Assembly: GCA_003278065.1 (NCBI GenBank)
Contig: QCHE01000008.1
Coordinates: 1 to 57,792, forward strand
Reading direction: 5' to 3'
Source of the DNA: Pelagibacteraceae bacterium AG-390-O04
Lineage (GTDB): Bacteria; Pseudomonadota; Alphaproteobacteria; Pelagibacterales; Pelagibacteraceae
DNA: 57,792 bases
Shown: positions 1 to 57,792 of the stretch, in pieces
Position numbering within the stretch: position 1 is the stretch's first letter
How the letters are laid out: the number at the start of each line of letters is the position of its first letter
Notes under the pieces: generated by a model
The model's database searches: none
What the model saw: only the letters and a program-made list of their open reading frames with translations
Told to the model about the DNA's origin: nothing
Program-made: the position numbers and the translations under genes

Positions 1-413
1 GAATTTCTTAAATTTATATTAAAAAATTTAAAAGATTTTTTTTTTGTATTATTTCTTATTAATTTTTTATTAATTTCAAAACCTAGATATTTGATATCAA
101 AAAATTTATATAAAAAAAGAGCCGGTCTTGAAAATCCACATCCCAAATCTATGAAATTAAACTTTTTAATCTTATTTTTTTTAAGATATTTTTTAAATAA
201 AACTAAAAAATAATAAGGTGTAGGCAAGTATCCAGTATTATAGACATTTTTGATCTTAGAATTTAAATAAGAAGTGTCTTTATTCTCAATTAATTTATAA
301 TCTTTGAAACCTTTAAAATAAATTAATTCGTAAAAAATTATTTTAATTGAATTTAAATAACCGTAATTACTCATGTTTTTTATAAAAAGAATTATAAAAG
401 ATAATAATTTCAT
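1..413 (-). CDS. Class I SAM-dependent methyltransferase, N-terminal part (runs off window)
   Basis: The reading frame is open to the left window edge, so only about 137 N-terminal residues are visible. A Rossmann motif I (IDLGCGFSRPALFL) begins near residue 88, followed about 15 residues later by an acidic strand (YLGFEIN), the pattern of AdoMet-binding methyltransferases. I chose the ATG at 413 because it lies 2 nt after the stop of the upstream FAD oxidase gene, which fits the tight spacing here; an internal in-frame ATG at 374 is an alternative start. Substrate unknown. The neighbouring oxidase, aminotransferase and glycosyltransferase suggest a sugar, lipid or glycan substrate (inference). 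Confidence 0.7.
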   Translation of the reverse strand, partial: MKLLSFIILFIKNMSNYGYLNSIKIIFYELIYFKGFKDYKLIENKDTSYLNSKIKNVYNTGYLPTPYYFLVLFKKYLKKNKIKKFNFIDLGCGFSRPALFLYKFFDIKYLGFEINKKLIRNNTKKKSFKFFNINLRN

Positions 414-415
414 TA

Positions 416-1711
416 TTAATATTGATTGTTAAAAAGATTATTTACAAAACTTAATTTTTTATTGATCAAGCTTATATCCTTAAGAAATTTCTTTGTATGT
501 GAAGGATAGAACATTTTAATAATTTTTTTGTTGATGAGACTATTTTTATATAAATTTATTTTACAATTGAATTTTAAATCCAGTTTTAATATTTTGTCAT
601 AGAACTGATTAAAATTTTTATCACAAATTATATGAATAGCTATAGCTAAGCCCTTTTGGGTGAATTCGTAACCATCTCCCTTTTTATTGAAAATTTTTAA
701 ATGTAGCAAAGTTATATTGGGTTTATATTTTATTAACAAGTTTTTAAAATCAAAAAGATATTTTTCTATATTTTTTTCAGGAATTATATTTTGGTATTCT
801 ATAAATTTTCTTGATTGAAAGAGAAAATAAGCAGTGTTATAATTTGATGTAAATAAAAGATTATTAATATCAACTTCTTTTTTAAAAAAATGTTTAAATT
901 TTTCTATAAAAAAATTTGTTTGAAATAATATTTTTTTGATAAACTCATTTTCAAAAAATTTTAATCTTATATTGGGTATTTTACTTAGTTTTAATTTAGT
1001 TAATTTTATTTTTTTATCATTGATTTTTTTTCCAGTTATTATTCTACCAACAAAAAGATTTTTTGTTTTATAATCAACATAAAATGAGTTTTGACTAATT
1101 TCACAATTTGAACGTTTAATTAATTGATAGCTCTTAAATAAGTCATTTTTATTAATAATCTTAATCTTATATTTTGAATGATTAAGATTAAATACTTTTA
1201 GTTTTATTTTAGTGATTATTCCAGTTAAGCCGAAACCATTCTTTGTTAGTCTAAAAAGTTTTTTATTTTTTGACTTTGATAGAACTTTATAACCAAAGTT
1301 AGGATTGAAAATTGTAATTTCAGAAACATAATCATTAAATATTCCATCTTTAGAATTTATACCATGAACTCCATTAGCAACACACGCACCTACTGATATT
1401 CCTGGATATGATGGAAAAAAAGGGCAGTATCTTTTTTTATTTATTAAAAAATTATGAATATCAATAATTTTAGCATTTCCATTACAGCTAATTATATTTT
1501 TTTTAGAGTCCAAGATGAAATTATCGTTTAAAATTGGTTTAATCATACTCCCAATTTTATTGTAACTAATATTTGAAATTGAATTTCCTTCACCATGAAT
1601 TGTGTTATATCTATAAAATTTTTGATTATTTTCTGTGAAAAAATTTAAATCAACTAATTCTGAAAAGTGACCATCTATACTTTTTTTTCTTTTTTTATTT
1701 TGTGTATTCAT
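416..1711 (-). CDS. FAD-binding oxidoreductase, DprE1/GlcD-like (VAO fold)
   Basis: 431 aa. The N-terminal half looks like a PCMH-type FAD-binding domain: a glycine-rich entry (HGEGNSISNISYNKIGSM, about residues 39-56), then PSYPGISVGACVANGVHGIN near residues 100-119, where DprE1-type sugar oxidases have their flavin-binding PGT...VGGAIA..HGKN segment. The C-terminal half resembles the FAD-linked oxidase cap. Known relatives oxidise polyprenyl-phospho-ribose at C2' or other sugar alcohols. The gene overlaps the DegT aminotransferase start by 17 nt and is followed by the methyltransferase, so it is probably one operon making or modifying a lipid-linked or surface sugar. No DprE2-type reductase partner is in the window. 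Exact substrate not established. Confidence 0.75.
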   Translation of the reverse strand: MNTQNKKRKKSIDGHFSELVDLNFFTENNQKFYRYNTIHGEGNSISNISYNKIGSMIKPILNDNFILDSKKNIISCNGNAKIIDIHNFLINKKRYCPFFPSYPGISVGACVANGVHGINSKDGIFNDYVSEITIFNPNFGYKVLSKSKNKKLFRLTKNGFGLTGIITKIKLKVFNLNHSKYKIKIINKNDLFKSYQLIKRSNCEISQNSFYVDYKTKNLFVGRIITGKKINDKKIKLTKLKLSKIPNIRLKFFENEFIKKILFQTNFFIEKFKHFFKKEVDINNLLFTSNYNTAYFLFQSRKFIEYQNIIPEKNIEKYLFDFKNLLIKYKPNITLLHLKIFNKKGDGYEFTQKGLAIAIHIICDKNFNQFYDKILKLDLKFNCKINLYKNSLINKKIIKMFYPSHTKKFLKDISLINKKLSFVNNLFNNQY

Positions 1712-2939
1712 GAGCTTTATTTATACCCATAATTATTTTGTCTAAATGATTTTTACTAAGATAAGAAGAATTTTGAATTCTTAGGAGTTTAGGGTTATTT
1801 TTTGATGTAACTTGAAAATTATCGCTATAATTTTGAATTTCATAATTATAATCTAAGCAATTCCATACATTTTCTTCCATTGCATGAATTCCTTGTTTAA
1901 ATAAATTCTTATTAAATTTTTCAAAATTTTTTTTAATTTTGATGACAAAATATTGATAGTTCCAATCAATATCATTATCATAGTCTAATAATTCTATATT
2001 TTCCAAATTTTTTATATTCTTAATTAAATATTCAATATTTTCTTTTCTTCTTATTTTCATTTGATCTAATTTTTTAAGTTGACTTAAGCCAAATTCAATT
2101 TGGTATTTAGAAAGAGTAGATCTTTCCATCGCATCAAATTTTTTTGTTGAAATACCCATTCCAGAATAAATTATTTTTCTATAAATTCTTGGATTAAACT
2201 TATCAAGAAAGAAAAAAATTTTTGAGGTCAATATTGAATATAAAAAAGGAAAAGAATTTATAACTGAAACAATATTTTTCATGAAGAGTAAAAATTTTTT
2301 TTTAAATGAAAACTTAATATTATCTTCGGTCCATTTATTTATATATTTATTTAATTCTTTATTTGATGATATTAATATTCCCCCACTTAGAGTAGTAGGT
2401 ATTTTTATTAAACTACAACTATAAATGCCCACATCACCAAACATCCCTGTTTCAGTATTATTATAAAATGTATCAAAAGATTGTGCACAGTCTTCAATTA
2501 AAAGGATATTTCTATCCTGAGTAAATTTTTTTATTTCATCTATTTTACAAGGATATCCAAAAAGGTGTGTAACAACAATACACTTTGTATTTTTAGATAT
2601 TTTTTCCTCTAAAAGTTTATGATCAATGTTCATTGTTTTGCTGTCAACATCAACTAGTTTTATTTTAAGTTTAAGTTCAGAGGCTATTTTTAAATATAAT
2701 GGAAAGCTCATTGAGGAGAATATTATTTCATCCCCCTCTTTGAGATTTTTTTTTAGGGCTAAGTAAAATCCTAATCTTGCTGAAGGTAATAAATTAATAT
2801 ATTTATTTTTAAATCTTTCATTTAAAAATAAATTAATTTCATTTTGACTCTTTTTAAAATTTACTGGAAGAAAAAAATCTTTAATTATTTTAAAAAATTC
2901 TCTGTTATTTAAATCTATTGAAAAAAAAGGTATCGCCAT
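1695..2939 (-). CDS. DegT/DnrJ/EryC1/StrS-family PLP aminotransferase
   Basis: 414 aa. It is a PLP-dependent sugar aminotransferase-family protein. Visible motifs are LLIEDCAQSFD (PLP-contacting Asp) and, around residue 170, SCSLIKIPTTLSGGILI, in which the lysine sits at the family's Schiff-base position. This contrasts with the other DegT protein in the window (28193-29395), where that residue is His. Between about residues 205 and 250 there is an unusually hydrophobic, aromatic insert (FLLFMKNIVSVI, FPFLYSILTSKIFFFL) that could contact membrane. It would make an amino sugar for a glycan or lipid. It overlaps the FAD oxidase gene downstream and starts 7 nt after the GT2 stop, consistent with an operon. 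Sugar substrate unknown. Confidence 0.8.
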   Translation of the reverse strand: MAIPFFSIDLNNREFFKIIKDFFLPVNFKKSQNEINLFLNERFKNKYINLLPSARLGFYLALKKNLKEGDEIIFSSMSFPLYLKIASELKLKIKLVDVDSKTMNIDHKLLEEKISKNTKCIVVTHLFGYPCKIDEIKKFTQDRNILLIEDCAQSFDTFYNNTETGMFGDVGIYSCSLIKIPTTLSGGILISSNKELNKYINKWTEDNIKFSFKKKFLLFMKNIVSVINSFPFLYSILTSKIFFFLDKFNPRIYRKIIYSGMGISTKKFDAMERSTLSKYQIEFGLSQLKKLDQMKIRRKENIEYLIKNIKNLENIELLDYDNDIDWNYQYFVIKIKKNFEKFNKNLFKQGIHAMEENVWNCLDYNYEIQNYSDNFQVTSKNNPKLLRIQNSSYLSKNHLDKIIMGINKAHEYTK

Positions 2940-2946
2940 AAATAAT

Positions 2947-3627
2947 CTATTTTGATCTTAAAAAGTATTTAAAACTTTTTATTATTTCTATAAGTATATG
3001 TAATCCATCTATTAAAACATTTACTTTTTTCTGTCCTCCAAATCTTCTTCTTTCTTTCATCGGTATTTCTGTATAAGAAAAGTTATCAAATTTGACTTTT
3101 GTAGGAAGTTCTATGCATAGTTTAAAATCATTATTTTTTAAATTTAATTTTTTAAAAGAATTTACGTTACAAAGTACATAAGTAAATAAAATATCTGAAA
3201 GTTTAATTCTTAAAAAATATCGAGTGATGAATGAGAAAATCTTGTTACCGGTAAGAGTTATAATATCGTCATCATCGCTACCTGAATTTTTAGTATATCG
3301 GGTTCCAAAAACAAAATTAAAATTTTTAGAAACTTGAATTAATTCGCTAAAATATTTTGGATCAAATGAGTAATCAGCATTAAAAATACAGCCATAATCA
3401 CTATTAGCATTCTCAAACCCTTCAATTATTGCTGATCCATAACCACTTTTTTTTTGAATAATAATTTTGCAATTAAATTTTTTTGCAATTGGAATTGAAT
3501 TGTCATCTTCACTATCAACTACTAAAATTTTTTCATTAACATATGGATTATTTTCAATTTCTTTTAAGACTGCCTCCAAACTCTCTTTTTCATTTTTTGT
3601 AGGTATTATTAAAGAAATTTTATCCAT
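2947..3627 (-). CDS. Family 2 glycosyltransferase (polyprenol-phosphate sugar transferase-like)
   Basis: 226 aa. GT-A fold of family 2: N-terminal ISLIIPTKNEKESL, the nucleotide-binding ILVVDSEDDN and the metal-binding region CIFNADYSFDP, followed by a C-terminal half with ERRRFGGQKKVN. Size and layout resemble dolichol/polyprenyl-phosphate mannosyltransferase (DPM1-like) proteins without a C-terminal membrane domain. It probably transfers a sugar to a polyprenyl phosphate or lipid at the inner membrane. It is the first gene of the minus-strand glycan cluster and starts about 50 nt downstream of tRNA-Arg on the same strand. Acceptor and donor cannot be read from sequence. Confidence 0.8.
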   Translation of the reverse strand: MDKISLIIPTKNEKESLEAVLKEIENNPYVNEKILVVDSEDDNSIPIAKKFNCKIIIQKKSGYGSAIIEGFENANSDYGCIFNADYSFDPKYFSELIQVSKNFNFVFGTRYTKNSGSDDDDIITLTGNKIFSFITRYFLRIKLSDILFTYVLCNVNSFKKLNLKNNDFKLCIELPTKVKFDNFSYTEIPMKERRRFGGQKKVNVLIDGLHILIEIIKSFKYFLRSK

Positions 3628-3679
3628 AAGTAGATTTAATCATTATATTTTAAATTTTAATATATCAATCTTAATTTAT

Positions 3680-3756
3680 TGGCGCGCCTGCTAGGAGTCG
3701 AACCCAGAACCTCCTGGTCCGTAGCCAAGCGCTCTATCCAATTGAGCTACAGGCGC
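3680..3756 (-). tRNA. tRNA-Arg (anticodon ACG)
   Basis: Cloverleaf read on the minus strand: acceptor GCGCCTG/CAGGCGC, D arm GCTC...GAGC, anticodon stem CTTGG/CCAGG with loop CTACGGA (anticodon ACG, normally A34 to inosine by TadA), T arm CTGGG-TTCGACT-CCTAG. The discriminator is G and the terminal CCA is encoded in the DNA (3680-3682). It sits exactly at the edge of the polysaccharide cluster, a common integration point for variable islands. Confidence 0.95.
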
Positions 3757-3827
3757 ATTTTTTATTTTATTTAATTATAGTATGTTAATTTTTAGTGTAT
3801 TTTAATTATAAGACAAATTTAAAATTT

Positions 3828-5003
3828 ATGACTAATAAAAGTATAGAAATAGTAATTATTGATGGTGTAAGAACACCAATAGGCGCGTACAAAGGTTCTT
3901 TGAAAAATATTAAAGCTGATCAACTTGGATCTATAGTTATTAAAGAATTGTTAAAAAGAACAAAAATAAATCACGAGGAAGTAGATGAAGTAGTTATGGG
4001 ACAAGTACTGACTGCTGGGGGTGGACAAAATCCTGCAAGGCAAGCAGCAATCAATGCTGATATACCTGTCTCAAAACCAGCGCATATGGTTAACCAAGTT
4101 TGTGGATCTGGTCTGAGAGCTATTATTTCAGCATATCAATCAATTAAATTAGGTGATGTTAAAAAAGTTATATGTGGTGGCCAAGAAAATATGTCTATAG
4201 CTCCTCACTCAATATTTTTTAGAGATGAAAAGAAGATATCGGAAAAAAAATTATTAGATACAATGATCAACGATGGACTAATTGATGCATTTAATAATTA
4301 TCATATGGGAGTAACAGCAGAAAATGTTGCAAAAAAATTTGATGTATCAAGACAAGAGCAAGATAAATTTGCTTTGAATTCTCAAAAAAAAGCTGAAGCA
4401 GCATATAGTAAGAATAAATTTGATGATGAACTTATCAAAATAAATTACAAAGGAAATATTTTAGATAAAGATGAACATCCAAGACCAGGTATAAAGCTTA
4501 ATGATTTAGAAAAATTAAAAACAGTATTTCAACAGAATGGAACTGTTACACCAGGAAATTCTTCAGGTATAAATGATGGAGCTGCCGTTTTATTATTAAC
4601 TACCTTAGAAGAAGCAGAAAAAAAATCTATTAAGCCATTGGTAAAAATAGTTTCTTGGGCTTCAGTTGGAGTAGATCCAGCTTTTATGGGACTAGGACCT
4701 ATAGATGCTGTTCGTAGTGCAATTAAAAAAGCGAAATGGAATTTAGATGAAATTGATTTATTTGAAATTAATGAGGCATTTGCTGCTCAAAGTATAGCAG
4801 TAATTCGTGAATTAGGTATTGATCCAAATAAAGTTAATGTTAATGGAGGGGCAATTGCTCTTGGTCATCCTATAGGAGCTTCGGGAGCAAGAATATTAGT
4901 CACTTTGATACATGAAATGAAAAGACAAAATAAAAACAAAGGTTGTGCAACACTCTGCATAGGTGGTGGAATGGGCATAGCGATATGTATTGAGAAAATT
5001 TAG
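3828..5003 (+). CDS. Acetyl-CoA acetyltransferase (thiolase II)
   Basis: 391 aa from the ATG at 3828, the usual length of AtoB/PhaA thiolases. It condenses or cleaves acetoacetyl-CoA. Catalytic residues are visible: nucleophilic Cys in NQVCGSGLRAI (about residue 92), His in GHPIGASGARI (about 350) and the second Cys in CIGGGMGIA (about 380). A GTG at 3795 is in frame, but the extra residues do not belong to the family and a TATAAG box (3807-3812) lies between the two starts, so I prefer 3828. No CoA-transferase, PhaB or PhaC gene is adjacent, so degradative versus biosynthetic use is open. The product call is firm; the choice between atoB and phaA is not. Confidence 0.93.
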   Translation: MTNKSIEIVIIDGVRTPIGAYKGSLKNIKADQLGSIVIKELLKRTKINHEEVDEVVMGQVLTAGGGQNPARQAAINADIPVSKPAHMVNQVCGSGLRAIISAYQSIKLGDVKKVICGGQENMSIAPHSIFFRDEKKISEKKLLDTMINDGLIDAFNNYHMGVTAENVAKKFDVSRQEQDKFALNSQKKAEAAYSKNKFDDELIKINYKGNILDKDEHPRPGIKLNDLEKLKTVFQQNGTVTPGNSSGINDGAAVLLLTTLEEAEKKSIKPLVKIVSWASVGVDPAFMGLGPIDAVRSAIKKAKWNLDEIDLFEINEAFAAQSIAVIRELGIDPNKVNVNGGAIALGHPIGASGARILVTLIHEMKRQNKNKGCATLCIGGGMGIAICIEKI

Positions 5004-5116
5004 GAATTTATCTTTCGATATTTCTCATCTAATAAAATTTTTTGTATCCAAATTTTAGCATCAATATAAGGACTAACCTTTGGTTGAATTAGTAAATTTA
5101 ATAACTTTTTAATCAT
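5000..5116 (-). CDS. Possible 38-aa hypothetical protein in the thiolase-aceE gap
   Basis: In the 207-nt space between thiolase and aceE, the minus strand has a 38-codon frame from ATG 5116 to TAA 5000. Its stop overlaps the thiolase stop by 2-3 nt, the same tail-to-tail arrangement seen at several convergent junctions here. The peptide starts MIKKLLNLLIQPKVSPYID and ends EKYRKINS. No ribosome binding site is evident and I recognise no family. In such AT-rich DNA a frame this short can arise by chance. Low confidence; the rest of the gap holds the aceE promoter region. Confidence 0.25.
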   Translation of the reverse strand: MIKKLLNLLIQPKVSPYIDAKIWIQKILLDEKYRKINS

Positions 5117-5169
5117 TTTTGAAGCATGTAATTAAAGAGTGTCAAAAAATTGGACAGAATGTGTTAGAA

Positions 5170-5199
5170 TTGAATAAGTATATTTTTATGGTGTATAAG
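5170..5199 (+). promoter_or_regulatory. Candidate sigma-70 promoter for aceE-aceF
   Basis: TTGAAT at 5170-5175 and TATAAG at 5194-5199, separated by 18 nt, match the -35/-10 pattern. Predicted transcription would begin about 5 nt before the aceE ATG at 5211, giving a near-leaderless mRNA; there is no Shine-Dalgarno sequence. Inferred from motif match only. Confidence 0.35.
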
Positions 5200-5210
5200 A
5201 TTTAAAAAAA

Positions 5211-8200
5211 ATGACTAAAAAATTGATTGTTCCTGATATTGGCGATTTTGAGAATGTTGAGATAATTGAATTACTTGTTAAAGAAGGACAAGAAATTAAA
5301 AAAAATGATCCAGTAGTTACAATAGAAAGTGACAAATCAAGTGTAGAAATACCTTCAATATTTTCAGGAAAAATTGTGTCTATAGAAGTAAAAGTTGGAG
5401 ATAAAGTTTCAAAAGGTGATTTACTACTTAACATATCAAATACTAATAAAACATCATCAACTGATGATGTGCCAAAAAATACTGAAAATTTAATAAAAGA
5501 AGCTGAAAATTCTTTAAAAAAAAATCAACAACAAAAAACACCATCTCAAAATATTAAAAAAGAAAAGCCAGAAGTAATTCAAGTTGTAAATAAAGGAGAT
5601 GTTGATCCGTTAGAGACAAGAGAGTGGCTTGAATCTCTTTCAGCAGTAATTGAAAAAGATGGAAATCAAAGAGCTCATTATTTAATTAAAGAATTAATTA
5701 ATAAAGCATATATGGAAGGAGCTAACATTCCATATACCCAAAATACACCATATATAAATACAATTCCTGTAAATGAAGAAAAAAAATCTAATGGTGATCA
5801 GAATATAGAGAGAAGAATAAGATCGTTGATAAGATGGAACGCTGCAGCAATGGTAGTTAGAGCTAATCAAAAATTTCCAGAGCTTGGAGGCCATATAGGA
5901 ACTTTTGCATCTGCAGCAACTCTTTATGATGTTGGAATGAATCATTTTTGGAGAGCTAAAAATAATAAATTTGGGGGTGATTTAGTTTACTTTCAAGGTC
6001 ATAGTGCGCCTGGTATGTATGCAAGAGCTTTTCTTGAAGGAAGACTTAATGAAAAACAATTAGATAGTTTTAGACAAGAAGTTAATCCTGGTGGTTTATC
6101 CTCTTATCCACATCCCTGGTTAATGCCAAACTTTTGGCAATTTCCTACAGTTTCGATGGGATTAGGTCCAATGTTAGCAATATATCAGGCTAGATATATG
6201 AAGTATTTAATTAATCGAGGATTAATAAAAGATGAAGGAAGAAAAGTTTGGGCATTTTTAGGTGATGGTGAAATGGATGAACCAGAATCTTTAGGTGCTA
6301 TTGGTTTGGCTTCGAGAGAAAAATTAGATAATTTGATATTTGTAATTAACTGTAATCTTCAAAGGTTAGATGGACCTGTACGAGGTAATGGAAAAATAAT
6401 TCAAGAACTAGAGGGAATATTTAGAGGAGCAGGATGGAATGTTATTAAAGTAATATGGGGATCTTACTGGGATCAGTTATTAGCAAATGATAAAACTGGC
6501 CATTTAGTTAAAACAATGAATGAAACAGTTGATGGTGAATATCAAGCTATGAAAGCAAGAGATGGTGCATATGTTAGAGAAAAATTTTTTGGAAAATTTA
6601 AGGAAACTAAAGAGTTAGTTTCGAGTCTTTCAGACAAAGATATATGGAGGTTAAATAGAGGTGGGCACGATCCTCACAAGGTTTTTGCTGCATATGATAA
6701 AGCATCAAAAAATATTGGTAGTCCAACGGTTGTAATAGCAAAGACCATCAAAGGTTATGGCATGGGCAAGAGTGGAGAAAGTGTAAACACTACCCATCAA
6801 ACTAAAAAATTGGACGTTGATGACTTAATGTACTACAGAGATAGATTTGATGTTCCTCTGACTGATCAGCAGGTAAAAAATATTGAATATTATAAACCTG
6901 AGCAAAATTCTCCTGAGATTAAATACATTAAGGAAAGAAGACTTCAATTAGGTGGATTTATCCCTGAAAGAACTACATATGCCAAACCAATTAAAACTCC
7001 CCCTAAAGATATTTTTGATAATATGAAAGTTTCTACTGGTGAAAAAGAAATGTCTACAACAATGGCATTAGTACGAATGCTTACAAATCTTCTAAGAGAT
7101 AAAAATGTTGCACCTAGATTAGTGCCAATTATACCTGATGAAGCTAGAACATTTGGCATGGAGGGTTTTTTTCAAAAAGTTGGAATATATGCTCATGAGG
7201 GTCAAAAGTATGAACCTGAGGATTCTGCTCAATTAAGTTCATATAGAGAAGAAAAAAGTGGACAAGTTTTAGAGGAAGGAATTACTGAAGCTGGAGCAAT
7301 GTCTTCCTGGATTGCTGCGGGAACTTCATACACAAACCATGATATAGAAATGATACCTATTTATCTTTTTTACTCGATGTTTGGATTTCAAAGAATAGGT
7401 GATTTTGCATGGGCAGGTGCAGACAGTCAGTCTAGGGGTTTTTTGATTGGTGCTACTGCTGGAAGAACTACCTTAGCTGGAGAAGGATTACAACATCAGG
7501 ATGGACATAGTCATCTAATGGCATCAACAATTCCTAACTGTATATCTTATGACCCAACTTTTCATTATGAATTAGCAGTTATTTTTAGAGAGGGTTTAAA
7601 AAGAATGTATGAGAAAAAAGAAAATATTTTTTATTACATAACAACTATGAATGAAAATTATCCTCATCCAGCAATTCCAAAAGATAAATCATGTGAAGAG
7701 GGAATATTGAAAGGGATGTATAAAATAAAAGAATTCAACAAATATAACAAAACAAAAATTCAATTTTTAGGATCTGGGACAATCCTTAGAGAAATGATTG
7801 CAGGTGCTGAAATATTACAAAATGAATATCAAATAGATAGTGAAGTTTGGAGTGTTACTAGTTTTAATGAATTAAGAAGAGATGGCTTAGAGGTAGAAAG
7901 ATATAATCTTTTAAATCCAGATAAGGAGCCTAAAAAATCATTTGTTGAAAAATGCTTAAGCAAAACAGAGGGACCTATTTTGGCTGCTTCAGACTATATG
8001 AGAATGAACTCTGATCAAATAAGACCTTATATTGATAAAAATTTTTATTCGTTAGGAACAGATGGATTTGGGCGAAGTGATACAAGAAAAAATTTAAGAA
8101 AATTTTTTGAGGTTGATAAAGAACATATCATAACCTACGGTCTAAGCATTTTGGCTAAAGAACAACTTATAGCATCTAAATACGCAAAAGAAGCGATAAA

Positions 8201-8246
8201 AAAATATAAAATTGATCCGAATAAACCGATGCCAACAAAATTATAG
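5211..8246 (+). CDS. aceE: Pyruvate dehydrogenase E1 (homodimeric type) with N-terminal lipoyl domain
   Basis: 1011 aa, about 125 longer than typical AceE (near 887 aa). Residues 1-78 are a complete lipoyl domain (VPDIGDF..., lipoyl-Lys in ESDKSSVEIPS, Lys42), followed by a Lys/Gln/Ser-rich linker to about residue 125. The AceE body then begins with DPLETREWLESLSAVIE. The thiamine diphosphate motif GDGEMDEPES...FVINCNLQRLDGP and the conserved HQDGHSHLMAS segment are intact. It decarboxylates pyruvate and reductively acetylates lipoyl groups of E2. aceF follows after 1 nt. A lipoyl domain on E1 is odd: it is known at the N-terminus of E1-beta in some alphaproteobacteria, but here it is attached to the AceE-type single-chain E1. 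No E3 gene (lpd) is nearby. Confidence 0.95.
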   Translation: MTKKLIVPDIGDFENVEIIELLVKEGQEIKKNDPVVTIESDKSSVEIPSIFSGKIVSIEVKVGDKVSKGDLLLNISNTNKTSSTDDVPKNTENLIKEAENSLKKNQQQKTPSQNIKKEKPEVIQVVNKGDVDPLETREWLESLSAVIEKDGNQRAHYLIKELINKAYMEGANIPYTQNTPYINTIPVNEEKKSNGDQNIERRIRSLIRWNAAAMVVRANQKFPELGGHIGTFASAATLYDVGMNHFWRAKNNKFGGDLVYFQGHSAPGMYARAFLEGRLNEKQLDSFRQEVNPGGLSSYPHPWLMPNFWQFPTVSMGLGPMLAIYQARYMKYLINRGLIKDEGRKVWAFLGDGEMDEPESLGAIGLASREKLDNLIFVINCNLQRLDGPVRGNGKIIQELEGIFRGAGWNVIKVIWGSYWDQLLANDKTGHLVKTMNETVDGEYQAMKARDGAYVREKFFGKFKETKELVSSLSDKDIWRLNRGGHDPHKVFAAYDKASKNIGSPTVVIAKTIKGYGMGKSGESVNTTHQTKKLDVDDLMYYRDRFDVPLTDQQVKNIEYYKPEQNSPEIKYIKERRLQLGGFIPERTTYAKPIKTPPKDIFDNMKVSTGEKEMSTTMALVRMLTNLLRDKNVAPRLVPIIPDEARTFGMEGFFQKVGIYAHEGQKYEPEDSAQLSSYREEKSGQVLEEGITEAGAMSSWIAAGTSYTNHDIEMIPIYLFYSMFGFQRIGDFAWAGADSQSRGFLIGATAGRTTLAGEGLQHQDGHSHLMASTIPNCISYDPTFHYELAVIFREGLKRMYEKKENIFYYITTMNENYPHPAIPKDKSCEEGILKGMYKIKEFNKYNKTKIQFLGSGTILREMIAGAEILQNEYQIDSEVWSVTSFNELRRDGLEVERYNLLNPDKEPKKSFVEKCLSKTEGPILAASDYMRMNSDQIRPYIDKNFYSLGTDGFGRSDTRKNLRKFFEVDKEHIITYGLSILAKEQLIASKYAKEAIKKYKIDPNKPMPTKL
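5214..5440 (+). repeat. Lipoyl-domain copy 1 (aceE N-terminus), paralogous to 8251-8478
   Basis: Protein-level near-duplicate of the aceF lipoyl domain: both read KK.I.VP.IGDF.NVEIIE and share IKKNDP and ESDKSSVEIPS. DNA similarity is visible too, for example GTTGAGATAATTGAA in both. It is probably an in-operon duplication that fused to E1. Confidence 0.7.
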
Positions 8247-8247
8247 A

Positions 8248-9522
8248 ATGCCAAAAAAAGATATCACAGTTCCGAATATTGGAGATTTTAAAAACGTTGA
8301 GATAATTGAAGTTTTAATAAAAAAAAATCAGAAAATAAAAAAAAATGATCCTCTCATAACTATTGAAAGTGATAAATCAAGTGTTGAAATACCCTCAACA
8401 GAAAGTGGAATGATAACTTATTTAAATGTTAAAATTGGCGATAAGGTATCAGAAGGTGACAAAATTCTAGAAATTGAGACCAATGAAAATTTAAAAGAAA
8501 AAATTGAAACAAAATTAGATGGACAAAAAAATTTAGAAAATAGTAATAAAGAAAATGAGTCAGAAACTAAAAAAATTTTTAATAATGAAGATTTAGTAGT
8601 TAAAAACTTTTCAGTAAAAACATCAGCATCGCCAAAAGTAAGAAAATTTGCAAGAGAGCTAGGTATAGACATAAGCAAAATTTCTGGTAGTGAGAGGCAA
8701 GGTCGAGTCACAGAAGATGATGTGAAGTTGTTTGTAGCTACAAAATCTAATGAGATATCCAAAAATGAACAATCAAATAAAAAAAAAATAGAACAAGAAT
8801 ATTCTCATTCTGAATTTGGAGAAATAGAAATAAAAGAAATCCCTAGAGTAAAAAAAATATCATCCAAATATTTAATGAATTCTTGGACAAATATTCCACA
8901 TGTTACTAATCATGATGAAGCAGATATAACTGAATTAGAAGAATTCAGAATTTCTCTTACAGATATGTATACAGGTGAAAAGAAAAAAATTACTCCATTA
9001 GCTTTTATAATTAAAGCATTAACTGCATCATTAAAAAAATTCCCAAATTTTAATTCATCAATTGATGATATTGAGAGTGGAAAGTTAACATTAAAAAAAT
9101 ACTACCATGTTGGAATAGCTGTCGACACACCTCATGGTTTAATGGTTCCAAAACTTAGAAATGCTGACAACAAAAATATATCATTAATAAGCACGGAACT
9201 TAAAAAGTTAAGTGATCAATGTAGAAATCTTAGAATTGATAAAAAAGAGTTATTTGGTGGCTCAATGACGATAACGAGTCTTGGTGGAATTGGCGGATCT
9301 TTTTTCACACCAATTATAAATTTTCCTGAAGTTGCTATTTTAGGTGTTGGTAAATCTAAAAAAAAACAAGTTTATATGGACGGTAAGTTTGTTATACGAA
9401 CAATTTTACCTTTATCCTTATCTTACGATCATAGAATAATAGATGGTGCTGAGGCAGCTCGTTTTAATAATGATTTAAAAGAAAATTTAGGTAAAAATTT
9501 TGCATACAAGTTAGCGGTTTAA
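8248..9522 (+). CDS. aceF: Dihydrolipoamide acetyltransferase, E2 of pyruvate dehydrogenase
   Basis: 424 aa from the ATG at 8248, 1 nt after the aceE stop; a longer in-frame start at 8212 would overlap aceE and lacks family support. Domain order: one lipoyl domain (residues 1-77, Lys43 in ESDKSSVEIPS), acidic linker, a peripheral subunit-binding domain near residues 127-165 (SPKVRKFARELGIDISKI...GRVTEDDV), and the acyltransferase core ending in the catalytic SYDHRIIDGAEAARF. It moves acetyl groups from lipoyl-lysine to CoA and forms the complex core. E. coli AceF has three lipoyl domains; here there is one, the second being on E1. Co-transcribed with aceE. Confidence 0.95.
   Translation: MPKKDITVPNIGDFKNVEIIEVLIKKNQKIKKNDPLITIESDKSSVEIPSTESGMITYLNVKIGDKVSEGDKILEIETNENLKEKIETKLDGQKNLENSNKENESETKKIFNNEDLVVKNFSVKTSASPKVRKFARELGIDISKISGSERQGRVTEDDVKLFVATKSNEISKNEQSNKKKIEQEYSHSEFGEIEIKEIPRVKKISSKYLMNSWTNIPHVTNHDEADITELEEFRISLTDMYTGEKKKITPLAFIIKALTASLKKFPNFNSSIDDIESGKLTLKKYYHVGIAVDTPHGLMVPKLRNADNKNISLISTELKKLSDQCRNLRIDKKELFGGSMTITSLGGIGGSFFTPIINFPEVAILGVGKSKKKQVYMDGKFVIRTILPLSLSYDHRIIDGAEAARFNNDLKENLGKNFAYKLAV
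8251..8478 (+). repeat. Lipoyl-domain copy 2 (aceF N-terminus)
   Basis: Partner of the aceE copy at 5214-5440. Both carry the same ESDKSSVEIPS lipoylation motif and the same IGDF/NVEIIE opening, so they look like recent paralogues rather than independently acquired domains. Confidence 0.7.
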
Positions 9523-9530
9523 TTTAGATT

Positions 9531-10421
9531 ATGTCCAAAACTATTTCTTTATTAAGTGCTTTATTGTGCACGTTCATTTGGGGAACTACATTTATTGCAC
9601 AAGATACAGGAATGGATGATATAGGTCCATTTACTTTCAATTCAGTAAGATTTTTTGTAGGTTTTATGGCCATTATTCCCCTTGCAATTTTGTTTGAAAT
9701 TAAAAAATTTAAATCAGAGTTTAAATTAGATTTTAAAACATTTGTAATCCTGTCATTTTTTATTGGATTATCACTATTTTTAGGTTCGGCTTTACAACAA
9801 GTAGCTTTACTTTACACGGATGTAGCTAATGCTGCTTTTTTCACAATCTTTTATGTACCAATGGTTCCAATTATAATTTTTCTATTTAAAAAAAAAACAA
9901 TACATTGGAGCGTATGGCCTTCAGTGGCTTTGTGTTTAATAGGGGGATATCTTTTAACAAATTTTTATGATGCTACAGTAAAGCTTGGAGATAGCTTAGT
10001 AATACTTGGGGCTTTGTTTTGGAGCACTCACATAATTTTTACTGGTATAATCGTTACTAAGTATAATTTACCTCTAACTCTCGGTGCTGTGCAGACATTT
10101 ATAGTTGCTTTATTTTCTTTTATAGTCGGTTTGTTTTATGAAGAATTTATTATTGAGAATATATTGAATGAAATTGACTCTATTCTATATGCTGGAATTT
10201 TATCTGGAGGATTTGCTTTTGTATTACAGATTTATGCACAAAAAAATATTACACCAGCACCTGCAGCTATAATATTTTCTTTAGAGGGTGTCTTTGCAAC
10301 TATTGCAGCTTGGTTTTTATTAAATCAAGTATTAGATGTAAATAATTTATTAGGTTGTTTTTTTATATTATGTGGGGTCCTACTTTCTCAATTATTACCA
10401 TTAGTTAAAAAAATAAATTAA
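9531..10421 (+). CDS. EamA/DMT-superfamily permease
   Basis: 296 aa, with two EamA repeats of about five membrane helices each (starting LLSALLCTFIWGTTFIAQDT and LGDSLVILGALFWSTHIIFT). This is an inner-membrane metabolite exporter or importer of the drug/metabolite transporter superfamily. Substrate cannot be assigned. It starts 8 nt after aceF on the same strand, so it is probably the last gene of the aceEF transcription unit, though a functional link to pyruvate dehydrogenase is not implied. Its stop overlaps the uppP stop by 4 nt (convergent). Confidence 0.85.
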   Translation: MSKTISLLSALLCTFIWGTTFIAQDTGMDDIGPFTFNSVRFFVGFMAIIPLAILFEIKKFKSEFKLDFKTFVILSFFIGLSLFLGSALQQVALLYTDVANAAFFTIFYVPMVPIIIFLFKKKTIHWSVWPSVALCLIGGYLLTNFYDATVKLGDSLVILGALFWSTHIIFTGIIVTKYNLPLTLGAVQTFIVALFSFIVGLFYEEFIIENILNEIDSILYAGILSGGFAFVLQIYAQKNITPAPAAIIFSLEGVFATIAAWFLLNQVLDVNNLLGCFFILCGVLLSQLLPLVKKIN

Positions 10422-11185
10422 AAATATATTATCAGAAATAAAATTGAAGCAATTATTATTCTATAAAAAACGAATACATTTAAAGAAAATTTATTGATAT
10501 ATAATAAAAAATATTTAACAGTTAAATAAGAAAAGATAAAAGACAAAATTACTGCAACACCTAATAAATAATTAATTTCAATAGATTGCTTAAAGGCTTC
10601 TTGAATTCCTAGAAAACTTGCTCCAGATAAAGCAGGTATAGAGAGTAAAAAAGCAATTTTACTAGAATCAACTCTGTTAAATTTTAAAAATCTAGCTGCT
10701 GTAATAGTGATGCCAGCTCTACTTACCCCTGGTATTAGAGCAAGAATTTGAAATAAACCAATAAATAATATGGATTTGATATTTAAGTTTGTAGACATAT
10801 GTTGATCAATTTTTCTTTGATCAGCAAAATAAAGAATTATACCAAAAAATAAAGTCATCCATGCAATAACTTTTATATTTCTGAGTAGATAAACTAACTC
10901 CGTCGAGTGAAGTATATATCCGAAAATAATCAGTGGTATAGAACCAACTATGATTAAAATTAAAAGTTTTTGGTTATGGCGTAGATCAAACAAATCTTTT
11001 TTAAAATAAAAAATTATTGCAAATAAAGATCCTAAATGGAGACTGATGTCAATTAATAGAGAACTGGTGTTTAAATTATAAATATTTGAAATTAAAATTA
11101 AATGTGCAGAGGAACTAACAGGTAAAAATTCAGATACACCTTGAATTGCAGATAGAATTAAAATTTCTATAAATTCTTGAAACAT
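10418..11185 (-). CDS. uppP: Undecaprenyl-diphosphatase
   Basis: 255 aa polytopic inner-membrane protein of the BacA/UppP family. It dephosphorylates C55-PP to recycle the lipid carrier for peptidoglycan and surface glycans. Diagnostic motifs: QGVSEFLPVSSSAHLIL (residues 15-31) and PGVSRAGITITAARFL (around 150-165), which hold the conserved Glu, Ser, Arg and His residues. Family length is near 265 aa, so it is complete. It reads toward the DMT permease gene and is divergent from gltD. Confidence 0.95.
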   Translation of the reverse strand: MFQEFIEILILSAIQGVSEFLPVSSSAHLILISNIYNLNTSSLLIDISLHLGSLFAIIFYFKKDLFDLRHNQKLLILIIVGSIPLIIFGYILHSTELVYLLRNIKVIAWMTLFFGIILYFADQRKIDQHMSTNLNIKSILFIGLFQILALIPGVSRAGITITAARFLKFNRVDSSKIAFLLSIPALSGASFLGIQEAFKQSIEINYLLGVAVILSFIFSYLTVKYFLLYINKFSLNVFVFYRIIIASILFLIIYF

Positions 11186-11288
11186 ATAAGTGTCGTAACT
11201 TAAAAAATATTAATTTTAAACAATTCGATTTATTCATATTAGGTATGCAGAAAATAAATTTTTTATATTTTTAGCTAATAATTGATAA

Positions 11289-11315
11289 ATTTAGGTCATA
11301 TATACTGACCTAAAT
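11289..11315. promoter_or_regulatory. 10-bp perfect inverted repeat upstream of gltD (candidate operator)
   Basis: ATTTAGGTCA, 7-nt spacer TATATAC, then TGACCTAAAT: ten paired bases with no mismatch, centred near 11302 in the 183-nt gap between divergent uppP and gltD. The centre is about 50 nt upstream of a candidate start site, a usual place for an activator dimer. It is not followed by a T run and starts no transcript end, so a terminator is unlikely. The binding protein is unknown. Confidence 0.5.
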
Positions 11316-11327
11316 AATTCTTTTACT

Positions 11328-11351
11328 AGCAAAAACAATGTATATTTTGCT
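11328..11351. promoter_or_regulatory. AGCAAAA/TTTTGCT inverted repeat over candidate gltD -10
   Basis: Seven-base arms (11328-11334 and 11345-11351) with a 10-nt spacer. The segment contains TATATT at 11341-11346, a plausible -10 box for gltD. It could be a repressor site or chance symmetry in AT-rich DNA. Confidence 0.3.
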
Positions 11352-11368
11352 TAAAAATTTTAAAAAAA

Positions 11369-12808
11369 ATGACTGAAAAAATGCTCAAATTTGTAAAAAT
11401 AGGTCAACAAACTCCACCTAAGCGTAAAGTTGAGAGTAGAAAAGATGACTTTAATGAAATCTATGATGAGTTTATCAGTAAAAAAGCAGAGGAACAATCA
11501 AGTAGGTGTTCTCAATGTGGAGTTCCATTTTGTCAAGTTCATTGCCCACTGAGTAATAATATTCCAGATTGGCTAAAATTAACAGCTGAAGGAAGACTTA
11601 AAGAAGCATACGAATTGTCTCAAAGTACAAACAACATGCCAGAGGTATGTGGAAGAATATGTCCACAAGATAGATTGTGTGAAGGAAATTGTGTTATTGA
11701 ACAATCTGGCCATGGAACAGTAACGATCGGTTCAATGGAAAAATATATTACAGATAATGCTTGGGAACAAGGCTGGGTTAAACCTATTGAAATAAAACAT
11801 GAAAAAAATCAAAGTGTTGGAATAATTGGGGCTGGCCCAGCAGGACTAGCCGCAGCAGAACAATTAAGAAAAAATGGTTATAAAATTACAGTTTATGATC
11901 GTTATGATCGAGCAGGTGGATTATTAATTTATGGTATACCAAATTTTAAATTAGAAAAACATGTAGTTGAGAGAAGAACAAAACTTTTAAAAGATGGTGG
12001 TATAGAATTTGTTCAAAATTTTGAAGTTGGCAAGGATTCAACTTTAGACCAATTAAGAAAGAAACATGATGCTTTATTAATAGCTACTGGAGTTTATAAG
12101 CCAAGGGAGATTAATTTGCCAGGCAATGATTTAGAAAATATTTTTCCAGCAATGGAATTTTTAACTGCGTCAAATAAAAAAGGTCTTGGTGATAAGGTAG
12201 ATTTATTTGATAGAGGAATACTTAATGCAGAAGGCAAAGATGTTGTCGTTATAGGTGGTGGTGATACAGCAATGGATTGTGTAAGAACATCTGTGAGACA
12301 AAAAGCCAAATCTGTTAAATGTTTATATAGAAGAGATAAAGAAAATATGCCTGGTTCAGCAAGAGAAGTTGCAAACGCCGAGGAAGAGGGCGTTGAATTT
12401 GTATGGTTATCAAGTCCTAAAAAATTCAAAGGTATTAATAAGATTGAAAATATAATTGTTGATCAAATTCAATTAGGTGAACCAGACGACTCAGGTAGAA
12501 GGCGACCTGAAGTTAAAGAAGGATCTGAGTTTGAAATAAAAGCTGACATGGTTATTAAAGCTCTTGGTTTTGATCCAGAGAACTTGCCATATCTATTTGA
12601 TGCTAAAGAATTACAAGTAACAAAATGGGGTACAATAAAAACAGATTTTGATACAATGGAGACAAACATCCAGGGTGTTTTTGCTGCTGGAGATATAGTT
12701 AGAGGAGCATCATTAGTTGTGTGGGCCATCAAAGATGGAAGAGATGCAGCGGCAGCAATGAAAACTTATCTAGAAAATCTAGAAATTAAAAACTCAAAAG
12801 TTGCATAA
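11369..12808 (+). CDS. gltD: Glutamate synthase (NADPH) small subunit
   Basis: 479 aa. N-terminal iron-sulfur domain with CSQCGVPFCQVHCPL (about residues 47-61) and CGRICPQDRLCEGNC (about 92-106), then FAD-binding GIIGAGPAGLAAAEQL (about 151-166), NAD(P)H-binding VVIGGGDTAMDC and the FAD contact GVFAAGDIVRGASLVVWA. It passes electrons from NADPH to the large subunit for glutamate formation from glutamine and 2-oxoglutarate. Its stop overlaps the gltB start (TAATG), so the two are translationally coupled. The order gltD then gltB is the reverse of E. coli. Confidence 0.96.
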   Translation: MTEKMLKFVKIGQQTPPKRKVESRKDDFNEIYDEFISKKAEEQSSRCSQCGVPFCQVHCPLSNNIPDWLKLTAEGRLKEAYELSQSTNNMPEVCGRICPQDRLCEGNCVIEQSGHGTVTIGSMEKYITDNAWEQGWVKPIEIKHEKNQSVGIIGAGPAGLAAAEQLRKNGYKITVYDRYDRAGGLLIYGIPNFKLEKHVVERRTKLLKDGGIEFVQNFEVGKDSTLDQLRKKHDALLIATGVYKPREINLPGNDLENIFPAMEFLTASNKKGLGDKVDLFDRGILNAEGKDVVVIGGGDTAMDCVRTSVRQKAKSVKCLYRRDKENMPGSAREVANAEEEGVEFVWLSSPKKFKGINKIENIIVDQIQLGEPDDSGRRRPEVKEGSEFEIKADMVIKALGFDPENLPYLFDAKELQVTKWGTIKTDFDTMETNIQGVFAAGDIVRGASLVVWAIKDGRDAAAAMKTYLENLEIKNSKVA

Positions 12809-15800
12809 TGCTAAATTATAAAAAAAATCTCGAATTACTCACAAAAAATCATGTTTATTCAAAAGAAATGGAACATGATTCCTGTGGTGTTGGTTTGATT
12901 GTATCTACAGAGGGAAAAAAAACTAGAGCAGTTGTTGAGCATGGAATTGAGGCTTTAAAGGCTGTTTGGCATAGAGGAGCAGTTGATGCTGATGGAAAAA
13001 CAGGGGACGGTGCTGGGATACATGTTGAAATACCAAAAGATTTTTTTATAGAAAAAATTGAGGTTACAGGTCATGATTATGATAATTCCGAGATTTGTGT
13101 TGGGATGATCTTTTTGCCTAGAAATGATTATTCATCACAAGAGACTTGTAAGACTATTGTTGAAAGTGAATTAACAAAAAATAATTTTAGCATATATGGT
13201 TGGAGGCAAGTTCCAGTTAATCCCAAAGTTTTAGGAGAGAAAGCCTTACAAACCATGCCTGAAATAATTCAGGTTTTATTTAAATCTAATGACTCTAACT
13301 TATTAGATAAGAGTCTAGAAAGAAAAATTTATGAGACAAGAAAAAAAATCGAAAATAAAGCATTCAATGCTTCTTTAAACAACTTTTATATTTGTTCAAT
13401 CAGCTCAAAATCTATAATTTATAAAGGATTATATTTAGCAGAAGCAATATCTGATTTTTACTTGGATTTAAGAGATCAAAGATTTGTATCGAGATATGCA
13501 ATTTTTCATCAAAGATTTTCTACTAATACAGCTCCAAGTTGGAGCCTAGCCCAACCTTTTAGAGCAATAGCTCATAATGGCGAGATAAATACTTACAAGG
13601 GTAATAAAAATTGGATGAAAGTACATGAGCAAGAAATGAGTAGTTCACTTTTTGAAAATGTTGAAAATTTAAAACCAGTTATTCAAAAAGGAGTTTCTGA
13701 TTCAGCTGCATTAGATAATGTTTTTGAGTTATTAAATAAATCAGGACAGTCAGCACCTTTAGCTAAATTAATGTTAGTTCCAGATGCTTGGTCAAAAAAA
13801 AATAAAACTTTGTCAAAAAGTCATCAGCAATTATTTAATTTCTTAAATAGTACAATGGAACCATGGGATGGTCCAGCTGCAATTGCTGCAACAGATAATG
13901 AATGGGTCATAGCTGCAAATGATAGAAACGGACTAAGACCATTAAGATACGCGATAACAAAAGATAAGATGCTATTTGCAGGCTCAGAAACAGGTATGAT
14001 AGAATTAAATGAAAAGAAAATCTTAACCAAAGGGAGATTGGGACCAGGTGAAATAATTGGAGTTAGAATTGAAAAAGGAAAAGTTTACTCAAATAATCAA
14101 ATAAAAGATTACTTAGCTAAAGAGTTTAAACATTTTAATTCTCAAATTATTGATCTTGATGAAAAATTATCTATTTCAAAAGAAAGATATAATTTTGATG
14201 GAGAAAATCTAAGGAGAAGGCAATATACCTTTGGAATAAGTTTAGAAGATTTAGAACTTATTTTACATCCGATGGCTGAGGATGCAAAAGAGGCAACGGG
14301 TTCAATGGGAGACGATACTCCTTTAGCTGTTTTATCAGACAGGTACAGGCCACTTTACCATTTTTTTAGACAAAATTTCAGTCAAGTTACAAACCCACCA
14401 ATTGACTCATTAAGAGAAAGTAAAGTAATGAGTCTAAAAACTAGATTTGGAAATTTAGGAAATATTTTAAACTTTGATACTCTTACAGAGGAAAATATTT
14501 ATGTTTTAAATAGCCCTATTTTATCAAATTCACAATTTGAAAAGTTTATTAATTTCTTTGGAAAAAATTCTTTACTTATAGATTGTTCTTTTTCTCAGAA
14601 AGAAAATTTAGAGGATTCAATTAACAGGATACAAAAAGAGGCAGAAATTGCTGTTAGACAAGGTGTTACTCAATTAATATTAAGTGATAAAGAGCTTTCT
14701 TCTGAAAGATTACCAATGCCAATGTTATTGTGTGTTGGAGCTATAAATACATTTTTAATACAAAAAAAATTAAGAGGTTATGTATCAATTAATGTCCAAT
14801 CAGGTGAAGCTTTAGATACACATTCGTTTGCTACACTGATAGGTGTTGGAGCAACAACAGTTAATCCTTACTTAGCTTTTGATAGCTTATATCAAAGATA
14901 CGAAAAAAAACTTTTTGGTCAATATAGTTTTGATGATTGTGTTAAAAGATACATAGGTTCAGTGAATGCCGGTCTATTGAAGATAATGTCGAAAATGGGA
15001 ATTTCAGTTTTGAGCTCATACAGAGGTGGATGTAATTTTGAAACTGTTGGATTAAGCAGAACAATTGTGAATGATTATTTTCCTGGAGTGACCTCAAAAA
15101 TTTCGGGTATTGGGTTAGTAGGTATTGAAAAAAAAATAAGGGAAATTCATAAAGAAGCTTTTGAAAGCACAGAAACTATTTTACCTATTGGAGGTATTTA
15201 TAGATATAGAAAAAATGGAGAAATACACCAATATCAAGGTAGACTTATTCATTTATTACAAAGTGCTGTAGGCTCTAATTCTTATGAGGCGTATAAGAAA
15301 TACGCCGAAGGTATATACAACTTACCGCCTATAAACTTGAGAGATTTAATTAATTTTAGAAAAAAAAAACTAGGTCCGTCGATTAAAACTTCTGAAGTTG
15401 AACCGATAGAAAAAATACTTAAAAGATTTGGAAGTGGAAGTATGTCTCATGGAGCTTTATCAAAAGAAGCACACGAAACTCTAGCAATAGGAATGAATAG
15501 AATTAAAGGAGCATCTTGTAGTGGAGAAGGTGGTGAAGATGCTAAAAGATTCAAAGTTATGGATAGTGGAGATAGTGCAAATTCTAGAGTAAAACAAATT
15601 GCATCAGCAAGATTTGGTGTAACAGTAAATTATTTAAATAATTGTAATGAAATTGAAATAAAGATGGCTCAAGGGGCAAAACCAGGAGAAGGAGGTCAAT
15701 TGCCGGGCTTTAAAGTAACAGAGGAAATTGCTAAGCTGAGACACTCAACTCCTGGAGTAACATTAATCTCACCACCGCCACACCATGATATCTATTCTAT

Positions 15801-17313
15801 TGAGGACTTAGCCCAATTAATATATGACTTAAAACAAATTAATCCAAAGGCTAGAATTGGTGTTAAATTAGTAGCCTCCTCTGGAATAGGAACTATCGCA
15901 GCTGGAGTAGCTAAAGCTAAAGCTGATATTATTTTAATTTCAGGTCACAACGGCGGAACTGGCGCAACTCCACAAACAAGTGTTAAATATGTTGGTATAC
16001 CATGGGAAATGGGTCTTACAGAGGCCAATCAGGTTCTCACTTTAAATAATTTACGACATAAAGTTACTTTAAGAACTGATGGAGGAATTAAAACTGGAAG
16101 AGATGTGGTTATTGCTGCAATGATGGGAGCAGAAGAGTATGGAGTTGCTACGACAGCTTTAGTTGCTATGGGCTGTATTATGGTAAGACAATGTCACTCA
16201 AATACTTGTCCAGTTGGAGTTTGTACACAAGACGAGAAATTAAGAGAAAAATTTACTGGAACACCAGATAAAGTAGTAAATTTATTTACTTTTATTGCGA
16301 CTGAGGTAAGAGAAATTTTAGCTGAACTAGGTTTTAAATCATTAAATGATGTAATTGGAAGAACAGATTTATTAATGCAAGTTAATAAAGCCTCACCTAA
16401 CTTAGATGATCTAGATTTGAACCCTCTATTTGTTCAAGCTGATCCAGGTAATAATAAAAGATATTGTGAAATTTCAGAAATTAACAAAGTGCCAGACACA
16501 CTAGATCAAGAAATTTGGCCAGAAATTGAAAAAAGTTTAGATAATTTAGAAAAAATTGATAAAGAATTTATAATCAAAAATACAAATAGAGCAGTTGGTA
16601 CAAGAATCTCACATTATTTATATAAAAAATATGGTTATGAAAAGTTAGATGAAAATTTTTTAACACTTAATTTTAAAGGTTCAGCAGGTCAATCTTTCGG
16701 TGCTTTTTCAGCTAAAGGTTTAAAGTTAAATTTAAAAGGAGATTCTAATGATTATGTTGGAAAAGGATTATCAGGAGCAACAATATCAATAAAACTTGCA
16801 GATGAAAGTAACTTAGTTTCCAATGAAAACACAATTATTGGAAATACAGTCCTTTATGGTGCTACATCAGGAAAACTTTTTGCAGCAGGACAAGCAGGAG
16901 ATAGATTTGCTGTTAGAAATTCTGGTGCGATTTCAGTAATTGAAGGTTGTGACTCTAATGGTTGTGAATATATGACTGGAGGAACAGTGGTTATTTTAGG
17001 AAATGTCGGTGATAATTTTGCTGCAGGGATGACAGGTGGCATGGCATTTATATATGATAAGTCAAAAGAATTTGAAAAAAAAGTAAATGCTGATTCTGTG
17101 GTGTGGCAAAACGTTGAAACAGAATACTGGTTTAATTTTTTAAAAGAATTAGTTATAGAGCACTCAAAAGAAACAGGCTCTCTTTTATCTAAAAATATTG
17201 TATCAAATTTTAAAGAAGAAATTAAAAATTTTGTTCAAGTTTGTCCAAAAGAAATGATCAATAAACTCAAAAATCCAATTACGTCTAGGTCAAAAATTAA
17301 AGAAGTTAGTTAA
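12808..17313 (+). CDS. gltB: Glutamate synthase large subunit
   Basis: 1501 aa, normal full length. It begins with a 25-residue propeptide; Cys26 in HDSCGVGLIV becomes the N-terminal glutaminase nucleophile after processing. The central and FMN/synthase domains follow (GEGGEDAKRF, KPGEGGQLPG, GHNGGTGATPQTS), the [3Fe-4S] cluster cysteines lie in CHSNTCPVGVCTQ, and a C-terminal beta-helix GXGXG domain carries GDSANS-independent glycine repeats. It uses glutamine amide to make two glutamates in ammonia assimilation. The 3' end overlaps the convergent hydrolase gene by 8 nt. Confidence 0.97.
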   Translation: MLNYKKNLELLTKNHVYSKEMEHDSCGVGLIVSTEGKKTRAVVEHGIEALKAVWHRGAVDADGKTGDGAGIHVEIPKDFFIEKIEVTGHDYDNSEICVGMIFLPRNDYSSQETCKTIVESELTKNNFSIYGWRQVPVNPKVLGEKALQTMPEIIQVLFKSNDSNLLDKSLERKIYETRKKIENKAFNASLNNFYICSISSKSIIYKGLYLAEAISDFYLDLRDQRFVSRYAIFHQRFSTNTAPSWSLAQPFRAIAHNGEINTYKGNKNWMKVHEQEMSSSLFENVENLKPVIQKGVSDSAALDNVFELLNKSGQSAPLAKLMLVPDAWSKKNKTLSKSHQQLFNFLNSTMEPWDGPAAIAATDNEWVIAANDRNGLRPLRYAITKDKMLFAGSETGMIELNEKKILTKGRLGPGEIIGVRIEKGKVYSNNQIKDYLAKEFKHFNSQIIDLDEKLSISKERYNFDGENLRRRQYTFGISLEDLELILHPMAEDAKEATGSMGDDTPLAVLSDRYRPLYHFFRQNFSQVTNPPIDSLRESKVMSLKTRFGNLGNILNFDTLTEENIYVLNSPILSNSQFEKFINFFGKNSLLIDCSFSQKENLEDSINRIQKEAEIAVRQGVTQLILSDKELSSERLPMPMLLCVGAINTFLIQKKLRGYVSINVQSGEALDTHSFATLIGVGATTVNPYLAFDSLYQRYEKKLFGQYSFDDCVKRYIGSVNAGLLKIMSKMGISVLSSYRGGCNFETVGLSRTIVNDYFPGVTSKISGIGLVGIEKKIREIHKEAFESTETILPIGGIYRYRKNGEIHQYQGRLIHLLQSAVGSNSYEAYKKYAEGIYNLPPINLRDLINFRKKKLGPSIKTSEVEPIEKILKRFGSGSMSHGALSKEAHETLAIGMNRIKGASCSGEGGEDAKRFKVMDSGDSANSRVKQIASARFGVTVNYLNNCNEIEIKMAQGAKPGEGGQLPGFKVTEEIAKLRHSTPGVTLISPPPHHDIYSIEDLAQLIYDLKQINPKARIGVKLVASSGIGTIAAGVAKAKADIILISGHNGGTGATPQTSVKYVGIPWEMGLTEANQVLTLNNLRHKVTLRTDGGIKTGRDVVIAAMMGAEEYGVATTALVAMGCIMVRQCHSNTCPVGVCTQDEKLREKFTGTPDKVVNLFTFIATEVREILAELGFKSLNDVIGRTDLLMQVNKASPNLDDLDLNPLFVQADPGNNKRYCEISEINKVPDTLDQEIWPEIEKSLDNLEKIDKEFIIKNTNRAVGTRISHYLYKKYGYEKLDENFLTLNFKGSAGQSFGAFSAKGLKLNLKGDSNDYVGKGLSGATISIKLADESNLVSNENTIIGNTVLYGATSGKLFAAGQAGDRFAVRNSGAISVIEGCDSNGCEYMTGGTVVILGNVGDNFAAGMTGGMAFIYDKSKEFEKKVNADSVVWQNVETEYWFNFLKELVIEHSKETGSLLSKNIVSNFKEEIKNFVQVCPKEMINKLKNPITSRSKIKEVS

Positions 17314-18052
17314 TAATTAACTTTAGCTCTTTATTAAGTAATTTTAACCATTTTGGTGATGACAGGCTATGATCACCATTTTTTATTATTATTAACTTTC
17401 TTTTAGAAGTTTTAAAAATTTTCAAAACTTTTCGTGAATAAATTACTGGCACAGATTTATCTTTACTGCCATGCACCATAGTTACTTTAATATTTAGAAA
17501 TATCTTTTTATTGAAAACTTTATTTTTTCTTCCATCTTTAATTAATTGATAAGTAATTGGATACTCATAATCACCATGCTTTAAATCAATTATACCTTTC
17601 TTTTTAATTTCTTTTTTTATTTTTTTTGAAAATTTTTTCCACATTAAATTTTCTAAAAATTCTGGAGCAGAACCTATTCCTAAGAAACCTTGTATCTGTT
17701 TTTTAAATAAATTAAATTGATTTAAAGCAATCCAAGTACCCATACTTGAACCAATAAGAATAAACTTATTCTTTTTTATAACTTTTTTAATTAATAAATT
17801 TGTATCTTTAGTCCATTTTGAAATATTACCATTTATAAATTTTCCTGAAGATTTACCATGACCTGAATATTCAAGGGCTAAAAAGCCAAGATTGTTTTTT
17901 TTTGCAAAATTATAAAAGTTTCTAGGTTTTTTTCCCTCTAAATCTGACATAAATCCGTGCAAAAAAACTATGTAAGTTGCATTTTTCTTAATATGTTTCA
18001 AATATCTTAATTTTCTTGTTTTAGTAATTTTTAGATAATTAAAAATAGTCAT
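17306..18052 (-). CDS. Alpha/beta-fold hydrolase (serine esterase/thioesterase-like)
   Basis: 248 aa. Fold markers: oxyanion segment VFLHGFMSDLEGKK, strand-turn LEYSGHGKSSG, nucleophile elbow LIGSSMGTWIAL (GxSxG, Ser near residue 98), Asp in MVHGSKDKSVP and His in NGDHSLSSP, so a complete Ser-Asp-His triad. There is no signal peptide, so it is cytoplasmic. It is close in size to bacterial palmitoyl-thioesterase/BAAT-like hydrolases, but the substrate is not readable. It is divergent from the GT4 gene with a 42-nt shared promoter region, and its stop overlaps gltB by 8 nt. Confidence 0.8.
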   Translation of the reverse strand: MTIFNYLKITKTRKLRYLKHIKKNATYIVFLHGFMSDLEGKKPRNFYNFAKKNNLGFLALEYSGHGKSSGKFINGNISKWTKDTNLLIKKVIKKNKFILIGSSMGTWIALNQFNLFKKQIQGFLGIGSAPEFLENLMWKKFSKKIKKEIKKKGIIDLKHGDYEYPITYQLIKDGRKNKVFNKKIFLNIKVTMVHGSKDKSVPVIYSRKVLKIFKTSKRKLIIIKNGDHSLSSPKWLKLLNKELKLIIN

Positions 18053-18076
18053 AAAAGTTTATTAGTTTTGTCTATT

Positions 18077-18086
18077 ATTATATAAT
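18077..18086. promoter_or_regulatory. Palindromic double -10 element between divergent genes
   Basis: ATTATATAAT is its own reverse complement and supplies a perfect TATAAT on both strands (18081-18086 plus; 18082-18077 minus). It lies in the 42-nt gap between the hydrolase (start 18052) and the GT4 gene (start 18095). It probably drives both; clear -35 boxes are absent. Confidence 0.45.
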
Positions 18087-18094
18087 TTAATTTA

Positions 18095-19249
18095 ATGACG
18101 TCTAATATAAAAGTTTTACAAGTGATACCAAAGTTAGGCTTTGGAGGTGCTGAGACAGGCTGTTATGATATTGCACATTACCTTCCAGAAAATAATTGCA
18201 AATCGTTTATAGTAACAAGCGGAGGTGAATTAACAAAATTTATTGATAAAAAAAAAGTAAAATTAATCAAACTGCCTGTGCAAAGTAAAAATCCATTACT
18301 TATGTTTTTTAATACAATCATTTTAATTGGAATAATTATTTTTTTTGATATTTCAATTGTCCATGCAAGAAGTCGAGCACCGGCATGGTCTTGTTTGTTT
18401 GCAACAAAGTTAACAGGAAGAAAGTTTGTTACTACATTTCATGGAACTTATAACTTTAGTGGAAAGCTTAAAAAGTTTTATAATTCAGTAATGGTGAGGT
18501 CAGATTTAATAATTGCAGGATCAAATTTTATTTTTTCACATATTAAAAAAAATTATTCTGAATTTATGAAATTAAATAAAAAATTTCTTGTAATTTTTAG
18601 AGGAATAAACGTAGATTACTTTGATCCATCATCAAAATTAGAAAGTGAAGAAAATAAACTTTTGAAAACATGGGAAATTGATAAAGAAAAAAAAATAGTT
18701 TTAATGCCAGGGAGACTTACTTCGTGGAAAGGGCAAGAATTATTTATTGAAGCAATAAATTTAGCTAAAATTGAATTAGGTTATGAAGCCTTCCATGTCG
18801 TAATTTTAGGAAATGATCAAGGAAGAGATTTGTATAAAAAAAAATTAATTCGATTAATTGAGCAGTACCGTTTATCAAAACAAATAAAATTTGTAGATCA
18901 TTGTAATGATATGGCTTTAGCATACAAAGTTTCTGATATTGTTGTTTCAGCCTCAATAGAGCCAGAGGCGTTTGGTAGAGTCGCAGTTGAGGCTCAATCT
19001 ATGGAAAAATTGATTATTGCGAGTAATATCGGAGGATCAAATGAGACAGTTATTAATGAAAAAACTGGATTTTTATTTAAATCTGGAGATGCGCATTCTT
19101 TAAGTAAAAAAATTATTCAAGCAATAACAATGGATGAGACATCCCTTAAATTGATGGGTAAAGAAGGCAGAAAAAACATTATTAAAAAATTTAATGTTGA
19201 AAAAATGTGTTTTTCTACTTATTCAGAGTATAAAAGATTACTTTATTAA
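18095..19249 (+). CDS. Family 4 glycosyltransferase
   Basis: 384 aa, GT-B fold. N-terminal VLQVIPKLGFGGAETGCYDI is the typical GT4 acceptor-domain opening. The donor domain has VLMPGRLTSWKGQELFIEAI and the sugar-nucleotide signature ASIEPEAFGRVAVEAQSM (E-x7-E type), followed by GGSNETV. It would transfer a sugar to lipopolysaccharide or another glycan at the cytoplasmic membrane face; donor unknown. It ends directly against thrS (stop 19247-19249, thrS ATG 19250), so it heads the transcription unit of the translation block. Confidence 0.88.
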   Translation: MTSNIKVLQVIPKLGFGGAETGCYDIAHYLPENNCKSFIVTSGGELTKFIDKKKVKLIKLPVQSKNPLLMFFNTIILIGIIIFFDISIVHARSRAPAWSCLFATKLTGRKFVTTFHGTYNFSGKLKKFYNSVMVRSDLIIAGSNFIFSHIKKNYSEFMKLNKKFLVIFRGINVDYFDPSSKLESEENKLLKTWEIDKEKKIVLMPGRLTSWKGQELFIEAINLAKIELGYEAFHVVILGNDQGRDLYKKKLIRLIEQYRLSKQIKFVDHCNDMALAYKVSDIVVSASIEPEAFGRVAVEAQSMEKLIIASNIGGSNETVINEKTGFLFKSGDAHSLSKKIIQAITMDETSLKLMGKEGRKNIIKKFNVEKMCFSTYSEYKRLLY

Positions 19250-21169
19250 ATGCCTATAATAACCTTACCAGATGGAAAAAACTTAAACTTTCCTAAAAAA
19301 GTTACAGGATTAGAGATTGCAGAAAAAATTAGCAAATCGTTAGCTAAGCAGGCATTAATAATAAGTGTTGATGGTGAATTAAAAGATTTATATTTTTCAA
19401 TTGAAAAGGATAGCTCAGTAAAGATTTTTACTGCAAAGGATCCAGAGGGACTAGAAGTTATCAGGCATGATACCGCGCATATTATGGCAATGGCTGTACA
19501 GGAATTATATCCTGGTACACAAGTAACTATCGGACCAGTTATTGAAAATGGTTTTTATTATGACTTTGCTCGAAAAGAACCTTTTACAGAAGATGACCTT
19601 ATAAAAATTGAGAAACGAATGTCAGAAATAATTGATAAAGATGTCAAAACAAGAAGAGAAGTTTGGGAAAGGGAAAAAGCAATTAATCATTTTAAAAAAA
19701 TTGGTGAAAAATATAAAGCTGAAATAATTGAGAGTATTCCTGAAAATGAAGAACTATCTGTATATCATCACGGTGATACTTGGTATGACTTATGTAGGGG
19801 TCCACATTTATTATCATCTAGTAAAATTGGTAAAGCTTTCAAATTGACAAAGGTTGCAGGAGCCTATTGGCGTGGAGACTCAAAAAATGAGATGCTACAG
19901 AGAATTTATGGAACTGGTTGGGCTTCACAAAAAGATTTAGAAGATTATTTAGAAAGAATACAAGAGGCTGAAAAAAGAGATCACAGAAAGCTTGGTAAAG
20001 AAATGGATTTATTTCATTTTAGAGAAGAGAGTCCAGGATCTGTTTTTTGGCATGAAAAAGGATGGGCTTTATTCCAAAAATTAATTAATTACATGCGAGC
20101 TCGTCAAGACGCAGCAGGGTACCGAGAGGTAAATACCCCAGAAGTATTAGATAGATTATTGTGGGAAAAATCAGGACATTGGGAAAAATATGGAGAAAAC
20201 ATGTACACGTCAGAAACCCCTGACGAAAAAGTTTTTGCTATTAAACCGATGAACTGCCCAGGTCATATTCAAGTTTTTAATCAAGGTTTAAAAAGTTATA
20301 GAGATTTACCATTAAGAATAACAGAATTTGGAAAAGTTCATCGTTATGAACCCTCAGGAGCACTTCATGGACTTTTAAGAGTAAGAGCATTTACTCAAGA
20401 CGACGCACATATTTTTTGTTCAGAGGATCAAATTACTAGCGAATGTTTAAATGTTACAAATTTGATCTTGGATATTTATAAAGATTTAGGTTTTAAAAAT
20501 GTAGTTCTGAAGTATGCTGATAGACCAGATATTAGAGTAGGTGAAGATGAAGTTTGGGATAAGGCTGAAGCATCATTATTAGAAGCGGTTAAAGCCTCAA
20601 AATTAGATTATACTATTAACAAAGGTGAAGGTGCTTTTTATGGCCCAAAAATAGAATTTGTTTTAAGGGATGCAATTGGTAGAGACTGGCAGTGTGGAAC
20701 ACTTCAGGTTGATTTAAACTTACCTGGAAGACTAAATGCTTCCTATGTCGATAAAGATGGAACAAAAAAAATTCCAGTTATGTTACATAGAGCACTGTTT
20801 GGTTCTCTCGAAAGGTTTATTGGAATATTAATTGAGAATTATGCAGGGAAGTTTCCATTTTGGATTTCTCCACTACAAACAGTAGTAATACCAATCTCAG
20901 AAGATTTTGAGAATTATGCTAAAAAAGTATCTGAAAAAATTAAAGAAGCTGGTATGAGCTCAATAGTTGATTTAAAAAACCACAATTTGAATTATAAAAT
21001 TAGGGAACATTCACTAGCAAAAGTCCCTCTGTTATTAATTTGTGGTAAAAAAGAAGTTGACAGTAACACAATTACTATTAGAAGATTAGATTCTAATAAA
21101 CAAGAAAATATGGAACTAAATTTATTTCTTAAAAAATTCTCTGCTTTAAATAAAGCGTCATCAAATTAA
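19250..21169 (+). CDS. thrS: Threonyl-tRNA synthetase
   Basis: 639 aa, full length. Order: TGS domain (residues 1-62), the N2 editing domain with HDTAHIMAMAVQ, zinc-binding catalytic core with MNCPGHIQVF and HRYEPSGALHGLLRVRAFTQ (motif 2), motif 3 HRALFGSLERFIGILIEN, and an anticodon-binding C-terminus. It charges tRNA-Thr and hydrolyses Ser-tRNA-Thr. A tRNA-Thr(GGT) gene is elsewhere in this window. It is contiguous with infC, as in many bacteria. Confidence 0.97.
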   Translation: MPIITLPDGKNLNFPKKVTGLEIAEKISKSLAKQALIISVDGELKDLYFSIEKDSSVKIFTAKDPEGLEVIRHDTAHIMAMAVQELYPGTQVTIGPVIENGFYYDFARKEPFTEDDLIKIEKRMSEIIDKDVKTRREVWEREKAINHFKKIGEKYKAEIIESIPENEELSVYHHGDTWYDLCRGPHLLSSSKIGKAFKLTKVAGAYWRGDSKNEMLQRIYGTGWASQKDLEDYLERIQEAEKRDHRKLGKEMDLFHFREESPGSVFWHEKGWALFQKLINYMRARQDAAGYREVNTPEVLDRLLWEKSGHWEKYGENMYTSETPDEKVFAIKPMNCPGHIQVFNQGLKSYRDLPLRITEFGKVHRYEPSGALHGLLRVRAFTQDDAHIFCSEDQITSECLNVTNLILDIYKDLGFKNVVLKYADRPDIRVGEDEVWDKAEASLLEAVKASKLDYTINKGEGAFYGPKIEFVLRDAIGRDWQCGTLQVDLNLPGRLNASYVDKDGTKKIPVMLHRALFGSLERFIGILIENYAGKFPFWISPLQTVVIPISEDFENYAKKVSEKIKEAGMSSIVDLKNHNLNYKIREHSLAKVPLLLICGKKEVDSNTITIRRLDSNKQENMELNLFLKKFSALNKASSN

Positions 21170-21715
21170 GTGGCAGATTTTAAACAAAATTATTTTCAAA
21201 GAAGAACTAAAGATCGAGGTCCGAGGTCTAATAATAGGATTTCATCTCCAGAAGTTCAGGTGATAGCAAGTGATGGAGAAAATTTAGGAACGCTTAATAC
21301 AAATGAAGCCATATCTATGGCAAAAAATCAAGGACTCGATTTAATTGAAATTGCTCCAAACGCTAATCCTCCAGTTTGTAAAATTATGGATATGGGTAAA
21401 TACAAATATGATGCCCAAAAAAAAGCTAATCTTGCAAAAAAGAAACAAAAAATCATTGCACTTAAGGAGATTAAAATGAGACCTGTGACAGAAACCCATG
21501 ATTATGATTTTAAAGTAAAAAATGCAAAAAAATTTATTTTAAAGGGAGATAAAGTGAAGTTTACCATTAGGTTTAAGGGACGAGAACTTCAACATTCACA
21601 TTTAGGTAATGAATTAATGACAAAAATTAAAGAGGACATGAAAGAAGTTGGCAAAGTAGAATTGCATCCAAAGTTTGATGGTAAGCAAATGATTATGGTA
21701 ATTCAGCCTTTATAA
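21170..21715 (+). CDS. infC: Translation initiation factor IF-3
   Basis: 181 aa. IF3-N contains NRISSPEVQVI and LDLIEIAPNANPPVCKIMD; IF3-C contains KEIKMRP, HDYDFKVKNAKKFI and VKFTIRFKGRE. It binds the 30S subunit and checks the start codon. The start is GTG at 21170, immediately after the thrS stop with no gap. A non-ATG infC start is notable because E. coli infC uses AUU for autoregulation; whether GTG serves the same purpose here is inference. rpmI and rplT follow. Confidence 0.95.
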   Translation: MADFKQNYFQRRTKDRGPRSNNRISSPEVQVIASDGENLGTLNTNEAISMAKNQGLDLIEIAPNANPPVCKIMDMGKYKYDAQKKANLAKKKQKIIALKEIKMRPVTETHDYDFKVKNAKKFILKGDKVKFTIRFKGRELQHSHLGNELMTKIKEDMKEVGKVELHPKFDGKQMIMVIQPL

Positions 21716-21728
21716 GCTTTAATTAAGG

Positions 21729-21757
21729 TTGTAAATTAAAATCATTTTTTGTATAAA
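21729..21757 (+). promoter_or_regulatory. Candidate promoter for rpmI-rplT
   Basis: TTGTAA (21729-21734), 17-nt spacer, TATAAA (21752-21757) in the 53-nt infC-rpmI gap. The spacing is ideal. The predicted start is about 5 nt before the rpmI ATG, leaving almost no leader, so an L20-type leader autoregulatory structure does not fit on this transcript. Confidence 0.5.
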
Positions 21758-21768
21758 CTCGCAGAATT

Positions 21769-21975
21769 ATGCCTAAATTAAAAACAAAAAGCTCAGCAAA
21801 AAAAAGATTTAAAATTTCAGCAAGAGGGAAAGTAATAACTGCTCAAGCCGGGAAAAGACATGGTATGATAAAAAGAACTAATTCACAAATAAGAAAGTTA
21901 AGAGGTACTACTACGATGTCAAAACAAGATGCCAAAATTGTAAAATCGTATATGCCTTACAGTTTAAGAGGATAA
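21769..21975 (+). CDS. rpmI: 50S ribosomal protein L35
   Basis: 68 aa, basic, with the family opening [17 protein letters not shown] and [12 protein letters not shown], ending [10 protein letters not shown]. Complete. It sits between infC and rplT in the universal infC-rpmI-rplT order, with 1 nt before rplT. Confidence 0.96.
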
Positions 21976-21976
21976 A

Positions 21977-22333
21977 ATGGCAAGAGTTAAAAGGGGTGTC
22001 ACTAGCCGAGCAAAGCATAAGAAAGTTTTAAAAGCGGTTAAGGGTCAGTGGGGCAGAAGAAAGAACACTATAAGAGTAGCAAAGCAAGCTATGGAAAAGG
22101 CTATGCAATATGCTTATAGAGATCGTAGAAATAAAAAAAGAGACTTCAAATCTCTTTGGATACAGAGAATTAATGCTGGTGTTAGAGCAGAAGGTTTAAC
22201 ATACTCTAAGTTTATTAATGGATTAAATAAATGTGGAATAAAAATTGATAGAAAAATTCTAGCTGAGATAGCGTACGATAGCCCAGAAGCCTTTAAAACC
22301 ATTGTTCAAAAAGCACAATCTGCATTAAATTAA
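21977..22333 (+). CDS. rplT: 50S ribosomal protein L20
   Basis: 118 aa, standard length. It opens [19 protein letters not shown] and contains [20 protein letters not shown] and [15 protein letters not shown], the conserved rRNA-binding core. It is needed for early 50S assembly. The ATG follows the rpmI stop by 1 nt; pheS begins 43 nt downstream. Confidence 0.97.
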
Positions 22334-22376
22334 TCTTCACTATTGTTTTTATTTACTGAAGAAATAATCTGTAAAG

Positions 22377-23444
22377 ATGTCTGATCTTAAAAAAATAAAA
22401 AATGAATTTCTTACAAAACTTAAGGAGAAATTAACTTTATCAGAAATTAATGAAATCAAATCTAATCTATTTGGAAAAAATGGATTGATTTCATCACAAT
22501 TTAAAAAAATAGGGTCTATTGCTGAAAATGAAAGAAAAAAATTTGCTTCAGATCTAAATATTATAAAAGATGAATTACAAGAATTGATAGATTACAAAAT
22601 AAATGAAATTCAAAATGCAGAAATTAATGAAAAATTAGAAAAAGAAAAAATTGATGTTACTTTACCTGAGAGAAATTTTTTAAGAGGAAAAATTCATCCT
22701 GTATCTCAAACTATTGATCAAATATCATCTATATTTTCTGAAATAGGATTTTGTGTAGAGGAAGGTCCTGATGTTGAAAATGAATACAATAATTTTACAG
22801 CATTAAATACTCCTGATAATCATCCAGCAAGAGATATGCACGACACTTTTTATTTAGACGAAAAAAAAGAAAAATTATTACGAACTCATACTTCACCAGT
22901 CCAAATTAGAACTATGCTCAAGGACACTCCTCCATTTAAGATTATCGCTCCAGGAAGAACTTATAGATCAGATAGTGACCAAACACACTCTCCAATGTTT
23001 CATCAGGTAGAAGGTCTTCATATAGATGAGAATATAAATATGGGTCACTTAAAGGGCTGTTTAAACTATTTTATTAAAGAATTTTTTGAAATTGATAAAA
23101 TTAAAATGAGATTTCGACCAAGTCATTTTCCTTTTACAGAGCCCTCTGCTGAAGTTGATATTGGTTATGAAATTAAGGATGGAAAAATTATTATTGGAGA
23201 AGGAGATCAATGGCTTGAAATTTTAGGATGTGGGATGGTTCATCCTAATGTTCTTAAAAATGTAAAAGTTGATCCTGCAAAATTTCAAGGATATGCATTT
23301 GGTATTGGGATTGATAGATTAGCAATGCTTAAATATGGCATTAATGACTTAAGAGCTTTCTTTGATTGTGATTATAGATGGATAAATCATTATGGATTTG
23401 ATCCTTTAGACGTACCAACAAATTACAGGGGTTTAAGCAGATGA
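22377..23444 (+). CDS. pheS: Phenylalanyl-tRNA synthetase alpha subunit
   Basis: 355 aa. N-terminal coiled-coil region (about residues 1-90) for tRNA binding, then the class II catalytic core: [19 protein letters not shown], motif 2 [20 protein letters not shown], and motif 3 near [17 protein letters not shown]. It forms the alpha2beta2 enzyme with PheT. The stop overlaps the pheT start by 4 nt (ATGA), so the subunits are translationally coupled. Confidence 0.97.
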
Positions 23445-25849
23445 AAATCACATTTGATTGGCTTAAAGATCACTTAATTACAAATTCAAAAGAACAAAAA
23501 CTTTTAGAACAACTTACAAATATTGGTTTAGAAGTTGAAAGTGTAGAAAGTCTATCTACTGGTAATGAATTATTTAAAGTAGCAAAGATTATAAAAACAG
23601 AAAAACACCCAAATGCTGATCGACTTAAGATTTGTGATGTTAACATTGGAGAAAAACAAGTAAAAAAAGTTGTTTGTGGAGCTGATAATGCCAGAAAAGG
23701 ATTGATTACAATATATGCTCCTCCAGGAGCGATTATACCCAAAACTAAAACAAAACTGATAGTAGCTAAAATTAGAGATGTTACCTCTTATGGTATGCTT
23801 TGTTCTGAGTCTGAATTAAATTTATCAGATGAGAGTGATGGTATAATAGAATTACCAAATTCTAAATATGAAAAAAGTATTGGTAAAAGTTATTTTTCAA
23901 ACCCTAAATCAAATCTTATTGATTTATCAATTACACCAAACAGATCAGATTGTCTTGGTGTTAGAGGAATAGCCAGAGATCTTGCTGCATCTGGCTTTGG
24001 AAAATTAAAAGATATAAAGGAAAAAAAAAATAAATCAAAAAAAAAGCAAAATTTGAAAGTAAAGATTAATACGGAAAAAGTTCAAGGTTGCAGCGCTTTT
24101 GGAAGTTGTTTAATAACCAACGTTACAAACACCGAAAGTCCTCAGTGGTTAAAAAATAAATTAGTTTCAATTGGTCAAAAGCCTATTTCAGCAATTGTTG
24201 ATATAACAAATTATGTTATGTTTGATATTAACCGTCCATTACACGCATATGATGCCGATAGGATTGAAAAAAAAATAATAGTTCGAAACTCTAAATCTGG
24301 AGAACAATTTACAGCGCTTGATAATAAAGATTACAAATTAGAAAGTGACATGTGTGTAATAAGTGATCATAAAGGAATTCTAGGATTGGGTGGAATAATA
24401 GGGGGCACAAGATCAGGAACAGAATTAAGTACAAAAAATGTATTATTAGAGGCAGCTTATTTTGACCCTAAATCAATTAGAAAAACAGCAAAAAAATTGA
24501 ACCTGGATACAGATGCAAAGTTTAGATTTGAAAGAGGTATTGACCCATTATCCATTGAGGTTGGTTTGAATAAAGCAGCATTATTAATTAAAGAAATTTG
24601 TGGAGGTGAAATAAGTAAAACTGATATTCAAAAAATTGAATTATATAAAAATAAAATTATTAAATTTGATCCTTACTTATTTGAAAAAATAACTGGTTTT
24701 AAAATTTCTAATAAAGAAATGATAAAAATTTTAGATGACCTTGGATTTGAAATAAAAAAAGACAAAAAATATTTAAAATTAACAGTCCCGTCATGGAGGC
24801 CAGATATTTTACAAGGAATAGATATTGTTGAAGAGTTAGTACGAATAAGTGGTTATGAAAAGATAAAAATTATAGATCCAATTAAAAAAAGAACTAAATC
24901 TACTTTAAATAAATCCCAAAAACTTTTTCATTTTTTACAAAGAGCAATTGCATCCAAAGGTTATCTAGAAGCAATTACTTGGTCATTTACTGACTCAAAG
25001 TATAATGATCATTTCAAAGATAAAAATAAAGAAATTAAAATTATAAATCCTATAAGTTCTGAGCTAGGAGTTCTAAGAAATTCGATATTCTCAAATTTAA
25101 TTATGTACTTAAGTAAAAATCTTGACAGAGGATTTAAAGATTTGTCTATATTCGAAATAGGCCCTATCTTTACTGGTATAAACCCTGGTGAACAAAGCAC
25201 AGTAGTTTGTGGTTTGTCAGCAGGTAAAAAAAACAGATTATCCTGGATTGATAATGAGAGAAAAGTTGATGTATTCGATATTAAAAAAGATGTAGTTCAA
25301 ACTTTAGTTGAAGCTGGTTATAACTCAGATAATTTTTTTATAGATACCGAAACACCTAATTATTATCATCCTGGTAAATCAGGTAGATTATTTTTGAACA
25401 AGGGAAAAGATCAGGTAGCAGCATATTTTGGAGAAATACATCCTAACATTTTAAAAAAAATAGACATTAAAACAGAATCTTTAGTTGGTTTTGAAATTTT
25501 GCTAGAAAATTTAAGATTACCTAAAAAAAATTTAAAAGATCAAAAAACTAATTTTATAGTTTCAGACTATCAAAAATCTGAAAGAGATTTTGCTTTTATA
25601 ATCAATAAAGATGTGAGTTCACAAGATTTAATAAATGCAGTTTCAAATGTAGACCAAAATTTGATCAGTAATATAAAGGTTTTTGATGTTTATGAAGGTG
25701 AAAACATTCCAGAAAATAAAAAATCAATAGCAATTAGTGTTACAATCCAATCATTAGAAAAAACATTGAATGATAGTGATTTAGAAAAAATAAATAAATT
25801 GATTATAGAAACAGTAGAAAATAAAACTGGTGCTAAAATTCGATCCTAA
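23441..25849 (+). CDS. pheT: Phenylalanyl-tRNA synthetase beta subunit
   Basis: 802 aa, full length. It has an EMAP-type tRNA-binding domain ([19 protein letters not shown], about residues 50-68), B3/B4 editing region ([19 protein letters not shown]), B5 domain, catalytic-like core ([16 protein letters not shown]) and a C-terminal FDX-ACB anticodon domain ([18 protein letters not shown]). A Lys-rich loop near residues 188-205 is a lineage-typical A-rich expansion. lepA follows after 7 nt. Confidence 0.96.
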
Positions 25850-25856
25850 AAATTAA

Positions 25857-27665
25857 ATGAGCACAATTGATAATATAAGAAACTTTGCAATTATTGCGCA
25901 TATTGATCATGGTAAGTCAACGATAGCAGACAGAATTATACATAAATGTGGTGGTTTAACTGAGCGGGAAATGAAAGCACAAGTTCTTGATTCAATGGAT
26001 ATTGAGAGAGAACGAGGTATAACTATCAAGGCACAAACTGTAAAATTAAATTATAAAGCAAAAAATGGAAAAGATTATATATTAAATATAATTGACACAC
26101 CTGGTCATGTAGATTTTAGTTATGAAGTGAGTAGATCTCTTTACGCTTGTGAAGGTTCTATTCTAATTGTCGATAGCACTCAAGGAGTAGAAGCTCAAAC
26201 TTTAGCAAATGTATATCAGGCTTTAGATATTAATCATGAAATAATTCCTGTGTTAAATAAAATTGATTTACCTGCTTCTGATTTAGATAGAACTAAAAAA
26301 CAAATTGAAGATGTAATTGGTATAGATACGAATAAAGCAGTGCCGTGTTCTGGAAAAACAGGTGAAGGGATAAATGAAATTTTGGAACAAATAATTGACC
26401 AATTGCCAGGGCCCAAGGGAAATTCAAAAGACGATTTGAAATGTTTATTAGTCGATAGTTGGTACGACACATATCTTGGAGTAGTAATTTTAGTAAGAGT
26501 AATAAATGGTAAAATAACAAAAAATATGAAAATTAAAATGCTTTCAACTAATCAAGATTATGTTGTTGAGAAAGTTGGAGTATTTACTCCTAAGGCAAAA
26601 GATATTGATGAATTAAATACCGGCGAAATTGGTTTTATAACAACAGGTATTAAAATTTTGTCAGAAACAAAAGTTGGAGATACTATTTGTGATTCTTCCA
26701 AGGCTTCTGTTAAGCCATTACCTGGCTTTAAACCAAGTAAACCTGTTGTATTTTGTGGACTATTTCCAGTAGATAGTTCTGAGTATCAAAAATTAAAAGA
26801 TGGACTTGCAAAATTGCAATTAAATGATGCAAGTTTTTCATTTGAACCAGAGTCTTCTTCAGCTTTGGGACTTGGTTTTAGATGTGGATTTTTAGGCCTT
26901 CTTCATCTTGAAATTATTACTGAACGATTAGAGAGAGAATTTGATGTAAATCTACTAACTACAACCCCTGGAGTTGTTTACAAGGTAAACTTAAATAAAG
27001 GAAATGTTATTGATTTACAAAATCCATCAAGTTTGCCTGATCCAACATTAATAAAATCAATTGAAGAACCTTGGATAAAATCAACCATCATAACTCCTGA
27101 CGAATATCTTGGCTCAATAATAAAATTATGCCAAGATAAAAGAGGAATTCAAATAAACTTAACATATTCAGGTAATAGAGCAGTTTTAACTTATGAGCTT
27201 CCTTTAAATGAAGTTGTATTTGATTTTAATGACAGAATAAAATCAATGACAAGCGGCTATGCAAGTTTTGATTATGAAATAATTGAGCACAGAGAAGGAG
27301 ATCTTGTTAAATTAGGCATATTAGTCAATGGGGAGCCTGTTGATGCTTTAGCAATGATGATTCATAAAAATTTTGCTCAGAGAACAGGTAGAGAAGTTTG
27401 TGAAAAATTAAAAGATCTAATACCAAGACATAATTTTATGATACCAGTGCAAGCTGCTATTGGCGGTAAAATTATTGCAAGAGAAACAATTAAAGGATTT
27501 AAAAAGGATGTATTAACAAAAATTCATGGTGGTGGTGCCACTGACAGAAAAAGAAAACTTTTAGAAAAACAAAAAAAAGGTAAAGCAAGATCTAAACAGT
27601 TTGGTAGAGTAGAAATTCCTCAAGAAGCTTTCATAGGCGTTTTAAAAATAAAAAAAGAACTTTGA
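25857..27665 (+). CDS. lepA: Elongation factor 4 (LepA GTPase)
   Basis: 602 aa, standard length. G1 [14 protein letters not shown], switch [15 protein letters not shown]4 NKIDLPASD and the LepA-specific C-terminal domain ending [19 protein letters not shown]. It is a ribosome-bound GTPase that remodels stalled or back-translocated ribosomes. It is the last gene of the plus-strand translation block, and only 6 nt separate its stop from the convergent rmlC-like gene, leaving no room for a terminator. Confidence 0.97.
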
Positions 27666-27671
27666 AAAGAT

Positions 27672-28196
27672 TTATTTATTTTTAAAATTTCTAAAAGAAA
27701 TATTATTTTTATCTTTTTTTGATAAAATATTTATTTTTTTATTTGGCCATTTGATTTTCAAGTCTTTATCATTCCAAATTAAGCCACTCTCATATTTTGG
27801 ATATCTATCTTCTGAACATGCATATAACATTATGCTATTATCTTTAAGAGATTTAAATCCATGTGCAAAGCCCACAGGAATAAATATCGACATATTTTTA
27901 CGTGAGTCTAAAACAATAGAAAATGATTTACCGAAAGTCTTGGAATTTTTTCTAAGATCAACTACAACATCAAAGATTTTACCACTTAAAACCGAAATAA
28001 ATTTCGCCTGAGGTTTTTTTATTTGAAAATGTAAACCTCGGATAACGTTTTTTCTTGAAAGTGAAACGAATTCAAATTTAAAATTTTTATTTATTTTTTT
28101 TTTGTTGAATAATTCTTTAAGATAACCTCTGGAGTCAATATTAATTTTATCTTCAAATATTTTGAGACCATTTAATTTTGTTTTAATGATTTTCAC
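27672..28196 (-). CDS. rmlC: dTDP-4-keto-6-deoxy-sugar 3,5- (or 5-) epimerase, RmlC family
   Basis: 174 aa cupin. It keeps the family core: VIRGLHFQIKKPQAKF with the catalytic His, FIPVGFAHGFKSL, Tyr in MLYACSEDRYP and ESGLIWNDKDLKIKWP. RmlC converts dTDP-4-keto-6-deoxyglucose to the L-rhamno form; homologues such as AscE only invert C5 of a 3,6-dideoxy intermediate. With the dehydratase-like gene next to it (ATGA overlap at 28193-28196) a 5-epimerase role is quite possible. It is the last gene of the five-gene nucleotide-sugar operon. The symbol is by family; the exact reaction is uncertain. Confidence 0.85.
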   Translation of the reverse strand: MKIIKTKLNGLKIFEDKINIDSRGYLKELFNKKKINKNFKFEFVSLSRKNVIRGLHFQIKKPQAKFISVLSGKIFDVVVDLRKNSKTFGKSFSIVLDSRKNMSIFIPVGFAHGFKSLKDNSIMLYACSEDRYPKYESGLIWNDKDLKIKWPNKKINILSKKDKNNISFRNFKNK

Positions 28197-29395
28197 TTGA
28201 ATTTATTTAAGAATTTAATAACTATTTTTTTTATATAATTTAAGTCTTTAATTTCTAAACCTTGGTGGCAACCAAGTAAAACTCCCCTGACCATTATTTC
28301 GGTAGAATTTTCCTCTGCTTTTGGATGTTTTTTATAACTTTGTTTTTTCATTATAGGTTGTTTTAAAATATTACCTGTAAAAATTGTTCTAGTTTGAATA
28401 TTATTTTTTTCCAAAAAAATTTGAAAATCAGTTCTATCAAAAAATGAGTTTTTTTTAATAAGTAATGGAAAGGCCAGCCAACCTGTTTGAATATTCTTTT
28501 GCAATTTTGGTACTTCAAAATAATCTTTAAAACCCTCAAAAAAGGATAACAAATATTGGAAATTTTTTTTTCTGATTTTCAGATTTAAATTTAATTTCTT
28601 TAATTGTTCTAGTGCAAATGCTGCAGAAATTTCAGAAGGTAAAAAATTGTATCCAAAATCTTCAAATATATATTTACTATCATATTTAATGCCGTGGATT
28701 TTTTTTTTAAATCTTTTTTTTAAACTTTCATCTTCATTAAAAAGTGCTGAACTTCTTCCCCATCCTCTTAGAAGTTTTGCCCTTAGATATTTTTTTTTGT
28801 CATTAAAACATACAATACCACCAAAACCAGCACCACTTACAACATGCGAAGCATAAAAACTATTTGTAACTATGTCAGATAAATTTCCAGTATTAGAGCC
28901 ATTGATTTTGTAACCAATTGTATCTGCAGAGTCTTCAATTGAAATTAAATTATATTTATCTGCTATCCGTTTAATTTTAATCCAATTAGCAATATTTCCA
29001 ATTAAATTTGGTATTAATATTACTTTTGTATTTTTATTAATTTGCCTTTCAATTTGATCTACGTTGGCAACAAAAGTATCTTTATTTACATCTATAAAAT
29101 TTGGTTTTAACCCACTTTGATATATTGGTGAAATCGTTGTTGAAAATGTTAGTGAAGGAGTAATTATTTCACTTTCTTTTTTTAATTGAAGTGATTGAAT
29201 TGCAAGTAGATTTGCAGAAGAACCAGAATTTACCATTAGTGCATATTTTTTCCCGAATAATTTTGCAATTTTTTTTTCAAGTTTACGAACATTTTTCCCA
29301 TCCATTAAACTTAAACTTTGTTTCTTTAAAACATTTAAACTAGCATTTATTTCTTTAGAATTATAATTAGCCATTCCATAATATATTTTTTTCAT
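28193..29395 (-). CDS. DegT-fold sugar 3-dehydratase-like enzyme (RfbH/ColD type, His replaces PLP Lys)
   Basis: 400 aa of the DegT/DnrJ superfamily. The PLP site reads NSFYASHVVSGAGFGG; the residue that is the Schiff-base Lys in aminotransferases is His, as in DdhC/RfbH and ColD, enzymes that remove the C3 hydroxyl of 4-keto-6-deoxy sugars instead of aminating. Further RfbH-like segments are LLRGWGRSS and DFGYNFLPSEISAAFALEQL. The CxC...C...C motif that binds [2Fe-2S] in RfbH/AscC after the WGR motif is missing (here SSALFNEDES), and length is closer to ColD. Flanked by RmlC- and RfbJ-like genes with 4-nt and 2-nt junctions. Predicted product: a 4-keto-3,6-dideoxy nucleotide sugar (inference). 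Confidence 0.75.
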   Translation of the reverse strand: MKKIYYGMANYNSKEINASLNVLKKQSLSLMDGKNVRKLEKKIAKLFGKKYALMVNSGSSANLLAIQSLQLKKESEIITPSLTFSTTISPIYQSGLKPNFIDVNKDTFVANVDQIERQINKNTKVILIPNLIGNIANWIKIKRIADKYNLISIEDSADTIGYKINGSNTGNLSDIVTNSFYASHVVSGAGFGGIVCFNDKKKYLRAKLLRGWGRSSALFNEDESLKKRFKKKIHGIKYDSKYIFEDFGYNFLPSEISAAFALEQLKKLNLNLKIRKKNFQYLLSFFEGFKDYFEVPKLQKNIQTGWLAFPLLIKKNSFFDRTDFQIFLEKNNIQTRTIFTGNILKQPIMKKQSYKKHPKAEENSTEIMVRGVLLGCHQGLEIKDLNYIKKIVIKFLNKFK

Positions 29396-29397
29396 AT

Positions 29398-30225
29398 CTA
29401 TCTTTTTATATATTCAATAATATTATTGATTTTACTATTATCTAATTTTAAACCAGGCAATAATTTGATATTTGGTATTTTAGTATTTATAGATTTTTTA
29501 CTCTTATATTTAAACTTTATTTTTTTTTTATTAATAGAATTAAATTGTGCAAATATTTTGTGAATTAAAAAATTTTTATTATTCATCATTAAGTAATTTC
29601 CAGGTTTTATTTGACTTTTTTTTATTAGAATATTTACTGAATTGAGTAAATCCTCAATGTTTAAAAAGTTTAATTTCAAGTTTTTACTAACTATTTTAAT
29701 CGTTTGATTTTCCTTATATTTTCTTTTTATTGTTGGAAGAATTTTTTTTCTATTATCTCCTTTACCAAATGTGTCTGATAGATAGATATTATAAAATTTT
29801 ATTTGAATATGTCTTCTTTTATAAAATTCTATTAGCTCTGAAAAAAATTTTTTGGAATAAGAATATAAATTTTTATTTTGCAATTCCCATATTGATGTAA
29901 AATTAATAAATTTTTTAATACCTATGTTTTTTGACATTTCTAAAATTATATTTCCTAGTAAAATATTTGCCTCATTTATATTTTTTATATCATCAAGTTT
30001 ATGTTTTTTAACATAATGAGTTGCACAATGAATTACGATTCTTGCCTTTATCTTCTTAAGCTTTAAAATTAATTCATCAAAGTTTTTATAATTAATAACT
30101 TTAACAAATTTTGAATTTTTAATTTTTTTTCTTCTTGTAACTACTATAATTTTTTTATCTTTATAGAAATTTAAAATATTTTTTCCTATAAAACCTGAGG
30201 CTCCCGTAATAATAATATTATCCAT
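29398..30225 (-). CDS. NAD(P)-dependent sugar reductase/epimerase, SDR family, RfbJ-like
   Basis: 275 aa extended-SDR protein. The Rossmann motif IIITGASGFIGKNIL is at residues 4-18; catalytic YSYSKKF (YxxxK, Tyr near 142) is preceded by FINFTSIWE with the serine. The region IYLSDTFGKGDNRKKILPTI resembles CDP-abequose/paratose synthases (RfbJ), which reduce the 4-keto group of 3,6-dideoxy sugars. It is shorter than 4,6-dehydratases, consistent with a reductase. It overlaps rmlA by 8 nt and is spaced 2 nt from the dehydratase-like gene. Final 4-keto reduction in this pathway is its likely job; stereochemistry unknown. Confidence 0.7.
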   Translation of the reverse strand: MDNIIITGASGFIGKNILNFYKDKKIIVVTRRKKIKNSKFVKVINYKNFDELILKLKKIKARIVIHCATHYVKKHKLDDIKNINEANILLGNIILEMSKNIGIKKFINFTSIWELQNKNLYSYSKKFFSELIEFYKRRHIQIKFYNIYLSDTFGKGDNRKKILPTIKRKYKENQTIKIVSKNLKLNFLNIEDLLNSVNILIKKSQIKPGNYLMMNNKNFLIHKIFAQFNSINKKKIKFKYKSKKSINTKIPNIKLLPGLKLDNSKINNIIEYIKR

Positions 30226-31090
30226 GATTAATCAATTTTTTTAAATAATTTGAATACATTGAATTGCCATAAAAATTGATCCTTTTGATTATGTTTTTTT
30301 TATTTATCCATTTATTAATTAAACCTATTTCTTCAATACATCCAATTTTAAGTCCCTGTCTATTTTCTATAGTTGATATAAATTCTGAGGTTGACAGAAG
30401 ATTTTCTGGAGAGCCTGTATCTAGCCAGGCACTTCCTCTTCCCATAAGTGAGAAATAAAGCTTATTTTTTTTATTATATATTTTTAATAAATCGACAATT
30501 TCCAACTCTTTTCTTTTTGAGGGTTTGAGTTTAGTTACGTATTTAATTACATTATTATCAAAAAAATACAGCCCAGTAATTGCATAGCTGGATATATTTT
30601 TTTTGGATTTTTCTATGATATTTTTAATCTTATTGTTCTTAATTTCTGCAGTGCCGTAATCTTCTGGATTTTTTACTTTATATAGAAATATTTTAGCTCC
30701 ACTTTTTAATTTTTTTTCATCTTGTAATTTTTTTGTAAAACCCTGACCATAAAAGAAATTATCTCCTAAAATTAAAGCAATATTCTGATTATTAATAAAT
30801 TTTTTTCCTATAATAAAGGCATCAGGAATACCACTAGGTTTTTCCTGAATAGCATATGAAATTTTAAGCCCAATATCTTTACCCGAACCAAATAATTCCT
30901 TGTAAAGTTTCAAATCATCTCTGTTAGTAATTAAAAGAACATCTTTTATTTTTGCAAGCATAAGTACAGACAAGGAATAAAATATCATAGGCTTATCATA
31001 TAAAGGTAAAAGTTGTTTATTTATAGATTTTGTAATTGGACTTAATCTACTCCCAGTTCCACCTGCTAATATAATTCCTTTTTTAATCAT
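30218..31090 (-). CDS. rmlA: Glucose-1-phosphate thymidylyltransferase
   Basis: 290 aa, standard for RmlA/RfbA. The nucleotidyltransferase signature KGIILAGGTGSRLSPIT is at residues 3-19, followed by INKQLLPLYDKPMIFYSL, a strong match to the dTTP-using RmlA and unlike the CTP-using RfbF/AscA. ILGDNFFYGQGF and GSAWLDTGSPENLL are also conserved. It makes dTDP-glucose from dTTP and glucose-1-phosphate. Second gene of the minus-strand cluster, 18 nt after rmlB. Confidence 0.93.
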   Translation of the reverse strand: MIKKGIILAGGTGSRLSPITKSINKQLLPLYDKPMIFYSLSVLMLAKIKDVLLITNRDDLKLYKELFGSGKDIGLKISYAIQEKPSGIPDAFIIGKKFINNQNIALILGDNFFYGQGFTKKLQDEKKLKSGAKIFLYKVKNPEDYGTAEIKNNKIKNIIEKSKKNISSYAITGLYFFDNNVIKYVTKLKPSKRKELEIVDLLKIYNKKNKLYFSLMGRGSAWLDTGSPENLLSTSEFISTIENRQGLKIGCIEEIGLINKWINKKNIIKRINFYGNSMYSNYLKKLINHG

Positions 31091-31108
31091 ATATTTTTAT
31101 AACAATAA

Positions 31109-32092
31109 TTATTGATTTTCTTTTATATAGCTAAAATTTTCTTTATACCATTTTACTGTTTGAATTAGGGATTTTTCAAAATTTTGTTTTGGTAATTTTC
31201 TTAAGGTTTTGGAGATTTTTTTTGAATTTAAGGAATATCTAAAATCATGACCAGGCCTATCATTAATAAAAATAATTTTTGATTTTGTTTCTCTTTTTAA
31301 TTTATTTTTGAAAATACTTAAAATTTTTTTAACAATAAATAAATTATTATAAACAAATCCTGATCCAATATTGTAAGTTTGGCCTAATTTACCACGATAC
31401 AAAACTTCGTACAAAATTTTGCAATGATCTTTAACATAAATCCATTCTCTTTCATTCTTTCCAGTCCCATAAATTGGAATATCTTTATCTTTAAAAATAT
31501 TAATTATAGTTTTTGGAATTAATTTTTCAGAATTTTGTTTTGGACCAAAGTTATTAACACAATTAGTTATAATAATTGGTAAATTATAAGTTCGAATATA
31601 TGATTTTAAAATTAAATCAGATGCTGCTTTACTTGAAGAATACGGTGAACTTGGATTATAGGCATCTGTCTCCAAAGATTTTTTTCCCTTTTTAATATCA
31701 CCAAAAACTTCATCTGTAGAAATTTGTATGAACTTAAAATTATGCTTCAAATTTTTTTTTCTAAGAATTTCTAAAATATTAATAACTCCAAGAATATTGG
31801 ATTTAACAAATGATTTTGGATTTTTAATTGATCGATCAACATGAGTTTCAGCGGCAAGATTATAAATTGCCTCTGGATTAAATTTATCAATACATTTACT
31901 TAGCAAATAGCGATTACAAATATCAAATTTTTTTATTATCAAATTTTTATTTTTATCTAAATTTTTGATATTTGAGCCTATGCTCATTCTATCAATGACT
32001 ATAACATTAAATTTTTTTTTCAAAAAAAATTCAACCAAATTTGATCCGATAAACCCCAAACCTCCTGTAATGATTATATTTTTTTTCTTCAT
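31109..32092 (-). CDS. rmlB: dTDP-glucose 4,6-dehydratase
   Basis: 327 aa. NAD-binding ITGGLGFIGSNLVEF, YNLAAETHVDRSIKNPKSF, catalytic STDEVFGD and SSPYSSSKAASDL (YxxxK), and C-terminal NDRPGHDFRYSLNSKKI are all RmlB hallmarks. It converts dTDP-glucose to dTDP-4-keto-6-deoxyglucose. First gene of the operon; its start is only 29 nt from the divergent GT2 start, with a symmetric -10 element in between. Slightly shorter than the 350-360 aa norm, the C-terminus being trimmed. Confidence 0.92.
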   Translation of the reverse strand: MKKKNIIITGGLGFIGSNLVEFFLKKKFNVIVIDRMSIGSNIKNLDKNKNLIIKKFDICNRYLLSKCIDKFNPEAIYNLAAETHVDRSIKNPKSFVKSNILGVINILEILRKKNLKHNFKFIQISTDEVFGDIKKGKKSLETDAYNPSSPYSSSKAASDLILKSYIRTYNLPIIITNCVNNFGPKQNSEKLIPKTIINIFKDKDIPIYGTGKNEREWIYVKDHCKILYEVLYRGKLGQTYNIGSGFVYNNLFIVKKILSIFKNKLKRETKSKIIFINDRPGHDFRYSLNSKKISKTLRKLPKQNFEKSLIQTVKWYKENFSYIKENQ

Positions 32093-32107
32093 TTAAAAAA
32101 ATTAAAT

Positions 32108-32115
32108 ATTATAAT
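32108..32115. promoter_or_regulatory. Symmetric -10 element between rmlB and GT2
   Basis: ATTATAAT contains TATAAT on the plus strand (32110-32115) and on the minus strand (32113-32108). It sits in the 29-nt gap between divergent rmlB and the GT2 gene. The plus-strand transcript would start at or just before the GTG at 32122, i.e. leaderless. Motif-based only. Confidence 0.4.
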
Positions 32116-32121
32116 ATATTT

Positions 32122-32955
32122 GTGATTAATAGTATTACCGTTGTTATTGTAACTTATAAAAGTGAAAATAACATTTTTAAATGTTTAAAATCAATTAATA
32201 AATTTAATAATATCTATATACTAGAAAATTCAAACGATTTGAATTTCAAAAAAAAAATAAATAAAAAGTTTCCAAAAATTAAGGTTTTTTTATCCAAAAA
32301 AAATAATGGTTATGGGGCTGGCTATAATGAGCTACTTCGAAAAGTTAAAACTAAATATGCATTGATTATTTCTCCAGATACTTATTTTTCAAAAAAAAAA
32401 TTAAATATGTTTTTAAATTCAATTAATAAAGTTAAAGTAAATTTTACTCTTATGGGGCCAGAAGCCCAAAATAAAAAATATCAAATAGAAAACAAAAATT
32501 GGTATAATAAAACAAAATCTATTTTAGGATTTAGTTTTTTAATAAATCTTAACAATTTAAAAAATAAAAAGATTTTTGATCAAAATATTTTTTTGTATCT
32601 AGAAGATATAGATTTATGTAAAAGGTTATTAAAACTTAATCATACCTTAATAACAAATAAATACTTTATAATTAATCACAAAGGTGCTAAGTCTTCTTAT
32701 TTAGGAAAAGGGATTTTTAATAAAATTAGAAATTGGCATTGGATGTGGTCTCAATTTTATTTTTCAAAAAAACATTATGGTATTTTGATATCTTTAGTAA
32801 AATTTGTTCCTAAATTATTATTAACATTTTTTAAATTTGTTATCTTATATTTATTAAATAAAAAAAATGCTGATATTTATAAATTTAGAATCAGAGGTTT
32901 ATATGCATCAATAATGAATAAGAGCTCTTTTTTGCGACCTAATGATTTGATTTAA
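32122..32955 (+). CDS. Family 2 glycosyltransferase (rhamnosyltransferase-like)
   Basis: 277 aa with a GTG start (no ATG upstream in frame). GT2 features: ITVVIVTYKSENNI opening, KNNGYGAGYNELL, LIISPDTYF as the DxD-like site, and FLYLEDIDLCKRLLK, which matches the C-terminal region of rhamnosyltransferase-like GT2s. A C-terminal hydrophobic helix (LLLTFFKFVILYLL) suggests membrane association. Divergent from the dTDP-sugar operon, it is the obvious candidate to transfer the sugar made there (inference from neighbourhood). tRNA-Ser follows by 31 nt. Confidence 0.85.
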   Translation: MINSITVVIVTYKSENNIFKCLKSINKFNNIYILENSNDLNFKKKINKKFPKIKVFLSKKNNGYGAGYNELLRKVKTKYALIISPDTYFSKKKLNMFLNSINKVKVNFTLMGPEAQNKKYQIENKNWYNKTKSILGFSFLINLNNLKNKKIFDQNIFLYLEDIDLCKRLLKLNHTLITNKYFIINHKGAKSSYLGKGIFNKIRNWHWMWSQFYFSKKHYGILISLVKFVPKLLLTFFKFVILYLLNKKNADIYKFRIRGLYASIMNKSSFLRPNDLI

Positions 32956-32986
32956 ATGTTTTTTAAAAATTTATAATTTTTTAAAA

Positions 32987-33076
32987 GGAGAGGTGGCCGA
33001 GTGGTTGAAGGCGCATGCTTGGAAAGCGTGTAAAGAGGAAACTCTTTCATGGGTTCGAATCCCATTCTCTCCGCCA
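32987..33076 (+). tRNA. tRNA-Ser (anticodon GGA)
   Basis: 90 nt type II tRNA. Acceptor GGAGAGG/TCTCTCC, anticodon stem CATGC/GCGTG with loop TTGGAAA (anticodon GGA), long variable arm (AAGAGGAAACTCTT hairpin), T arm TGGG-TTCGAAT-CCCA, discriminator G, encoded CCA. It borders the nucleotide-sugar cluster on its right side. Confidence 0.96.
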
Positions 33077-33140
33077 TTAAATTAACCTTATATTTTAATG
33101 CTAATTTAACAGTTTAAATTAAGTATTAGGATTAAAAAAA

Positions 33141-35250
<2,110 letters not shown>

Positions 35251-35252
35251 TA

Positions 35253-36539
35253 ATGAAGTTTTTTGAAACTTCAAAATACCATTCATTTAAAAAATCAACT
35301 TACATAACTTTAAGATGGATAGGTATAGTTGGTCAATTAATAGTAATTAACTTTGTTTTTTTTATCTTAGGTTTTGAATTTGATTATTTATTATCAAATT
35401 TAATTATAATTTTAGGAATTTTAAGTAATTTATATTTAACATTTATTTATCAAAAAACTCAATTATCTGATAGGTCAGCATTTATTTTCCTAGTAATTGA
35501 TATTTTTCAACTTGGTGTGCTTATTTATTTGACAGGAGGAACGACAAATCCTTTTATAATTTTCATATTAATTCCAAGTGTATTTTCATCATCAAATTTA
35601 AGTTTTAAAACTAACTCGTTACTTGTTATTTTAACTGTAGTCACAATTGTTTTTCTAACGTTTTTTTCAAAGGAGCTACCATCTCCCTTAAATGATCATT
35701 TTCATGTAAGTCAATATTACTTATATTCGATACCTATTTCTTTAATTGTAGCTTTGATTTTTTTGAATTATTTTGCAATGACTTTTGGTACACAGTCTAG
35801 ATTGAGAAAAGAAGCTTTAGCAAAAATGGAAGAAGTGATGGCTAAAGAGCATGAACTTTTATCATTGGGTGGCCAGGCTGCAGCAGCTGCACATTCTTTA
35901 GGCACTCCTCTCTCAACAATTAAGATAATTACGCAAGAGCTCACAAAACAATTTGAAAATAACAATAATAAAGAAGTTAAAAAAGACATCGAATTACTTT
36001 CAAGTCAGGTTGAAAGATGTAATGAAATTTTGAAACGATTAAGTTTAAATCCTGTGGAAGAAGACGATTTTATTGATAAAGACCTTACAATGAGAGATTA
36101 TCTAAATGAAATTATCACATCATTCAAAGAAATTAGCAGAAAGAAATTTATTTTTAATTTTGATCAAGATTCAAATTCAAAAAAAATTACTAAATCCATT
36201 GAAATAGTTTATGGATTAAGAAATTTTATTGGAAATGCAAATAAATTTTCTAAAGATGCAATTTATATTAATCTTCAAAGCAATAGTGAATTAACAAAAA
36301 TTACTGTTGAGGACAATGGCAATGGTTTTTCAAGAGATATCCTATCAAAAATTGGAGAACCATATTTAAAATCAGATAATTTTGAGGAAAAATCAAAAAT
36401 AGGTCTTGGACTTGGAATGTTTATTGGAAAAACTTTATTAGAAAAAAATTTCGCATCTGTTAATTGTAAAAATTCTAAAACAAGAACAGGTGCAGAAATT
36501 ATTATTCAATGGAAAAACAAAGATTTATTCAATATTTAG
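35253..36539 (+). CDS. regB: Redox-sensing histidine kinase, RegB/PrrB/ActS family
   Basis: 428 aa. About six N-terminal membrane helices (to residue ~180), with the quinone-binding heptapeptide GGTTNPF near residue 95. H-box [16 protein letters not shown] carries the phosphorylated His (family: AAAAHELGTPL). The Cys in [14 protein letters not shown] matches the redox-active cysteine region of RegB. N box [10 protein letters not shown] and G boxes VEDNGNGF and GLGLGMFIG complete the kinase. It would report quinone pool redox state to a RegA-type regulator. No regA is adjacent, so the partner is elsewhere or not seen. The 3' end overlaps convergent cobT by 4 nt. Confidence 0.88.
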
Positions 36540-38338
36540 TTTAATTTTTTCTTTGTATCAAATAATGAACTTAGTTCAGATATCATAACATCCCCAAGTT
36601 CATTTACGTCAGTTATTTTTATAGCCTTATTATAATATCTCGAGACATCATGACCGATTCCAATTGCTAAAACTTCTATTTCTGTTTTTTCCTCTATAAA
36701 TTTAACAATTTTTTTCAGATGTTTTTCAAGAAAATCTCCAGAGTTTACTGAAAGAGTAGAATCATCTACAGGTGCACCATCTGAAATGACCATTAATATT
36801 TTTCTTTCTTCTTTACGTTTTTTTAATCTATTAAATGCCCAAAAAATTGCTTCACCATCAATATTTTCTTTTAGTAAACCCTCTTTTAACATTAATCCCA
36901 AATTATTTTTTGCTTGTCTCCAATGAGTGTCAGCACTTTTGTATATGATATGTCTTAAGTCATTTAATCTTCCAGGTGTTTTAGGTTTACCGTTCTTAGT
37001 CCAAAATTCTCTACTTTGACCACCTTTCCAATTTTTTGTAGTAAATCCTAAGATTTCAACTTTAACAGAACATCTTTCTAAAGTTCTAGATAAAATATCT
37101 GCACATATTGCTGCAATTGTTATAGGTCTACCTCTCATTGATCCTGAGTTATCTATAAGTAAAGTTACAACTGTATCTTTAAAATCTAAATCCTTTTCTT
37201 TTTTAAAAGATAAAGAATTATACGGGTCCATAATTATTCTTGGTAATTTTGAGCTATCTAGTAATCCTTCCTCTAAATCAAATTCCCACGCTCTTTTTTG
37301 AATAGCAAGTAGTTGTCTTTGTAATTTGTTCGCAAGTTTTGTTATAACATCTTGAAAGCCTATTAATTGTTGATCTAAAGTCTTTCTGAGTTTACTTATT
37401 TCTTCAATATTATCTAAATTTTCAGCCTTTGAAATTTCATCAAATCTATTTGTAAAAATTCTATATTCTAAATTCAAATCATTTATATTCTTTTTTTGTA
37501 TTACCTGTTCTGAACTTTGCTTTTCTGAGTCTGTATCTACAAGTTGTTCATCTAACTTATATTTATCTATTTCATAATCTGAATCTAAACTAGCTTCAGT
37601 TTCTTCATTGTCATTTTGATCTTTTTGATCTTCAGACTCACTATCGTGATCATCATTCGCTGGATTTTCTTGATTTTCATTTTGATTTTCCTCTTTTTCA
37701 TTCTCATCATTTTCTGATTGAAAAAGATCCATTTCTTCAAGAATTTTAGAAAATTTTGAATTGTAAATTTCTTGATTCTCCAGATTATCTTTCAAAAAAC
37801 TTATGTGTTTATCAATTGATTGATCAAAGTTTTTTTCCCAAAAATTAAGCATTTTTGATGTAATAGAATTTAGTTTTATATTATGGAAATTTTTTAACAT
37901 GTAGAGTTCAAATGCCTCAACTACTGGCACGTCATCTTTAGACTTTAACTGATCTTTTCTTTTTAATTGAATTATTTGGTTATAATTATCTTTAAAATTT
38001 TTTTCTATTCCTTTAAGCATTTTTCCACCTAGAGTTTCAAATCTTATTTTTTCTGCTAAAGCATAGAGAGATTTACAATTTGAATTACGTGGTAAATTTT
38101 TTTTGTAAATTTTATCGTTAGAAAATTTTTTTTTAAGAGCAGCAGAATCAGACTCTGCTCTAGCTTTTACAAAATCATTTTTATTATTAAGATTTTCTAA
38201 GTCAAAAAAATCAAACTTATCAGAACTTTTATTTTCTTTTGTTTTTTGGTTAATCCCCAAATCATCTGATATTACTTTTGCTGTTGATGAAAGAGCTTGT
38301 TTTAACTTTTCTTTAACGTTAATTTCTTTGTTTCTCAT
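36536..38338 (-). CDS. cobT: CobT-like cobaltochelatase subunit (VWA domain)
   Basis: 600 aa. N-terminal helical CobT domain (about residues 1-210), a very acidic Glu/Asp/Asn-rich stretch (about 215-260), then a C-terminal von Willebrand A domain with MIDAS motif [23 protein letters not shown], and [12 protein letters not shown]. CobT and CobS form the AAA+ motor that drives CobN in aerobic Co insertion into hydrogenobyrinate diamide. Its ATG overlaps the cobS stop (shared base 38338), a coupled pair. No CobN or other corrin gene is in the window, so the partner could be a different chelatase. Confidence 0.88.
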
Positions 38339-39312
38339 TAAATCTGAATATTAATCAGAGATTCAGGAAGTTCTTCGCCAAAGCATCTTTGATAATATTC
38401 TGCAATAATATTTTTTTCCATATCGTCACATTTATTTAAAAATGTAACTCTAAAAGCATATCCTATATCTTTGAAGATCTCAGTGTTTTCTGCCCAATGT
38501 AGAACAGTTCTAGGACTCATTACAGTTGATATATCTCCCGCAATAAAACCTTTTCTTGTTAGAGATGCTACTTTAATCATATTAGCTACTTTTTCTTTAC
38601 CTTTAGGGTTATTAAAATTTTTATTTTTTGCTAATACAATATCCATTTCTCTTTCAAGATTTAAATAATTTAAAGTGGTAACTATATTCCACCTATCCAT
38701 TTGTCCCTGGTTTATTTGTTGCGTACCATGATAAAGTCCAGTTGTATCGCCTAAACCAACTGTGTTCGAGGTTGCAAATAATCTAAAAAATTTATTTTGT
38801 TTAATAACTTTATTTTTATCTAATAATGTAAAGTTACCTTCAGCTTCCAAAACTCTCTGAATAACAAACATTACATCAGGTCTACCAGCATCATATTCAT
38901 CAAATACTAACGCAATTGGATTTTGAATTGACCACGGTAAAATACCCTCATTAAATTGTGTTATTTGTTTACCATTTTTAAGTGTTATTGCATCCTTACC
39001 AATTAGGTCTATACGACTCACATGACTATCTAAATTTACTCTTATACATGGCCAATTTAATCTTGCTGCTATCTGTTCTATATGAGTCGATTTACCTGTA
39101 CCATGATAACCTTGTACCAAAACTCTTTTATTAAATGCAAATCCAGAAATTATTGCTAGGGTAGTATCTCTATCAAATTTATATGACTTATCTATTATAG
39201 GAACATATTCACTTTTTTTTGAGAAGGCATCTACTTCCATATCTGAATCAATCCCAAAAGTTTGTTTAACTGAAACTTTAATATCTGGTTGTAAATTTAA
39301 GTCAGGTGTCAA
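38338..39312 (-). CDS. cobS: CobS-like AAA+ ATPase (MoxR/chelatase family)
   Basis: 324 aa. Walker [19 protein letters not shown] (about residues 68-85), Walker [14 protein letters not shown], sensor 1 [11 protein letters not shown], arginine-finger region [11 protein letters not shown]. It matches CobS closely in length and opening ([18 protein letters not shown]). It forms a hexamer beneath CobT. Its start overlaps the end of the J-domain gene by 11 nt, so J protein, CobS and CobT are one unit reading leftward. Confidence 0.9.
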
Positions 39313-39829
39313 TTTTTTCTCTATATGTATTTTTTAATTGTGTATAAGCTAATGTAATTTGTTTCAACTTTTCTTCATATTTTTTATTGCCGGCATTTAT
39401 ATCTGGATGAAATTTTTTGACAAGATGTTTAAATTTCTCTTGGATTTTCTGCCATTTTAAACCTACAGAAACTCCCAAAATTCCGAAAGCTTTAATATCT
39501 TTATGATTGAAAGTAAATTGTCTCATGTGGTTATATTCACTTTTAAATTTATCTTTATCTAACTCATCCTTAAGAGTGTCATTCCATAAAACTTTGAAAA
39601 AATTATCTGAAGAACTGAAACTTTGGGTTGGTTTATGCCAAATCATGTCTGATTTCAAAAAATCCATTATTTGATTGTCATTCATTCCTGAAAAATAATT
39701 CCAGTTTTTATTGAATTCTTTTACGTGTTCCAAGCACAACATCCTATATTTTTTACTATTATCCTTTTCAACAGGTGCTTTATACTCACCTATTTCTTTA
39801 CAATTATTCCAGTCACAAATATTTTTCAT
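39302..39829 (-). CDS. J-domain protein with N-terminal Cys motif
   Basis: 175 aa. The C-terminal ~55 residues form a J domain ([23 protein letters not shown] tripeptide at about 140-142; [10 protein letters not shown] helix IV) that should stimulate a DnaK. The N-terminus has [12 protein letters not shown] and [13 protein letters not shown], a possible zinc site (C-x4-C ... C-x2-H). It is first in the unit with cobS and cobT, suggesting chaperone-assisted chelatase assembly (inference). It is divergent from bolA with an 18-nt gap between starts. Confidence 0.82.
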
Positions 39830-39847
39830 GATATAATAATATTATTT

Positions 39848-40108
39848 ATGAATATAAATGATTTAATTGCAATCGTAAAAAAAAGAATATTAGAAAATTT
39901 TGAAATTCAAAATATTCATATCGAAGATAAATCTTTTCTTCATAAGAATCATAAAGGCAATCAAGAAGGAAGGTTTCATTTAAAATTAAAGATAGAATCT
40001 AAAGAATTAAAGATTTTAAATAAAATAGATAGTAATAAGAAAATATATAAAATCTTAGATAATGAATTAAAAAAATATATACATTCTATTCAAATTTTAA
40101 TTAGCTAA
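39848..40108 (+). CDS. BolA/IbaG family protein
   Basis: 86 aa from the ATG at 39848; an in-frame start at 39725 would add 41 non-family residues and run through the J-protein gene, so I reject it. Opening MNINDLIAIVKKRILENF and the central NHKGNQEGRFHLKLKI correspond to the BolA helix and the class-II loop region (usually S.HH....ESHF). It works with monothiol glutaredoxins in Fe-S handling or as a regulator. Some loop residues diverge: the usual Cys or His is HKNHKGNQEG here. The stop overlaps the convergent aroB end by 12 nt. Confidence 0.75.
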   Translation: MNINDLIAIVKKRILENFEIQNIHIEDKSFLHKNHKGNQEGRFHLKLKIESKELKILNKIDSNKKIYKILDNELKKYIHSIQILIS

Positions 40109-41206
40109 TTCCTCTTGTTTAAGGAATTTTTTAACACTTTTAACCTCATATTGATTATCAATTAAAGTAGAACCAATTTTTTTTAATAAGATAAGATTAA
40201 TTTTATTGGATATATTTTTTTTATCTTTTAACATAAAAAAAACGATTTTATTTAAATTTTTAATTGTAAAATAATTTTTTAATTTTAAATTAGAATTAAC
40301 TTTATCAATATGTCTAATTATTAATTGGTGTTCACTTTTTTTCATAATTTTTTTATTTAAACTAAATTTAAGTGCTGAGATAATGCCTAATATTACAGCT
40401 TCACCATGATTTAATTTTTTTGAATATCCAAGAGATGCCTCATATGCATGTGCAAATGTATGACCAAAATTCAAAATTTTTCTATCACCTTTCTCTTTTT
40501 CATCCTTTTCAATAACGTTTTTTTTTATTTTACAACTTGTAAATATTGCACTTTCGATAAATGGAGATTTTAATTCTAATATTTTGACAATGTTATTGTT
40601 TAAAAAACAAAAAAATTTTTTATTCATAATTAATGAATGTTTTAAAATTTCAGCATAACCACATATTATTTCTCGAAGAGGAAGTGTTTTTAAAAATTCA
40701 CTATCAGTAAAAACAATTGTTGGTTGGTAAAAGCTTCCAATAAGGTTTTTACCTTGTTTAGTATTAATACCTGTCTTCCCCCCAATGGAAGAGTCTACTT
40801 GCGATAACAGAGTTGTTGGTATGTTGATGAATTTAAGTCCTCTCTTATATAAGCTTGCAGCAAATCCACCAACATCTCCGGCGATTCCTCCACCGATAGT
40901 TATTAGGCAATCTTGCCTTGAAAAGTTTTTTTTAAACAATACGTCTAAAATTTTATTAATACTAATTTGATTTTTATTTTTTTCACTTGATTTAAAAAAA
41001 TATTTAGTAATCTTTTTATTTTTCAATGATTTTATAATCTTTAAAACCATTTTATTTGGAACTTTTTTATCAATTACCAAAAGGCACTTATTAAAATTAA
41101 TTGAATTTTTTTTTAAATATTCTGGAAGTTTTTCAATTATTTTAGAACCAATTATTATTGGATATGTGCCTGATTTAGTATTAACTATTAATCTATTTGG
41201 TCTCAT
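40097..41206 (-). CDS. aroB: 3-dehydroquinate synthase
   Basis: 369 aa from the internal ATG at 41206 (MRPNRLIVNTKSGTYPI); an upstream ATG at 41230 adds 8 residues and deepens the overlap with aroK. NAD-binding TIGGGIAGDVGGFAASLYKRG, FINIPTTLLSQVDSSIGGKTGIN, and the metal ligands in HSLIMNK, NFGHTFAHAYEA and LNHGEAVILG are all present. It converts DAHP to 3-dehydroquinate, the second shikimate-pathway step. It overlaps aroK, and the pair is transcribed together as in many proteobacteria. Confidence 0.95.
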   Translation of the reverse strand: MRPNRLIVNTKSGTYPIIIGSKIIEKLPEYLKKNSINFNKCLLVIDKKVPNKMVLKIIKSLKNKKITKYFFKSSEKNKNQISINKILDVLFKKNFSRQDCLITIGGGIAGDVGGFAASLYKRGLKFINIPTTLLSQVDSSIGGKTGINTKQGKNLIGSFYQPTIVFTDSEFLKTLPLREIICGYAEILKHSLIMNKKFFCFLNNNIVKILELKSPFIESAIFTSCKIKKNVIEKDEKEKGDRKILNFGHTFAHAYEASLGYSKKLNHGEAVILGIISALKFSLNKKIMKKSEHQLIIRHIDKVNSNLKLKNYFTIKNLNKIVFFMLKDKKNISNKINLILLKKIGSTLIDNQYEVKSVKKFLKQEELAN

Positions 41207-41705
41207 AAATTTCCAATATTTTTTTTGCAATCATATTTTTTGTAAGATTTTTACAATCAATTTTATACATCGCTTTTGAATAAACAGTAGAACGTTTTTT
41301 AATCAGGTTTTTTAACTCATTTTTTGAAGCTTTAAAAGCAATAGGTCTTTTTTGACTATTTTTTATTCTTCTGATTAACGTTTCAGTATCCCAATTTAAC
41401 CAAAATGAAATATGATTATCTAAAATTTCTTTTTTAATTTTATAATTTAAAAAAGCACCTCCTCCAATTGATATTACTGATTTATGTTTTTTTAAACTTT
41501 TGATTGTCAATATTTCTTCAATTTTTCTAAAGTATTTTTCACCTTTTTTTTCGAAAATATTTGAAATTTTCATTCCCATTTCTTTCTCTATTTCATAGTC
41601 AACATCAATAAAATTTCTTTTCAATTTCTTTGATATAATTAAGCCTATAGAAGACTTACCTGAACCCATCATACCTAAAAAAACTAAATTTTCTTTTGAT
41701 TCCAT
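41193..41705 (-). CDS. aroK: Shikimate kinase
   Basis: 170 aa. P-loop GMMGSGKSSIGLIISKKL (about residues 11-28), shikimate-binding DVDYEIEKEMG with the Asp pair, SIGGGAFLNYKI, and lid motif KNSQKRPIAF. It phosphorylates shikimate at O3. First gene of the aroK-aroB unit; the downstream aroB start lies within its last codons. Divergent from the 59-aa membrane protein with a 57-nt gap. Confidence 0.94.
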   Translation of the reverse strand: MESKENLVFLGMMGSGKSSIGLIISKKLKRNFIDVDYEIEKEMGMKISNIFEKKGEKYFRKIEEILTIKSLKKHKSVISIGGGAFLNYKIKKEILDNHISFWLNWDTETLIRRIKNSQKRPIAFKASKNELKNLIKKRSTVYSKAMYKIDCKNLTKNMIAKKILEIYETK

Positions 41706-41762
41706 AAGTTTCTATATTGAAAAATCACAAATATGTCTTAATTTGATTTTATCCAACGTTAT

Positions 41763-41942
41763 ATGCAATTTACAAAAAAAACAAGTTCAAGTAGAAATGT
41801 CCTAAGTATATCTATAAAATTAGGCTTAGGCATATCTTTAATACTTGGAATAATTTTTCTTTTAAACAAAATAGATTTTCCTGCACCAAAAAAAGAAATA
41901 GAAAAAATTATATCTAATGAAAATTTTAAAATTGTTAAATAA
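41763..41942 (+). CDS. Small single-span membrane protein (59 aa), unknown function
   Basis: ATG at 41763 to TAA at 41942, 59 aa: a basic Ser/Thr-rich N-terminus (MQFTKKTSSSRN), one hydrophobic helix (IKLGLGISLILGIIFLL, about residues 18-34), then a charged tail with PAPKKEIEKIIS. The topology suggests N-in with the tail in the periplasm. Its last 26 nt overlap the start of the exported 590-aa protein in another frame, arguing that both are translated and coupled. I recognise no named family; the minus-strand frame over the same bases is a shadow. Confidence 0.65.
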   Translation: MQFTKKTSSSRNVLSISIKLGLGISLILGIIFLLNKIDFPAPKKEIEKIISNENFKIVK

Positions 41943-43689
41943 AAAAAGTTTATCAATTATTTTTGTTATTTTTTTTTATGCAACATTTGTTCAAGCAGAA
42001 GAAAAACCTGTTGATATATGGAATATAGATAAAGATAAAATAGAGCAATCAGCAGATAAAGTTATTTTATCATCAGAAACTGAAGATAATGATGAAAATA
42101 AAGAATCTAGTATCTATGAAATGCAAACTCAAAAAAAAAATAGTGTTGAAATAGATCCCTCATTGTTATCAAAGAAAGTAAAAATTATAGGTCTTTATGA
42201 TCCAGCAGATAATGGATTATCAATTGATATGTGGTCTAATTCAAATGGTGATCAGCTAAAATATTTATTTTCAAACTTAAAAAAATTAAATTTATCAGAT
42301 GATGCATCAGAATTAATGAATATTGTTTTGTTAACCAATTCATATTATCCAAAAAAAAATATTACAGAAGAAGACTTTCTAAAAATCAAATCTGATTGGC
42401 TTGTAAAAAATAAAAATCGATCACTTATAGAGGAATATCTTATTAAAAATCAAATTTTAGATTTAAATCCAAAACTGACAAGATATTTAATTGATGAATA
42501 TCTTTCAGAATCAAATTTAATAAAAGCATGTGAGATTTTTTCTAAAAATACAAGTGTAATAACAAATGAATACTTATCAAAATTTAATTTATATTGTTTA
42601 ATTAATGATGGAAAAAAAGATGAAGCCCAATTAATTTTTGACTTAAAAAAGGAACTTGGATTTAAAGATGAGTATTTTGAAAAAAAAATAAATTATTTAT
42701 TTGGATACACAGATGAACCTGAATTGCTTATTTCAGAAAAAAGTATTTTAGATTTTCATTTAGCCCATAGAACTAATCCAGATTTTATTTTTGAGCCAAA
42801 AAAAGATACTCAAAAGTTAATTTGGAGATATTTATCAACATCAAATTTACTTTATAAAACAGAAGAAATAGATATTACGGAATTAGATAAAATATCTATT
42901 ATTGAAAAAGCTACAAATGATAAAAATTATTCAGAGGACGATTTGTTCACTTTATATAAGAGATTTCAATTTAATATAAATCAATTGTTAAATGCTACTG
43001 CATCTTATAAAATATTACCCGATGTTGAGGCTAGAGCATTAATTTACCAAAAAATCTTGTTAGAGTCTGACAATGAAAAAAAATTAGAGTTAATTAAAAT
43101 TTTAAAAGATCTTTTTATAAAAGAAAATTTGTCCGGAGCATTTGAGAATCATCTTAAGAAATTTTTAAAACAAATGAAACCGGAGGAAATTCCATCAAAT
43201 TATACCTCTTTTTATTCAACATATATTAAAGATGATGAAAAAAAATCAAATAAAAATATTAAATATAATAAAGAAATATTACATCAATCAAAGTTAGTTA
43301 GTTATTTTAATGGAGATTTTGCAAATTCAAAAATTGAAAAAGATTTAAATAACTTTTTGAAAAAAATTAAAAAAAATAAAAAATACTTTATTTCTAAAAA
43401 AGACATAATTTTAATTGAGTCATTAAAATCTGATGGAATAAAAATTTCTAAAAAATATGATGATCTATATGAAATAAATGACTCTGAAATACCCACGGAT
43501 ATCCAAGTGATGATAAATAATAACGAAATTGGAGCGACTATTTTGAGAATTATAGAGGTAATCGGTGAGGATAAATTAGAAGATCTAGATGAAGACACTT
43601 TATATTTTATCATTAGTGCTCTTAACCAATTAAACATCGACTACATTAGAAACAATATTTTATTAAAAGTTCTTCCTTTAAAAGTTTAA
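41917..43689 (+). CDS. Exported 590-aa protein of unknown function
   Basis: Begins with a clear signal peptide (basic MKILKLLNKK, hydrophobic LSIIFVIFFYATFV, cleavage likely after VQA near residue 27), so it acts in the periplasm. After an acidic low-complexity stretch (residues ~45-80) comes SKKVKIIGLYDPADNGLSID and then a long, mostly helical region with leucine-rich, TPR/alpha-solenoid-like spacing; no catalytic motif is visible and cysteines are rare (only two after the signal). I do not recognise the family. It overlaps the 59-aa membrane protein gene and is 23 nt upstream of def, so it may be transcribed with def-fmt-truA. Confidence 0.7.
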   Translation: MKILKLLNKKSLSIIFVIFFYATFVQAEEKPVDIWNIDKDKIEQSADKVILSSETEDNDENKESSIYEMQTQKKNSVEIDPSLLSKKVKIIGLYDPADNGLSIDMWSNSNGDQLKYLFSNLKKLNLSDDASELMNIVLLTNSYYPKKNITEEDFLKIKSDWLVKNKNRSLIEEYLIKNQILDLNPKLTRYLIDEYLSESNLIKACEIFSKNTSVITNEYLSKFNLYCLINDGKKDEAQLIFDLKKELGFKDEYFEKKINYLFGYTDEPELLISEKSILDFHLAHRTNPDFIFEPKKDTQKLIWRYLSTSNLLYKTEEIDITELDKISIIEKATNDKNYSEDDLFTLYKRFQFNINQLLNATASYKILPDVEARALIYQKILLESDNEKKLELIKILKDLFIKENLSGAFENHLKKFLKQMKPEEIPSNYTSFYSTYIKDDEKKSNKNIKYNKEILHQSKLVSYFNGDFANSKIEKDLNNFLKKIKKNKKYFISKKDIILIESLKSDGIKISKKYDDLYEINDSEIPTDIQVMINNNEIGATILRIIEVIGEDKLEDLDEDTLYFIISALNQLNIDYIRNNILLKVLPLKV

Positions 43690-43712
43690 AAATTAGTTTA
43701 TCTATTGTACTT

Positions 43713-44237
43713 ATGAGCATTAAAGATATCATTACAGTACCTGATGAGACATTAAAAAAAATTTCAGAGCCTATTGAAAAAGTTGGAATTAATGAGAAAA
43801 AACTTATTAATGACTTATTTGATACAATGTATAACTCTAAAGGTATTGGTCTTGCTGCAGTGCAAGTAGGAATTCTTAAAAGAATTTTAGTCATTGATGT
43901 ATCTACAAAAGATGAAAAAAAAAAACCTTTAAGTTTTATTAATCCTATTATTAAAAAGTTAAGTGATGAAACCTCAATTTATGAAGAAGGATGTTTATCA
44001 ATTCCTGAAACCTTTATAGAAATTGAAAGACCAAAAATCTGTGAAGTGGATTATATTGATATAGATGGAAAAAAAAGATATCTAAAGTGTGATGGTCTTT
44101 TATCAACTTGTCTACAGCATGAAATAAATCATTTAGATGGAAAATTAATAATTGACCATTTATCAAAACTAAAAAGAGATATAATTATTAAAAAAATTTC
44201 AAAATCAAAAAAAAATCCTGATAGAATATTGGTTTAA
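43713..44237 (+). CDS. def: Peptide deformylase
   Basis: 174 aa. All three metalloprotease motifs are present: GIGLAAVQVG (motif 1), EEGCLSIPE (motif 2, metal-binding Cys) and QHEINHLDGKL (motif 3, HExxH). It removes the N-formyl group from nascent proteins. It lies 2 nt before fmt, whose enzyme adds the formyl group to Met-tRNA, the classical def-fmt pair. Confidence 0.96.
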   Translation: MSIKDIITVPDETLKKISEPIEKVGINEKKLINDLFDTMYNSKGIGLAAVQVGILKRILVIDVSTKDEKKKPLSFINPIIKKLSDETSIYEEGCLSIPETFIEIERPKICEVDYIDIDGKKRYLKCDGLLSTCLQHEINHLDGKLIIDHLSKLKRDIIIKKISKSKKNPDRILV

Positions 44238-44239
44238 AA

Positions 44240-45172
44240 ATGCCAAAAAAAATTATTTTCATGGGCACTCCTCTTTTTGCTGTACCAATTATGAAATCTT
44301 TATATCAAAATGGATATCCAATATCAGTTGTATATACTCAGCCTCCTCAAAAATCAAATAGAGGCCAGAAAATTAATAAATCAGCTGTTCAAGGAATTTC
44401 AGAAACTTTGAATATAGATTTTAGATCACCACAAAGTTTGAAAAATAATATTGAAGAATATGAATTTTTAAAAAAAATGGATGCAGATCTTGCAATCGTT
44501 GTTGCGTATGGTCAAATGATTCCTAAAAACTTTTTAAGTTTAACAAAAAAAGGTTTTATTAATATTCATGCATCTATACTCCCAAAATGGAGAGGTGCAG
44601 CACCTATTCAAAGATCAATAATGAATTTAGATGAAGAAACAGGGATAAGTATAATGAGAATTAATGAAGAATTAGATAGTGGACCTATATGCAACGTATA
44701 TAAAATAAAACTTGATCAAAATATCAATGCTATGGAGGTCTCAGAAAAACTCTCACTCTTAGCTGCAGATAGAATTTTAGATAATGTAGATGATATTTTT
44801 GAGGGAAAATCAAGTTTTATAGACCAAGATCATTCGAAAGCAACTTATGCAAAAAAAATTGTAAAGAATGAAGGACTAATTGATTGGAATGATGATGCAT
44901 TAAAAATTTTAGGAAAAATAAACGGTTTATACCCATCTCCAGGAGCTTTTTTTAATTTCAACGGTGAGAGGTATAAAATTTTAAAAGCAGAAATTTCAAA
45001 TGGTATTGGAAAAAATGGTGAAGTTATCTCAGATAGTCTTGAAATAGCATGTAGTAACAAAAAATCTATTAAAATTATTGAAATCCAAAGAGAGGGAAAA
45101 AAAGTACAAAAAATTGGAGAGTTTATGCTTGGATCTCGTATTAGAAAAGGTTCTATAATATTAAATGTTTAG
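44240..45172 (+). CDS. fmt: Methionyl-tRNA formyltransferase
   Basis: 310 aa. Opening IIFMGTPLFAVPIMKSL; the formyltransferase core has VVAYGQMIPKNFL, the catalytic NIHASILPKWRGAAPIQRSI (Asn, His) and MRINEELDSGPI with the Asp. The C-terminal OB-like domain carries YPSPGAFFNFNGERYKI. It uses 10-formyl-THF to formylate initiator tRNA. The stop overlaps the truA start by 8 nt. Confidence 0.96.
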   Translation: MPKKIIFMGTPLFAVPIMKSLYQNGYPISVVYTQPPQKSNRGQKINKSAVQGISETLNIDFRSPQSLKNNIEEYEFLKKMDADLAIVVAYGQMIPKNFLSLTKKGFINIHASILPKWRGAAPIQRSIMNLDEETGISIMRINEELDSGPICNVYKIKLDQNINAMEVSEKLSLLAADRILDNVDDIFEGKSSFIDQDHSKATYAKKIVKNEGLIDWNDDALKILGKINGLYPSPGAFFNFNGERYKILKAEISNGIGKNGEVISDSLEIACSNKKSIKIIEIQREGKKVQKIGEFMLGSRIRKGSIILNV

Positions 45173-45905
45173 ATACCAGATATTAATTGAATATGTTGGG
45201 ACTAATTTTAGAGGTTGGCAAATTCAAACAAAAGGAAAAACTATACAAGGACTTCTTCAAGATAAAATTTCAAAACTTTTAAAAGAAAAAGTTATGTTAT
45301 TTGGAGCTGGTAGACTAGATAAAGGAGTTCATGCTATTGAACAATCTGCACATTTTGAATGTAAAAAAAAAATAATTAATTTAGATAAATTTATAAAATC
45401 TTTAAACTATTTTTTAAACAAAGACATGGTGTCAGTTCTTAAAATTAAAAGAAGAGATAAAGATTTTCATGCAAGATTTTCAGCAAAGATGAGAATATAC
45501 AAGTACGTGATTATTAATCGTTTAAGTAGACCAGTTTTGGATAAAAATAAAGGATGGCATATTATAAGCAAACTTGATTTAAATATCATGAAAAAGGCTG
45601 CAAAGAAATTAGTTGGTACAAAAGATTTTTCTACTTTTCGTGCGTCAAGTTGTAGAGCTAAAAGTCCTATTAAAACTATGAAATCTGTTAAAATAAAATA
45701 CAAAAACAATAAAATTGAAATAGAGTTTCAATCACAATCTTTTTTACAACAACAAGTTCGTTCAATGGTGGGTTGTTTAAAATATGTAGGTGAAAAAAAA
45801 TGGACTTTAAAAAAATTTATTTTAGTCATGAAGTCAAAAAAAAGGATTTTGTGTGCACCACCAGCACCTCCTGAAGGACTATATTTAGCTAGAGTTATTT
45901 ACTAG
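45165..45905 (+). CDS. truA: tRNA pseudouridine(38-40) synthase
   Basis: 246 aa. Opening YQILIEYVGTNFRGWQIQT; catalytic Asp in FGAGRLDKGVHAIEQSAHF; then FHARFSAKMRIYKYVI and the C-terminal QSFLQQQVRSMVGCL. The catalytic motif is normally GAGRTDAGVHA; here Thr is Leu and Ala is Lys, but Arg and Asp remain. It modifies the anticodon arm of many tRNAs. Its last 21 nt overlap the convergent SET-domain gene. Confidence 0.93.
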   Translation: MFRYQILIEYVGTNFRGWQIQTKGKTIQGLLQDKISKLLKEKVMLFGAGRLDKGVHAIEQSAHFECKKKIINLDKFIKSLNYFLNKDMVSVLKIKRRDKDFHARFSAKMRIYKYVIINRLSRPVLDKNKGWHIISKLDLNIMKKAAKKLVGTKDFSTFRASSCRAKSPIKTMKSVKIKYKNNKIEIEFQSQSFLQQQVRSMVGCLKYVGEKKWTLKKFILVMKSKKRILCAPPAPPEGLYLARVIY

Positions 45906-46376
45906 CTTTTTTTTATTACTCATAGCAAATTTTTTATTTATACGCCATCTAGACTCCTCTCTTACAATATAACCACAGCAATTTTTTGAACCACATTTAC
46001 AAGGAAATTGTTTATAGTCTTCGTCGTAGCTAAATCCATAATCGCAAGTAAATTCTTCCCCCTTTTTAATATTGCGTATTGCTGTAATCCAGACTTTAAG
46101 TCCTTTGCCATTATAATCACAGTTGTTATCGCAACTATGGTTCACTAGTCCAGCAGTATTCCAAGAAAAATCTCCATCAAGAGTATATTTTTTATTTAAT
46201 GTAAATAAGTATATAGGTTTTTTGTTATCAAACTTATTTGATTCATCTACTTCTTTATTTGTAATAATTTTTCCAACATAATTTATAATTTTTGTACCCT
46301 CTTTGATATCACGAGTAGCATAAAGACCTCGCCCTTTGTTATCGATTTTAGATTTTTTTATTTTGTACAATTTCAT
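45885..46376 (-). CDS. SET-domain protein (predicted lysine methyltransferase)
   Basis: 163 aa, almost entirely SET domain. AdoMet-binding KGRGLYATRDIKEGTKI, then AGLVNHSCDNNCDYNG (NHSC), GEEFTCDYGFSYDED with catalytic Tyr, and a post-SET Cys cluster FPCKCGSKNCCGYI (CxCx4C) able to bind zinc with the NHSC Cys. SET enzymes methylate protein lysines, best known on histones and on ribosomal or cytochrome proteins. It is last in the rpmH operon, 30 nt after the HDAC-family gene. Substrate unknown; a ribosomal or DNA-binding protein is a reasonable guess. Confidence 0.87.
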   Translation of the reverse strand: MKLYKIKKSKIDNKGRGLYATRDIKEGTKIINYVGKIITNKEVDESNKFDNKKPIYLFTLNKKYTLDGDFSWNTAGLVNHSCDNNCDYNGKGLKVWITAIRNIKKGEEFTCDYGFSYDEDYKQFPCKCGSKNCCGYIVREESRWRINKKFAMSNKKKLVNNSS

Positions 46377-46406
46377 GTGATTGATTTATAATGAACCAGT
46401 TATTAA

Positions 46407-47330
46407 TCAATTGAATTGTATAAGTGCATTAACATGTTCATTAGCACTTTCAGCTAAAGCATTTAAATCATATCCACCTTCAAGTATAGAAACAACTTTA
46501 CCTCCGGTAAACTTATTAGTAGCTGTTAACGTTCTTTTAGTAATCTCATAGAAGTCTTTAGAGCTTAGTTGAAACTGAGCTAGTGGATCATCTTTATGGG
46601 CATCAAAACCTGCTGAGAATAAAAGAAAATCAGGTTTATATTCAATTAATCTTTCTAAAACCCTATCAAAAGCATTAAAGTATTGTTCTGAGTTTGTGCC
46701 AGCTGGCAATGGTATATTTAAAGAATTGTTAAAGTCACCTTTATCTTTTTCTGTTCCACCCCCAGGATAAAAAGGATATTGATGAGTAGAAATATATAAC
46801 GAATTTTTGTTATTACGCATAACATCATAATTCCCATTACCCCAGTGCACATCAAAGTCTACACAAGCTATTCTTTTATATTTGTATTTACTTATTAAAT
46901 AATTAGTAGCTACCCCAGCATTCGATATACAACAAAATCCCATAGCTTTATTTTTTTCCGCATGATGTCCGGGAGGCCTTGCTAAACAAAATGCATTTTT
47001 AAATTGATTGTTTTCTATTCCATCAATTGCTCGTATTGTTGAGCCTGCAGCATCAAAAACTGCTTTTTTGCTATCAGGCGAAACAACTGTATCTCCATCT
47101 AAAAAGTTAAGACCTTTTTGTGGAAAGGAATTTTTTAAATTATTTATATAGTTTTTTGAATGTGTCATTTCCAGTATATCCTCTGGTACATTGTCTGGTT
47201 TTTCCCAAATTAAATCTTTTCTTTTTTTTAATTTTTCTTTAATAGCTATTACTCTTTTTGGCTGTTCAGGATGTCCATCTCCCGTGATGTGTTTTTCATA
47301 AGAGTCAGAATTAATTATTGCTGTTTTCAT
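46407..47330 (-). CDS. Histone deacetylase-family amidohydrolase (AcuC/acetylpolyamine-type)
   Basis: 307 aa arginase/deacetylase fold. Catalytic LARPPGHHAEKNKAMGFC (tandem His), zinc ligands in CVDFDVHWGNGN (DxH) and SAGFDAHKDDPLA (Asp), and FYPGGGTEKDKG. Bacterial members deacetylate acetyl-polyamines, acetyl-lysine proteins (AcuC) or other amides. Its stop is 30 nt before the SET gene and its start overlaps the dapE stop by 4 nt, so it belongs to the long rpmH-dap operon. Substrate not readable. Confidence 0.9.
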   Translation of the reverse strand: MKTAIINSDSYEKHITGDGHPEQPKRVIAIKEKLKKRKDLIWEKPDNVPEDILEMTHSKNYINNLKNSFPQKGLNFLDGDTVVSPDSKKAVFDAAGSTIRAIDGIENNQFKNAFCLARPPGHHAEKNKAMGFCCISNAGVATNYLISKYKYKRIACVDFDVHWGNGNYDVMRNNKNSLYISTHQYPFYPGGGTEKDKGDFNNSLNIPLPAGTNSEQYFNAFDRVLERLIEYKPDFLLFSAGFDAHKDDPLAQFQLSSKDFYEITKRTLTATNKFTGGKVVSILEGGYDLNALAESANEHVNALIQFN

Positions 47331-48484
47331 GTAAAGTAATTTTGTAAAATATTTCTATAAATTTTAGTTAAATTTTTTAAATCTTTTAAAGATACAGCCT
47401 CATCAACTTTATGCATAGTTTTTCCAACTAAGCCAAATTCTAAACCGGGTGATATAGTTTTTATAAATCTCAAATCTGATGTCCCACCTGTAGTAGATAA
47501 TTTAGGCTTAATTTTAGTAATTTTTTTTATAGTATTTTGTATCATAAAAGTTGTTTTGTTTGGCTTTGTTAAAAAAGCTTCACCAGAGACCCGATATTCT
47601 ATCTTAAATTTAGAACTATTTTTTTTGTTAACCTTATTAAAAATCTTATTAAGTCTTTTTTTAATAGATTTTGAGGAATGTTTGTTATTAAACCTAATAT
47701 TAAATGTTGCTTCAGCAGTAGAAGGAATGACATTATCTGCAGTGTTGTTAATATTTATTTTTGTAACCTCTAAGTTTGTAGGTTGAAAATCCTTTGTCCC
47801 TTTATCAAATTTAATATCTTTTATTTCTTTTAAAATTTTAACAATTATTGTTGAAGGATTATTTGCTCTATGAGGATATGCTACATGTCCTTGTAAACCA
47901 AATATTGTTAATTTACCGGTTAAACTACCTCTACGACCAATTTTAATCATTTCTCCTAATTTATTTGGATTTGTGGGCTCTCCAACTAAACAAAAATTTA
48001 TTTTTTCCCTCTTTTTTTTCAAATATTCTACAACTTTTTTTGTACCATTAACCGCATCACCCTCTTCATCTCCAGTGATTAACAAGCTAATTGATCCATT
48101 AAATCTTTTATTTTTTGATAAAAAGGTGCTTGATGCAGAAACAAAAGCTGCAATAGAACTTTTCATATCATTTGCACCTCTTCCAATTAAATAACCTTTT
48201 TTCACAGATGGTTTAAAAGGATTATTCGACCAATCTCTTACATTGCCCGGAGGTACTACATCCAGGTGACCTGCAAATAAAAAATTTGGCTCTTTTTTAC
48301 CTATTCTTGCATATAAATTTTTAACTGGTTTAAAATTTTTTTCTTTAAACTCTAATACTTTAGTTTTGAAACCTAATTTTTTAAGTTTTTTTTCTAAAAA
48401 TTTAATCACACCCGCATCAATTGGAGTAATTGATGGAAATTTGATTAGCTCTTTAGCTAACTGTAAGTCGTTTAAAATTGTCAT
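47327..48484 (-). CDS. dapE: Succinyl-diaminopimelate desuccinylase
   Basis: 385 aa M20 metallopeptidase-fold enzyme. Metal/catalytic motifs: FAGHLDVVPPG (His, Asp), GRGANDMKSSIAAF (bridging Asp), LLITGDEEGDAVNG (catalytic Glu and metal Glu), LVGEPT, and a C-terminal GGTSDLRF with His in GKTMHKVDE. It hydrolyses N-succinyl-LL-DAP in lysine and peptidoglycan DAP synthesis. It directly follows dapD (4 nt), so consecutive succinylase-branch functions are together. Confidence 0.94.
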   Translation of the reverse strand: MTILNDLQLAKELIKFPSITPIDAGVIKFLEKKLKKLGFKTKVLEFKEKNFKPVKNLYARIGKKEPNFLFAGHLDVVPPGNVRDWSNNPFKPSVKKGYLIGRGANDMKSSIAAFVSASSTFLSKNKRFNGSISLLITGDEEGDAVNGTKKVVEYLKKKREKINFCLVGEPTNPNKLGEMIKIGRRGSLTGKLTIFGLQGHVAYPHRANNPSTIIVKILKEIKDIKFDKGTKDFQPTNLEVTKININNTADNVIPSTAEATFNIRFNNKHSSKSIKKRLNKIFNKVNKKNSSKFKIEYRVSGEAFLTKPNKTTFMIQNTIKKITKIKPKLSTTGGTSDLRFIKTISPGLEFGLVGKTMHKVDEAVSLKDLKNLTKIYRNILQNYFT

Positions 48485-48488
48485 TAAT

Positions 48489-49316
48489 TTATTCTCTTAG
48501 CAAATCGTTGATGGATGTTTTTGATCTTGTTTTTTCATCAACTTGCTTGATAACTACTGCACAATATAATGATGGTTTTGAAGGATCATTTTTATCTGGC
48601 AACGAACCAGGAACTACAACAGAGTAGGGTGGAATTTTACCATAGGAGATTTCACCAGTTTTTCTATCAACTATTTTAGTTGATTGTCCAATATACATTC
48701 CCATACTCAAAACTGATCCCTCACCTACAATTACACCTTCTACTACTTCAGACATTGCTCCTAAAAAAACATTATCTTCAATTATTGTTGGTAGTGCTTG
48801 GGCTGGTTCTAGCACCCCACCAACTCCTGAACCAGCAGAAATGTGACAGTTTTTTCCGATCTGACAACAGCTTCCTGCTCTCGCAAAAGTATCAATCATA
48901 GTACCTTCATCGATATAGGCACCTATGTTTACATAGCAAGGCATTAATACAGCATTTTTTCCAACAAAAGAACCTTTTCTGACAGGTGAATTTGGAACCA
49001 TCCTAAAGCCAGCTTTTTCATGATCTTCTTTTGACCAACCAGCAGTTTTTCCTTTTAATAAATGTGCTTTGTCATACCAACTACTGTAAGGACCATTTAA
49101 ATTTTCCATTGGATAAATTCTAAAACTTAACATAATTGCTTTTTTTATGTGTTGGTGTGTAATCCACTCACCATTAATTTTTTCTGCAACACGAGATTTA
49201 CCACTATCTAAATCACCAATAATTTGATTAATTGCATCCTTGAGTGACTGATCAGAATTCTGGTTTACTTGATCTTTATTTTCCCAGGCTTGATTTATAA
49301 TTTTTTCTAAAGACAT
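48489..49316 (-). CDS. dapD: 2,3,4,5-tetrahydropyridine-2,6-dicarboxylate N-succinyltransferase
   Basis: 275 aa. Left-handed beta-helix hexapeptide repeats (VGKNAVLMPCYVNIGAYIDE, IGKNCHISAGSGVGG) after an N-terminal helical domain, ending GSLPDKNDPSKPSLYCAVVI. It succinylates tetrahydrodipicolinate. Family length about 274 aa. Three nt after the HAD gene and four before dapE. Confidence 0.96.
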   Translation of the reverse strand: MSLEKIINQAWENKDQVNQNSDQSLKDAINQIIGDLDSGKSRVAEKINGEWITHQHIKKAIMLSFRIYPMENLNGPYSSWYDKAHLLKGKTAGWSKEDHEKAGFRMVPNSPVRKGSFVGKNAVLMPCYVNIGAYIDEGTMIDTFARAGSCCQIGKNCHISAGSGVGGVLEPAQALPTIIEDNVFLGAMSEVVEGVIVGEGSVLSMGMYIGQSTKIVDRKTGEISYGKIPPYSVVVPGSLPDKNDPSKPSLYCAVVIKQVDEKTRSKTSINDLLRE

Positions 49317-49319
49317 AAT

Positions 49320-50009
49320 TTATTTACTTTTTAATAGCCTTATTTCTTTAAGAAATAAAGATAGATTTTCAATTTTATGAGAAATAAAATCTTTATCAGA
49401 CTCCATCTTACCAAAATGTTCATCATTGATTAACCAGACAGTTGTACAACCACGCTTGTGTCCGATACTTAGATTTTTTGCTATATCCTCTATATAAATA
49501 GTCTCTTTAGGGTTTATGCCAAATTTCTTAACCATTAAGTCAAAAGTTTTTGCCTCTGGTTTTGGAATATATCCTGCATCTTGAATATCAAAAATTTTAT
49601 CTCTTCCAAACAAATCGTAAACACCAAGGTGAGTTAAAATATTTTTAGCATGTTCTGCACTTCCGTTAGTAAAAATAAATTTTTCCATGTCTAGTTGTTC
49701 TAGTTCATTTCTCATTACTTCATCTTTTTTCATAAATGAAAGATCTATTGTGTGAACAAATTTTAGAAATTCTTGAGGTGGAATATCATGGTGGATCATA
49801 AGACCATTCAAACTTGTGTTATATTTATAAAAGTAGTTAGTCTGAAGTTCTTTTGCTGCTTTTTCATCTATTTTAAGCCTTTCAGAAATAAATTTTGTCA
49901 TATTTTGAGATACTTGACCAAAGACTTTTTCTAAAGAATAGTTATTATGCTTGCCATAACAAACCCCATCAAGATCTAGTAATAAGTATTTCTTTTCCTT
50001 AAAGCTCAT
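49320..50009 (-). CDS. HAD-family pyrimidine 5'-nucleotidase-like phosphatase
   Basis: 229 aa. HAD motifs: LLLDLDGVCYG (nucleophile Asp; DxD), FTNGSAEHA (motif II Thr/Ser), Lys in GYIPKPEAKTF and the acidic pair in TIYIEDIAKNL. It matches the SDT1/pyrimidine 5'-nucleotidase group common next to argB and dapD in alphaproteobacteria. It dephosphorylates a nucleotide or other small phosphate. It overlaps argB by 4 nt. A structural role in the DAP pathway, such as a missing phosphatase, is only speculation. Confidence 0.83.
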   Translation of the reverse strand: MSFKEKKYLLLDLDGVCYGKHNNYSLEKVFGQVSQNMTKFISERLKIDEKAAKELQTNYFYKYNTSLNGLMIHHDIPPQEFLKFVHTIDLSFMKKDEVMRNELEQLDMEKFIFTNGSAEHAKNILTHLGVYDLFGRDKIFDIQDAGYIPKPEAKTFDLMVKKFGINPKETIYIEDIAKNLSIGHKRGCTTVWLINDEHFGKMESDKDFISHKIENLSLFLKEIRLLKSK

Positions 50010-50872
50010 GATCTTATGAGCGTCCCAGAGCCTTTATCAGAAAGTAATTCATACAAAATTGAGTGGTTTAAGCGTCCGTCAATTATACAGACACCTTTAA
50101 CACCATTATTCGCAACATCTAAAGAATTTTTAATTTTTGGAATCATGCCTCCACTAATTATTTGTTTTTTTATTAACTCATTAACTTTTTCAGTATTTAT
50201 CTCAGGTATTAATTTTTTGTCACTGTTCAGTACACCTTCAACATCACTCATTATAATCAATCTTCTTGCATTTAGTTTTTTAGCTATAGCCCCAGCAGCT
50301 GTATCAGCATTTATATTGAAAACTTGATCGATCTTATTTAAGCCCAGGGGAGCTATCACTGGTATTTTTTTTTCCCTTACTACCTGTTCTATTATTGACT
50401 GTTTTACTTCTTTGGGCGTTCCCACAAAGCCCAGATCTTTGTTACCTTGTTCAACAATAAGAATATTTTTATTTTTACTATTTAAGCCCTCACTTGCACA
50501 TTTATTTTTTTTTAAGGACTCTATGATTTCTTTATTAAGATTATTTAATACATCTTCGACAATATTTATAGATTTTTCATCTGTAACTCTTAATCCATTA
50601 ATAAAATTACTTTTTATTCCTGCATCATTTAATCTGCTAGAAATCCTTTTTCCACCACCATGAATTATAATTGGGATAAAACCCAATTTATTAAGTATTG
50701 AAATATCATTAATAAAATTATTAAATACATTTTGATCATCTAAAACACTGCCGCCACACTTAATAACAATATATTCATCATTATATTTTTCTAAGTATTT
50801 TTTTACTTCTTCAATTGAGGGACCTTCTGATGGCAAGATTTTTTTAAGCTCTTCTTTTGTTATTTCAAACAT
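50006..50872 (-). CDS. argB: Acetylglutamate kinase
   Basis: 288 aa amino-acid kinase fold. VIKCGGSVLDDQN, IPIIIHGGGKRISSRLNDAG (substrate loop), NADTAAGAIAKKLNARRLI and ISGGMIPKIKNSLD. It phosphorylates N-acetylglutamate in arginine synthesis. Shares one base with yidC (50872). Many alphaproteobacteria have engB between yidC and argB; it is absent here. Confidence 0.95.
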   Translation of the reverse strand: MFEITKEELKKILPSEGPSIEEVKKYLEKYNDEYIVIKCGGSVLDDQNVFNNFINDISILNKLGFIPIIIHGGGKRISSRLNDAGIKSNFINGLRVTDEKSINIVEDVLNNLNKEIIESLKKNKCASEGLNSKNKNILIVEQGNKDLGFVGTPKEVKQSIIEQVVREKKIPVIAPLGLNKIDQVFNINADTAAGAIAKKLNARRLIIMSDVEGVLNSDKKLIPEINTEKVNELIKKQIISGGMIPKIKNSLDVANNGVKGVCIIDGRLNHSILYELLSDKGSGTLIRS

Positions 50873-52554
50873 TAAGTGACAGTTTTAACTGTTGTTCTCT
50901 TCATGATAAACACTTGTTGGGCCATAGTTAAGATGTTGTTTACAGTCCAATAGATTACCAATCCGCTTGGGAATGGAGCAAGTATTACAGTTAAGAAAAG
51001 AGGAAAAAACATAAATATTTTTGCCTGCATAGCATCTGTAGGTGCTGGATTTAGTTTTTGTTGTATCCACATCGAAACACCCATAGCTACTGGCCATGCT
51101 CCAATAACAAGGAATGAAGGAACATCATAAGGTAACAGACCAAATAAATTGAAAATACTTGTGGGGTCTTTTTCAGATAAATCTTGTATCCACCCATAAA
51201 ATGGCATTTGTCTCATCTCAATAGTGACAAACAAAACTTTATATAAAGCAAAAAAGACAGGTATCTGAACTAAAATTGGCAAACATCCTGACATTGGATT
51301 AACTTTTTCTTTTTTATAAAGAGCCATCATTTCTTGCTGTAATTTCATTTTATCATCTTTATGGAGCTCTTTGAGTCTCACCATCTCTGGCTGAAGTGCC
51401 TTCATTTTAGCCATGCTTCTAAATGAAAAATTAGCAAGCGGGAAAAAAGCCAGTCGAATACAAATCGTAATAGCTATAATAGCCAAACCATAATTTCCTA
51501 GCATTTTGAAGAAATAATCAATTCCAAAAAAAAGAGGTTTAGTAATGAAATATAAAAATCCCCAGTCAATTACTAAATCAAATTTATCAATTTTTAAAGA
51601 TTCTGCGTAACCATCAATTACATCTACTCTTTTTGCAGCAACTATAATTTGTAATTTTTCCTCAATTTTATCATTTGCTTTTAATTCTATTGGCTCAGTT
51701 GTAATAAAATTAGCCCTAAATTTTTTTTTGTAATCAAATGTAGTTTTAAATTCTTTATCTTTTGGGGGTATTAATGATGTTATCCAGTATTTATCTCCTA
51801 CGCCTAACCATCCTTTTTGGGAAGTCCGTGAAAATTTTTGGTCTTGAATATCATCATAATCTTCCTCTATAAGCTCATCATCTAACGTTGCAATGGGACC
51901 TTCATGAAGGATATAAAAATTTGATAAACCTTCTGGAATTTTATTTCTTATTATTTGACCATAAGAATAAAAATCATATTTTTTGTTAGTGGAATTAATT
52001 ACTTTTTGTTTAACAGTGAATAAAAATTTATCATCCAGTGAAATTTCTTTTTCAAAAGTAATTTTTTGATTATTTGTCCATGATAATTTAATTGGTGATT
52101 GTTCAGTTAATTTATTGTTTCCAATTATAGACCAAGTTGTCTCTGAATTTGGAATGTCGATATTCTTATCAGAGGTCACAAAACCAGTTTCAATTAGATA
52201 TCCATCCTTAATATTTCTAGGAGCAAGAAGAACAACTTTTTCATTACTTTCAAGTTTTGTATTATAATTTTTAAAAGTTAAATCATCAATTGAAGCTCCT
52301 TTTAGAGATATTGATCCAATAATACTTTGATTTTCAAATTGGACTCTTTCATTATCCTTTAAAGCTTCCTCTCTTGAAATTTGGATGATAGGTTCTTTTT
52401 GATCTAAACTAGGAGTATCATTATTTTGCTCTATATTTTCTTTTTTTATTAATTTTTCTTTTTTTGCAGCTTGTTCTGGAATAAAGAATAAAGAATATAG
52501 AACAATGACAGCTGAAGATAAGGCAATAGCTGCTATTACATTTTTTGTATCCAT
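50872..52554 (-). CDS. yidC: Membrane protein insertase YidC
   Basis: 560 aa. N-terminal helix (VIAAIALSSAVIVLYSLFFI), a large periplasmic beta domain (about residues 50-330), then the conserved insertase core: PLANFSFRSMAKMKALQPEM, KEKVNPMSGCLPILVQIPVF, and VIYWTVNNILTMAQQ near the C-terminus. It inserts inner-membrane proteins with or without SecYEG. Shares a base with yidD on one side and argB on the other. Confidence 0.96.
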   Translation of the reverse strand: MDTKNVIAAIALSSAVIVLYSLFFIPEQAAKKEKLIKKENIEQNNDTPSLDQKEPIIQISREEALKDNERVQFENQSIIGSISLKGASIDDLTFKNYNTKLESNEKVVLLAPRNIKDGYLIETGFVTSDKNIDIPNSETTWSIIGNNKLTEQSPIKLSWTNNQKITFEKEISLDDKFLFTVKQKVINSTNKKYDFYSYGQIIRNKIPEGLSNFYILHEGPIATLDDELIEEDYDDIQDQKFSRTSQKGWLGVGDKYWITSLIPPKDKEFKTTFDYKKKFRANFITTEPIELKANDKIEEKLQIIVAAKRVDVIDGYAESLKIDKFDLVIDWGFLYFITKPLFFGIDYFFKMLGNYGLAIIAITICIRLAFFPLANFSFRSMAKMKALQPEMVRLKELHKDDKMKLQQEMMALYKKEKVNPMSGCLPILVQIPVFFALYKVLFVTIEMRQMPFYGWIQDLSEKDPTSIFNLFGLLPYDVPSFLVIGAWPVAMGVSMWIQQKLNPAPTDAMQAKIFMFFPLFLTVILAPFPSGLVIYWTVNNILTMAQQVFIMKRTTVKTVT

Positions 52555-52793
52555 TATTTTTTAACTTTCATTTTTTTTTGAACTGGATCATACCCACTAT
52601 TTCCCCATGGATGACATGATAAAATTCGTTTTATACTTAAAAATAGACCTTTTAAAAAACCAAAAGTCTTTAATGCTTCAATGCTGTAATCAGAACAGGT
52701 AGGCAAATATCTGCAAGAATGACCAAGAAAAGGACTCACAAAAAATTTATAGCATTTAATAAATTTAATCAGAATGTAAGTAAAAATATTCAT
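52554..52793 (-). CDS. yidD: Membrane protein insertion efficiency factor YidD
   Basis: 79 aa. Family core [18 protein letters not shown] with three cysteines near residues 26-35, then [15 protein letters not shown]. It aids YidC-dependent insertion. It sits between rnpA and yidC with single-base overlaps on both sides, the universal order. Confidence 0.94.
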
Positions 52794-53134
52794 TATTTAA
52801 TTTTTTTAAAATCCTGAAATAAGATTTCCTTTATATTTTTAAATTCATTATTTAGCATAGTTGGCTTGGCAATAACAAGATATGAATATTTAAATTTGAG
52901 ATATAGCTTTTTTATCGCATCATTTGTTAGATTTCTAAGACGTCTTTTAATTTTGTTTCTTTTAACAGCATTACCAATTTTTTTTTTTACCACAAAACTA
53001 ATATTAAGCTTTTTTGCATCTTTATACTCTAACTTTCCGAAAAAAATACTTACATACTTGTTGGATATTTTTTTTTGTTTTAAAAGAAATTTAAATTCTT
53101 CATTTTTTGAAAGAGCAACTATTTTGCTTTTCAT
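52793..53134 (-). CDS. rnpA: Ribonuclease P protein component
   Basis: 113 aa, basic. Central RNR motif [16 protein letters not shown] (about residues 52-67) binds RNase [12 protein letters not shown] precedes it. It matures tRNA 5' ends. The ATG is 10 nt after the rpmH stop. The RNA partner gene rnpB is not in the window. Confidence 0.94.
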
Positions 53135-53144
53135 TAAAGAAAAT

Positions 53145-53300
53145 TTATTTTTTTTTAACAGTTGATGAAACTGTTAAATTTTTTCTTCCCCTGGCTCTTC
53201 TTCTTTTAAGAAGTTTTCTGCCACCTTTTGTTTTCATTTTAGATCGGAATCCATGCTTTTTTAACCTACGACCTTTTTTTGGCTGATATGTTCTTTTCAT
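53145..53300 (-). CDS. rpmH: 50S ribosomal protein L34
   Basis: 51 aa, ATG at 53300, TAA at 53145. Sequence opens [20 protein letters not shown] and continues [18 protein letters not shown], the invariant L34 pattern. It is a few residues longer than usual (44-46 aa) by a C-terminal TVSSTVKKK tail. First gene of the long minus-strand operon. Confidence 0.96.
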
Positions 53301-53333
53301 ATAATGTGGTTTATTATTTATTAAATTTGGATC

Positions 53334-53362
53334 TTTATAATAATTAAATATATAAATAGCAA
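53334..53362 (-). promoter_or_regulatory. Promoter of the rpmH operon
   Basis: On the minus strand TTGCTA (53362-53357), a 17-nt spacer, then TATAAA (53339-53334). Spacing is optimal and both boxes match 4-5 of 6. The predicted start near 53327 leaves a 27-nt leader before rpmH. No other strong promoter is visible inside the ten-gene run. Confidence 0.6.
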
Positions 53363-53393
53363 ACAGAAGATTTTATAATTAACAATTAAATTA

Positions 53394-54113
53394 ATGGAAA
53401 AAGCTAATAAAATTAAATTATTTATAGGTTTATTTTATTTATTTGCTGTAGGAATTTTTTTATATTTTTTTTTTTCAAAATTTACTCTTCAAGAAATTAC
53501 ATCATATGAATTTATCAAAAATAATAGAGATTATTTTTCTGATTTAAGACAATCAAATTTATTTTTTTTAGCTATCTTATTTATCTTGTTTACAATTATC
53601 TGGGTTTTTGCAGCAGGGTTTGCTAGCCCAATAGTTCTTTTTGCAGGATTTATATTTGGGAAATGGTTTGGGTTGTTTTTTTTAATAATTGGAATGTCAT
53701 TAGGAGCAACAGCATTATATATATTTGCCAACTATTTCCTTAAGGAAATAATAAGAGAAAAATTTTTAAACCGATTTCAAAGCTTAGAAGAAAAGTTTAA
53801 AAAATCTGAATTTTTGTATTTATTAATTTATAGATTTGTAGGTGGAATTCCATTTGCTTTATCCAATGTTTTACCTTGTATGTTTAATGTGAAAATTTCT
53901 AATTTTTTTTGGGCAACTTTGATTGCTCCTATCCCACAATTTTTTTTAGTTGTATCGATTGGAAGTGGCTTAGAAAAAATAATAGATCAAAACCTAGAAG
54001 CACCAAGTATCATAGAATTGATAACGTCCTCAGACATTTATATCCCTCTAGTTGCTTTTGCTATTTTAATAATGATTACAATTTTAGTTAGAAAGTTATT
54101 TTATAAAAAATAA
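53394..54113 (+). CDS. VTT-domain (TVP38/TMEM64, DedA-like) membrane protein
   Basis: 239 aa, five to six membrane helices. Family signature FASPIVLFAGFIFGKWFGLF and LLIYRFVGGIPFALSNVLPC correspond to the F/Y-x-x-x-R and glycine-rich re-entrant segments of VTT proteins. These are thought to scramble or flip lipids such as undecaprenyl phosphate or phosphatidylethanolamine; the substrate here is unknown. TATAAT at 53374-53379 lies 14 nt before the ATG. It reads toward tRNA-Thr, ending 2 nt from its 3' end. Confidence 0.85.
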   Translation: MEKANKIKLFIGLFYLFAVGIFLYFFFSKFTLQEITSYEFIKNNRDYFSDLRQSNLFFLAILFILFTIIWVFAAGFASPIVLFAGFIFGKWFGLFFLIIGMSLGATALYIFANYFLKEIIREKFLNRFQSLEEKFKKSEFLYLLIYRFVGGIPFALSNVLPCMFNVKISNFFWATLIAPIPQFFLVVSIGSGLEKIIDQNLEAPSIIELITSSDIYIPLVAFAILIMITILVRKLFYKK

Positions 54114-54115
54114 AT

Positions 54116-54189
54116 TGGTGCCCCCATCAAGAATTGAACTTGAAATTTATCCTTACCATGGACACGTTATACCATTTAACTATAAGGGC
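54116..54189 (-). tRNA. tRNA-Thr (anticodon GGT)
   Basis: Minus strand, 74 nt with encoded CCA (54116-54118). Acceptor GCCCTTA/TGGGGGC (two G-U pairs), D stem GTTA/TAAC, anticodon stem TGTCC/GGATA with loop ATGGTAA (anticodon GGT), T arm TCAAG-TTCAATT-CTTGA. Convergent with the VTT gene. The T arm and anticodon stem are AT-rich for a tRNA. Confidence 0.93.
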
Positions 54190-54241
54190 TTTTGTATTAA
54201 TTTAGTTTAATTGTTGATAATAAAGCATTTTTTTCAAATTA

Positions 54242-54268
54242 TTGCCTTAATTTTTTTATTAATATGAT
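54242..54268 (+). promoter_or_regulatory. Candidate promoter of the dcd-murA-hisD unit
   Basis: TTGCCT (54242-54247), 15-nt spacer, TATGAT (54263-54268). Followed by AGGA at 54282-54285, a rare Shine-Dalgarno match here, 6 nt before the ATG at 54292. Short spacer lowers confidence. Confidence 0.4.
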
Positions 54269-54291
54269 TTATATCTACCTTAGGAAATTTT

Positions 54292-54492
54292 ATGGGTATT
54301 CATTACGATTACAAATCAACTAAAAGTGCAAAGCTAATGGAGAAGCAGGCTAAAAGAGAAAAAAAACTTGCTGAAAAAAAAGCAAAAAGATTAGCTAAAG
54401 ACGGACAAAAAAAAGATGATCCCAAATCTAAAACTTTAGATACTTCTAAACCAATTACATTAGATTTTTTAACTAATCCAGACAAAGAATGA
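54292..54492 (+). CDS. Small Lys-rich conserved-looking protein (66 aa)
   Basis: 66 aa, ATG at 54292 with an AGGA ribosome site. N-terminus MGIHYDYKSTKSAKLMEKQA, then a charged helix of Lys/Ala/Glu (EKKLAEKKAKRLAKDG) with coiled-coil character, then an ordered-looking tail [14 protein letters not shown]. No cysteines, no membrane segment. The family is not one I can name. The stop overlaps the next small gene by ATGA, so it is part of the dcd-murA operon. Confidence 0.7.
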   Translation: MGIHYDYKSTKSAKLMEKQAKREKKLAEKKAKRLAKDGQKKDDPKSKTLDTSKPITLDFLTNPDKE

Positions 54493-54593
54493 GCAATATA
54501 AAAGATAAGAATGAGCGTTTGAGTCTTGCGCTTAGAAAAAATTTGAAAAAAAGAAAACTCTTTCAAAAAAAGAGTAAGAAAAAAAGTAAATAA
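54489..54593 (+). CDS. Small basic protein (34 aa) upstream of dcd
   Basis: ATG at 54489 overlapping the previous stop (ATGA), TAA at 54591-54593 overlapping the dcd start (TAATG). 34 aa, [20 protein letters not shown] at the start and a Lys-rich end. The segment [14 protein letters not shown] resembles a small protein found beside murA in other alphaproteobacteria (from memory, not checked). The overlaps on both sides are the main argument that it is translated. Confidence 0.6.
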
Positions 54594-55150
54594 TGTCAGT
54601 ACTTTCAGATAAATGGATAAAAAAAATGTCAGAAGAAGTAGGTATGATCGAACCTTTTGAAGAAAAACAAATAAGGGGAGATAGTATTTCTTATGGCCTC
54701 TCATCTTTTGGTTATGACGCAAGAGTTTCCAATGAATTTAAAATTTTTACTAATGTTAATTCTGAAATTGTTGATCCAAAAAATTTCAAACCAACAAATT
54801 TTGTTACAAAAACTGTTTCTGAGTGTATAATACCTCCAAATTCATTTGTGTTAGCAAGAACAGTTGAAAAGTTTAAAATTCCCGAAGATGTACTTGTTAT
54901 TTGCTTAGGAAAATCAACTTATGCAAGGTGTGGGATTATAGTAAATGTAACTCCATTAGAACCTGGTTGGGAAGGTTATGTTACTTTAGAATTTTCTAAT
55001 ACAACTCCATTGCCAGCAAAAATTTATGCAAATGAAGGTGTTGCTCAATTTATTTTCTTAAAAGGAAATGAAAAACCAGAGGTGACCTATGCAGATAGAA
55101 AAGGGAAATATATGGGTCAAGGACCAGAGCCAACACTACCTAAAGTATAA
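54593..55150 (+). CDS. dcd: dCTP deaminase
   Basis: 185 aa. Family motifs: [40 protein letters not shown] with the catalytic Glu, [20 protein letters not shown], and [10 protein letters not shown]. It makes dUTP from dCTP for thymidylate synthesis; the trimer fold is that of dUTPase. Its start overlaps the 34-aa gene; murA begins 2 nt downstream. Confidence 0.95.
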
Positions 55151-55152
55151 TT

Positions 55153-56406
55153 ATGCAAAAATTAGAGGTTTTGGGGCCAAACAAGCTCAGAGGAATAATA
55201 GATGTTTCAGGCTCAAAAAATGCTTCTCTACCAATCTTAGCGGCTACGTTATTATCAAATAAAAAAGTTTATCTTAAAAATTTACCAAAAGTTAAAGACA
55301 TTGAAACAATGATAAACTTGTTAAAGTCACTGGGTTCTAAAATTCAAATTAATAAAAAAAAATTTATTATAAACAATTATTATCAAAATAAAAAATTTGC
55401 CTCGTATAATTTGGTTAAAACTATGCGGGCAGGCATATTAGTTCTTGGTCCTTTGCTTGCTAAATTTGGAATAGCAAAAGTATCACTTCCAGGAGGATGT
55501 GCCATTGGTTCAAGGCCAGTAGATATTCATCTTGAGGCTTTATCAAAACTTGGAGTTAAATATGAAATAAAACAAGGATATGTTCATGCTTATGCTCCCA
55601 GAGGACTGATAGGTTGTAAAATAAAGTTTTCAAAAATTTCTGTAGGTGCTACTGAAAATTTAATTATTGCCTCAACATTCGCCAAAGGGACTACAATTTT
55701 AAGCAACTGTGCAATAGAACCAGAAATAGAGGATTTAGTTAATTTTTTGATTAAGATGGGATGTAATCTGAGCTGGATAGCAAAACGTAAAATTAAAATT
55801 ATTGGTGTCAATCAAACGAGAGAGACTAATTATTCTGTGATGTTCGATAGAATTGAAGCTGGTACTTACCTTGTTGCAGCTGCGACAACAGAAGGTAAAC
55901 TCAAAATAAGAAATGTAATTCCAAAAGTTATTAAAACAGAGATTGATGTTTTAAAAAAGATTGGTGCACAAATTAAAACAAAAAAAAATGAAATAAATAT
56001 TATTGGAAAAAAAAATATAAAAAATATAAACCTTAAGACATCACCTTACCCAGGATTTCCTACAGATTTACAAGCACAAATTATGGTTTTATTATGCAAA
56101 GCAAATAAAAAATCAATTATAAAAGAAGATATTTTTGAAAACAGATTTATGCATGTTGCAGAATTAAATCGTATGGGTGCAAAAATTTCAATCGATGGAA
56201 ATAAAGCAATAATAGAGGGAAATACAAAATTTGCAGCCGCAGAATTAATGGCAACAGATTTAAGAGCATCAGTTTCACTTGTTCTTGCTGCTTTAAGCAC
56301 AAAAGGAAAGTCAATAATTAATAGAATTTACCATCTTGATCGAGGATATGAAAACTTAGAAAAAAAATTAAAAAAAGTTGGTGCTAAAATAAAAAGATTA
56401 AATTAA
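55153..56406 (+). CDS. murA: UDP-N-acetylglucosamine 1-carboxyvinyltransferase
   Basis: 417 aa, full length. GSKNASLPILAATLLSNKKV (Lys, Asn binding PEP/UDP-GlcNAc), the active-site Cys loop LPGGCAIGSRPVDIHLEAL, GFPTDLQAQIMVLL, and RGYENLEKKLKKVGAKI at the end. First committed peptidoglycan step and fosfomycin target; the Cys is retained. TAATG overlap with the DUF2948 gene. Confidence 0.97.
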   Translation: MQKLEVLGPNKLRGIIDVSGSKNASLPILAATLLSNKKVYLKNLPKVKDIETMINLLKSLGSKIQINKKKFIINNYYQNKKFASYNLVKTMRAGILVLGPLLAKFGIAKVSLPGGCAIGSRPVDIHLEALSKLGVKYEIKQGYVHAYAPRGLIGCKIKFSKISVGATENLIIASTFAKGTTILSNCAIEPEIEDLVNFLIKMGCNLSWIAKRKIKIIGVNQTRETNYSVMFDRIEAGTYLVAAATTEGKLKIRNVIPKVIKTEIDVLKKIGAQIKTKKNEINIIGKKNIKNINLKTSPYPGFPTDLQAQIMVLLCKANKKSIIKEDIFENRFMHVAELNRMGAKISIDGNKAIIEGNTKFAAAELMATDLRASVSLVLAALSTKGKSIINRIYHLDRGYENLEKKLKKVGAKIKRLN

Positions 56407-56801
56407 TGGAAAGAAAATATTTAGCAAAAATTATAGCAAATGATAATGAAGGTTTACAAATGATATCAGCATGTAGTACAGGCGCAAAAGTAAAAATATC
56501 GGATATAAAATATCTTTCGTCTAATAAAGTCTTTTTATTGTCTATTGAAAGGACTAAAGTTGAAACAAACCAAAAAGATAAAAAAATAAATAGTATTTGT
56601 AGGTTCGATTTTGTTGATAAAGTAAGATCAAAAAATATAGATCAATCAAAACAAGAAATGATTTTAGAATTAATTGGAATAGATTATTTGAAAAATGGCG
56701 ATGATTATGAAATAAATCTATTTTTTAATAATAATGCTCACATAGCTTTGTCTACGGAAGTTATAGAAGTAAAACTAGAAGATCAGAGTGAAATAAAATA
56801 G
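56406..56801 (+). CDS. DUF2948 family protein
   Basis: 131 aa. MERKYLAKIIANDNEGLQMI and VKISDIKYLSSNKVFLLSIE match the alphaproteobacterial DUF2948 pattern (DEEDLAVIS..LQDAVL; a beta-rich domain). It lies between murA and hisD as in most alphaproteobacteria. Function unknown; no catalytic motif is evident. Translationally coupled to murA; hisD starts 2 nt after. Confidence 0.85.
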   Translation: MERKYLAKIIANDNEGLQMISACSTGAKVKISDIKYLSSNKVFLLSIERTKVETNQKDKKINSICRFDFVDKVRSKNIDQSKQEMILELIGIDYLKNGDDYEINLFFNNNAHIALSTEVIEVKLEDQSEIK

Positions 56802-56803
56802 TT

Positions 56804-57792
56804 ATGAAAACATTGAATTCTAAGAATAAAAATTTCGATAAATTATTAGATAGATTAATTTTCCAAAGGAAAAAAAAGATTCGGTCAAATTCAGTTTTAG
56901 TAACTAATATTATCAATGACGTTAAAAAAAATGGTGATAAAGCTATTTTAAAATATGAAAAAAGATTCAATCAAAATAATATAATTATTCCATCTACTAA
57001 ACAGATAAATAAATCAATTAAATCTCTAGATAAAAAAGTGAAAAAATCAATCGATATTGCTTTCAATAGAATTTACAAATTTCATTCTTTGCAAAAATTT
57101 AAAAATATTTCTTATACAGATAAATTAAAAAATAAACTTGAATATAAGTATCTTCCAATTGATTCAGTTGCAATTTATGTCCCAGGTTCTTCCGCTTCAT
57201 ATCCATCAAGTGTTTTAATGAATGCTATTCCAGCAATAGTTGCCGGTGTTAATAGATTAGTTATGGTCAATCCTGGTTATAGGGGTAAACAAAATCCTGC
57301 TGTATTGTATGCAGCTCGTAAATGTAAAATAAAAGAGATCTATTCAATTGGAGGTCCATCTTCTATTGCAGCAGTAGCATATGGAACAAATAAAATTAAA
57401 AAAGTAGATAAAATTGTTGGACCTGGGAATTCACATGTTGCAGCTGCTAAAAAAGAAGTATTTGGTGATGTAGGAATTGAAGGAATGACCGCAGGTCCGT
57501 CTGAGGTTACAGTAGTTTGTGATAAATATTCAAATCCTGAGTGGGTCGCTAGTGACCTTATTGGTCAAGCTGAACACGATAATCTTGCACAATGTATTTT
57601 AATTTCAAAAGATAAAAAGATGATAGAGCATGTTAAAGATGAAATATATAAACAACTAAAAAAAATTCCAAGATCTTCAATTGCAAAAAAGAGTTTAATC
57701 ACAAATGGAATTTTAATTTATGTCAATTCAGACAAGAGAATTGTAGAATTAGTTAATAAAATTGCACCAGAACATTTAGAATTAAATGTTAA
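56804..57792 (+). CDS. hisD: Histidinol dehydrogenase (3' end outside window)
   Basis: About 329 N-terminal residues before the window edge (full proteins are near 430 aa). The motifs DSVAIYVPGSSASYPSSVLM, VNPGYRG, KIVGPGNSHVAAAKKEVFGD, MTAGPSEVTVV and GQAEHDNLAQCIL (metal Gln/His) are those of the NAD-dependent dehydrogenase that makes histidine from histidinol. The usual GIDMIAGPSE reads GIEGMTAGPSE. The frame stays open to the edge with IAPEHLELNV, so it is truncated only by the window. Confidence 0.95.
   Translation, partial: MKTLNSKNKNFDKLLDRLIFQRKKKIRSNSVLVTNIINDVKKNGDKAILKYEKRFNQNNIIIPSTKQINKSIKSLDKKVKKSIDIAFNRIYKFHSLQKFKNISYTDKLKNKLEYKYLPIDSVAIYVPGSSASYPSSVLMNAIPAIVAGVNRLVMVNPGYRGKQNPAVLYAARKCKIKEIYSIGGPSSIAAVAYGTNKIKKVDKIVGPGNSHVAAAKKEVFGDVGIEGMTAGPSEVTVVCDKYSNPEWVASDLIGQAEHDNLAQCILISKDKKMIEHVKDEIYKQLKKIPRSSIAKKSLITNGILIYVNSDKRIVELVNKIAPEHLELNV

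Follow-up and report, generated by a model that had tools for sequence, protein, structure and literature searches.

3,6-Dideoxyhexoses are known chiefly from the O-antigens of enteric bacteria, and ascarylose is 3-deoxy-L-rhamnose. To our knowledge, the route to colitose includes no RmlC-type epimerase. According to the accessible parts of PMC8987622, 3,6-dideoxysugar routes comprise a dehydrase plus reduction and/or epimerisation, and three 3-dehydratases are well characterised: E1 (CDP-4-keto-6-deoxyglucose 3-dehydrase), which acts on a CDP-linked sugar; ColD (GDP-4-keto-6-deoxymannose 3-dehydratase), on a GDP-linked sugar; and SpnQ of spinosyn biosynthesis, on a dTDP-2,6-dideoxy sugar. The [2Fe-2S] site of a 3-dehydratase is composed of four cysteines; SpnQ carries an Fe-S motif, and ColD is described with a histidine for the lysine and with neither an Fe-S site nor a reductase partner (PMC8987622, same parts). 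Literature searches, in part weak ('ColD' caught 'cold', and the comma in '3,6' was lost), found no paper on a SAR11 or dTDP-linked 3,6-dideoxyhexose.

The window analysed here is a stretch of 57,792 nucleotides from a Pelagibacterales (SAR11) contig. It holds a cassette of five packed minus-strand genes, with lepA on one side and gyrB on the other (Table 1). The first-pass annotation had described five adjacent minus-strand genes with overlaps or short gaps, and the coordinates of the open reading frames agree: RmlB and RmlA are separated by 18 bp, RmlA and the short-chain dehydrogenase/reductase (SDR) overlap by 8 bp, the SDR and the DegT protein are 2 bp apart, and the DegT and RmlC frames overlap by 4 bp. 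Promoter-like and terminator-like sites were no more numerous than in shuffled sequence.

Table 1 Features of the cassette and its borders, in window coordinates.
Feature	Coordinates	Strand	Details
RmlB-type dTDP-glucose 4,6-dehydratase	31109..32092	minus	327 aa; TIGR01181 372.0 bits, cut-off 365.1
RmlA-type glucose-1-phosphate thymidylyltransferase	30218..31090	minus	290 aa; TIGR01207 350.2 bits, cut-off 360.65
Extended SDR, proposed 4-ketoreductase	29398..30225	minus	275 aa; PF01370 66.6 bits
Fe-S-free E1/RfbH-like nucleotide-sugar 3-dehydrase (putative), DegT fold, His184	28193..29395	minus	400 aa; sequence, tree, fold
RmlC-family epimerase, proposed C5 epimerase	27672..28196	minus	174 aa; TIGR01221 177 bits, cut-off 155.75
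Divergent GT2-family glycosyltransferase, proposed sugar user	32122..32955	plus	PF00535 44.7 bits
lepA, left border of variable cassette site	25857..27665	plus	named by eye from sequence and likeness between loci
gyrB, right border of variable cassette site	33190..35250	plus	named by eye from sequence; relatives

Judged from its sequences, the cluster probably makes a dTDP-linked 3,6-dideoxyhexose; an L-series sugar is the likeliest product, namely ascarylose or its C4 epimer. The dTDP-L-3,6-dideoxyhexose or close relative proposed earlier survives in that the gene set is best read as a route to a dTDP-carried 3,6-dideoxyhexose. RmlA would form dTDP-glucose and RmlB dTDP-4-keto-6-deoxyglucose; the DegT-fold dehydrase, with PMP and a catalytic His184, would remove the C3 hydroxyl; RmlC would invert C5, the SDR would reduce the C4 ketone, and the divergent GT2 enzyme may put the sugar into a surface glycan. 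The proposed order of chemical steps is that of CDP-ascarylose synthesis by AscA-F, from which the window set differs in its dTDP carrier, in having no AscD and in a dehydrase of another clade; the sequence comparison covered E1, ColD and the Salmonella rfb genes, and of the Asc enzymes E1/AscC only. In this abundant ocean bacterium, the set looks like a dTDP-carrier variant of the textbook enteric pathway with a simpler key enzyme. Here we infer all enzyme activities, the ColD-like release, the L and C4 configurations, the use of the nucleotide and the glycan.

In the family-model search, RmlB passes the TIGR01181 cut-off and RmlA falls just below that of TIGR01207. RmlA reaches 27.7 bits against the cytidylyl family TIGR02623, far below its TIGR01207 score, in line with the earlier call of a thymidylyl-type nucleotidyltransferase. 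The CDP-glucose synthase and CDP-glucose 4,6-dehydratase of the Asc pathway are not at the locus, which has the RmlA and RmlB types instead.

The DegT protein matches PF01041 with 242 bits, and its best family is RfbH (NF011936; 285.8 bits, below the cut-off of 423). The PLP lysine is replaced by His184, which aligns with E1 H220 and with ColD position 188, so that the alignment confirms the His-type DegT dehydratase-like enzyme seen at first pass. Each of the 110 distinct SAR11 subfamily dehydrases has this histidine, Asp194 and Tyr217 (E1 numbers), and all of them differ from E1 in having leucine for Phe345. None of these 110 sequences has any of E1 Cys193, Cys251, Cys253 and Cys261, which we take to be the four Fe-S ligands of E1; the window dehydrase has Ala157, Ser216, Leu218 and Leu225 at these positions. 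In a quick-method, midpoint-rooted tree with no lysine aminotransferases among its rows, the Fe-S-free dehydrases form a clade (54 rows, SH-aLRT 100) that is sister to the E1 type (16 rows, SH-aLRT 100), with joint SH-aLRT of 96 and with the ColD types outside. Fe-S-free dehydrases are also found in Roseibium, Leisingera and Ensifer.

The best fold match of the dehydrase model is E1 (PDB entry 3bb8; Z-score of 45.9, r.m.s.d. of 2.3, 367 residues aligned), followed by the best aminotransferase (Z-score of 43.5), with aminotransferases above ColD (Z-score of 41.6). The model has a pLDDT of 34–37 over residues 212–251, where three of E1's four Fe-S ligands align. With E1/AscC/RfbH of Yersinia and Salmonella, the window enzyme shares the fold and the three conserved residues and, as we read it, the removal of the C3 hydroxyl. 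It is 33% identical to Salmonella RfbH, and differs in its length (400 versus 437 residues), in its missing Fe-S cysteines and in its dTDP rather than CDP neighbours. ColD shares the histidine and the lack of an Fe-S site, and differs from it by clade, by a glutamate at E1 position 194 and by belonging to a GDP-mannose route. SpnQ, likened here by its description, would share with it a dTDP sugar, 3-dehydratase activity and the aminotransferase fold family (PMC8987622, in part).

Sequence and model support placing the DegT protein with the 3-dehydrases and not with lysine aminotransferases; clustering with true aminotransferases was checked by sequence and by fold and was not seen. That the protein is nevertheless a transaminase making a dTDP-4-amino-sugar, with loss of the lysine tolerated, is quite improbable. 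The DegT fold, the closeness of true aminotransferases behind E1, the weaker matches that all 28 subfamily members scanned show to the PseC, LegC and WecE families, and the transamination by SpnQ without its reductase (reported in the accessible parts of PMC8987622) are all consistent with such an activity. Against it stand the invariant histidine, the RfbH family as top match, and the place next to E1 in fold and in a tree without lysine aminotransferases; moreover, the same parts of PMC8987622 report no transaminase activity for E1 and ColD under similar conditions and call E1 H220K 'noncatalytic'.

The E3-type reductase domain (PF00970), for which the Salmonella E3 control scores 74 bits, was found in none of 11 subfamily-bearing genomes (none of four in one set and none of eight in another, together 11). 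The second set comprised the genomes of 61 relatives, eight of them carrying the dehydrase subfamily; its sole match, in G050 (27.3 bits, cut-off 21.1), lies in a genome that shows no subfamily-level dehydrase. The window's own genome is 88.6% complete, which bounds its absence results. All steps other than AscD had been matched at first pass; AscD need not be a gap, since the dehydrase lacks the Fe-S cysteines of E1 and the E3-type domain was found in none of the 11 genomes. For the same reasons ColD-like chemistry is expected: as the dehydrase lacks a [2Fe-2S] site and its genome shows no E3 partner, it would release the enamine for hydrolysis, and, in the manner of ColD, glutamate or another amino donor would regenerate PMP. 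The window enzyme would then be related to E1 but work like ColD, on a dTDP-6-deoxy sugar substrate, and would bear on the relation between the Fe-S and the reductase-free routes of 3-dehydration.

The model of the SDR has an extended-SDR fold (pLDDT of 91.8), and its sequence reaches no NCBIfam cut-off. A fold search returned many epimerases and dehydratases with mostly tied Z-scores of 24–26, among which no specific reductase stands out; among the 50 chains from a PDB profile search a putative 4,6-dehydratase came first, and a PDB sequence search with P0003 gave no match at E 0.001. In a panel of 11 SDRs, the SDR profile scored CDP-abequose synthase at 66.7 bits, under three SAR11 SDRs and over RmlB (35.7 bits). 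The earlier label 'RfbJ-like' gains moderately from this score on a small panel, but RmlB is nearly as close in hhalign (1.4e-10, versus 6e-11 for abequose synthase), and in a plasmid search abequose synthase is surpassed in E-value by three other SDRs. By sequence, the SDR, which would take the part of the 4-ketoreductase AscF, thus appears to bear a weak likeness to abequose synthase.

The cassette shares RmlA, RmlB, RmlC and a reductase with dTDP-L-rhamnose synthesis by RmlABCD, and differs in the added dehydrase and in a reductase outside the RmlD family: the SDR scores only 15 bits against TIGR01214 (cut-off 224), and membership of the RmlD family, sought by sequence and fold, was not seen. 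An RmlD above the cut-off was not found in the window's genome, nor, at E 1e-15, was the short RmlD-like enzyme usual in SAR11, which was likewise not found at that threshold in seven of seven five-gene genomes tested; weak RmlD-family matches below the cut-off occur in two genomes, G077 and G130, the latter a five-gene genome. It is highly improbable that the SDR acts as RmlD for plain dTDP-L-rhamnose while the dehydrase serves another sugar. Three of the four rhamnose enzymes are present, and SAR11 has GT2-rmlB-rmlA-rmlC sets that lack the dehydrase (for example L101, L102 and L109); yet among 33 distinct loci of the window's dehydrase clade (clade A) that have RmlA, RmlB, RmlC and the dehydrase, 24 have the SDR, six the short RmlD-like enzyme, none both and three neither. 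In two of the last three, L081 and L084, a related SDR (36–37% identity) is present. The SDR also adjoins the dehydrase where rmlAB are absent within 4.6 kb (for example L070, L083 and L172), which further argues against rhamnose.

Abequose and paratose need no epimerase. A D-series product of the dTDP-abequose or dTDP-paratose type would arise if the SDR reduced dTDP-4-keto-3,6-dideoxyglucose directly, with RmlC serving another product or acting before the dehydrase. We consider this rather unlikely, although the panel score of CDP-abequose synthase over RmlB points that way, as do four distinct loci with the SDR and dehydrase and no RmlA, RmlB or RmlC within 4.6 kb, and six distinct loci in which the dehydrase and RmlC are accompanied not by the SDR but by the short RmlD-like enzyme. 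What argues for the L series is that RmlC is present in 24 of the 25 distinct loci with RmlA, RmlB, SDR and dehydrase, while a contig end cuts the remaining one; that the window's RmlC keeps its catalytic His and Tyr; and that the seven five-gene genomes tested showed no RmlD-like enzyme through which RmlC could serve another pathway.

RmlC itself keeps the base His56 and the acid Tyr125, the catalytic His and Tyr that also mark an Asc-type 5-epimerase. The acid is Mtb Tyr132 or StrM Tyr134 in the available parts of PMC9095892 and PMC3639364, corresponding to Tyr125 in window numbering. A tyrosine-to-arginine change was considered as loss of this acid and ruled out, the changed residue being the equivalent of StrM Tyr140. 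This TDP contact is Arg131 in the window and arginine in all 41 dehydrase-adjacent RmlC sequences; a second TDP-side contact, Mtb Phe26, is leucine; as both differ, the nucleotide used by RmlC is not certain. Residues alone cannot settle its activity, since tyrosine mutants of related epimerases retain some activity (PMC7949155, in part).

The strict five-gene order recurs in 23 of 80 Pelagibacterales loci and in seven of 86 further loci picked because they matched the dehydrase or RmlC. The two sets contribute 24 distinct dehydrase sequences beyond the window's own; the arrangement is not due to chance. All five genes are under purifying selection (dN/dS of 0.06–0.15 against the nearest relative), and a GT2 relative lies within 4.6 kb in 13 of the 24 distinct five-gene loci. 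Where clade-A dehydrases have sugar-nucleotide neighbours, these are dTDP genes, and the link is not universal, because RmlA and RmlB are both absent within 4.6 kb of 50 of the 91 distinct clade-A dehydrases, and contig ends cut only 18 of these 50 loci. CDP-glucose genes stand beside dehydrase relatives in other SAR11, Roseibium and Leisingera, and RfbF/RfbG neighbours accompany 13 of 20 distinct subfamily dehydrases outside clade A.

With a threshold of E 1e-75, the subfamily, CDP-side members included, occurs in 54 of the 397 Pelagibacterales genomes. We tentatively suggest that these enzymes may form a further class of 3-dehydrase, of E1 lineage, Fe-S-free and reductase-free, that switched from CDP to dTDP in surface-ocean SAR11; dTDP-L-ascarylose, or something closely related, might then be a widespread precursor of a SAR11 surface sugar. 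This would bring a 3,6-dideoxyhexose into SAR11 surface glycans, in which sugars of this kind may play a part in recognition by phages. A phage search returned 53 records; of the 15 matches listed, none exceeded 32% identity.

In the window, the interval between lepA and gyrB holds a divergent GT2 gene and a block of five genes on the minus strand. The five-gene set was correctly placed by the first-pass annotation at 27672-32092, and its families are RmlB, RmlA, an extended SDR, a DegT protein and RmlC. The spacing from rmlB to RmlC (18, -8, 2 and -4 bp) suggests a single transcript. The host genome, a member of the Pelagibacterales, comprises 1.06 Mb in 31 contigs and is 88.6% complete, the window being the entire contig G000:C8. 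G+C content is 22.5-24.1% in the 2-kb bins of 28001-34000 versus 27.1-33.6% in those of 4001-28000; equally low bins occur at 1-4000 and 40001-44000, so low G+C is not peculiar to the cluster.

The same five genes, co-oriented and in the strict order rmlB-rmlA-SDR-DegT-RmlC, recur in 23 of the 80 loci of a Pelagibacterales scan (the 80 top-ranked of 296 confirmed stretches, all assigned to Pelagibacteraceae, Pelagibacterales or Pelagibacter) and in 7 of 86 further loci chosen for dehydrase or RmlC matches. With identical dehydrases joined, the strict-order loci hold 24 distinct dehydrase sequences in addition to the window's own. The nearest relative, AG-430-J07 (L132), has a 92% identical dehydrase and lepA on the same side. 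The dN/dS values between the two (RmlC 0.081, DegT 0.059, SDR 0.146, RmlA 0.092, RmlB 0.104; lepA 0.030) point to purifying selection on all five cluster genes.

The DegT protein, here termed the dehydrase, carries His184 at the lysine position of aminotransferases. Its PDB alignments score 207.8 bits for E1 and 173 bits for ColD, and it shares 33% identity with Salmonella RfbH. Across its SAR11 subfamily (110 distinct members, from 135 rows after joining identical ones), E1 positions 194, 217 and 220 are invariably Asp, Tyr and His and position 251 is Ser; position 193 is Ala in 109 members and Ser in one, and Cys occurs at neither 253 nor 261 in any of the 110. All four cysteines are kept in the 15 E1-type relatives from a class search of 318 genomes, from which loci L236 and L238, having no usable match, were left out. 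Relatives on plasmids of Roseibium, Leisingera and Ensifer are likewise Fe-S-free and share the Asp, Tyr and His residues. In a 79-row tree, built by a quick method with a midpoint root and some long branches, the Fe-S-free clade (54 rows, SH-aLRT 100) and the E1 types (16 rows, SH-aLRT 100) are joined at 96, with ColD types outside; L218, within the Fe-S-free clade, deviates in possessing Cys at position 193 and lacking Tyr217. The AlphaFold model best matches E1 (Z 45.9 and 45.8), followed by the best aminotransferase (Z 43.5) and ColD (Z 41.6); pLDDT is below 50 over residues 212-251, the stretch in which residues 216, 218 and 225 align with E1 ligands 251, 253 and 261.

The first-pass annotation had proposed a dTDP-3,6-dideoxyhexose pathway with AscD as a gap. 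The outline holds, and the supposed gap is accounted for by the dehydrase belonging to another clade: whereas the E1/RfbH system combines Fe-S cysteines with E3, window-type SAR11 dehydrases lack E1's four cysteines and E3 was not found. The probe PF00970 scores 74 bits on the Salmonella E3 reductase and picks up 8 of 14 control genomes. It finds nothing in the window genome, G067 (99% complete), G062 (99%) or G083 (97%). Among 61 relatives it gives a single match, of 27.3 bits (cut-off 21.1) in G050, and none in the eight carrying the subfamily (G000, G018, G025, G028, G032, G033, G056 and G057); in all, none of the 11 genomes with the subfamily, the majority incomplete, shows an E3-type PF00970 match. 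The review PMC8987622 describes an Fe-S site and reductase use for E1 and SpnQ; for ColD, which has no Fe-S site, it describes hydrolysis of the intermediate and restoration of PMP by glutamate. The window dehydrase would follow the ColD-like route, with the intermediate hydrolysed and PMP restored with glutamate.

The nucleotide carrier was assessed from RmlA/RmlB or RfbF/RfbG genes within 4.6 kb of 111 distinct dehydrases (one cut short). Clade A, set by an identity threshold of 55% to the window's dehydrase, accounts for 91 of these: 41 have RmlA or RmlB nearby, RfbF and RfbG are never seen there, and the remaining 50 lack both pairs. A contig end cuts 18 of the 50; for the other 32 the genes might be located in another part of the genome. 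Outside clade A, 13 of 20 have RfbF or RfbG, 2 have RmlA or RmlB and 5 neither. Family scoring of two RfbF/RfbG neighbour pairs from the CDP group placed the RfbG types over their cut-off and the RfbF types under theirs of 300, with 228 and 240 bits. Plasmids of Roseibium and Leisingera carry the run rfbF-rfbG-DegT; an incomplete gene table covering about 7-8 kb around it lists no E3. The dTDP versus CDP context amounts to one change on the tree among 33 rows with a context. The substrate class is therefore independently supported, with the window's clade on the dTDP side. A transketolase N-part gene lies within 4.6 kb of 7 of the 20 distinct CDP-side dehydrases (split transketolase by family match at L037), a possible sign of branched-chain 3,6-dideoxy sugars.

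The window RmlC keeps the catalytic base His56 and acid Tyr125, whose roles are described in PMC9095892 and PMC3639364. Arg replaces the TDP-contact Tyr (StrM Tyr140) in all 41 RmlC sequences that adjoin a subfamily dehydrase and in 34 of the 50 remaining ones (75 of 91 distinct); where Mtb has Phe26, the window and 18 of the 41 have Leu. Phe replaces the acid Tyr in three of the 41 (L136, L147 and L151), in the copy adjoining the dehydrase at loci with two RmlC genes each. RmlC accompanies RmlA, RmlB, SDR and dehydrase in 24 of 25 distinct loci, the remaining one being contig-cut. Because C5 would be left as the meaningful centre for RmlC in a 3-deoxy intermediate, the product is probably of the L series.

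The SDR scores 15 bits against the RmlD family (cut-off 224) and is thus not RmlD. Scored over 11 SDRs, its profile ranks three SAR11 SDRs first, CDP-abequose synthase next at 66.7 bits and RmlB at 35.7, with a short RmlD-like enzyme and Salmonella RfbG unreported; a PDB 4,6-dehydratase scores 63.3, hhalign does not separate RfbJ from RmlB, and three other SDRs beat abequose synthase on E-value in a plasmid search. Clade A includes 33 distinct loci with RmlA, RmlB and RmlC: this SDR is present in 24 and the short RmlD-like enzyme in 6, the two never co-occur, and 3 loci have neither, two of these 3 having a related SDR (36-37% identity). This SDR and the short enzyme look like alternative 4-ketoreductases. 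At E 1e-15 the short enzyme was not found in any of the 7 five-gene genomes tested; it is present in G062, where the dehydrase locus is not the five-gene set. Curated RmlD exceeds its cut-off in 5 of 397 genomes and RmlC-family genes occur in 196, with weak RmlD-family matches in G077, G130 and G399. The short protein has about 234 aa (PF04321, 98 bits), and curated RmlD is rare among the Pelagibacterales.

The lepA-gyrB junction (window 25857-35250) is a small variable cassette site. In a comparison of 15 loci, reaching 1.5 kb past gyrB or to the contig end, lepA lies directly or almost directly beside gyrB in L252, L254 and L255, and the site of other relatives is filled with differing genes (loci L246-L259). 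Of the 91 distinct clade-A dehydrases, 16 have lepA or gyrB no more than 4.6 kb away. HVR2 is described in PMC2217521 as a larger surface region between the 5S and 23S genes; searching that paper for lepA and gyrB yields nothing.

Coordinates of features in the window and in compared loci
Feature	Location	Strand	Remark
lepA	window 25857-27665		one border of cluster site
gyrB	window 33190-35250		other border of cluster site
Contig-edge genes	window 416-2939	minus	431-aa frame and DegT protein (1695-2939)
Second ColD-like DegT and SDR	L031 10154-12171 (G000:C16)
2046-aa open frame	L275 846-6986 (G000:C6)	minus	DegT domain at residues 11-326
Short RmlD-like protein	L109 6522-7226 and relatives		beside or near RmlC
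Transketolase-associated CDP-side loci	L037 7434-12093; L038, L039, L086, L091, L095, L099

Beyond its DegT domain, the 2046-aa frame has no Pfam match at E 0.001. The window's genome also encodes a second His-type, ColD-like DegT protein of 402 aa, SFYYSHQITSGEGG, followed by an SDR. At the window's contig edge, the 431-aa frame has no Pfam match and the DegT protein shows, by eye, a lysine motif.
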